Shown: piece by piece, positions 1 through 39,675 of the stretch
Position numbering within the stretch: position 1 is the first letter of the stretch
How the letters are laid out: every line of letters starts with the position of its first letter
Source of the DNA: Thermodesulfobacteriota bacterium
GTDB lineage: Bacteria > Desulfobacterota > Thermodesulfobacteria > Thermodesulfobacteriales > Thermodesulfobacteriaceae
Direction: 5' to 3'
NCBI GenBank assembly: GCA_030550555.1
Contig: JAUQPD010000020.1
Location: 1-39,675 of the forward strand
DNA: 39,675 bases
Notes under the pieces: model-generated
Seen by the model: only the letters and a program-made list of their open reading frames with translations
Database searches by the model: none
What the model was told of the DNA's origin: nothing
Made by a program: the position numbers and the translations under genes

Positions 1-1772
1 CCAAATTTTAATCCCATCCCAACCCATCTCGGAATTCCTTCAACACCTCTTCCTGCCTCATGATACTTTATCTCATAATACCTCTCATTTAGTAGATTTT
101 TGGCCCAAACATACAGCAACAAATTCCTGGAAAGGCTCTTTTCAAAGTATAGATTTAAAAAGACCTTACCATCTTGGCCTAATCGCTTTTCATAAGACAC
201 ACTTGGATGAAGCCTATAGCCCTGAGGAAGATTGAGAGAAAATCCAAGCTGAAAGTTGTGTCTTAAATAATTTCCAAGATAACGGGAATATATGAGATCC
301 TTGCCAATAAGATTCAAATAGGTATAGCTAATTTGCATACGGTGATCTCCTAAGACTCTCTCAACTTCAAACCCTAAACCAATTGTGTCTGTATCAACGT
401 TCCTTGCTATTGTTCCTGTCCCATTATTAAACCAGTCAATTAGGTTATAACCTTTTCTAAAAAGGGTGATAGTCCTCATGCGAGTTTTTCCCTTCAATAC
501 ATCAAAGGAAAATTCAGTGCCCAGTGCTTTCTCTGGAAGTAAATTCGGATTCCCCCTAATCCCATAGGCTTCATAGCGTAGCTCTGTTACACTCGGAAGT
601 CTTGAAGTATGAAATACAGAAAATCTAAAATTTAGCCATTCCCTCAAAGGGTAGAGAAATGTAGACGATACTGTCACAATATCCTTTTCTCTGAAATTAT
701 TGTCATACCTAAAAGTTAACAAAGTCTGAAGTTTATTAATGTTTAGAGTCTCCCAAGAGAAATAGGGTGATATACTTCTTCGCAGATAGCACCCCAATCT
801 TGAGCTAACTAAAGACTCATAACTCAGTTCGACTCCTACATTGAGATTTCCCCTCCTTGTCGCTATTTTCAAAGGCAGATTTGCTCTAAAAAGTGTAGAT
901 CTATGCTGATTAAAATAGGTTTGAGGGTTTGAACGGATGAGTTGATAGTAATCATAGTTTCTACGAACAATTACTCCAGGTTCAAATAGCGTCTCTCCGA
1001 GGGCAAAGGACCTTTTGTAAATCAAGAGGTGAGTCCTTGTGCTTTCCCACTCTGAATCAAAACGAGGTGTATAAAAATACTTTGCCCCGAAGTCTTTTTC
1101 TAAAAAACCATAGAAAATCAAGTTAGTTTCTTCCTTGTGGTAGATATTTATTAACCTTATGTCAAAATCTCGGTTATTGGTATGGCCCGATGAGGTCTTA
1201 TGGTTTAGGGAAAAAGTAAAGACCTTTGAGTCTAATGGAAGACCGAGTCTTATCTGGGCCTCCCTCAGATCAAAACTTCCCATACCAATATTCAGTCCAA
1301 GGCCCTTCTTAGATGGCGTAAGATGAAAATTAAGTGCCCCACCAAAGGCACCTGAACCGTAGACAGCACTAAGAGCCCCTGACATCACCTCTACACCCAA
1401 AACATCAAAGGAAGACACTGGAAGATTCATTAGGTGATGCCCTGTCTGTAGATCAGTTATCCTAAGCCCTTCAAAAAGGACTAAATTTTGCTCAAAGGTT
1501 GCTCCTGCAATTGACACATCTTCCTGAACCCCAAAGCCACCTCTCTGAATAAGACCCACTACAGAAAGAGGCTTTAAGTTTACTTTTGAATAGGTCTCTC
1601 CATCAATCCAACCCGCTCCATACCGCCTTCTCTCCTCAAACTCACTTCTCTCAATAACCTCTATCTCATCAAGCTTCTCCTCCACCCCAAAATCCTCATC
1701 CATCACCTCTACCTGCCAATTAATCAGAGAAATCATAGAACTTACAAGTAGAAAAGAGGGACCAAAGACCAT
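1..1772 (-). CDS. TonB-dependent outer-membrane receptor, BtuB-like (3' end cut by window edge)
   Basis: I translated this frame by hand: it is open from the ATG at 1772 to the window edge, 590 codons without a stop. The N-terminus has a hydrophobic stretch (residues about 5-18) that could be a weak signal peptide, then a TonB-box-like DEIEVIE. A plug domain follows with the family motifs LVLFEGLRITDLQTGHH, VEVMSGALSAVYGSGAFGG and LNFHLTPS. The rest is a beta-barrel rich in aromatic and polar residues. The last visible residues, PRWVGMGLKF, look like the terminal strand of a barrel, so only a few codons are probably missing. GGAGGGG lies 4 nt before the ATG. Such receptors import siderophores, cobalamin or other large ligands using TonB energy. 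A corrinoid ligand is tempting because the neighbouring operon makes corrinoid enzymes, but nothing in the sequence proves it. Confidence 0.9.
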   Translation of the reverse strand, partial: MVFGPSFLLVSSMISLINWQVEVMDEDFGVEEKLDEIEVIERSEFEERRRYGAGWIDGETYSKVNLKPLSVVGLIQRGGFGVQEDVSIAGATFEQNLVLFEGLRITDLQTGHHLMNLPVSSFDVLGVEVMSGALSAVYGSGAFGGALNFHLTPSKKGLGLNIGMGSFDLREAQIRLGLPLDSKVFTFSLNHKTSSGHTNNRDFDIRLINIYHKEETNLIFYGFLEKDFGAKYFYTPRFDSEWESTRTHLLIYKRSFALGETLFEPGVIVRRNYDYYQLIRSNPQTYFNQHRSTLFRANLPLKIATRRGNLNVGVELSYESLVSSRLGCYLRRSISPYFSWETLNINKLQTLLTFRYDNNFREKDIVTVSSTFLYPLREWLNFRFSVFHTSRLPSVTELRYEAYGIRGNPNLLPEKALGTEFSFDVLKGKTRMRTITLFRKGYNLIDWFNNGTGTIARNVDTDTIGLGFEVERVLGDHRMQISYTYLNLIGKDLIYSRYLGNYLRHNFQLGFSLNLPQGYRLHPSVSYEKRLGQDGKVFLNLYFEKSLSRNLLLYVWAKNLLNERYYEIKYHEAGRGVEGIPRWVGMGLKF

Positions 1773-1829
1773 AAAACCCCTCCGAGTTTTTTAATAGATG
1801 AAATCACCCTTCCCTAATGTTAACCATCT

Positions 1830-1857
1830 TATATAATAGAAGTTAACAAAAAGTCAA
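1830..1857 (-). promoter_or_regulatory. Promoter of the TonB-dependent receptor
   Basis: On the minus strand there is a -35 box TTGACT (1852-1857), a 16-nt spacer and a -10 box TATATA (1830-1835), followed by a leader of about 50 nt before the ATG at 1772. The leader is too short for a cobalamin riboswitch. A spaced inverted repeat, TGTTAAC (1818-1824) and GTTAACA (1842-1848), brackets the -10 box and could be an operator. Confidence 0.55.
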
Positions 1858-1906
1858 ACAGAAATTGCTAAAGAGGAAGAGAGGGGAATTTAAACTTTAT
1901 TTTTGG

Positions 1907-4900
1907 TTAGGCTGGAGCTAAGGCGACTGTTGAGACTTTATATTCGGGTGTATCCATAAGTTCATCAAGGCCTGGACTGACGAGGATGTTTGTGAGAGCG
2001 CTATCAAAGTGAAAATCAGTAAAGAGTAGACCTTTTGGAACTCTGGAAGTAATGTGAGCCCTAAAGAATACTTCACCTCTCTTATTCCAAACTCTCACTT
2101 TCTGCCCTTCGTGTATTCCTAAGGTCTTAGCATCTTCTGGATTGATATCTATTACGGGCTCTGGATAAAGCCTCATAAGAGGTTCAGCTCTTCTTGTCAT
2201 ACTGCCAATGTTATAGTGCTCAAGTTTTCTAATTGTTACCAGCACAAAGGGGAATTCTTCTGTGGGTTCTTCAAGGGGTGGCACATGCTTTGCCAATGCT
2301 AAGTGGATTTTACCTTTGGGGAATCCTGAAGTAAAGAGAATATCAGTTCCTGGATGATTTATATCCGGACAGGGCCATTGAATTCCTCTTTCCCTAAGAC
2401 GTTCATGATTTATTCCAGCCCAACCGGACCAAACCTTTCCAATCTCAAGAGCGATATCAGCAGGAGATTCATACCTCCAATTATAGCCAAGTTTTTGGGC
2501 AAGCTTTGTCAAAATCAGCCAATCAGGCAGAGCTAAACCTGGCGGAGAGACTGCCCTCTCAAAGAGCTGAACCCTTCGCTCACCATTTGTAAAGGTTCCA
2601 CTCTTTTCAAAAACACAACCTGCAGGAAGAACCGCATGGGCAAACTTACCAGAAAGGGGCATGAAGATATCCTGAACAACAAGAAATTCAAGGTTATGAA
2701 AAGCTCTCCAGACCTCTGTGATATCTCCATGACTCATAGCTACGTCATACCCCATCAAATAAAGAGCCTTTACTTTGCCCTCAAGAGCACCAGATAGGAG
2801 TGCAGGTAAGGTCTTACCTTTTTCTGTTGGTATCACATCCTGCCAGACCTCTTCAAAGGTCCGCTTTACTGAATCATCCTGATAATTTTGATATCCAGGA
2901 AGCACATAGGGCAGTCCTCCCATATCGCAGGCACCCTGAACGTTGTTTTGGCCTCTAAGGGGCATAGCTCCACATCCCGGTTTTCCCCAGTACCCACATA
3001 GAGTTGCTAAGTTCGCACAAGCCATTGCAGTGTAGGAACCAGAGCGATGTTCAGAAACCCCAAGACCCCAGAGAATTAATGCCCTTCCGGCTTTTGCATA
3101 TAAATAGGCGGATTGCTCAATAAGATAGGGCTTTACTCCCGTATATCTACTTGCCTTTGCAAGATCCCACTCTGAAAGGATATAGTGTCTATAACTTTCA
3201 AAATTCTCCACGAACTTATCTACAAACTCCTTGTCATAGAGCTCATCTCTCACAATGACATGAGCAATTCCATTGAGAAGAGGAACATTACTTCCTGGTC
3301 TTAGAGGAAGATATATATTAGCCAGGTCTGCAAAGGCAATCCTTCGTGGATCAGCCACTATAAGTTTAGCGCCTCTATCGAGGGCCTGCTTTATCTTTTG
3401 GGCAACAATAGGATGGGCCTCTGTGGAGTTAGTCCCTATCAGAAATAGAAGATTACTATTAAGGATTTCATCAAAGTCGACACAGGCAGCTCCGGTTCCA
3501 ACTGTGGCCGCAAGACCTGCGACCGATGGTGCGTGTCAGACCCGGGCAGGACAGTCCACATTGTTCGTCTTAAAAATTGATCGGGCAAGCTTCTGCATTA
3601 AATAGTTCTCTTCATTGCTAACCCGGGCAGAACACATAAAACCCATAGCAGAGGGACCATATATCTCATAGACTCTCCTAAGACCCTCTGCCACAAACTC
3701 AAGAGCAGTATCCCAACTTACCTCCCTAAAGTCCTCTTCAAGGCTTTCTCTAATCATAGGTTTTGTCAATCGCTCTGAACTCTTGTAAAATTCCCAGCCA
3801 AATCTTCCCTTCACACAGGTGTAACCATAATTTGGAGGGAGGTCTCTTCCTGTCACCTCAAGTATTGTCCCATTTTTGACCCAGACAGTAAGATTGCATC
3901 CCACTCCACAGAAGGGACAAACCGATTTAACCGCCTTAGCCTGATCTCTTTGATAGGGCACAAGAAGATCCTTCTTGGTCAGAGCCCCTGTAGGACAGAC
4001 ATCAACACAGACTCCACAATTTACACAGGCCTCGGTAAAACGAAAAGTTATATATTCGGTTGGCTTCCCCTTATCTACCACACGGAAAAAAATTGCAGAA
4101 TAGGGACAACTCCTGACACACCTTTCACAGGCAATACACTTATTTGAGTCAACTACAATCATAGGATGATCATAATTTATTGGATACTTTAACCTCTTCC
4201 TTGCTTTGCTGACTGGCACATCTTCTTTGATCAATATCTCCCTAAATTCACACTTGTGAATTCCAAGACATCCACAGCGGAGACACCTCTTTGCCTCTCT
4301 AATTGCCTCATCAGATGTTAACCCAACTAAGGCCTCTTCAAAGTCTTGAATCCTCTCTCCCGGATCCCTCTCTTCAAGACTTGCTCTTTTCTCGGGAGTA
4401 AAGAGACTGGTAAAATCCACATCAATATCTTCAATTCTCTTACCCCGCGTAAAGTCATATTTCACAGTGATCTGAGCCCGTTCTATAGCCCTTCCTTCAA
4501 GATATGCAGAAATTCCTTGAGCTGACCTTCTACCAGAGGCAACCGCTTGGATAACTGTCTTTGATCCATGAACAAAGTCTCCTCCTGCAAAAACCCAGGG
4601 AACACTTGTCTGATGAGTTTGCGGATTTACCTTTATCGTCCCCTCTCCTGTAACCTCCAACTGAGCTTCAATCTCCCCAAATTCTCTAAAGCTCGTATCT
4701 GGCACCTCACCCCAGGCTCTAAAAACGATATCAAAAACCTCTTCAAAGGCACTCTCTTCAACCACTTTTATCTCTCTCTTTTCCGTGAGAGTTGTTCTTG
4801 CAAGTGTCAATTTATATTTCTGTCCACTCTCCTCAAGTAAAAGTGGCATTGTTGCAAAATGAAATTGCACACCCTCTCTTTCTGCATAACCAATCTCCCT

Positions 4901-5989
4901 TTGAGGCACCGAAACCTCAAGTCTGGAACGAGGATGGAAAACATGCACCTCAGCTCCCAATCTCCTCAATACCCTTGAAAGTTCAACTGCAGTGTAACTA
5001 CAGCCAAGAATAGCAACCCTCTTTCCTCTGAATACTTCAGTCTCAGCAAGACCCTTACTAAAGTCAAATAGATAACGAAAACCACTCCAAGCCTTTTCTT
5101 CTCCAGGAAAGCCCTGAAACTTCTCTCTCCTTGCACCTACTGCAATGAAAACCGCTTCAAACCCTGCATCCCTTAAGTCCTTAAGAGTAAAATCTCTACC
5201 CCAAACCCTTCCCCCTACAAAATCAATACCAAGGGCAAGGATACTTGAGATCTCTTTGGCAACTATTTCCCTTGGCAACTTGAATGTTGGAATCCCATAT
5301 CTAAGAAGACCCCCTGGCTCTTTTTCCTGATCAAAAATTGTCACCTCATATCCCTTGAGTTTTAAGAAATAGGCACAACTTAATCCAGCAGGCCCTGCTC
5401 CGATTATAGCAACTCTCTTACCATTTGAAGGTGGAACTTCAAGAGGTATTTCACCATGCTCCAAACAATAGTCCGCAACAAATCTCTTGAGATTGTTGAT
5501 CGCTACTGCCTCATCAACAATTGCCCTTCTACAAATGGGCTCACAAAACCTAGGGCATACCCTTCCCACCACTGCAGGAAGAGGAAGCCTCTCCTTAATT
5601 AGAGCAAGGGCAGAACGAAAATCTCCCTTAGCAATAAATCCTATATATCCCTGAATATTCAAACCCCCAGGACAAGGGCCATGACAAGGTGCCTTACAGT
5701 CTCCATAATGATTTGCTACCATACTCTCAAGAAGCCTTCTCCTAATTCCCTTCAGCTCCTCATCCTCAGTAAGAACTGAGATCTCCCTTTTAATCTCATA
5801 TTTACAACTCCTGACAATCCCCTCCCCTTCAATCTTTACCACACAGAGTCCACAGGGATGTGTCGGCTCCCCCTTTCCCTTGAGATAACAAAGACTGGGC
5901 ACATAAATCCCAGCAGATCTTATCACCTCAAGTAAAATAGCCCCAGGCTCTACAGAGACTTTCCTCCCATTGAGCTTTATCAGAATCAT
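1907..5989 (-). CDS. fdhA: Selenocysteine formate dehydrogenase with fused 2Fe-2S, GltD-like flavoprotein and ferredoxin domains
   Basis: This is one 1360-residue protein read through an in-frame TGA at 3536-3538 (Sec818). Without recoding it appears as an 817-residue and a separate 483-residue ORF. Order of domains: 2Fe-2S domain (C34, C46, C49, C62); a Cys-rich cluster region (H94, C98, C102, C106, C145, C149, C153); a GltD-like FAD domain (GAGPAG at 197-202) with a second nucleotide fold near 325-335; two 4Fe-4S clusters (C618/621/624/628 and C655/658/661/665); the molybdopterin-domain 4Fe-4S (C691/694/698/725); catalytic ARV-Sec-HAPSVAGL; and a C-terminal molybdopterin dinucleotide domain. 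It should interconvert CO2 and formate, the first methyl-branch step. The flavin domain suggests NAD(P)H coupling, which is inference. It is the last gene of the operon, 52 nt after acsE. Mo versus W cannot be told from sequence. Confidence 0.93.
3506..3538 (-). promoter_or_regulatory. UGA selenocysteine codon and SECIS element of fdhA
   Basis: The TGA at 3536-3538 is followed after 11 nt by a perfect 7-bp stem, GGTCGCA (3524-3518) with TGCGGCC (3512-3506), closing a GGTCT loop. Spacing and loop match, as I recall it, the Escherichia coli fdhF SECIS, which also has GGUCU, and the surrounding codons are similar. This supports recoding to Sec by SelB rather than a disrupted gene. Confidence 0.93.
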
Positions 5990-6041
5990 CTCCTCCCCCT
6001 AAATTAACAAAAACACAGTCTTATATTTCTCACTTTTTGGA

Positions 6042-6938
6042 CTAAACTTCCAGCCAAGCTTCAGAAAAGATAGTCTGTCCAGTGAGGACCTTTACAGTCT
6101 TATAAATCTCAAACTCCTTGGGGGAAAGACTCTTAGGATCAGGCTCATCTCCATCCATCATGCGATGAACCAAAGCAACCCAATCAGGATGTTTACCCTT
6201 TGCGATCTCAACAAGCTCCTTGTCATATACATCAAGTATAGCACTGTATATATTATATTTCATAAGCATCATAAGCATGACCCTATTGAGATAGGGTCTA
6301 AGATGGGTTGCTACACCATTTGAAACATTAGATAGGCCAATAGTACTCTTCACACCCGGTGCAATATCCTGAAGCATTGACATAAAGAGTAAGGTCTCCT
6401 GTATCTGTTCTGCACCAAGGGTTATAGGTGTAAGAATAGGATCAACCCATATCTTTTCATTGGGAATCCCATACTCGTTAAGTTTCATTATCAGATCTAC
6501 CGCAAGAGATGCTCTCTCATTTGCATCACGAGGAAGTCCCTCATGCCCCCAAAGAAGAGCTACTACATCACAACCCTTTTCTGCTGCAAAGGGACCAAGC
6601 CTCTCAAGCCGTTCTGGCTGAATAGTAATGGAATTTATCAAAATTCGTGAAGGATTCTTAGAAGCATTTACACCTGCAATCATAGCATCTGGATTTGTCG
6701 TATCCAAAGAAAGAGGAGTATCCACTACCTCCTCGACAATGCGAACGATCCAACTCGCAAGCTCAGGACCATCCTTTTTTGCAGGCCCAATGTTCAAATC
6801 CAAATAATCTGCACCAAGCTCAGTCTCCTCCTTTGCCATCTGCTGAATTGGAATAGGATTTCTCTCCTTCATTGCTTGCCCTGTTCTCTTACCCATGATG
6901 TTGATACTTTCCGCAATGCAAACAACTGTGTGCGTCAT
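6042..6938 (-). CDS. acsE: Methyl-THF:corrinoid iron-sulfur protein methyltransferase
   Basis: The 298-residue product has the pterin-binding TIM-barrel pattern of AcsE/MeTr: an opening VVCIAESINIMGKRTG, then GADYLDLNIGPAKKDG (the DxNxG-type pterin site), then LSLDTTNPDAMIAGV. It moves the methyl group from methyl-tetrahydrofolate to the cobalt of the AcsC/AcsD corrinoid protein in the cytoplasm. At 298 residues it is somewhat longer than the roughly 262-residue acetogen enzyme as I recall it; the extra length seems to lie in a C-terminal tail after about residue 235. It sits 22 nt after acsC and before fdhA, in the same direction. A G-rich ribosome-binding site lies about 6 nt before the ATG at 6938. 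Confidence 0.95.
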   Translation of the reverse strand: MTHTVVCIAESINIMGKRTGQAMKERNPIPIQQMAKEETELGADYLDLNIGPAKKDGPELASWIVRIVEEVVDTPLSLDTTNPDAMIAGVNASKNPSRILINSITIQPERLERLGPFAAEKGCDVVALLWGHEGLPRDANERASLAVDLIMKLNEYGIPNEKIWVDPILTPITLGAEQIQETLLFMSMLQDIAPGVKSTIGLSNVSNGVATHLRPYLNRVMLMMLMKYNIYSAILDVYDKELVEIAKGKHPDWVALVHRMMDGDEPDPKSLSPKEFEIYKTVKVLTGQTIFSEAWLEV

Positions 6939-6960
6939 CTTTCACCCCCCCAACTATACC

Positions 6961-8325
6961 TTATGAAGCCTTTTTCATCTCCTGAAGCTCTGCATAAAGT
7001 TTCTTCAATAATGCAGGAAGTCCACTTGCCTCCCTTGGACCAACTAAAATTTCCCAATCAGGCAATTCCTCCTCAAGCTCCCCCTTTATCCCTGCCAAAT
7101 ATCCAGGAATTTCAAGTTTTCTGTGCTTGACCTTCTGCTCGATCCCACAGCGCTTTACAAATTCTGCAATGCTGTCTGCTCCAAATTTTCCTGCAGCCCA
7201 AGCAGTTAATACCGAGAGACCATCAGTGTTCTTTATAAGAAGCCAAGCTGGAATCCTGCTTCCCTCAACCTCTCCCCTCACAATAAAATAGGTCAAAGCA
7301 AAATTACAAGTAATCAGAACAGGGGAGTACTCATCAGGATTATTGATCGGATAGATACCCTCTTCAACCATAAGAGGTTTCTGCGGATCCGTAAAGATAT
7401 TCATCCTCTCAACAAGTAGGTTGAAAAGCGCATCCCCTCTTAGATCAGAAAGAATTACCAAGCTCGCATACTTAGCAATGAGTAGTCCTGCAATAGAACT
7501 CTCAAGAAGATAGCTATCAGTATAACGATAAGGAAAAGTTATCACCGGAAATCCAAAGGGTTTATAACGCTTTCTTATGGCAGATCTCCTAATAATGACC
7601 AGATCCTCAAAAAGTTCCCTCAAACTCTGCGCACAAGAATCAAGCACAAGATCTTTTAGCCCCTTCTGAATTGCTCTCTCTGCAAGTTGAGAAAGCTCAT
7701 CAAGAGAACTTCCAATGATAGTTAAAGGTGTTCCAGTGTCCAATGCAAGAGAGGTCATTTCCTCAAAGTTTTCTGCCTTTGCTCCATAGATAAGTGGCTT
7801 AAAATCACCACAGACCTTGATTGCACCCTCAATCCCAGCTCTATCCCCACTCAATACCAGGGCAACCCAAGGAAGTTCCTCCCTAATCCTTTTCACTAAA
7901 TCAATGAGATTAGAACCCTTTCCTTCAACATACAAAACCTCTGGATAGAGCTTAACCCCCACCCTCTCCCACTGAAGCCTTTTGTAAAGCCCAATCCTCC
8001 TATCTATCTCCTCCCTACTCATTGAGTCCTTTATAAAAGTCCCTAAAGGAGGAGGATTCTCAAATCTCTTTTCATGCCTAAAAAGAACTATCTCCCCTCC
8101 AATGGGATATACATAATCCCCTCCACCAAGTTTAACCGTCCTAATAGGAGGAGCAGTTGCCTCAGCAATCTCCTCAACTACCTTCGGATCCACATAGGGA
8201 CAGGCACTGATCTCTGCCTGCCCAGCTGCTACCTTCATAGCAAAGGCCATACAGGTAGGATAACCGCATTCTTTGCAATTCTTCTTAGGAAGCTTTCCCA
8301 GTATCTGTATTCCCGTAAGTCCCAT
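6961..8325 (-). CDS. acsC: Corrinoid iron-sulfur protein large subunit
   Basis: The 454-residue product starts with a 4Fe-4S domain, ligands C17, C20, C25 and C42 in KNCKECGYPTCMAF...SACPY, which keeps the corrinoid cobalt in the reactive Co(I) state. A TIM-barrel domain and a C-terminal cobalamin-binding region follow. It is the gamma subunit of the corrinoid iron-sulfur protein and partners with the AcsD domain encoded upstream in the same operon. The methyl group is received from AcsE and passed to the A-cluster of AcsB. Length and motif order match the family. It lies 38 nt downstream of acsB. Confidence 0.96.
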   Translation of the reverse strand: MGLTGIQILGKLPKKNCKECGYPTCMAFAMKVAAGQAEISACPYVDPKVVEEIAEATAPPIRTVKLGGGDYVYPIGGEIVLFRHEKRFENPPPLGTFIKDSMSREEIDRRIGLYKRLQWERVGVKLYPEVLYVEGKGSNLIDLVKRIREELPWVALVLSGDRAGIEGAIKVCGDFKPLIYGAKAENFEEMTSLALDTGTPLTIIGSSLDELSQLAERAIQKGLKDLVLDSCAQSLRELFEDLVIIRRSAIRKRYKPFGFPVITFPYRYTDSYLLESSIAGLLIAKYASLVILSDLRGDALFNLLVERMNIFTDPQKPLMVEEGIYPINNPDEYSPVLITCNFALTYFIVRGEVEGSRIPAWLLIKNTDGLSVLTAWAAGKFGADSIAEFVKRCGIEQKVKHRKLEIPGYLAGIKGELEEELPDWEILVGPREASGLPALLKKLYAELQEMKKAS

Positions 8326-8363
8326 TTACCTTTACCTCCAGTCAAACAATTTCTATATGAGCT

Positions 8364-10586
8364 CTATACAAGCGGTGGAAGGTTTAATACTGGATGCCCT
8401 ACCTTTTCAATCCAGGCCTTAACTTCCTCTTCAGTAATGGCAACCGTCTCATCAGCAATTTTCTCAAGTAAATCAGGAACACCCAACTCTTCTGCTCTCT
8501 TCTGCAATTTCTCCCTTAACTCCTCTTTAAGCATTTTGGGCATCCACACAATCCTCAAGAGTCCTCCCTCTGCAGAGAGAAACTTCGGTGAAGTAATATA
8601 ATGCTTCGCAACCCCCATAAAGCCAGGAGTCACCTGACCACCACCAACCATCCCAGCAAGAGTAGAAAACTTCATCCCAGTAGGAGTCATCCCTGTATAG
8701 TCTCTATTCACTATCATTATCCCATTTACTGAAGGTAAAAGTGCAGCTATACCTTCCATACATCCACAGACTGTCATAGGATCAACAAGAATACTATAGA
8801 GGCTCACCCTCTCTACAGCACCACGAGAAGCCTGTTTCACATACTCATTAACTCCACTAAATTGCCCTAATCTTGCATCAATCAATTCACCTTTAGGTAT
8901 TGGCTGATTAGGACCTGCAGGATTAATAGAGTAACAGGCCTTTCCATCAAGCCAGTTATAGGCTCCACATGCCCCAACTCTCTCAGGTGTTATCACACAC
9001 ACGTGATTGGGAGCAAAGCTCTGACAAAGGGTGCAAGAGTAAAAAACATCTACCGATTCATCAGTCAAACCTGCAAGCCTTGCATCTCTCCTCTCATAAA
9101 CACCCTTAGCAAGCTCAAGAATCTCTCTTACCTTGTCCTCTACCGTATATATAGTAACCTGACACTTATCTACAATTGCACCATACTCCTGTCTCAATTT
9201 AGCATAAAGAATCCGCCCAATATGCTCAAATTTAAATCCCTTCTCCACTGCCTGCTTGCTGATCCTGAGCCACATGATGTTTCTCTGCCCTACATGCATT
9301 ATCCCCTGAGCATAGTTTATTAAGTGATGAAACTGCCTTTCAAGAATTGCCTCAAAGTCTTCCTGCATATTAACACCAGCAACCTTTACCACTACTGCAA
9401 AAGGCAAAACATAAGGTGGACCCTTTATTCCAAGTTTCTCAACATCACTAATCTCTGGCCCAATCACCTCAATCTTACCATCCTCCACTTCCTCAAGAGG
9501 AGCACTGAGCAACAACTCAACTGCAGGTGATCTTCCACCACCACACTCAAGATAGAGATCATCCTTTCTAACTCTCTCTCCTTCAAATGCAGGGGCATAG
9601 GCAACTGGGATGTCCAACTTCACAGAGGTAACTTTTAAACCTCTAACCTCAATTGCCCTATCCACAATCTCTGAATGAGGTACCTGAGAGACCACATGCT
9701 CATAGGTGCAAATTCCATAGGGCTTGATCTCCGGAATATCCCAATCAGAAATAACAGGAAAGCCCCAATTTATTGCCCCAGCACCATTGGCATACCATTC
9801 ATCTGACACAGGCCCAAAAGTTATAACAAAAGCAAAGGTCCTATCCTTGTTGTATAAGAGATTTCCTAAATAGTCCCCTGGCTTTATCCCACCAAAGGAC
9901 ATGGCAACCCTACAGGCAAACCCAATTGAAAAAACAACCGATGTATAATCAGGTCCAAAGGGGATCAAACGGGTGGGCCAACCAAGTTGAACTCCCGCCT
10001 CTTTCAAGAGATAGGGCATATAAATACCATTCGTCTGATCATGCATAAAGACATAAAGATTTTTCTCTAAGAGCTCCTGTGCTATCTTCTGAGCAGTTTC
10101 TTTGTCAGGTGGTGACCCCAAAATAGCTGCAAATCCAGGGGCAGTACCATCAACAAATTCAACTCCCCTTTTTCTAAAAATCACGTCATCAGCTGCCCCA
10201 AGCCAAATATTGTCTGCCAGGGGCTCCTCAGTCTTCGTGTAAAAATGGGGATTCTCTAAATACCTAATCGCCTCTATAATCTCTTCTGCGAAAAAGGTAG
10301 CCATCCCTGCATCAAGAGCTGGCCCTAAGTAAGGCAACCAGGTCTTCTCTGAAGGAATCTCAGGAAGAAGCCTTTTTGCCTCTTGCAAAACCTCTTCACA
10401 GTCTCCAAGCCTCTTTACTGGATAACCCAGGATGGCATAGATTATGGGGAGATAGTATGCAGTGTTGGGGAACCCTATCTCTGCCTCTTTCCCAAACTTC
10501 TTGACCGCCTCTTCATACTTCTCAAAGGCTCTCTCAACTATCTTATGAGCCCCTCTGATCGCAGCGGTTGCAATTATCTTTGACAT
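8364..10586 (-). CDS. acsB: Acetyl-CoA synthase catalytic subunit
   Basis: The 740-residue product is a full-length bacterial acetyl-CoA synthase. The A-cluster ligands are all present: C518, C521, C530 and C540 in SCTLCQSFAPNHVC...GACG, and the proximal/distal nickel motif C607-G608-C609 in TVCGCMEG. It condenses the methyl group from the corrinoid protein with CO and coenzyme A. In acetogens it forms a tunnel-containing complex with the CO dehydrogenase, here encoded upstream by cooS. The N-terminal domain that contacts CO dehydrogenase is present, unlike in the shorter archaeal form. GGAGGGTG precedes the ATG. Confidence 0.97.
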   Translation of the reverse strand: MSKIIATAAIRGAHKIVERAFEKYEEAVKKFGKEAEIGFPNTAYYLPIIYAILGYPVKRLGDCEEVLQEAKRLLPEIPSEKTWLPYLGPALDAGMATFFAEEIIEAIRYLENPHFYTKTEEPLADNIWLGAADDVIFRKRGVEFVDGTAPGFAAILGSPPDKETAQKIAQELLEKNLYVFMHDQTNGIYMPYLLKEAGVQLGWPTRLIPFGPDYTSVVFSIGFACRVAMSFGGIKPGDYLGNLLYNKDRTFAFVITFGPVSDEWYANGAGAINWGFPVISDWDIPEIKPYGICTYEHVVSQVPHSEIVDRAIEVRGLKVTSVKLDIPVAYAPAFEGERVRKDDLYLECGGGRSPAVELLLSAPLEEVEDGKIEVIGPEISDVEKLGIKGPPYVLPFAVVVKVAGVNMQEDFEAILERQFHHLINYAQGIMHVGQRNIMWLRISKQAVEKGFKFEHIGRILYAKLRQEYGAIVDKCQVTIYTVEDKVREILELAKGVYERRDARLAGLTDESVDVFYSCTLCQSFAPNHVCVITPERVGACGAYNWLDGKACYSINPAGPNQPIPKGELIDARLGQFSGVNEYVKQASRGAVERVSLYSILVDPMTVCGCMEGIAALLPSVNGIMIVNRDYTGMTPTGMKFSTLAGMVGGGQVTPGFMGVAKHYITSPKFLSAEGGLLRIVWMPKMLKEELREKLQKRAEELGVPDLLEKIADETVAITEEEVKAWIEKVGHPVLNLPPLV

Positions 10587-10615
10587 CTTCTCACCCTCCT
10601 CCCCAAGTTAAACCT

Positions 10616-13171
10616 CTAACTTAAACTCAATCCCCTAAAGAGCTCCTTACAGAGCTCTATTGCCTTGGGATGCCTCATAATCAGGAGATCTCCTCCTGCA
10701 AGTGCAAGAGTTACGCCAGTTAAAGCCTCCATCAAAATTCCCCTTACCTCCTCATCTCCCATCAACTCGTCACTCGGAAGAGTAACCTCCTTTGTCTTCC
10801 AAACCTCCTTTCCAATGCTACAGATAAAGGGCACCTGAAGCTTTGTATCCTGGGCATAAAGCCCTGCAAGTCTAATCCTCTCCATTACTGAATAGGTATA
10901 CTCAAGCCCATATCCCAATGCACCTATAGAGGGATCCATAAGAACTTTATCAAGGCCAAGCCCCATATTCTCAAGTAGAATATTTAACTGTTTTGCAAGA
11001 TTCACATCAATCGGACTTGAAGCAATCACTGGAATGTTATAACCCATTGCAACCGCAGAAAGAGTCCTATAATTTGCCTCAACAACTGGTCCTACAACAA
11101 TCCCTCGCTCCCCAATAACTCCAGCAACCTCCCTCAAAACCTCTACATCCTTCTCCGCATTGCCTGAACCCCACACAATAATTGGCACATCTACCGCCTT
11201 AGCAACCGCCTCAGCAACCTTCTTTGCATGATCCGCAGGTAAGTCCAAATAATTCGGATCTGTCCCAACCAAATAAAGACAAATAGATTCTGCTCCAAAA
11301 CTCTCCACACATTTCTTTGCCCACAGAGCAGGATCGTGATAGACATCCTTAAAATACTTAGCAAGGCTCTCTGGCCAATCCTCTGGCTTCACATCCAATA
11401 TCTCCATTGCGAAATGGATTCCATTCCTCATCTCTCCTTCAAAGAAATGGAAATTAAGGGCAGAAACCCCACCAACCCTAAAGGCCCGCTCTCCCTTTCC
11501 AATAACAACCTCTCTTATCTCACCACTTGCCTTCTCCAAATAAAGCTCAGGAGAAATCGTCTTTGCTCTCTCCGAAAGAGGCCTGTATGTCCCCTTCAGA
11601 ACTCCAGCTTCAATTCTTTCCTCCTTACTTGGAACCTCCTTTACCTCAACCTCAACTTTTGCCTCATCTGCCTCAGCAACCTTTGGCTCTTCAAGAGCCT
11701 GCTCTCGCTCAGATGGCAATACTTCAGCTTCTACCTTCTCCTCAACTCTCTCAGCCTTTACCTCCTCAACTCTGGCTTCTTCCTCAACAACCTCCCTTGC
11801 CTTTACTTCTTCCTTCTCCTCCTTAACTTCAAGAGGCTTTGACTCTTTTGTCACCTCCTTAAGAAGCTCTTCTCTTCTTTCATCCAGAAGCTTTCTCTCT
11901 TCCTCCTCTTTCTTCTTTACCTTCTCTGTTAGCGTAAATAACTGCCTTTTCTCCCTTTTTCCTAAAAATTCCTCCTCAAGAAGAGCTATTCCCTCCTCAA
12001 GAGATTCCATCCCTGCCCTGAGAGTCTTTAAACTTGCCTTAAGCTCTGAGAGTATCTTTATCACAGTTACAGGCGAAAGACCACTTTCCTTCATCTCTAC
12101 CTCCACAGGAACTTCCTTCTCAATAACCTTTTCAACAATAACCTCTACAGGTTTTTCAACTATCTTCTCTACAACTTTTTCGACAACAACTTCCACAGGC
12201 TTTTCCACTACTTTTTCAACAACTTTCTCTACAACAAAAGGTGGTCTAACCACCTCATTCTCCCTTTCTCTCTCAAGACGCGCTCTCTTGACAATCTCTG
12301 GAACCGCCTCTTCCCACTCTATTGCCATTATATGAACACCCCGAACACCAGGAATCTCCTTCACCTGTTCTATTATATCTACTGCAATCTGAATTCCTTC
12401 TTCTCTCTTATCCTTTGCTGACTCAAGACGCTTAATGATCTCCTCAGAAACCTCAAGCCCTGGAACATGATCTCTCATATATTTTGCCATAGCTAAAGAC
12501 TTAGGTGGTGTTATCCCAGCAAGAATATAGACCTTGTCAAGAAGCCCAAGTTCTCTACACCTATCCATAAACTCCCTAAAGCGTTCCACATTGTAGATTA
12601 TCTGGGTCTGAATAAACTGAGCTCCTGCATTGATTTTCTTTGCAAGCCTAAGAGGTCTAAACTCATAGGGCTCAGCAAAGGGATTCTCAGCAGCTCCCAC
12701 AAAGAAATAAGGCCGAACCCCCTTTATTTCTTCTCCATTAGCAAATCTTCCCTCCTTTAGACCCTTTACCAAGGCTAACAGTTGAATTGAATCTAAGTCA
12801 TAAACAGGCTTTGCCTGTGGATGATTGCCAAAACGGGGATGATCGCCCGTGAGACAAAGTAAATTTCTAATTCCCAAAGCACTTGCTCCCAAAAGATCAG
12901 CCTGAATCCCAATTCTATTCCTATCCCTACAGGTCATCTGCATCACAGGCTCAAGCCCCTCACTCATCACAAGGACCGCACTTGCAAGACTTGAAACCCT
13001 AACAATTGCAGTCTGACAATCCGTTATATTAACCGCATCCACATATCCTCTTAGAATCCTTGCCTTTTTCTTAATAACCTCTGGATCAGCATTTTTTGGA
13101 GGACCAATCTCTGCGGTAACCGCAAATTTTCCAGCCTCAAGGACACTCTGTAAATTGCTCCTCAACTCCAA
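10616..13171 (-). CDS. metF-acsD: Fusion of methylene-THF reductase (MetF) to corrinoid protein small subunit (AcsD)
   Basis: This 851-residue frame joins two pathway proteins. Residues 1 to about 305 are MetF: FAVTAEIGPPK, the substrate and FAD-site segment LLCLTGDHPRFGNHP, and QFIQTQIIYN. Residues about 313-359 are tandem VEK and PVEV repeats, and about 360-520 is a charged, probably coiled-coil linker rich in Glu and Lys. Residues about 530-851 are AcsD, recognised by NFHFFEGEM, DPSIGALGYGLEYTYSVMER and LLIMRHPKA. MetF makes methyl-THF. AcsD is half of the protein that carries the methyl group two steps later. Both domains look intact with no frame break. I know of no described example of this pairing, but I cannot search. 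MetV lies immediately upstream, as is usual for MetF of this type. Confidence 0.93.
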   Translation of the reverse strand: MELRSNLQSVLEAGKFAVTAEIGPPKNADPEVIKKKARILRGYVDAVNITDCQTAIVRVSSLASAVLVMSEGLEPVMQMTCRDRNRIGIQADLLGASALGIRNLLCLTGDHPRFGNHPQAKPVYDLDSIQLLALVKGLKEGRFANGEEIKGVRPYFFVGAAENPFAEPYEFRPLRLAKKINAGAQFIQTQIIYNVERFREFMDRCRELGLLDKVYILAGITPPKSLAMAKYMRDHVPGLEVSEEIIKRLESAKDKREEGIQIAVDIIEQVKEIPGVRGVHIMAIEWEEAVPEIVKRARLERERENEVVRPPFVVEKVVEKVVEKPVEVVVEKVVEKIVEKPVEVIVEKVIEKEVPVEVEMKESGLSPVTVIKILSELKASLKTLRAGMESLEEGIALLEEEFLGKREKRQLFTLTEKVKKKEEEERKLLDERREELLKEVTKESKPLEVKEEKEEVKAREVVEEEARVEEVKAERVEEKVEAEVLPSEREQALEEPKVAEADEAKVEVEVKEVPSKEERIEAGVLKGTYRPLSERAKTISPELYLEKASGEIREVVIGKGERAFRVGGVSALNFHFFEGEMRNGIHFAMEILDVKPEDWPESLAKYFKDVYHDPALWAKKCVESFGAESICLYLVGTDPNYLDLPADHAKKVAEAVAKAVDVPIIVWGSGNAEKDVEVLREVAGVIGERGIVVGPVVEANYRTLSAVAMGYNIPVIASSPIDVNLAKQLNILLENMGLGLDKVLMDPSIGALGYGLEYTYSVMERIRLAGLYAQDTKLQVPFICSIGKEVWKTKEVTLPSDELMGDEEVRGILMEALTGVTLALAGGDLLIMRHPKAIELCKELFRGLSLS
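12095..12235 (-). repeat. VEK/PVEV repeat tract in the MetF-AcsD linker
   Basis: About 47 codons (residues 313-359) consist of VVEK, IVEK and PVEV units repeated with small variations. The DNA repeats imperfectly, with synonymous changes (for example AAAGTT versus AAAGTA for KV), so the protein pattern rather than the DNA seems to be conserved. It marks the start of the flexible linker between the two enzyme domains. Confidence 0.85.
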
Positions 13172-13183
13172 AGCCGTCCCTCC

Positions 13184-13852
13184 TTAAGCCTTAAGATCCT
13201 CTCTTACTCTTACCCGTAAACCTTCCCCTCCTGCAAGTCTCCAATCCTTTGGAGACCATATTTCTAAAAGCTTCTCCAACTCCCCTCTCCTTTTAAGCCT
13301 TTCAATAATTTCATGCCAAATACAGGGCATATCCTTTCTCACTTCACATCTCCCCCCCTGTGACCCACCACAGGGTCCATTGAGGAGATTCTTGGCACAC
13401 CGTGCGATAGGACATAGCCCTGCGGTGCGATCAATAATGCAATCTCCACAACCCCTACACTTCTCAACCCACTCTCCAAGAGCCACATTTGCCCCATAAA
13501 AGGTAGTATCCACCCCTGGATAGACCCTTACATCCGGATAAAGATCTGCAATCAAATTTACCCCCACACCACAAGCAAGACTTAATACTGCCTCTACCTC
13601 CTTTTTCAAAGCCTTTAACGGAACTAGATACTCAGGATCACACTGCCTTATAAAGGTCCTCTCCAAAACCTCCACCTCATCACCATTCCTAGATCTAGCA
13701 AGCCTTATTGCCTCAGCAAGAATGGCAACTTCTCTATCACCTCCTGCAGAACAAACCGCAACACACCCTCTGCACCCAAGAACAAGTATTCTTTTATAGG
13801 GCTTTATGTTCTCCAAAATTTCACTAAGTGGCCTTCTCTCTGCAATTATCAT
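13184..13852 (-). CDS. metV: MetV, zinc/iron-sulfur partner of methylene-THF reductase
   Basis: The 222-residue product has the MetV pattern: LGCRGCVAVCSAGGD near the N-terminus, a middle CRGCGDC...CPIARCAKNLLNGPCGG, then RCEV and PCIW near the end. MetV binds iron-sulfur and zinc and passes electrons to the flavin of MetF. Its start codon overlaps the stop of the upstream mvhD-like gene by 4 nt (ATGA), and the metF-acsD gene begins 12 nt downstream. MetV therefore sits exactly between an electron-input module and the reductase. Loss of the usual separate metF gene is explained by the fusion. Confidence 0.92.
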   Translation of the reverse strand: MIIAERRPLSEILENIKPYKRILVLGCRGCVAVCSAGGDREVAILAEAIRLARSRNGDEVEVLERTFIRQCDPEYLVPLKALKKEVEAVLSLACGVGVNLIADLYPDVRVYPGVDTTFYGANVALGEWVEKCRGCGDCIIDRTAGLCPIARCAKNLLNGPCGGSQGGRCEVRKDMPCIWHEIIERLKRRGELEKLLEIWSPKDWRLAGGEGLRVRVREDLKA

Positions 13853-14244
13853 CTCCTTCTTTCCTCCAACTTTTGCCCTAAAATTTTTCCATAAAAGGCC
13901 TTTGCCTTGCTCACAAAATCTCCACCATCAAGGCGATTTACATAGACAAACTCAAGACTATCCATTGGAATTCCAATCTCCTCGAGGATCTTCCTTGCTC
14001 CCAAAACCCTCCTCTCTGCCCTCTCGCTTCCCCGCCCATTATGACAAGCCCCTCTTGTGCATCCCGCAACAAGAACCCCATCTGCTCCCATCCGAAAAGC
14101 CCTCAACATGTCAGTAATCTCAATCTGACCAGAACAGGGAAACCGCCAAATCTCTAACCTTCCAAGAATTTCTCTAACATCCTCTCCTTCAATCAAATTT
14201 GTATAATTGCAACAAAGTAATACTATTTTTATAGAGTTTTCCAT
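13849..14244 (-). CDS. MvhD-like iron-sulfur subunit, second copy, cysteine form
   Basis: The 131-residue product has the MvhD/FrhD iron-sulfur fold with C11, C12, C37, C62 and C67 in LLCCNYTN, PCSGQ and GCTRGACH. MvhD proteins carry a 2Fe-2S cluster and pass electrons between a donor enzyme and HdrA. This copy diverges from the upstream one: it has no TGA, the usual CHW-x-C motif is replaced by CCNYTN, and the Arg-Val-Asp motif after CSG is absent. Its start overlaps the stop of the hdrC-like gene by 1 nt (TGATG), and its stop overlaps metV by 4 nt. That position suggests it feeds electrons to MetV/MetF (inference). Confidence 0.83.
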   Translation of the reverse strand: MENSIKIVLLCCNYTNLIEGEDVREILGRLEIWRFPCSGQIEITDMLRAFRMGADGVLVAGCTRGACHNGRGSERAERRVLGARKILEEIGIPMDSLEFVYVNRLDGGDFVSKAKAFYGKILGQKLEERRR

Positions 14245-14780
14245 CAGAACCTTACCTCCAAATACTCTGGCTTTCTAGGTAATTCAATTGCCCTGGCTGG
14301 ACACTCCATTACACAAATTCCACAGGCCTTACATACCTGTGGATCAATCTTAGCAACACCAATTGCCTCATCAATAGCAACTGCTCCAAAAGGACAAGTT
14401 CTTACACAAGTAAGACAGACGATACATTTCTTAGCATCCACCCGCGCAAAGACTCCAATACCAAAAAGCTTCTCCCAATCGATTAGACCCTTTCTAAGCA
14501 TAAAATTTCTAACCTGAAAGATCACATCCTTGGGCTTCACATCCATTGGACATACCTCAACACAAGACCCACATTGAGAACAATACCAAAGGACCTCACT
14601 GAAGAGCCTGTCCTCAAGCCCAAGAAGTAGTAAATGAATTATCTTTCTCGGATCAAAAACCAAGGTTGTCTTCTTAACAGGGCAGATCCCAGAACAGGCT
14701 CCACAGCGATAACATTGATCAAAAGTTGGAATCCTCTCTCCCATAAAATCCCTAAGTTCCCTCTCAAGCCCAGTGTTCAT
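14244..14780 (-). CDS. HdrC-like protein with extra C-terminal ferredoxin domain
   Basis: The 178-residue product has two parts. Residues about 20-100 follow the HdrC pattern, with CYRCGACSGICP and CSQCGSCVEVCP. Residues about 115-165 form a 2x4Fe-4S ferredoxin, with CIVCLTCVRTCP and CKACGICVMECP. HdrC normally links HdrA to HdrB, but no HdrB with CCG motifs is encoded here, so this protein may instead wire HdrA to the MvhD-like/MetV/MetF unit (inference). There are no membrane segments. It is coupled to its neighbours by a 4-nt overlap upstream and a 1-nt overlap downstream. Confidence 0.85.
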   Translation of the reverse strand: MNTGLERELRDFMGERIPTFDQCYRCGACSGICPVKKTTLVFDPRKIIHLLLLGLEDRLFSEVLWYCSQCGSCVEVCPMDVKPKDVIFQVRNFMLRKGLIDWEKLFGIGVFARVDAKKCIVCLTCVRTCPFGAVAIDEAIGVAKIDPQVCKACGICVMECPARAIELPRKPEYLEVRF

Positions 14781-15502
14781 CCTGTCACCTCTGAACTCTT
14801 AACTAATTTGTTGAGTAAAGGTGTTAACTCTTCCTCCTTTGCACCTGTTTTTGTAAGGAGATAGTCGATACTCTTTGGTCCCTCTTTCAAAAGAGCCTTA
14901 ACCTCAATCTCATAGAGCTTATTTTTCAAAAGAGGTAGCAGTTTTTCTTCAACCTTTCGAGAAATAGTATCCACAGAAAAATCCCTCAATTTCTTCAACT
15001 CCTTAGCAATATTACCATAAGTTGTGCGAACCTGCATGTTTTTACAAACCTCAACCGCAGAGCTCAGACGAAACTCTACATCCTCTACACTCAAACCTTC
15101 AGAAACCCCAATTTTTCCCAAATCCTTAACTCTGTTGAAAAAGACCTTTATGTCTTCAACAAGTCTTGTTGGCTCAGCAGAAGAGACCCACTCAAGCTTA
15201 AATCGCTCCTCCCTTATCCCAATCAACCTGAGAAGCCAGGTGATCATCTCACCCATAATGAGTGCTTGAAAGTTCCCATCCACATATTTACATTCTCCAA
15301 GTTTACATCCCCCAACCATTACCGCATCCGCACCATTCCTAAAGGCCTCCATTACAAAGAGAGGATCCACCCGCCCACTACACATAACCCTTATAACTCT
15401 ATGATATGGTGGATAGTTCTGGCGAGCCACCCCGGCCGCATCAGCTGCCGCGTAGCATCACCAGTGACACATAAAGCTCAATATCCTTGGCTCAAACTCC
15501 AT
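14777..15502 (-). CDS. mvhD: Selenocysteine MvhD/VhuD-type electron-transfer subunit with C-terminal extension
   Basis: The start is the ATG at 15502, followed by MEFEPRILSFMCHW, then an in-frame TGA (15458-15460) read as Sec15, then CYAAADAAGVARQNYPPYHR. Conventional calling would start at 15430 and lose the first 24 residues with the cluster motif. Ligands are C12, Sec15, C16, C41, C66 and C71. The family passes electrons from hydrogenase or formate dehydrogenase to HdrA. At 241 residues it is about 100 longer than a minimal MvhD; the extra C-terminal part is helical and ends in a winged-helix-like segment of unknown role. A GGAGG site inside the last hdrA codons lies 9 nt before the ATG, so translation is probably coupled to hdrA. 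Confidence 0.92.
15422..15460 (-). promoter_or_regulatory. UGA selenocysteine codon and SECIS element of mvhD
   Basis: The TGA at 15458-15460 is followed after 18 nt by a stem of GCGGCC (15439-15434) with GGCTCGC (15428-15422), six pairs with one bulged T, closing a GGGGT loop (15433-15429). The loop begins with GG about 24 nt after the TGA, within the usual bacterial SECIS range. Confidence 0.8.
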
Positions 15503-15504
15503 TC

Positions 15505-18500
15505 CTATCTACCTCCTTCAAGCACCTTTTCTTCTCTCTCCACCTCAAGAGCTTTCTCCCCCCTTGAAAGCCACCTTATCTGCTCAAGAAGGGCATCCGC
15601 TGTGAACCCACCAATGTCAATAGCAAAAACAGGACAGTGGGATGCACAAATTCCACAACCCTTGCAACCAGCCTTTATGACCTGAGCCTTTTTCCTCTTT
15701 TCAAGTTTTATCATCTCAATCGCACCATAGGGACAAAGCTCAGCACAAATAGAACAGCCAATACATTTTTCCTGATAGACCTCTGCAACAATTGGAGGAA
15801 CCTCTACAAAACCCTTGGCAAGAGGAATACCTGCCTTTCCACTTGCAGATCTCGCCTGAGCAAGCACTTCAGTAAGAGGCTGAGGACTATGGGCAAGACC
15901 TGCGATGTAAACTCCATCAGTTGTAGTCTCAACAGGTCTCAACTTCACATGGGCTTCAAGAATAAATCCAGATGCATCAACTGGTAACTTCAATAAATTA
16001 ATAACCTCCCCTCCCTCTGAAGGCACAATGCCCACCGAAAGCACACACAAATCTGCATCCAGCTCAAGCTCCTCACCCAATAAGACATCATAAACCCTTA
16101 CCTTGCCCTTCCTTTTACCAGCTTCAACCTTTGGTCTCCTATCCTCTGGAAATCTTATAAACTTTACCCCTTTCTTTCGGGCCTCAAAATAATACTTCTC
16201 ATAAAACCCATAAGTCCTCATATCCATGTAAAGGACATAAACCTCTGTCTCAGGAGAAATCTCCTTTATCTTTAGGGCATTCTTAATAGCCTGAACACAA
16301 CAGACCTTGCTACAGTGAGGAAGCTCCTCCCCTCTTGATCCTGCACACTGAATCATTACAACCCTTTTTGGAAATCCCCTTCCCTTCTTTGAAGAAAGTC
16401 GTTCCTCAAGCTCTAACTGAGTTATCACCCTCTCACCATCTAGAGGATAATTTTTGGGACGATACTCCTTTCCTCCTGTTGCTACGATCACCACTCCATG
16501 ATTTACAATTTCTGAAGAATCTCCAAGACGAATTGTTGACGTAAAATTACCTATATAACCCGATATAATCTCAACCCGGGCACCTTTGAAAATCCGAATT
16601 TTTGGGTGATCCTCTACCCTTTGAACAAGCTCCCTCAAAAAGGCCTGGGGATCCTCACCACTGATAAGATATCTTAAGCGTCTTAGATTACCCCCAAGCT
16701 CATTCTCCTTTTCAACCAGATATACCTGAAAACCCTGCTCTGCAAGGGATAAAGCTGAAAGCATTCCCGCAGGACCACCCCCAATAACCAGGGCAGAAGG
16801 AGTCACCTTCACCCTCTGGAGCTCAAGAGGCCTTAGCCTCCTTGCCTTTGCTACCGCCATCCTCACAAGATCTTTCGCCTTTTCTGTAGCCTTCTCCGGA
16901 TTATCAGGATGCACCCAAGAACATTGATCCCTTATGTTTGCCATCTCAATTAGGGCTATATTGAGACCTGCTTCCCGCAGAGTATCTTGAAAGAGAGGCT
17001 CATGTGTACGAGGTGTACAAGCTGACATAACAATTCTATTTAGTCTGTATTTTTTTATCTTTTCCTTTAACTGTTCCAAGGCATCCTGAGCACAGGCATA
17101 GAGCACATTTTCAGCAAGAACAACATTGGGAAGGGTTTTAGCGTAATCCCTTACCGCCTTGACATCTACAACTCCAGCAATATTTACTCCACAGTGACAG
17201 ACAAACACACCAATCCTTGGCTCTCCGCTCATCAACTCCAAGTCCTCTGGTGGATACTCCTTTATCACCGTTGAGGTCCACCTCACATCTCGCAAAAGCT
17301 CAGAAACCAGAGCAGAGGCCCCACTTGCCTGCATTACACTTTCCGGGATATCTTTAGGTCCCTGGAAAGCTCCAACCACAAACACTCCAGGCCTTGTAGT
17401 CTCAAGAGGAGCAAGATACCTTGTCTTGGCAAAGCGAAACTCATTGAGCTCTATCCCAAAAACTTCAGCAATCTTCTCCGCCTTCTCAGGAGCAGATAGC
17501 CCCACAGAGAGCACAATCATATCAAAGTGCTCCCTTCGCGGAGTGCCAGATTCATCTACATAATTTATAGCAAGTCTTCCATCAACTTTGTCAATCTTTC
17601 CAGGACGGGCTCTGACAATCCGAAATCCATGCTTATTTACCGCATTTCTAAAGGTCTCATCAAAACCCTTGCCATGGGTTCTCACATCCATAAAGAAAAG
17701 AGTAATCTCTGCAGAGGGTTCATGCTCCTTTATAACAGTTGCCTGTTTCACTGCATACATACAGCAGACACTTGAACAATAGGGTTGATTGCAGGTCAAG
17801 TCACGAGAACCAACACACTGTATATAGGCAATCTTTTTAGGATGCCTAAAGTCAGAGGGTCTGATTACTTCCCCTTCAGTTGGGCCTGCAACACAGGTTA
17901 AACGCTCTACCTCAATGCTATGAAGCACATCACTAAAGGCCTCATAGCCAAATTTTTTCAGTGACTCCCTTGGAACTTCACCAAACCCCACAGCAAGTAT
18001 TATTGCTCCCACATCAATAGTTCTTATCTCTGGTTTCTGATCAAAGTTAATAGCCTTGGGCCCACAAATATTAGCACAAAGCTGACAGGTCTGATGATTT
18101 ACCCGCAGACAGACCTCTGGATCAATATAATACTTAGTAGGAACTGCCTGCGGAAAATCTATTCTAATAGCTCTCGTAAAGGTTAGATTCGCGTTGTAGG
18201 TGTCTATAGCTAAGCGGGGACAGTATTTCATACAGTCCCCACAGGCAGTACACTTATCGGGATCTATATAACGAGGATTTACCTTTAGAGTTACCTTGAA
18301 ATCTCCAGCAGTCCCCTCAACCTTGAGGACCTCTGTCAAGGTGAGTATCTCAATATTGGGAGACCTCCCGGCCTCCACCATCTTGGGGGCAAGGATTCAG
18401 ATACTACAGTCATTGGTGGGGAAGGTCTTATCAAGCTGGGCCATTACCCCACCAATTGTTGCCCTCTTCTCAACGAGATACACATAAAACCCAAGCTCTG

Positions 18501-18573
18501 CAAGATCAAGGGCACTCTGAATCCCTGCAATACCCCCACCAACAACAAGCACTTTTCCCTTGTAATTATTCAT
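15505..18573 (-). CDS. hdrA: Tandem HdrA flavoprotein with selenocysteine
   Basis: The start is the ATG at 18573, and the frame reads through a TGA at 18397-18399 as Sec59, giving 1022 residues. The motif FPTNDCSI[11 protein letters not shown] aligns with HdrA motifs in which this residue is Cys or Sec. The first half (1 to about 445) has a Rossmann site GGGIAG, two 4Fe-4S clusters (C108/111/114/118 and C155/163/166/170) and no N-terminal domain. The second half (about 450-1022) is a complete HdrA with CHCG (459-462), GGGPAG (598-603) and two C-terminal 4Fe-4S clusters. HdrA is the flavin that splits electron pairs between ferredoxin and a second acceptor. It is 15 nt after cooS and 2 nt before mvhD. 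Starting at 18381 would truncate the FAD site. Confidence 0.92.
18358..18399 (-). promoter_or_regulatory. UGA selenocysteine codon and SECIS element of hdrA
   Basis: The TGA at 18397-18399 is followed after 27 nt by a small stem GGGA (18369-18366) with TCCC (18361-18358) closing a GGTC loop. The loop begins with GG about 31 nt after the TGA, at the far end of the usual range. The stem is the weakest of the three, but the protein motif makes selenocysteine the simplest reading. Confidence 0.68.
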
Positions 18574-18588
18574 CTCTTCATTACCCCC

Positions 18589-20628
18589 TTATTTCTCCTT
18601 CTCTTCAGGAGTGTATTTCACATGGGCCCCAAAACAACCAAGCCCATGAAATACTGGCACATGCTTTGGTCCCTCAAGGGCTCTCCTCATAGCCATATCA
18701 AAGAGCACCCTTGGCTTAGGTTTATCAATACCATTGATCTTTCGTCCAAAATCAATTCTATCTATCATGATGTTAGCAAACTCATTTGCGGTCCTTGCCA
18801 CCCTCCAAGACCCCATGAAATACTTCTCAATTTCGTAGAAGAGGAAATCTGTAACGACCTTACTTCCAAGGGTGGGAAAATCAGGTCCGAAGACCACTTG
18901 AACCCCTGTTGCCACAAAATACATACCAATCGCAATTGCCTTCTCACTCATCCACTGAGGAGCAGCACCCACCGCAGGGATCATCCAGAGGTCATCACCA
19001 AGTCCACCTGTGTGGTGAATTTCTGTTGCAGCAATCAGAATTCTTGAATTGTCAACACAGGCTCCCATGTGGAGAACAGGAGGACATCCAACTGCCTCAA
19101 GGACCTCTCTCAATCCCGGACCTGCAAGCTCTATTGCCTCAGGTGAGAGTAATCCTGCCATTGCCATATTCGTTGCAGAACAACCTGTTGCTAAGACAAG
19201 GACATTATTTGCTATGAGCTCCTTTGCCAACTCTACTTGAATTGGCTCATGGACCCTGTATTGATCACATCCTGCAAGAACCGCAAGCCCCCGAATTTTA
19301 CCGTTTATAATATTTTCATTTAAGGGTTTATAACTTGCCCTAAACCTTCCACCAAGGATATACATTATCGTCTCATGACTAAATCCAGCCACAATATCAA
19401 TGCTGTGCTCAGGAATTCTGACTTTCTTGGGATCCCTAAGTGGGAAACGGGATATTGCGGTCTTCAAGATCTCCTTGGCAACATCAAGAGCCCTCTTCTC
19501 ATCAAAGGGAATATGAAGAGCCCCTTCCATCATGGATATAGGACTTGTTGTAATGACAACCGTATGGAATTCTTTAGCAATATCTACAATGTTTTGCATA
19601 ACGCATTGAACATCAACTACAACCGCCTCTACCGCACCAGTAGCAATAGTCACCTCCTGTTGAATGAAGGACCCAGCAACTGGTATCCCCATCCTCATCA
19701 AAACCTCATTCCCTGTACAGCAGATCCCTGCAAGATTAACTCCGCGGGCACCAACCTTCCGAGCCTCCTCCAAGATCTCTGGATCTCTACTTGCCACTGC
19801 AAGGGCATCTGCAAGAATGGGATCATGCCCATGGACCGCCACATTAACATAATCCGGCTTTATAACCGCAGTGCCTATGTTCACCTTTGCCCTTATGGGC
19901 TGGGGATTTCCAAGAAGTAGATCCTGAAGCTCAGTTGCCAACATGCTTCCTCCCCAGCCATCAGCAAGGGCACACCTTACCGCTCCAAAGAGGATATTTT
20001 TATAATCCTGATCAACACCAACTGTTGTCCTGTGCAAGAGCTCAACTACCTCCCTATCCACTCCTCTTGGCACAACTCCATACTTTCTCCATCTCTCAAG
20101 GGTTGGCTTAGGAGCTCTATGGGTCAGGATAATCTCTCCCTCTTGCTGGGAAAAGATCGCCATAGCAGAATCCGCAAGCTTCACCAAGAGATCTTTCTCA
20201 GGAAGTGTGGGATCTACCCCAAAGGCCTGAGCAACAACTCTCAACTTACGTTTGTCTCTGATCTCAAAAGGTGCCTCTCCGTGAACAGCCTCATAAAAAA
20301 CCCGCGCAACATGTCGCCCATGGTCCGAATGAGCTGAAGTCCCAGCAGCAACCATCCTCGCAAAATTTCTGGCAACAACTGTTGCTGCAGAGGCACCACA
20401 AATCCCTTTCAACTCCTCAACACCCTCCACTATCTGACAAGGCCCCATATTACAGACCCTACAACAGGTCCCTCCCCGACCAAAAGCACAAGGTAATGTC
20501 CCCCTTCTCTCAACCCTCTTAGGCGAAGTAAGCACTTCATCTCCAAGACAACTGTATATCTCCTCAGCCACCTTGGTCTGATACTTTCCCTCTTTGGCCT
20601 TACTAAATCTCGCCCTTTCATCAATCAT
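18589..20628 (-). CDS. cooS: Ni-Fe carbon monoxide dehydrogenase catalytic subunit
   Basis: The 679-residue product is a full CooS/AcsA. Cluster D and B cysteines are present (C47, C55, C56, C59, C64, C77). The C-cluster ligand segments are all there: the His in VAVHGHDP, then GICCTGNE, DVQCVMQN, AGCDQYRVH, ATGCSATN and HMGACVDN. It reduces CO2 to CO, which is used by the acetyl-CoA synthase encoded by acsB in the same operon. The ATG at 20628 is preferred over the TTG one codon upstream because GGGGGG lies 6 nt before it. No CooC/AcsF nickel-insertion gene is nearby in this window. Confidence 0.96.
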   Translation of the reverse strand: MIDERARFSKAKEGKYQTKVAEEIYSCLGDEVLTSPKRVERRGTLPCAFGRGGTCCRVCNMGPCQIVEGVEELKGICGASAATVVARNFARMVAAGTSAHSDHGRHVARVFYEAVHGEAPFEIRDKRKLRVVAQAFGVDPTLPEKDLLVKLADSAMAIFSQQEGEIILTHRAPKPTLERWRKYGVVPRGVDREVVELLHRTTVGVDQDYKNILFGAVRCALADGWGGSMLATELQDLLLGNPQPIRAKVNIGTAVIKPDYVNVAVHGHDPILADALAVASRDPEILEEARKVGARGVNLAGICCTGNEVLMRMGIPVAGSFIQQEVTIATGAVEAVVVDVQCVMQNIVDIAKEFHTVVITTSPISMMEGALHIPFDEKRALDVAKEILKTAISRFPLRDPKKVRIPEHSIDIVAGFSHETIMYILGGRFRASYKPLNENIINGKIRGLAVLAGCDQYRVHEPIQVELAKELIANNVLVLATGCSATNMAMAGLLSPEAIELAGPGLREVLEAVGCPPVLHMGACVDNSRILIAATEIHHTGGLGDDLWMIPAVGAAPQWMSEKAIAIGMYFVATGVQVVFGPDFPTLGSKVVTDFLFYEIEKYFMGSWRVARTANEFANIMIDRIDFGRKINGIDKPKPRVLFDMAMRRALEGPKHVPVFHGLGCFGAHVKYTPEEKEK

Positions 20629-20663
20629 CAATATCCCCCCATTTTTAAGTTTACTTATTTACT

Positions 20664-20692
20664 AAAAAAATTATCTTTTAAAAGAATAATTT
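20664..20692 (-). terminator. AT-rich hairpin with T-run between folD and cooS
   Basis: On the minus strand, AAATTATTCTT (20692-20682) and AAGATAATTT (20677-20668) pair with one bulged T around a TTAA loop, followed by a T-run reaching 20664. It resembles a leaky terminator or a processing site inside the operon. The stem is only A/T-rich, so it may be weak; at high growth temperature it would be weaker still. Confidence 0.35.
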
Positions 20693-20701
20693 CTATAAAT
20701 C

Positions 20702-20715
20702 GTGATTTTATTCAC
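20702..20715. promoter_or_regulatory. CRP/FNR-superfamily-like palindrome upstream of cooS
   Basis: GTGA (20702-20705) and TCAC (20712-20715) are separated by 6 nt, the half-site spacing used by CRP-family regulators. It lies at the folD stop codon, just before the hairpin and cooS. One such match in 40 kb can arise by chance. Confidence 0.25.
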
Positions 20716-21614
20716 TAAGCAACCTCGCTGGGAAGGCCTGCCCAAGCCTTTGCGGACTCTAAAGTATTTTTCATCAACATAGTTATGGTCATGGGCCCAA
20801 CTCCACCAGGAACAGGTGTTATATATCCTGCCTTCTCCTTCACTGAATCAAAATCAACATCTCCGCAGAGCTTTGCCTTGCCATCAGGTGTTGTACCGAT
20901 CCTATTTACACCTACATCAATCACTACTGCCCCTTCCTTTACCATGTCAGCGGTTATGGCCTTGGGCACTCCTACCGCAACAATCAATATGTCTGCTCTT
21001 CTTGTGTGCTCTGCTAAATTTCTAGTTCCAGTATGACAAATGGTAACTGTTGCATTCCCAACAGGTTTCCTCTTCTGCATAAGAAGTATAGCCATAGGTT
21101 TCCCAACAATGTTACTTCTTCCAACAACCACCACATCCGCCCCATCAACCTGAACCCCAGTTTCAGCAAGGAGATAGAGGATTCCATAGGGGGTACAGGG
21201 TATAAAACAGGGCTCTCCGATAACCAATTTTCCTACATTTACAGGATGAAATCCATCCACATCCTTTCGTGGATCAATAGCATAGAGCACCCTTCTCTCA
21301 TTGATATGCCTTGGAAGCGGTAACTGGACAAGAATTCCATGGATCTTCGGATCCTCATTATACTTAAATATAAGCTTTATAAGCTCATCCTCTGATACAT
21401 TTTCTGGAAGGTTTTCCTGAACTGAATAGAATCCAAGCTCATGGGCAGTCTTTTGCTTAGCAGTGACATAGGAGACAGAGGCAGGATTCTCCCCAACGAG
21501 AATGGTCACAAGCCCTGGTATGATTCCTTTTTCCTTTAACTCTTCAACCTCCTTTTTTATCTGAGCTCTTATCTTTTCTGCTATTGCCTTTCCGTCAATA
21601 ATTATTCCAGCCAT
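20715..21614 (-). CDS. folD: Bifunctional methylene-THF dehydrogenase / methenyl-THF cyclohydrolase
   Basis: The 299-residue product matches FolD along its length. The catalytic Tyr49 and Lys53 lie in SYVTAKQK, the NAD(P)-binding motif is VVGRSNIVGKPMA, and PVPGGVGPMTITMLM is near the C-terminus. It closes formyl-THF to methenyl-THF and reduces it to methylene-THF, the two steps between Fhs and MetF. Because FolD does both, no separate FchA cyclohydrolase gene is needed. It is the second gene of the operon, 31 nt after fhs, with a GGGGGAGGAG site directly before the ATG. Confidence 0.96.
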   Translation of the reverse strand: MAGIIIDGKAIAEKIRAQIKKEVEELKEKGIIPGLVTILVGENPASVSYVTAKQKTAHELGFYSVQENLPENVSEDELIKLIFKYNEDPKIHGILVQLPLPRHINERRVLYAIDPRKDVDGFHPVNVGKLVIGEPCFIPCTPYGILYLLAETGVQVDGADVVVVGRSNIVGKPMAILLMQKRKPVGNATVTICHTGTRNLAEHTRRADILIVAVGVPKAITADMVKEGAVVIDVGVNRIGTTPDGKAKLCGDVDFDSVKEKAGYITPVPGGVGPMTITMLMKNTLESAKAWAGLPSEVA

Positions 21615-21645
21615 CTCCTCCCCCTCCCAAATCTCAATTTAGCTC

Positions 21646-23409
21646 TTAAAAGAGTCCTTTTACCTTTCCAGTCTCAACATCCACATCTATCCTCCTATAG
21701 GCTGGATCTGATGCAGTTCCAGGCATGAGATTGATGTCTCCTGCAACAGGGACAATAAAACCAGAGCCCCTGAATATGAGCACATCTCTCACTCTCAAGC
21801 TCCACCCCTTTGGCACACCCTTCTTGTTTGGATCATCAGAGAGAGACAGATGGGTCTTTACCATACAAATGGGAAGCTTTCTCAGTTCCTCATTTGCTTC
21901 AAGCATCTTAATCTTCTCCTCTGCAGGTGGTAGATAGACAACTCCATCTGCCCCGTAGACCTCTTTTGCAATCTTTTCAATTCTTGATTTGATTGGCTCA
22001 TCAAGCTCATAGAGGAATCTAAACTGGGGAGTTTCTCTACAGGCATCCATTACCGCATCTGCAAGTTCAAGGGCACCTTCTCCTCCCTTCAGCCAGTGAT
22101 CAGAATAGGCCACTCTTACTCCTGCAGACTCACATATTCTTCTTACAAGTTTGACCTCATTTTCGGTGTCTGCGTAGAATTTATTTATACAGACAACGGG
22201 AATGGCTCCACTCTTCTTAACAATGTTTACGCAGTGAAGCAGATTTTCACATCCCTTTTCAACCCACTCAAGATTTTCCTCTAGATACTCCTTGGGTATG
22301 GGCTGGCCTGGTTTAGGTATGGGTGCACCGCCATGACACTTAAGAGCCCTAATAGTTGCTACCACCACAGACACGTTGGGCACAAGGCCAGAGAGCCTGC
22401 ATTTAATGTTCCAGAATTTCTCAAAGCCAATGTCTGCTGCAAAACCAGACTCTGTCACCACATAATCTCCCAGCTTAAGAGCCACATAGTCTGCAATGAT
22501 TGAATTCTGCCCAATTGCAATATTGGCAAAAGGTCCTGCATGGACAATTACTGGCTGACCTTCAATAGTCTGCATAAGATTGGGATTTATGGCATCAACG
22601 AGCCAAGCGGTCATAGCCCCTGCTACCTCAAGGTCCTCAGTAGTGATGGGATTTCCAAACTTATCAAAGGCAACAACTATCTTTCCAATCCGCTCCCTTA
22701 GGTCTTTTAGATCCCTTGCAACTGCAAGAATAGCCATCACCTCTGAGGCAACAGCAATCCAAAACTTAGACTCCATCGGATATCCATCATTCTTTCCACC
22801 AAGACCAATAACAATGTGTCTTAGGGCCTGAGCACAGAAATCTATAACCCATCCCATCTCAACTCTCTTAGGATCAATGTTTAGCCTCCTTAGCCCCTTC
22901 TTTGCCAGGGTCTCATCATCATAGTTTGCTTCATGTTGCATTCTTGCTGTGAGAGCAACCATAGCTAAGTTATGGGCATTCATCACCGCATTGATATCCC
23001 CAGTTAGCCCCAGCGAAAATTTATCAAGAGGAATTACCTGAGATAGACCTCCTCCTGCAGCTGAGCCCTTTATATTAAAAGTTGGTCCACCTGAGGGCTG
23101 TCTAATACAACCTATTACATTTTGTCCTCTTTTCCCAAGCCCCTGGACAAGCCCAATTAGAGTGGTTGTTTTTCCCTCACCAAGCGGAGTAGGAGTAATA
23201 GCAGTTACATTAATATATTTTCCATTAGGTCTATCTTTGAGTCTCTCAAGAACTCGTCTATAGTCAATCTTTGCTACATAATGCCCGTAGGGGAGAAGCT
23301 CCTCTTTGGTAAGCCCCATCTCTTCTCCAAGTTGATACACTGTCTTCATGTGCTTTTCAGCCTCGTAGGCAATCTCCCAATCCTTCATAACTGTTGGGTC
23401 AAGCCTCAT
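21646..23409 (-). CDS. fhs: Formate--tetrahydrofolate ligase
   Basis: The 587-residue product has the P-loop [12 protein letters not shown] (residues 72-83), [14 protein letters not shown], and [14 protein letters not shown], all typical of formyl-THF synthetase. It uses ATP to attach formate to THF. It is slightly longer than the usual 557 or so residues. It is the first gene of the Wood-Ljungdahl run, with GGAGGG upstream of the ATG at 23409 and a 193-nt AT-rich leader. Confidence 0.96.
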
Positions 23410-23502
23410 AGCACCCTCCTCATAATTTTTTGTTACTATCTATTTATTTACCATATTCAGAAAGACCCTTGATTATATTCAAAAATTATGCCAAACACTT
23501 TC

Positions 23503-23530
23503 GTTATAATTTTAAATTGATTTATTGCAA
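23503..23530 (-). promoter_or_regulatory. Candidate promoter of the Wood-Ljungdahl operon
   Basis: In the 193-nt gap between the chemoreceptor gene and fhs, the minus strand has TTGCAA (23525-23530), a 16-nt spacer and TATAAC (23503-23508). A second -10-like box, TATAAT (23472-23477), lies closer to fhs but lacks a good -35 at 17 nt. The gap is strongly AT-rich and shows no THF-riboswitch pattern. Confidence 0.45.
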
Positions 23531-23602
23531 ATTGCATTTTTTAAAAAAGTTTACTACAAAACCAGATGGTGAAAAACTCTCCAATAGAAAAGAGCGTCTC
23601 TC

Positions 23603-25528
23603 TCAGGTCTGAATGCTTAGTTTTTTGAGTTTACTGATTTCCCTTTCAACCAACTCTTCTGGTAAAAATCTTCTTAAGATTCGTTCAATCTTAGATATGG
23701 ATTCAGGGCTTAAATACTCGTAGATCACTGCAAAACCTGACCCATCCGTTCTTACAACCTTACCTTCAAATTCCACCCAACTTTCCTCGCATTTCAGATA
23801 GAACTTAATTTTTTGATCCACTTTGGGTATGTATGAACTGAGTAGGTAAATACCACTAAGGGAGATATCTTTAAGGGTTGCATTGTAACTTTTCCCATCA
23901 ACTTCAAACCTTGCTTCTTCAAAAAAGCGAATCCTTTTGAAGAGTCGTCTATCAATTTGAAATGTGGCAAAGTGTTCTACTGAAGAGATCAAACGTTTTG
24001 TAAAGTCTTCAAGCTGAGTTGCGTAGTTAAGATTTTTCTGAATATCTTCGTTCATAGCTCTGAACTCATCTTCCAGATCTTTGAAGGCCTTTGAGGCAAG
24101 TTCTGCCCTTTCTTGGTGAGTAAGTGCTTTTTTTTCTATGTCTGCAAGGGCTATTGTCTGCTCTTCAATAGCGCTTGCAACAATGTTTGCGTGATCCTTG
24201 ACCTGTTGAAAAACTTCAACCATAGTCTCTACAGTGCGAATGATATTTGCGTGAAGCTCCTGCAAAGCCTTGATCTTTTGGGTAATTTCCACTCCCGCAT
24301 TATCTGTCTGTCTTGCAAGCTCCTTGACTTCTTGTGCGACAACCGCAAAACCCTTTCCCACCTCTCCTGCCCTTGCAGCTTCAATTGAAGCATTAAGAGC
24401 AAGGAGGTTTGTCTGTTCCGCAACTCCTCTTATGAACTCTACGATACTCTCTATCTCTGCTGAAGCCCTCTCTAAAGTCACCATAAGCCTCTGGGTCTCA
24501 AGGGCCTGGTTCATAGCTCTGTTGGCTGAATATTGCGTCTCAAGCACCGTTTTGTTGATCTCTTCTACCGCAATACGAATTTGCCCAATAATATTTGTTT
24601 GTTCCTGAATATCCTTGATAATTTCATCAACTTCCATCAACACCTCATCTATCCTCATCTCAATAAACATCGCTTTGGCCTGGGAAGTTTCTCCAAGTTC
24701 TTTAAAGCTTGCGACAATAGGCTCTATTTCTTCTCCAAGTTTTTTAATTTTTAGAATTATCTCATTAAAGCTACATCTCACCTCATCTAGGGCCCTGAGG
24801 ATCTTTCCTACTTCATCATTCCTCTCAACTTCCAGGTCAATACGAAGATTACCCTGAGAAATCTCTCTACAACTCCCTATAGCTCTATCAAGTTCTCGTT
24901 CAAGTCTTTTGCCAATGAATCTAGATCCATACAGAGTAAGTAAGAGTATAAAAAGAAGTCCAATTAAATAAACTACCTGTAGCATCTTCTTTTGACGATC
25001 AAATTTCCTTTTTTCCAGTGTGAGATATCTTTGATACTCCTCAATTAATTTATCTAAGGACTCCCAAAGGAAGCTTCGCGAAACCGTCTGAAATCTATTA
25101 TAAAGTTTCCAAAGTTCCTCCTCATTAGTAACTTTTTTCATTGCAAGGACAAGTTGATTCATCTCCTTTGCACTCTCCTCTAAGTTTTGCCAAAGTTTAT
25201 TGTCAACCTGGGAGCGTATCTTGGCCCTCAACTGCTCAATTTTTTTTAAACTTTCATCAAGAATTATGGATTCAAAGTCCTCATTTAATAAATGGGTAAG
25301 AAGGTTTACTTTCCAGCGAAGGTGTTCTGATCTAATAGTTTGAAGCTCCTCAATCCATCCCTGAAACTCCTCGACAGTTTGGGTGTATTTTCTCTCCAGA
25401 TTGAGTTGAACAAAGTGGAGGATAGTCGTCATCCCTGCCACTATCAAGAGTAAGAAAACAACCCCAAGCCCAACCTTAAGAGAAAGCGACAAGTTTTGAA
25501 AGGCTAAAATAACCCTCTTTAATACCAT
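23603..25528 (-). CDS. Methyl-accepting chemotaxis protein with C-terminal PilZ domain
   Basis: The product is 641 residues from the ATG at 25528, chosen because GGAGG lies 7 nt before it; two upstream in-frame ATGs sit on or before that site. It has one membrane helix near the N-terminus, a short periplasmic helical region, a second helix ([17 protein letters not shown]) and a HAMP-like segment. The signalling hairpin contains [19 protein letters not shown]. The C-terminal region (about 530-620) is a PilZ domain with RRLFKR and DISLSGIYL, the c-di-GMP-binding pattern. It should relay a signal to CheA and possibly sense c-di-GMP. It lies directly upstream of fhs in the same direction. Confidence 0.93.
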
Positions 25529-25583
25529 CCGCATCCCTCCTTCCATTCTTTTAAAATCCTTATTTTAGCTTAAATTAAGATTG
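25529..25583. other. Short divergent intergenic region between the chemoreceptor gene and ftsK
   Basis: These 55 nt separate two genes that point away from each other. The stretch is AT-rich, but I could not fix a convincing pair of promoter boxes on either strand, so the -35 regions may lie inside the genes. Confidence 0.4.
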
Positions 25584-27689
25584 ATGATAAGGGTGAAAAC
25601 ACTCTTTATAAAGGCTTTAATATTAGTTTTATTTGTATTTTTCACTCTTTCTATCTACTCATATAGTCCCTATGATCCAGGGTTCCTAGTTATTGGCTCA
25701 AGTAGTCCAAGGAACTGGGGTGGAATCCTGGGGGCCTACCTCTCTTCAGTTGTCTTCTTTCTCTTGGGCCTTGTTTCCCTTGTGTTACCTCCTTTGGCAG
25801 TCGTTATATGCTATCTCATCAAGACCGGTTTTCCCTGGCATAGGGTTCTCATATTAGCACTTTCCTTGCCAATTGCTCTTTCAATGAGTGTAGCCTTACT
25901 CTCACAACTCCTTGAGGTTAAGGATAGATTTATTCTTGATAGATATCCTCTTCACGGAGGTATTGTCGGTGAACTTTTAGCCACTCTCATAAATTTTACA
26001 GGTATCCCCATCGTCCTTTTGATTATCTTGATACTATTTCTTATACCTCCTCTCATTCTGATTGACAGAGGGCAACTTAGCAAACTTTTCAATACTTTTA
26101 GGGGCCTTAGGACCTATTTAAGATCAAAGGAAAGTCCTATGGATGAAGTAGAGTCCAGACAAACCGAAGCTCTAACCATCTCAGTTGATGAGCAAAAAGT
26201 GTTTTCACTGCCCCAAGGTATTTCTGAGGGAGCTTCTCAAAAAGTAGCTTCAGAAGAGGTCAAACCTAGAAACTATTCGAGCCAGTTTTTACCGCCACCC
26301 CTTGAACTACTGAATGATCCACCAGTCTCAATGGTTCGAACAAAGCCAGAGGAGTTAAAAGAGCGAGCTCTTCTTCTTAAGGCAAAATTGAGAGAGTTTG
26401 GGATAGAAGGAGAGGTAACAGGCATAAATCCTGGACCAGTGATTACGGTGTTTGAATTTAAACCCGCACCTGGAATTAAGTTGAGTAGAATACTCAGTCT
26501 TGTTGATGATCTTGCTCTTGGGCTTTCCGCAAAAAGTGTCCGAATAGTTGCTCCTATTCCTGGAAAAAATGTTATTGGTATTGAAATATCTAATCCCCAG
26601 AGAGAGTGGGTATATCTAAAAGAGATTATAAATACTGAAGCCTTTAAGAGTAGCCCTTCACCTCTTACCTTTGCCCTGGGTAAAGACATATTTGGAAATC
26701 CCCTTGTGGCAGACCTAAAAAAGATGCCCCATCTCTTGATAGCAGGAAGTACAGGTTCTGGAAAGAGTATCTTTATCCATAGCACGATACTCAGCATGAT
26801 CTATAAATCAGCACCGAATGATATTCGTTTTCTGATGATTGACCCAAAGAGAATAGAGCTCTCAGTGTATGATGGTATTCCCTATTTGCTACATCCTGTT
26901 GTCTTAGAGCCTAAGATGGCAACAGGTGCTTTAAGATGGGCTGTTCAGGAGATGGAGAGACGCTATGCCCTCTTTGAGGAGCTTTCAGTGAGAAATCTTG
27001 AGTCCTATAATGAACAATTTGAGGAGAAACTACCCTATATAGTAATTATTATTGACGAGCTTGCAGATCTTATGGTTGTTGCTTCAAAGGAGGTTGAGAC
27101 CCTTCTTACTCGTCTTGCTCAGATGGCCCGAGCTTCGGGCATCCACCTCATTGTGGCTACTCAGAGGCCCTCTGTAGATGTTATCACAGGTTTAATAAAG
27201 GTGAATTTTCCTGCTCGCATTTCCTTTCAAGTTACTTCTAAGGTAGACTCAAGGACTATTCTCGATACACAGGGTGCGGAGAGGCTTCTCGGAGCAGGTG
27301 ATATGTTATTTATGCCTCCAGGTAGCTCCCATCTTCTGAGAGCCCATGCTCCCTTTGTCTCTGAAAATGAGGTTAAAAGAATTGTCGAATACTTGAAGTC
27401 CCTTGGCGAACCAGAGTATCTAGCAGACCTCAGCGGACTTCAACTTGAAGAAGATGATGAGATGGATACCCAAGAGCTCTCGAATGGAGATGATGAACTC
27501 TACAGAGAGGCCCTAAAAATTGCCTATCAATATGGAAAGATCTCTACCTCAATGCTTCAGAGAAAATTAAGAATTGGTTACAACAGAGCAGCTCGGCTTG
27601 TTGAAAGAATGGAGGAAGAGGGTATAATAGGACCCAGTGATGGTGTTCGTCCTCGTCCTGTCATTGCTCCTCGTAAACCTGATATCTAG
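25584..27689 (+). CDS. ftsK: DNA translocase FtsK
   Basis: The 701-residue product (ATG at 25584; a TTG one codon earlier is less likely) has four N-terminal membrane helices within the first 180 residues, a short linker and a RecA-like motor. Walker A is GSTGSGKS near residue 388 and Walker B is VIIIDELADLM near residue 488. A gamma-type winged helix near the C-terminus contains MLQRKLRIGYNRAARLVERMEEEGI, which in this family recognises KOPS. It pumps chromosome termini across the closing septum. The linker is short compared with E. coli FtsK but normal for many bacteria. Its last 50 nt overlap the start of lolA. Confidence 0.97.
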   Translation: MIRVKTLFIKALILVLFVFFTLSIYSYSPYDPGFLVIGSSSPRNWGGILGAYLSSVVFFLLGLVSLVLPPLAVVICYLIKTGFPWHRVLILALSLPIALSMSVALLSQLLEVKDRFILDRYPLHGGIVGELLATLINFTGIPIVLLIILILFLIPPLILIDRGQLSKLFNTFRGLRTYLRSKESPMDEVESRQTEALTISVDEQKVFSLPQGISEGASQKVASEEVKPRNYSSQFLPPPLELLNDPPVSMVRTKPEELKERALLLKAKLREFGIEGEVTGINPGPVITVFEFKPAPGIKLSRILSLVDDLALGLSAKSVRIVAPIPGKNVIGIEISNPQREWVYLKEIINTEAFKSSPSPLTFALGKDIFGNPLVADLKKMPHLLIAGSTGSGKSIFIHSTILSMIYKSAPNDIRFLMIDPKRIELSVYDGIPYLLHPVVLEPKMATGALRWAVQEMERRYALFEELSVRNLESYNEQFEEKLPYIVIIIDELADLMVVASKEVETLLTRLAQMARASGIHLIVATQRPSVDVITGLIKVNFPARISFQVTSKVDSRTILDTQGAERLLGAGDMLFMPPGSSHLLRAHAPFVSENEVKRIVEYLKSLGEPEYLADLSGLQLEEDDEMDTQELSNGDDELYREALKIAYQYGKISTSMLQRKLRIGYNRAARLVERMEEEGIIGPSDGVRPRPVIAPRKPDI

Positions 27690-28284
27690 TGTATACACCC
27701 AGAATGCATATGCTCATACTGTAGAAGAGATCCTCCAAAAGATTCAGACTTTTTACAACAATGTTCAGACCTTAAGAGGGGAATTTGTGCAGGAGACAAC
27801 CTTTGTTACTGGTCAGAAGGAGACGCGAAGTGGAAGATTTTGGATTAAAAAGCCTGGGCTCTTTAGATGGGAATATTTAAGTCCTGAGAGATTTATAATC
27901 ATTTCAGATGGAAGAAATCTTTATGTATACTATCCTGATGAAAAACAAGCCTATGTTTATCCCAGTGGAAAGGCCCTTTCTTCGCAACTTGCCTTAGGAT
28001 TCATGACTGGAAGAGGTGACATCTCAAGAGATCTTAAAGTAGAGAGTTTTCGCATAATTGGTGCTAATACTTGGCAAATTAGTTTTCTACCAGTTAGTCA
28101 GGATCCTCAAGTAGAGAAAATTACTCTTATAGTCAATCAGTCTAATGGTGAAGTAGAAGCAATTACTCTCAGATACGCAGGAGGGGAAACAGTTAGAATC
28201 CAATTGCGAAAAATAGAGTATAACATAGAGTTACCTCAAAGACTTTTTCAGTTCTCTCCTCCTCGTAACACCAAAGTTAACTAA
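27640..28284 (+). CDS. lolA: Outer-membrane lipoprotein carrier LolA
   Basis: The 214-residue product starts at the ATG at 27640 with a hydrophobic signal peptide ending near QNAYA. The mature protein has the LolA pattern: LRGEFVQET, GRFWIKKPGLFRWEY and ISDGRNLYVYYP. It shuttles lipoproteins through the periplasm, which fits the lipoprotein gene at 34168 and a two-membrane cell. The whole signal peptide is encoded inside the 3' end of ftsK in another frame. A GTG directly before the ATG is a possible alternative start. Confidence 0.93.
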   Translation: MVFVLVLSLLLVNLISSVYTQNAYAHTVEEILQKIQTFYNNVQTLRGEFVQETTFVTGQKETRSGRFWIKKPGLFRWEYLSPERFIIISDGRNLYVYYPDEKQAYVYPSGKALSSQLALGFMTGRGDISRDLKVESFRIIGANTWQISFLPVSQDPQVEKITLIVNQSNGEVEAITLRYAGGETVRIQLRKIEYNIELPQRLFQFSPPRNTKVN

Positions 28285-28341
28285 TATCCTGGCGAGGTTT
28301 TATCAAAAGATCGTTGCAAAGCATGTTTTCTGAGGTGCCAA

Positions 28342-29466
28342 ATGACTATACCTCTTATTGACTTAAAGAGAGGCTACCACCTTTATGGCAGAGAGGTGGA
28401 AGAGGCGGTTTTACGTGTGATGAGGAGTGGTATGTATTTGAACGGTCCAGAAACCTCTGCCCTCGAGACGGAGCTTGCAGACTATTTAGGAGTGCGTTAT
28501 GCTGTTGGTGTTGCCTCTGGAACTGAAGCCCTTCACCTCATTCTCAAGGCACTTGAATTGCCTAAAAACTCCTATGTGCTCCTTCCTTCTTTTACCTTTG
28601 TAGCAACCTGTGAGGTAGTACTCAGAGCAGGATTAAAGCCCTATTTCGTAGACATAGAACCTGATACTGGTAATCTTTCTCCATCCGCCCTGAGGGACTC
28701 CTTTGAGATACTGAAAAGGCAAGGCAAGCTTGTTTCTGCGGTAATAGCAGTTAGTATATTTGGAATTCCAGCTGAGCTACAAGAAATAAGCTCTTTTTGT
28801 AGCCAAAATAACCTTATTTTAATCGAAGATTTTTGTCAGGCCTTTGGGGCTGAGCTTGCGGGTAAGAAGGTAGGCTCTTTTGGGTTTGCTAGTGCAACGT
28901 CCTTCTATCCTACAAAGAATCTTTCTGCTTTTGGTGATGGCGGTATGGTCTTTACAAATGATGAAACTCTTGCAAAAAAGATACGCATCCTCAAGGAACA
29001 TGGTCAAACAAAGAGCTACTACTATGAATATCATGGAATAAATGGAAGAATCGACGAAATCCAATGTGCGATTCTTCGAGTCAAATTTCGCTATTTTCCA
29101 CAGGAGCTTGAACTGAGAAGGACAATTGCCAAAAAATATTTTGAGCACCTTGCACACATATCAGAGATTAGGCTGTTTAAGCCTCCTCCTCACGGAAATC
29201 CAGCTTATTCCATTTTCTCAATACGAGTTCCTAATAGAGACTCTCTGAGAGACTTTCTAGAAAAGCGTGGAATATCCACACGTATTTACTATCCCCTCCC
29301 CCTACATCTCCAACCAGTATATAGAGATCTATCCTTCAGTGAGGGCGATCTGCCACAAACAGAGGCTCTTTGTAAAGAAGTGCTGAGTCTACCCTTTCAT
29401 CCTTATCTAACAGAAGAGGAACAGGAAACTGTAATTAGAGCCATATATGAGTTCTTTGAGGGTTAA
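28342..29466 (+). CDS. DegT/DnrJ/EryC1-type PLP sugar aminotransferase
   Basis: The 374-residue product has the family signatures: opening IPLIDLKRGY, ASGTEALHLIL, PSFTFVAT, IEDFCQAFGA (Asp163) and the PLP lysine Lys192 in FYPTKNLSAFGDGG, then GINGRIDEIQCAIL. Such enzymes transaminate nucleotide-linked keto-sugars for cell-surface glycans. The exact substrate cannot be told. It lies 57 nt after lolA and 3 nt before the next gene, so it is probably part of an envelope-related operon. Confidence 0.9.
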   Translation: MTIPLIDLKRGYHLYGREVEEAVLRVMRSGMYLNGPETSALETELADYLGVRYAVGVASGTEALHLILKALELPKNSYVLLPSFTFVATCEVVLRAGLKPYFVDIEPDTGNLSPSALRDSFEILKRQGKLVSAVIAVSIFGIPAELQEISSFCSQNNLILIEDFCQAFGAELAGKKVGSFGFASATSFYPTKNLSAFGDGGMVFTNDETLAKKIRILKEHGQTKSYYYEYHGINGRIDEIQCAILRVKFRYFPQELELRRTIAKKYFEHLAHISEIRLFKPPPHGNPAYSIFSIRVPNRDSLRDFLEKRGISTRIYYPLPLHLQPVYRDLSFSEGDLPQTEALCKEVLSLPFHPYLTEEEQETVIRAIYEFFEG

Positions 29467-29469
29467 ACT

Positions 29470-30249
29470 ATGGATATCCACATATCTATACCCTTTGAGC
29501 TATTGAGAGAGCGTTATCTTGAAACTGTTATAAAAAACAGAATTTCCGTTGAGATTTCTTTAAAGGCTGAAATTCTTGACAAGACTGAAAGGAAAACCTT
29601 TAGAGAAGTAGCCTCAATTTTGAAAAGCGAAGCTATCAACACCTCTATACACCTTCCCTTCATGGATCTCTCTCTTGCTGGATTTGATGTTTTGGTAAGA
29701 GAGATCAGCTTAAGGCGACTTCTTCAAGCAATGGAAATTGCTTCTATCTTTTCACCAAAAGTCTGTGTTTTTCATTCCGGCTATCACCCAGACTATCATC
29801 GTGAAGAAAAGCTAAATTGGAGAGCCATTTTCATTGAGATTAGCCTTCCAAGGATTATTAAGCGTGCAGAAGACCTTGCATTAAAACTTGCCCTTGAAAA
29901 TACTTTTGAACCTGAGCCTCAATTCATGCTTCCGATTTTTGAAAGTTTTTCGAGCCTACTTTATTGGTGTTTTGATCCAGCTCACGCCCGTGTTTTTTCA
30001 GAAATAGATGAACTTCAGTGGCTTCAGATTCTTTATAAATATCTTTGCGAAATCCATTGCCATGACAATAACGGCAAGTGGGATGAACACCTTGCCCTCG
30101 GACAAGGAGTTATAAGGTTTAACGAAATCTTTGACTTTCTTTTCCGAAACAATTTGAGACCCCTCTTAACAATTGAAGCCAAGAAAGAAGAAGATGCTCT
30201 ACTTTCTCTCCAATACCTTCGCCATATTTTGACAGAAAGATTTGGCTAA
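29470..30249 (+). CDS. Sugar-phosphate isomerase / AP-endonuclease-2-like TIM barrel protein
   Basis: The 259-residue product follows the xylose isomerase-like TIM-barrel pattern: an N-terminal IHISIPFELL, INTSIHLPFMDLS, CVFHSGYH, LALENTFEPEP with the metal-binding Glu, CFDPAHARVF, and IHCHDNNGKWDEHLALGQG near the end. His, Glu and Asp residues in these motifs are likely metal ligands. Substrate unknown. It starts 3 nt after the aminotransferase and ends 2 nt before the transglycosylase, so it is co-transcribed with both. Confidence 0.82.
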   Translation: MDIHISIPFELLRERYLETVIKNRISVEISLKAEILDKTERKTFREVASILKSEAINTSIHLPFMDLSLAGFDVLVREISLRRLLQAMEIASIFSPKVCVFHSGYHPDYHREEKLNWRAIFIEISLPRIIKRAEDLALKLALENTFEPEPQFMLPIFESFSSLLYWCFDPAHARVFSEIDELQWLQILYKYLCEIHCHDNNGKWDEHLALGQGVIRFNEIFDFLFRNNLRPLLTIEAKKEEDALLSLQYLRHILTERFG

Positions 30250-30251
30250 TA

Positions 30252-31328
30252 ATGGCAAGAGTATTCATCGTTCTTTTATTTTTGCTATTTCTACATTCTC
30301 CTTTAGGCTCTCAAGTTGAGCGGGATCTTCTCTCAGAATACATTGAGAATGTGGAAATTCTTCCTGCAGACATTGTGAAGCATCTCCCGCAGGACATAAA
30401 TGCCCAGATTAGTTATTATGTGCAGTATTTTACTACGGAAAAGAGAGATGTTATTCAGAGGTGGTTCAAAAGATGCGAACCTTATCTTCCCTATTTTAGG
30501 GCAATTTTCAGAGAGGAGGGGCTACCTGAAGATCTCATCTATCTTGCCATAGTTGAAAGTGGCTGTAATCCCTTTGCGGTTTCTCCTGCAGGAGCAGTGG
30601 GGATCTGGCAGTTCATGGAGGCAACTGCAAGACAATATGGTCTAAGAATAGACTATTGGATTGATGAAAGACGAGACTTTATTAAAGCTACCTATGCCTC
30701 TGCCCGCTATCTTAAGAGGCTTTATCAATTTTTTGGAGATTGGAGACTTGCGGTAGCCAGTTATAATGCAGGAGAGGGAAGAGTTTCGAGGGCCTTAAGG
30801 GCAAAAAATTTAGCTGACTATTGGAAACTCATGCTAAGTGGAGCTATACCCTTTGAGACCTTTGCCTATGTCCCCCAATGGCTTGCCGTTACAATTATTG
30901 TCAAAAATCCAGAAAAATATGGATTTACACCAATTATAGAAACACCCTGGGATTTTATCGAGGTTGAGGTCCCAGGGGGAATTGATCTAAGGGCCCTTAC
31001 CCTCTGTGCAGAAACTGATCTGGAAACAATGCGTAAGCTCAATGCAGAACTAAGAAGAGAACTTACTCCTCCAAATGGAACCTACATCTTGAAGATACCC
31101 TTCTCCTCAAAAGGCGTGTTTTACAAAAATCTATCTCAAATAAAACTGAAAGAGGTAACTTTGCAAACTCCAGAAGGTAAAGTCACAGTTTATCTCCTTG
31201 AAGACCAAGAACTTTCTCCTACAAATAAAGACAAATCTACTTCAGTGGTAACCTCTAATAGAAATACGAACACTAATCAAAAGAGTGACTCAAAGAGACA
31301 GACAAGAAAAAAGAGCTCCCGTCAGTAG
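30252..31328 (+). CDS. Membrane-bound lytic murein transglycosylase, MltD-like
   Basis: The 358-residue product begins with a signal peptide (MARVFIVLLFLLFLHSPLG). The SLT domain contains the catalytic glutamate E102 in LAIVESGCNPFAVSPAG, then VGIWQFMEATARQYGL and LAVASYNAGEGRV. It cuts peptidoglycan glycan strands in the periplasm. After the domain there is an MltD-type segment but no clear LysM repeat, and the tail is rich in Ser, Thr, Asn, Lys and Arg. No lipobox is visible. Its stop is separated from the stop of the opposing parB gene by one base. Confidence 0.92.
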   Translation: MARVFIVLLFLLFLHSPLGSQVERDLLSEYIENVEILPADIVKHLPQDINAQISYYVQYFTTEKRDVIQRWFKRCEPYLPYFRAIFREEGLPEDLIYLAIVESGCNPFAVSPAGAVGIWQFMEATARQYGLRIDYWIDERRDFIKATYASARYLKRLYQFFGDWRLAVASYNAGEGRVSRALRAKNLADYWKLMLSGAIPFETFAYVPQWLAVTIIVKNPEKYGFTPIIETPWDFIEVEVPGGIDLRALTLCAETDLETMRKLNAELRRELTPPNGTYILKIPFSSKGVFYKNLSQIKLKEVTLQTPEGKVTVYLLEDQELSPTNKDKSTSVVTSNRNTNTNQKSDSKRQTRKKSSRQ

Positions 31329-31329
31329 C

Positions 31330-32214
31330 TTAATTCCTTTCAAATTTCTTTAGTTTCTCTAAAAAACTTTCCGCACTTTCGAGATCTGAAAAACAAAAAA
31401 CGAAATAGGTCTTATTACCTTTCATCTTCACTTCAACGGGTGCCCCTATAAGTTTGCTGACCTCATCTGCAAGAGCTTTGAGATCTTCATCAATCTCTTT
31501 TTCCTTCCTCTTTGGCCTTTCTCTCAAAAGGGAGGCTACAAGCCTTTCTGTCTCCCTGACAGAAAGGGCCTTCTCCAGGATTATGTCCCGTGCCTTCATT
31601 TGAAGCTCTTCTGATGGCAGACTGAGAAGGGCTTTGCAGTGCCCCATAGTTAACCTTTCTTCAAGCAGATCCTCCTGAATCCGTTCTGGTAGCTTGAGAA
31701 GACGTAGAGTATTCGCTACTGTAGCTCTGTCCTTCCCAACCCTTTCAGCTATCTCCTCTTGAGTGAGGTTGAAGCGTTCAATTAAATTCTTATAGGCATA
31801 GGCAATTTCCATGGGATTAAGATCTTTTCTTTGGAGGTTTTCCATTATAGAGATAAGTAGCGCTTCTTCATCATTTAGCTCTTTTATAATCACTGGAACT
31901 TTGGCTAATCCCAATTTCTTTGCAGCCCTAAGACGTCTTTCACCTGCAACACACTCATAGAGCTCATCTGTTATCTTTCGCACAACAATTGGTTGAATAA
32001 TTCCCTTTTCTTCAATGGACTTCACTAATTCTTCAAAGGACTCATCCTCTCTAAAGGTGATCCTTGGCTGAAGACTAAAGAAGGTGATCGCCTCAGTTGG
32101 AAGTTCAGTAATTGCTTCTGACTTATCTACGGATTTTGATTCTTTTTCATCAAGCTCTGGAATTAGCTCAGCAAGTCCTTTGCCAAGAGCCTTTTTCTTA
32201 AATCTTAGTGCCAT
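31330..32214 (-). CDS. parB: Chromosome-partitioning protein ParB
   Basis: The 294-residue product has the ParB pattern: LQPRITFREDESFEELVKSI, the CTP-binding GERRLRAAKKLGLAKVPV, ENLQRKDLNPMEIA, and a helix-turn-helix region (LTQEEIAERVGKDRATVANTLRLLKLP). The C-terminal 60 residues should dimerise. It binds parS sites and slides along DNA as a CTP-gated clamp. No parA gene and no full parS palindrome were seen in the window. It starts 6 nt after gatA, so it is co-transcribed with gatCA, an unusual neighbour. Confidence 0.95.
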   Translation of the reverse strand: MALRFKKKALGKGLAELIPELDEKESKSVDKSEAITELPTEAITFFSLQPRITFREDESFEELVKSIEEKGIIQPIVVRKITDELYECVAGERRLRAAKKLGLAKVPVIIKELNDEEALLISIMENLQRKDLNPMEIAYAYKNLIERFNLTQEEIAERVGKDRATVANTLRLLKLPERIQEDLLEERLTMGHCKALLSLPSEELQMKARDIILEKALSVRETERLVASLLRERPKRKEKEIDEDLKALADEVSKLIGAPVEVKMKGNKTYFVFCFSDLESAESFLEKLKKFERN

Positions 32215-32220
32215 TGGTGC

Positions 32221-33675
32221 TTAAAGGATTGGTGGTGTTAGCTTAAGACACAGGGTTTTTTCAATCTGGTATGCAAGCGTAAGAACTAGTTCATCTCTGA
32301 AGGCAGGCCCTATAATCTGAGCTCCCACAGGGAGCCTCTCTGCAGTTAACCCTACGGGGATACTTATAGCTGGAAGCCCCGCAAGATTCACTGGTATTGT
32401 AAATATATCAGAGAGATACATTTGGAGAGGATCCTTTGTTTTTTCTCCTATCTTAAACGGTGGAGTAGGAGTAGTTGGAGCCAATATAAGATCTACCTCT
32501 TTGAAGGCCCTCTCAAAGTCCTCCTTAATGAGGGTCCTCACTTTAGAGGCCTTCAAATAGTAAGCATCATAGTAGCCAGCAGAAAGGGCATAGGTTCCAA
32601 GCATAATCCTTCTTTTGACCTCTTTGCCAAAGCCCAGGGATCTACTCTTTTTGTAAAGGTCAATCAACCCCTTTGCATCTGCCCTAAAACCATACTTAAT
32701 TCCATCATATCTTGCAAGATTTGAGCTTGCCTCAGCAGGAGCAACAATATAATAGGTTGCGATTGAATATTTAGTATGGGGGAGATTTATTTCTTTAATT
32801 GTGTGTTTCTCAGAGAGAGCTTTGATTACCTCTTCAAGGATCTTTGTAACCTCTGGATCTAAATCTCCTGAAAAATATTCGCGGGGGAGTCCAATTACAA
32901 ATTTCTGTTGCACATTTTCTCTTATAAATGTGAGGTAATTGGGGACTTCTATATCAGCTGAGGTTGAGTCCCTGGGATCAAAACCTGCAATAATGTTTAA
33001 CAGTAAAGCGGTATCCTCCACATCTAATGCAAAAGGTCCTATTTGGTCTAAAGATGAGGCAAAGGCAACAAGTCCAAATCTGGATACAAGTCCGTAGGTC
33101 GGCTTCATTCCAACGACACCACAAAAACTTGCTGGTTGCCTGATGGATCCACCAGTATCTGATCCAAGGGATCCAAGCCCCATTCTTGTTGATACAGCTA
33201 CAGCAGATCCACCTGAAGAACCTCCTGGTACTCTCTCGAGATCCCAAGGGTTGTAGGTAGGATGAAAGGCAGAATTTTCTGTTGAGGACCCCATCGCGAA
33301 TTCGTCCATATTTGTCTTTCCAAGAAAGATAGCTCCCTCTCTTTTCAATCTCTCAATTACAGTAGCATCATAGGGAGCTATATAATTTGCAAGGATCCTT
33401 GAAGCACAGGTCGTCGGATGCCCCTTAATCAATATATTGTCTTTAATACTGATAGGTATTCCTTCAAGAGCACCAGCTCTTCCCTCTCTCCACCTTCTGT
33501 CTGCTTCTTCTGCCTGCTTTAAAACCCACTCTTCATTTACATATAGAAAAGCCCTAACTTTGGGATCAACTTTCCTCACATGCTCAAGAAATACCTGAGC
33601 AACTTCTCTACAGGAAATCCTTCTCTCTTTGAGCTCTGAGTAGAGACTAAGTATTGTTATGTTTTTAAGATCCAT
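32221..33675 (-). CDS. gatA: Aspartyl/glutamyl-tRNA amidotransferase subunit A
   Basis: The 484-residue product has the amidase triad region: Lys78 in PISIKDN, Ser153 in PGGSSGGSAVAV and Ser177 in GSDTGGSIRQPAS. It supplies ammonia to convert Glu-tRNA(Gln) or Asp-tRNA(Asn). GatC is just upstream; GatB is not in this window. The start at 33675 gives the usual length. Confidence 0.96.
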   Translation of the reverse strand: MDLKNITILSLYSELKERRISCREVAQVFLEHVRKVDPKVRAFLYVNEEWVLKQAEEADRRWREGRAGALEGIPISIKDNILIKGHPTTCASRILANYIAPYDATVIERLKREGAIFLGKTNMDEFAMGSSTENSAFHPTYNPWDLERVPGGSSGGSAVAVSTRMGLGSLGSDTGGSIRQPASFCGVVGMKPTYGLVSRFGLVAFASSLDQIGPFALDVEDTALLLNIIAGFDPRDSTSADIEVPNYLTFIRENVQQKFVIGLPREYFSGDLDPEVTKILEEVIKALSEKHTIKEINLPHTKYSIATYYIVAPAEASSNLARYDGIKYGFRADAKGLIDLYKKSRSLGFGKEVKRRIMLGTYALSAGYYDAYYLKASKVRTLIKEDFERAFKEVDLILAPTTPTPPFKIGEKTKDPLQMYLSDIFTIPVNLAGLPAISIPVGLTAERLPVGAQIIGPAFRDELVLTLAYQIEKTLCLKLTPPIL

Positions 33676-33714
33676 AGTTTAAACCCCTTACTTGTATCCC
33701 CAAGAGTAATTCCA

Positions 33715-34008
33715 CTACGGTGCTTTAACCACCTTAGGAACAACAATTGCACCTTCCTTTAACTCAGGTGCATTCTGAAGTAGAGCTTGAAGATCTTCAA
33801 ATTCCTTTACTTCATCTTCTCTAAAGGGTGTCATCTTTTTGTACGGATGAAAGGTTGGAACAACTCCTGAGGTATCAACTTCCCTCAATTCTTGAAAATA
33901 GTCAAGAATTTTAGATAGTTCTTGTGTAAAATTTTCAAGTTCTTCAGACGAGAATTCAAGCTTTGCAAGATGGGCAATTTTTAACACTTCATCCTTAGAG
34001 ATAGGCAT
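33715..34008 (-). CDS. gatC: Aspartyl/glutamyl-tRNA amidotransferase subunit C
   Basis: The 97-residue product has the GatC pattern: opening ISKDEVLKIAHLAKLEFSSEEL, then LSKILDYFQELREVDTSGVVPT and FREDEV. It wraps around the GatA-GatB interface. It is the first gene of the gatC-gatA-parB unit, with AGGAGG upstream of the ATG at 34008 and gatA 39 nt downstream. Confidence 0.95.
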   Translation of the reverse strand: MPISKDEVLKIAHLAKLEFSSEELENFTQELSKILDYFQELREVDTSGVVPTFHPYKKMTPFREDEVKEFEDLQALLQNAPELKEGAIVVPKVVKAP

Positions 34009-34040
34009 AGAGGGACCTCCTACAGACTAACTGGTTTCCA

Positions 34041-34068
34041 AGTATAACTCAATTTCTGTCTTTTTAAA
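34041..34068 (-). promoter_or_regulatory. Candidate promoter of gatC-gatA-parB
   Basis: The minus strand has TTTAAA (34063-34068), a 16-nt spacer and TATACT (34041-34046), about 33 nt before the gatC start. The -10 box is good and the -35 box is poor. The 159-nt gap also serves the lipoprotein gene on the other strand. Confidence 0.4.
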
Positions 34069-34167
34069 GGGCTTGGCCGGGGCAAGTTGCAAGTTTCTCA
34101 GTTCCTGTTATCTTGAATAATATAGGTTTAATTTAACTATTAATTTCAAACTTTTGGAGGTGAGCAA

Positions 34168-34578
34168 ATGAAAAAAACAAAGGCCTTTGTGGGAATTCTT
34201 TTAGTGTTTTTTTTGGTGAATATCTTTTTAACCTCTTGCACACCTACTCTTGACAAAAAGACCAAGGAGGGAGCTACAGTTGGTGCAATAGCTGGAGCAG
34301 CTCTTGGTGTGCTCTTTGACGCTCATAATAGGTGGAGGGGAGCCATTCTTGGTGCAGTTATTGGTGGAATTATTGGGGGCACTGCTGCCCAGATTATGGA
34401 TAGAGCGAGTAAAGAGTCTGCTACCTATAGGAAACCTGTAACATATGTTAGTGAAGACAACGTTCAAAAGGTCTCTGCTGAGCCGGTAAGAAGTGAAGGA
34501 AGATGTGAATGGGTCAAAGTCCAATACTATGAACACGGAAGACTTGTGAAGGAAGAAATGAGAAGGGTTTGCCCCTAA
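34168..34578 (+). CDS. Glycine-zipper outer-membrane lipoprotein
   Basis: The 136-residue product has a lipoprotein signal peptide with lipobox LTSC (Cys24). Residues about 36-75 contain two glycine-zipper segments, GATVGAIAGAALGVLF and GAILGAVIGGIIGGTAA, typical of small surface lipoproteins that oligomerise in or near the outer membrane. The C-terminal half has two cysteines (in GRCEWVKVQYYE and RRVCP) that could form a disulfide. GGAGGTGAG lies just before the ATG. Function unknown. Confidence 0.88.
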   Translation: MKKTKAFVGILLVFFLVNIFLTSCTPTLDKKTKEGATVGAIAGAALGVLFDAHNRWRGAILGAVIGGIIGGTAAQIMDRASKESATYRKPVTYVSEDNVQKVSAEPVRSEGRCEWVKVQYYEHGRLVKEEMRRVCP

Positions 34579-34579
34579 T

Positions 34580-35779
34580 TTAGCTGAGACTCAAGAGGGC
34601 CTCCTTAAGTCTTCTACAGGCCCTCTCTATGTTTTCCTCGGACGTAGCAAAGGAAATTCTCAAAAACTTATCATCACCAAAAGCTACACCCGGAACAAGA
34701 GCAATTCTTGCTGACTCTAAGAGATATTCTGCCATTTCAACAGAGCCATTAATGACCTTTCCATCAGGGGTCTTTTTTCCATAATAACTTGAAAAATCAG
34801 CAAACAAGTAGAAGGCTCCCTGAGGCTCAATAAATCTTAACTCAGGAATTTCCTCTAAGAGCTTACAAAGGAGCTTTGCTCTTCGGGCATAGGCCTCAAC
34901 CATAGGTTGGACTATGTGGTCTTCTAATTTCAGGGCCTTTTCTGCTCCTTTTTGAGCAAAAGATGTAGCATGGCTTGTGCTTTGGCCTTGGATCTTGGAG
35001 CAGGCGGAAATTACTTCCTTTGGCCCTACTGCCCAACCAATGCGCCATCCCGTCATAGCATAGGTTTTAGAAACACCATTTACAATAAAGACCTGATCCC
35101 TTAATCCTGGAGCAACAGAGAGGATATTCTCAGGTCTCCCACGGTCAAAGCGTAGCCTGTCATAAATATCATCACTTATCACCCAAAGACCATGACGCTC
35201 AGCAATCTCTGCAACTGCTTTAAGAAAATCCCTTGAATATATAAGTCCTGTTGGATTAGATGGACTATTAAGGATTATACCTACAGTCTTTGAGGTAATT
35301 TGCTTTATAATCTCTTCGGGTTCCGGCTCAAATCTCTTTTCAAATTTAGATTCTACAATCTTAGGCACCCCGCCTCCACAGATAACGATTTCTGGATAGG
35401 ACACCCAGTATGGTGAGAGTATCAGGACCTCATTACCAGGATCAACGAGAGCAAGAATTAAATTAAATATCGCCTGCTTTGCGCCAGAGGTAACGATCAC
35501 CTCATCAGGCTGATACTTAAATCCATAATCCCTTTCAAGGCGTTCACATATTGCTCTCCTTAGGGATAGTATCCCTGGTGTGGGAGTATACTTTGTAAAC
35601 CCTTCATTGAGAGCACTAATACAGGCTTCTTTAATAGGTCCTGGTGTATCGAAATCAGGCTCACCTGCAGAGAGATTTATCACATCAACACCTTGCTCTT
35701 TTAAAGCCTTAGCCTTAGCATCTACAGCTAAAGTAGCAGAGGGTCTTAAAGCCCTAACCCGTTCAGAAAGTTTGAACAT
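34580..35779 (-). CDS. Class I PLP aminotransferase, aspartate type
   Basis: The product is 399 residues from the ATG at 35779, chosen over the TTG two codons upstream because GGAGG is 7 nt before the ATG. The signatures are INLSAGEPDFDTP, VTSGAKQAIFN, NSPSNPTGLIYS, DDIYDRL and the PLP lysine in VNGVSKTYAMTGWRIGWAVG. It matches the bacterial aspartate/prephenate aminotransferase group (AspC/AspB). It should exchange amino groups between aspartate and 2-oxoglutarate. The exact substrate range is not certain. Confidence 0.93.
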   Translation of the reverse strand: MFKLSERVRALRPSATLAVDAKAKALKEQGVDVINLSAGEPDFDTPGPIKEACISALNEGFTKYTPTPGILSLRRAICERLERDYGFKYQPDEVIVTSGAKQAIFNLILALVDPGNEVLILSPYWVSYPEIVICGGGVPKIVESKFEKRFEPEPEEIIKQITSKTVGIILNSPSNPTGLIYSRDFLKAVAEIAERHGLWVISDDIYDRLRFDRGRPENILSVAPGLRDQVFIVNGVSKTYAMTGWRIGWAVGPKEVISACSKIQGQSTSHATSFAQKGAEKALKLEDHIVQPMVEAYARRAKLLCKLLEEIPELRFIEPQGAFYLFADFSSYYGKKTPDGKVINGSVEMAEYLLESARIALVPGVAFGDDKFLRISFATSEENIERACRRLKEALLSLS

Positions 35780-35804
35780 CCTCAATCCTCCTTAGACCAA
35801 CAAT

Positions 35805-36359
35805 TTACTCTTTGAAAAATTCTCTTCTGAGCATCTCAAGAACATTTTCCTCTTTGATAATCTTCCTGAGTAGTTCCTTCAGGTAGACACAATCGGTAAT
35901 CTCCCTTATTTTCCTTTCAATGTCCAGTGGAACATATCCCTCCTTTGTCTCTACTGAGAGAAGCACCATATCCTGTGCATTCCTGAGAGATCCCTACTGA
36001 AGACCTTCCTCCATCAACTCGTCAATTATGGTCCTCAACTTTTCATCCCTCCCATCTATCAAAATTTCCTTTATTTCGGTGTTATCAATCTTTCCAACCT
36101 GCTGTATATAAAGTATACTCATCTTCAAAAACATTTCAATTTCCTCTTTAAAATCTCTCTCATGTGTGATAATCAAATCCGCAAGCTCCCTAAGAAGTCT
36201 CTCTAAGTTGGCTCTTACCTCTCTTCGGGCAACTGCACCCATAGCAGTGAGCAAAATCCTATTTCTGCTCAAATTCCTTATATTCCTGGGATTTTGAAAA
36301 ATAAACTTAAAAAAGCTGTCATGTATAGGCTGTAACTCGCTTCTAGAAGCTATCTTCAT
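35805..36359 (-). pseudogene. Decayed Rpn/PD-(D/E)XK-type nuclease-transposase remnant
   Basis: The first 121 codons (36359 down to 35994) start with HDSFFKFIFQNPRNIRNL, which resembles the N-terminus of the Rpn/YhgA-like recombination-promoting nuclease family. They then jump to the helical C-terminal part, with the catalytic middle apparently deleted. A TAG at 35994-35996 stops the frame, but the same frame continues for 62 more codons to a TAA at 35805, with family-like sequence (DMVLLSVETKEGYVPLDIER). The whole is about 184 codons compared with about 300 in intact members. The ATG overlaps the truA stop. It is most likely non-functional. Confidence 0.72.
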
Positions 36360-37162
36360 AGTTCAATCTTATAGGGAGGATATCTATCAAACACTTCAAC
36401 TTCCTTATATTCAATGTATTTTAGACAAAGTCCCTGAGGAGGAGCAGGTGGTGGTGCCACTTTCCGATCCCTTGCAAGGAGGATATTTCTAAAATCTTCA
36501 ACTGTAAGTCTCCCTCTTCCGACTTCTACAAGGGCTCCTACAAGGTTTCTCACCATATAACGCATAAATCCCTCACCAGTAATTTCAAATGCAAGAAGAT
36601 GCTTCTGATGAGGACTCCAGTAGAACTTTGCATCAAGCACTCTCCTTACTGTTGTCTTAATATCAGTGCCACTTTTGCGAAAACTGGCAAAATCCTTTTC
36701 TCCTATAATCTCTGGCAAACACTCTTCCATAGCAGTAATATTAAGCTTTTCTGGAACCCACCAAGAGTAAAGTCTTAAAAGCGGATTCCTTACTGGATAA
36801 TTATAAATATAATATACATAGGTCTTCCAGAGGGCATCTCTCTGGGGATGAAATTTAAAATCAACTTCTTCAATCTGCCATACTGAAATATCTTTTGGCA
36901 AAAGCCCATTTAGGGCACGAAAAATTACCTCAAGAGGCTTATCAGAGGTGGTTAGAAAGTGGGCTACCTGATAGAGAGCATGAACTCCAGCATCAGTTCT
37001 TCCAGCAGATCTCACTTTTACTTTATGGCCAAGAACCTGCCTCAAGACCTCCTGCAAAAGTCCCTGAATAGTAGGACCCTTCGGCTGAACCTGAAAACCT
37101 AAATAGTTTGTTCCATCATAAGCTATAAAAAGTCTAATATTTCGAACCTTAACCTCACTCAT
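36356..37162 (-). CDS. truA: tRNA pseudouridine synthase A
   Basis: The 268-residue product has the TruA signatures: IRLFIAYDGTNYLGFQVQP, the catalytic aspartate in RSAGRTDAGVHALYQVAHF, and FMRYMVRNLVGALVEVGRG. It makes pseudouridine at positions 38-40 of tRNA anticodon stems. It is full length and lies between two decayed genes, overlapping the downstream remnant by 4 nt. Confidence 0.96.
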   Translation of the reverse strand: MSEVKVRNIRLFIAYDGTNYLGFQVQPKGPTIQGLLQEVLRQVLGHKVKVRSAGRTDAGVHALYQVAHFLTTSDKPLEVIFRALNGLLPKDISVWQIEEVDFKFHPQRDALWKTYVYYIYNYPVRNPLLRLYSWWVPEKLNITAMEECLPEIIGEKDFASFRKSGTDIKTTVRRVLDAKFYWSPHQKHLLAFEITGEGFMRYMVRNLVGALVEVGRGRLTVEDFRNILLARDRKVAPPPAPPQGLCLKYIEYKEVEVFDRYPPYKIEL

Positions 37163-37253
37163 AACCTCAGATAGTCCTCTATTTCGCTCACAAACTTATC
37201 AATATGTTATACATCCTATTCAATTTTGAACTAACTAAAACTTTGTCAGCCAT
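37160..37253 (-). pseudogene. Possible remnant of a HepT (DUF86/HEPN) toxin gene
   Basis: Directly after the nucleotidyltransferase remnant, an ATG at 37253 opens a short frame beginning MADKVLVSSKLNRMYNILI, which resembles the start of HepT proteins. The frame breaks, and a neighbouring frame continues FVSEIEDYLRL into the truA start. This is only about 30 codons, so the assignment depends mainly on the order nucleotidyltransferase then HepT. Confidence 0.4.
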
Positions 37254-37256
37254 AAA

Positions 37257-37596
37257 CTATTCTACATATCTTAGATAACCATTAACATCTAAAAATTTTT
37301 GATATTCATCTATAGTTTTCTCTCTAAAAGTTGCATAAATATCAAAATTGCGAATGAAGTGGTGAAGCTTCATTTAGTATAACAATATCAACCTCACACC
37401 CGACAATCTTTTTAAGATCTAAACTTAAATCAAGTACTTCTTCAAAGGAAAGAGCTCTATTTAAATAAATAGCACTATTTATATCACTATTAGGTCTTTG
37501 TTTTTCTAAGGCATGAGAGCCAAAAAGTAGAGCAAACTCAATTGCAGAATATGATTTAAGATGCTCTATGAGGGCTCCTGAAGTTTTCTCTTTCAC
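37257..37596 (-). pseudogene. MntA-type nucleotidyltransferase remnant, frameshifted
   Basis: The first 84 codons encode a small nucleotidyltransferase (MntA/antitoxin type): FALLFGSHALEKQRPNSDIN, where the usual SDID is SDIN, and EVDIVILNEASP. The frame then meets a stop at 37342. Another frame carries on with family-like C-terminal sequence (FDIYATFREKTIDEYQKFL) to a TAG at 37257. A deletion with frameshift near 37360 explains both. The metal-binding aspartate change and the broken frame suggest a dead antitoxin gene. Confidence 0.72.
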
Positions 37597-37607
37597 ACCT
37601 GATTAAT

Positions 37608-38642
37608 TTATACAAATAAAGGACTTCTCGGTAGTCCTGTATCCTCAGGAAGAGCAAACAGGATATTCATATTCTGTATGGCTTGACCACTTGCACCTTT
37701 TACAAGGTTATCAATTACTGATATAATTATACCTTGGTTTCTCTCTCTATCCTCAAAAAGGGCAATCTTACACATATTTGTTCCCCGAACCTCACTAAGT
37801 CTGGGGTAAGCCCCAAGGGGCATGATCTCAACAAAGGGCTCACCTTTATAATATTCTTGCAGGTATTCATAGATTCTCTCAAGAGGTGCTCTAAATTTTA
37901 CATAAATAGTTGAGAGTATTCCTCTATTTATAGGGAGAAGATGGGGTGTAAAGACAATCTGCACTTTTTCTCCAGCAAAGTCACTCAATTTTTCTTCCAT
38001 CTCAGGTGTATGGCGGTGACTTGCAACTTTATAAGCCTTAAAATCCTCATTAACTTCGCAAAAGCTATAATAATTTTCCGCCTTTCTTCCTGCCCCACTT
38101 GTACCACTCTTAGAATCCGCAATTATTCCTTCTTTATGAATGAGCCCCTCCTTAAGAAGAGGTATGAGAGGAAGTAGGATAGAAGTGGGATAGCATCCTG
38201 GATTTCCTACAAGCTCTGCATCCCTTATTGCTTGCCTATATATCTCACACAGGCCATAAACCGCTCTATCGAGATACTCCCGTGCTTTAAAGGGAATTTT
38301 ATAGGTCCTTTCATAAAGAGAGATGTCTCTAAACCTAAAATCAGCAGATAGATCTACAACTTTAAGCCTTCTCTTAAGGAAAAGGGGGGCCATTTCTTGA
38401 GCTGATCCTGCTGGAACACAGAGAAAAACACCTTTTGCTCTCTCCGCTATACTCTCAGGCTCAGGCATCTCAAAGACGATATCACCATATTTTCCAGAAA
38501 ATCCAAAGGCAGAGGATAGGGATTTTCCTGCAAATTCCCTTGAAGTTATGGCAGAGATTTGAAAAATTGGATGACTACTCAGAAGACGTATGAGTTCAAG
38601 GCCAGTATAACCACTGGCCCCTACAATTGCAACAGGAATCAC
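37608..38642 (-). CDS. argC: N-acetyl-gamma-glutamyl-phosphate reductase
   Basis: The product is 344 residues from a GTG at 38642, chosen because AAGGA is 7 nt upstream and the longer frame would overlap rpsI with an unrelated N-terminus. It opens IPVAIVGASGYTGLELIRLL (NADP-binding), has the catalytic cysteine in LVGNPGCYPTSILL, and the conserved SHRHTPEMEE. It performs the third step of arginine synthesis. Finding it directly behind two ribosomal protein genes, with no other arg gene nearby, is a little unusual. Confidence 0.94.
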   Translation of the reverse strand: MIPVAIVGASGYTGLELIRLLSSHPIFQISAITSREFAGKSLSSAFGFSGKYGDIVFEMPEPESIAERAKGVFLCVPAGSAQEMAPLFLKRRLKVVDLSADFRFRDISLYERTYKIPFKAREYLDRAVYGLCEIYRQAIRDAELVGNPGCYPTSILLPLIPLLKEGLIHKEGIIADSKSGTSGAGRKAENYYSFCEVNEDFKAYKVASHRHTPEMEEKLSDFAGEKVQIVFTPHLLPINRGILSTIYVKFRAPLERIYEYLQEYYKGEPFVEIMPLGAYPRLSEVRGTNMCKIALFEDRERNQGIIISVIDNLVKGASGQAIQNMNILFALPEDTGLPRSPLFV

Positions 38643-38652
38643 ACCAGGGTCC

Positions 38653-39042
38653 TTAACGTTTGGAGTATTGCTGACCTCTTCTTGCTCCTCTGAGTCCGTA
38701 TTTCTTCCTCTCTTTCTCTCTTGGATCACGAGTAACAAAGCCGGCTTTTCTAAGGATTGGTTTTAGATCCTGCTGATAGATTATAAGTGCCCTGGTGATA
38801 CCATGTCTAATAGCCTCTGCCTGGGCACTCTTTCCACCACCCTTAACAGTGCAAAATACATCAAATTTGCCCATAAGATTTGTGACTCTAAAGGGGGCAA
38901 AAATAACATCTCCCGCAACAATATGATCATAGAAATACTCTTGATAGGGCATGTCATTGACAATTACATTTCCGCTTCCTGGCATGAGCCAAACTCTTGC
39001 AACTGCTGTTTTTCTCTTTCCTGTTGAGTAGATCCTCTCCAT
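38653..39042 (-). CDS. rpsI: 30S ribosomal protein S9
   Basis: The 129-residue product has the S9 pattern: YSTGKRKTAVARVWLMPGSG at the start, VKGGGKSAQAEAIRHGITRAL in the middle, and the basic C-terminal DPREKERKKYGLRGARRGQQ ending YSKR, which reaches the ribosomal P site. It follows rplM by 18 nt in the usual rplM-rpsI order. Confidence 0.97.
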   Translation of the reverse strand: MERIYSTGKRKTAVARVWLMPGSGNVIVNDMPYQEYFYDHIVAGDVIFAPFRVTNLMGKFDVFCTVKGGGKSAQAEAIRHGITRALIIYQQDLKPILRKAGFVTRDPREKERKKYGLRGARRGQQYSKR

Positions 39043-39060
39043 AGCTCTCTATACCCTCCC

Positions 39061-39510
39061 TTAAATTTCTAAGATCTGTGGATTCTGTGCCTGGTGAGGA
39101 TGATTAGTTCCTGCGTAGATCTTCAATTTTTTCAAAAGCTTATTCCTCATCCTATTGCGAGGAAGCATTCTCTTAACTGCAAGATAGATAAGCAGAGCTG
39201 GGTCTTTTTCAAGGACCTCTCTTGCAGTTTTTAGTTTCATTCCCCCCATGTAGCCACTGTGTCTCCAGTAGATCTTTTGATCAAGCTTTTTACCCGTAAG
39301 TCTCACCTTTTCCGCATTAATAATCACAAAAAAGTCTGCCTGGTCCACATGGGGAGTATAATCGGGCCTATGTTTTCCCTGAAGCATATAGGCTATCTTT
39401 GAGGCGAGACGACCAAGAATTTTATCCTTTGCATCAATCAAATACCACTTCCTTGTTACCTCTTCTTTTTTTACCCAAGGTGTTTGCTTTGTCAAAGAAA
39501 GAGACATCAT
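39061..39510 (-). CDS. rplM: 50S ribosomal protein L13
   Basis: The 149-residue product has the L13 pattern: [40 protein letters not shown] and [28 protein letters not shown] lies just before a tandem ATG ATG start, so the second ATG at 39507 is also possible. It is the first gene of the rplM-rpsI-argC run. Confidence 0.97.
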
Positions 39511-39537
39511 TCCTCCCCCGAAAAAAAGTTTAACCCT

Positions 39538-39565
39538 AATTTAAGCCAAATTTACTTTTTGTCAA
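39538..39565 (-). promoter_or_regulatory. Promoter of rplM-rpsI-argC
   Basis: The minus strand has a consensus -35 TTGACA (39560-39565), a 16-nt spacer and TAAATT (39538-39543), about 28 nt before the rplM start. The perfect -35 box fits a strongly expressed ribosomal protein operon. The remaining 110 nt to the window edge hold T-runs but no gene I can recognise. Confidence 0.65.
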
Positions 39566-39675
39566 GAAAGTATAGGAGGGTGTTCTATAATTTTTTTTCT
39601 TCGATTTAAACTAAGAGAAAAAGGAAGTGAGATTGCTTGTCCATCTTTTGCGTGTGTTATACCTGCGTTATATCT

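Follow-up and report, generated by a model that had tools for sequence, protein, structure and literature searches.

A class-wide MetF-AcsD fusion in Thermodesulfobacteriota with a linker helix that recurs on CODH

The window analysed here (a whole contig of 39,675 nucleotides from a Thermodesulfobacteriota genome) encodes a single chain in which the methylene-THF reductase MetF is joined, through a linker of ~240 residues, to AcsD, the small subunit of the corrinoid protein (CFeSP). On balance, we read this chain as a vertically inherited fusion that probably serves the methyl branch of the Wood-Ljungdahl pathway as a tethered assembly hub. Beyond what an earlier note on this DNA had recognised, the fusion turned out to be class-wide and old, a helix of its linker recurs on CODH, and an internal start within the linker is conserved. 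The component domains belong to known families; judged by the open-licence literature, the architecture and the linker are new.

The fusion gene is preceded on its 5' side by a strong Shine-Dalgarno sequence (AAGGAGGG), directly before the TTG start, and its frame contains zero internal stops. The gene and its parts are:

10616-13171, minus strand: metF-acsD fusion gene, 851 aa, TTG start, stop codon at 10616-10618
12278-13171, minus strand: MetF domain, residues 1-298 (PF02219; alignment to PDB 1v93/3apt/6fcx; barrel in the AF2 model)
12101-12241, minus strand: VEK(V/I)VEKPVEV repeat arm, residues 311-357 (TRF 12110-12237; low pLDDT)
12092-12107, minus strand: putative internal start, ATG 12094-12092 (Met360) with GGAGG upstream (GGAG spacing; homology to the split-AcsD start)
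11957-12088, minus strand: conserved five-heptad amphipathic helix, residues 362-405 (heptad statistics; model helix 367-403; genome scan)
11567-11956, minus strand: variable E/K-rich linker arm, residues 406-535 (weak protein-level constraint; mostly low pLDDT)
10619-11551, minus strand: AcsD domain (CFeSP small subunit), residues 541-851 (PF03599; PDB 2h9a_B)

The MetF half matches PF02219 (MTHFR) over residues 7-297 with an E-value of 1.5e-43, far above the Pfam cut-off (149.6 bits against 24), and the match spans positions 2-286 of 287 of the profile, the full domain. Its AEIGPPK, LTGDHPR and FIQTQ motifs align with active-site positions of 1v93 and 3apt, and the active-site Glu, Asp and Gln positions, whose catalytic roles we take to be those generally known for MTHFR, are retained in the alignment to 1v93, 3apt and 6fcx. 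Domain, motifs and a MetV partner identify this half as a type III MTHFR by sequence, with predicted reductase activity. The AcsD half matches PF03599 (CdhD) at residues 554-797 (E 2e-40, also far above the Pfam cut-off) and PDB 2h9a_B with an E-value of 6.7e-76; the protein scores 359.8 with NCBIfam PRK04452.1-2, over the cut-off of 280, and falls under the cut-offs of the other NCBIfam AcsD models. The CdhD domain and the adjoining acsC, acsB and acsE genes assign this half to the CFeSP small subunit, again at the level of sequence. The full AcsD domain is shared with the solved small subunits AcsD/CdhD (PDB 2h9a, 4djd, 9fzy), whose chains, unlike the window protein, are ~310-325 aa long and carry neither MetF nor a linker. 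Structure prediction of the window protein as a single chain gave two mostly well-folded barrels and flexible, disordered arms, with no packing predicted between the domains (pTM 0.52).

The fusion lies in a cluster whose genes, all on the same strand of the window, encode the complete Wood-Ljungdahl pathway together with HdrA/FlpD/HdrC-like electron-transfer proteins:

21646-23409, minus strand: formate-THF ligase
20715-21614, minus strand: folD
18589-20631, minus strand: CODH (AcsA; PF03063), which in the window is without the helix module
15505-18381, minus strand: HdrA-type flavoprotein
14777-15501, minus strand: FlpD/MvhD with an in-frame TGA, probable selenocysteine
14244-14780, minus strand: HdrC-like ferredoxin (profile matches)
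13849-14244, minus strand: FlpD/MvhD-like protein (Pfam)
13184-13852, minus strand: metV, the MTHFR partner (PF12225), directly upstream of the fusion
8364-10586, minus strand: acsB
6961-8325, minus strand: acsC
6042-6938, minus strand: acsE
1907-5989, minus strand: formate dehydrogenase, whose sole interruption is a TGA in the VUHAP motif (selenocysteine)

metV was found in 11 of the 11 genomes checked for a MetV partner. The Hdr-linked form of type III MTHFR MetFV likewise has MetF with a separate MetV beside HdrA/FlpD genes, and PMC10553843 cites Moorella MetFV-HdrABC as a precedent; the window MetF differs in running on into the linker and AcsD. Two selenocysteine sites accompany the cluster. 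The formate dehydrogenase, a selenocysteine enzyme by its motif PARV-TGA-HAP (TGA at 3536-3538, minus strand), is fused to a GltD/NuoG-like N-terminal part. The FlpD/MvhD beside HdrA has FMCHW-TGA-CYAAAD near its start and is probably a selenoprotein, and its true N-terminus is left out of the listed ORF 14777-15430 (minus strand). Elsewhere in the window's genome, a second MTHFR of 543 aa (L002, G000:C19) is a fusion of MetF with MetV (DUF5981) that most genomes of the class share. It too joins the MTHFR fold to another domain, but the partner is MetV rather than AcsD and identity is ~35% over the matched part; it is probably the general C1 enzyme.

MetF and AcsD share one intact frame in 32 of the 41 genomes of the class. 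The remaining nine comprise two in which a contig end or, in a draft genome, a frameshift interrupts the gene, four with separate genes and three without AcsD. In a sample of 395 genomes, at least 25 others of the phylum, from 11 further families, carry the fusion, so that class and phylum sample together hold it in at least 14 families. Records of its nearest relatives come from Caldimicrobium and other Thermodesulfobacteriaceae, and carriers include the finished isolate genomes of Dissulfurimicrobium hydrothermale (2,025,450 bp; PMC8780430) and Desulfurivibrio alkaliphilus AHT2 (3,097,763 bp; PMC5016858). Because the window comes from a draft genome, a stop or frameshift missed in assembly or sequencing has to be considered; we give this explanation practically no weight, as dozens of assemblies made independently, finished genomes of isolates among them, show the linker frame open, and the coding signal continues through the linker. 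The fusion that the earlier note described is thus real, a single open frame with both Pfam domains. In one 64%-complete draft (G008; L022/L169) a frameshift within AcsD breaks the fusion and is probably a sequencing error. Two drafts of the Thermodesulfobacterium group (L157 in G026 and L167 in G029) keep MetF and MetV, with no AcsD found; as one of the two drafts reaches 99% completeness, this group may have lost the pathway in these genomes.

All AcsD domains of fused proteins form one clade (support 100/100) and, in a tree built separately, so do their MetF domains (98/84), which rules out several independent fusions. Around the closest unfused MetF proteins (L067, L146, L147) the gene order is metV-metF-acsD-acsB-acsC-acsE with the genes unfused. 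The simplest history suggested by these sequences is a single fusion of adjacent genes before three fused lineages parted. Four split-gene genomes, all Thermodesulfobacterium, nest within the fused clade of the AcsD tree, indicating later fission; one of them (G015) matches the finished genome of Thermodesulfobacterium geofontis OPF15 (1,634,377 bp; PMC3624685). It had been suggested that part of the linker came from an N-terminal extension that some AcsD proteins already had. Homologous extensions do exist, but the direction is the reverse: the AcsD proteins that carry them arose when the fusion split, and an extension predating the fusion is ruled out because split AcsD nests in the fused clade and the outgroup AcsD proteins (~310-360 aa) lack it. 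NCBIfam PRK04452.1-1 (442 aa) describes an AcsD without MetF whose N-terminal extension aligns to the window linker from residue 428 (the window protein scores 246, below the cut-off of 488 bits). In two other families of the phylum, AcsD carries a tether-like extension at the opposite end, a low-complexity A/K/E-rich C-terminal tail of ~215 aa (L165, 6151-7770, minus strand; L166, 7089-8708, plus strand). Desulfobulbales-type genomes have retained the fusion though metV and acsE moved out of the cluster; loss of AcsE or MetV is ruled out there, as both are encoded elsewhere in all of these genomes.

Four parts make up the window linker: the V-E-K repeat arm, the putative internal start, the heptad helix and the variable E/K-rich arm. 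The earlier note described a repeat and coiled-coil linker of roughly 220 residues; the linker measures ~240 residues, and true tandem repetition covers only ~43 of them (48-bp unit, 2.7 copies). Third codon positions vary more than first and second positions in every part of the linker (ratios 3.4, 2.6 and 1.5, against 4.6-4.9 in the domains), indicating that the linker is translated. Across 71 linkers, large hydrophobic residues occupy 92% of the nine a/d positions of the helix (spacing 3-4) versus 18% of positions elsewhere, and no other segment of the linkers equals the helix's median hydrophobic contrast. Regular heptads extend over at least 30 residues, as in a coiled-coil module, and the model of the window protein has two low-confidence helices in the linker, at 367-403 and 415-440. 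The helix is kept across linker groups and is weakest in the shortest linkers. Profiles from one lineage gave strong recovery between the Dissulfuribacterales-like and Desulfobulbales-like groups and weak recovery between those two and the window's class (best E ~0.001-0.005, most >0.1). In G011 and G013 the linker is short and the genome scan with the helix profile gave no recognised match, so the module can be dispensed with. TPR repeats, many over the Pfam cut-off, are present as well in the linkers of two sets of relatives, the Dissulfurimicrobium-like group and basal members of the window's class. The model of a long-linker relative has a helix of 80 residues, a hairpin of helices where the conserved module lies and two helical units resembling TPR; pLDDT in the TPR parts is mostly 60-89.

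A helix profile built without any CODH sequence matched, beyond the fusions and AcsD, four proteins. These were the CODH proteins of the four fission genomes and of no other genome (E 1e-8 to 5e-5), with the helix at their N-terminus. A scan of 22 genomes, using a profile that included two CODH helices, found one copy of the helix in each helix-bearing fused genome and two in every fission genome, one on AcsD and the other on CODH; elsewhere in the window and in the fused genomes, other proteins gave only weak chance matches. Over 30 further CODH sequences in which the N-terminus could be seen lack the extension. Read from these sequences, AcsD kept the helix when its covalent tie to MetF was broken, and CODH gained another copy. 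Most simply, the linker helix would be an assembly module holding pathway enzymes together, its binding suggested by the recurrence on CODH. Against this, heptad helices may resemble one another by convergence, the pattern on CODH comes from one clade of four genomes, and the window-protein model has low confidence at the helix and predicts no arrangement of the domains.

The same evidence bears on a plainer account, which we regard as unlikely though well worth weighing: neighbouring operon genes may have been joined in a near-neutral event that ties their expression only, with the linker as unconstrained filler. That metF directly precedes acsD in the nearest unfused relatives, that the C-terminal linker arm varies freely and that one fission occurred without loss of the pathway would all fit such an event. 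Retention across ~14 families, conservation of helix and TPR, and duplication of the helix onto CODH just where the covalent link was lost argue against it.

Initiation at the ATG at 12094 would yield a helix-AcsD protein of 492 residues. In 11 relatives, the window included, an in-frame linker ATG is preceded by GGAG beginning at -10 (10/11) or -12 (1/11), and the residues encoded at the GGAG site vary (VEV, LEG, WEE, LEE, LET, GEE). The motif lies in the same range at only 5 of the 201 other ATGs of these genes (Fisher 6e-15, a value overstated since the genes are related). Split AcsD begins MQNEK... after a G-rich Shine-Dalgarno sequence (GGAGG in 3/4), and the linker ATG of the fused genes is homologous to this true start. 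When upstream codons were shuffled synonymously, the P of a Shine-Dalgarno-like match was 0.25-0.7 in most genomes, which alone is not decisive; the case for an internal start is carried by the fixed position despite changing peptides, the rarity at other ATGs and the homology to the split start. These patterns suggest that the fused gene probably also makes free helix-AcsD, giving two products. Such a start would offer a simple route to fission, in which a stop is gained upstream of a start already working.

In the assembly hub that we favour, MetF would work with MetV and probably with the adjoining HdrA/FlpD electron-input proteins. One flexible arm would hold MetF to the coiled-coil-type helix and a second would hold AcsD, whose pairing with AcsC would make up the corrinoid carrier. 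By self-association or by docking with other pathway enzymes, the helix would keep the local concentration of the methylene-THF reductase, the corrinoid protein and, via the latter, ACS/CODH high. The internal start of the Caldimicrobium branch would probably add free helix-AcsD, leaving AcsD partly tethered and allowing stoichiometry to differ. The fusion does, as had been proposed, tether the methyl-THF producer to the methyl carrier, AcsD being one half of that carrier. The further proposal that the chain channels the methyl group, so that methyl-THF made by MetF would stay within the assembly on its way to AcsE/CFeSP, strikes us as improbable. Its appeal is that the MetF and AcsD domains act two steps apart and that one genome (G017) has both the MetF-AcsD and an AcsC-AcsE fusion, two chains holding all domains from MetF to the corrinoid protein; that lineage has the whole stretch from methylene-THF to methyl-corrinoid on two chains, which are expected to pair. 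However, the predicted linker arms are disordered as well as long, the window encodes AcsE separately, an untethered AcsD product is probable, metV and acsE have relocated in Desulfobulbales-type genomes while the fusion stayed, and nothing points to a tunnel. We favour proximity and assembly over channelling, with any benefit arising from proximity. AcsC-AcsE fusions (L150, L153 and L154 in Thermodesulfobacterium; L103 in a Dehalococcoidia MAG) likewise join methyl-branch proteins covalently, with an E/K-rich charged linker in the Thermodesulfobacterium cases, but they involve a different protein pair and, unlike MetF-AcsD, no heptad helix was seen in them. More tentatively, the linker helix (with TPR in relatives) might be a dedicated Wood-Ljungdahl metabolon scaffold, carriable by MetF-AcsD or, after fission, by AcsD and CODH, with two products by internal initiation setting the tethered share of corrinoid protein; we think this possible but would not count on it.

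The earlier note knew of no described fusion of this pair, and our search of the open-licence literature also found none, though a description may exist elsewhere; a 2026 study of Wood-Ljungdahl pathway evolution in the phylum makes no mention of it (PMC12827605). The D. alkaliphilus gene at the position of the fusion is annotated only as methylene-THF reductase (PMC5016858). TDIS_1006 of Thermosulfurimonas dismutans, three genes from acsE, is annotated as MTHFR (PMC4911364), and we infer that it is a MetF-AcsD fusion. In Desulfurivibrio dismutans AMeS2 the Wood-Ljungdahl cluster RS08760-RS08740 is expressed (PMC12142623).

Naming the protein after one of its halves, or passing over the fusion, affects annotation and calls of pathway presence for a major carbon-fixing group. 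The fusion also makes it testable whether the enzymes of the Wood-Ljungdahl methyl branch work in a physical assembly. Nature has run the experiment both ways, with the chain fused in three lineages of autotrophic sulfur bacteria and split in a fission clade that retained the helix and bears it on CODH as well, and cultured isolates exist for both states; the internal start would tune the tethering.
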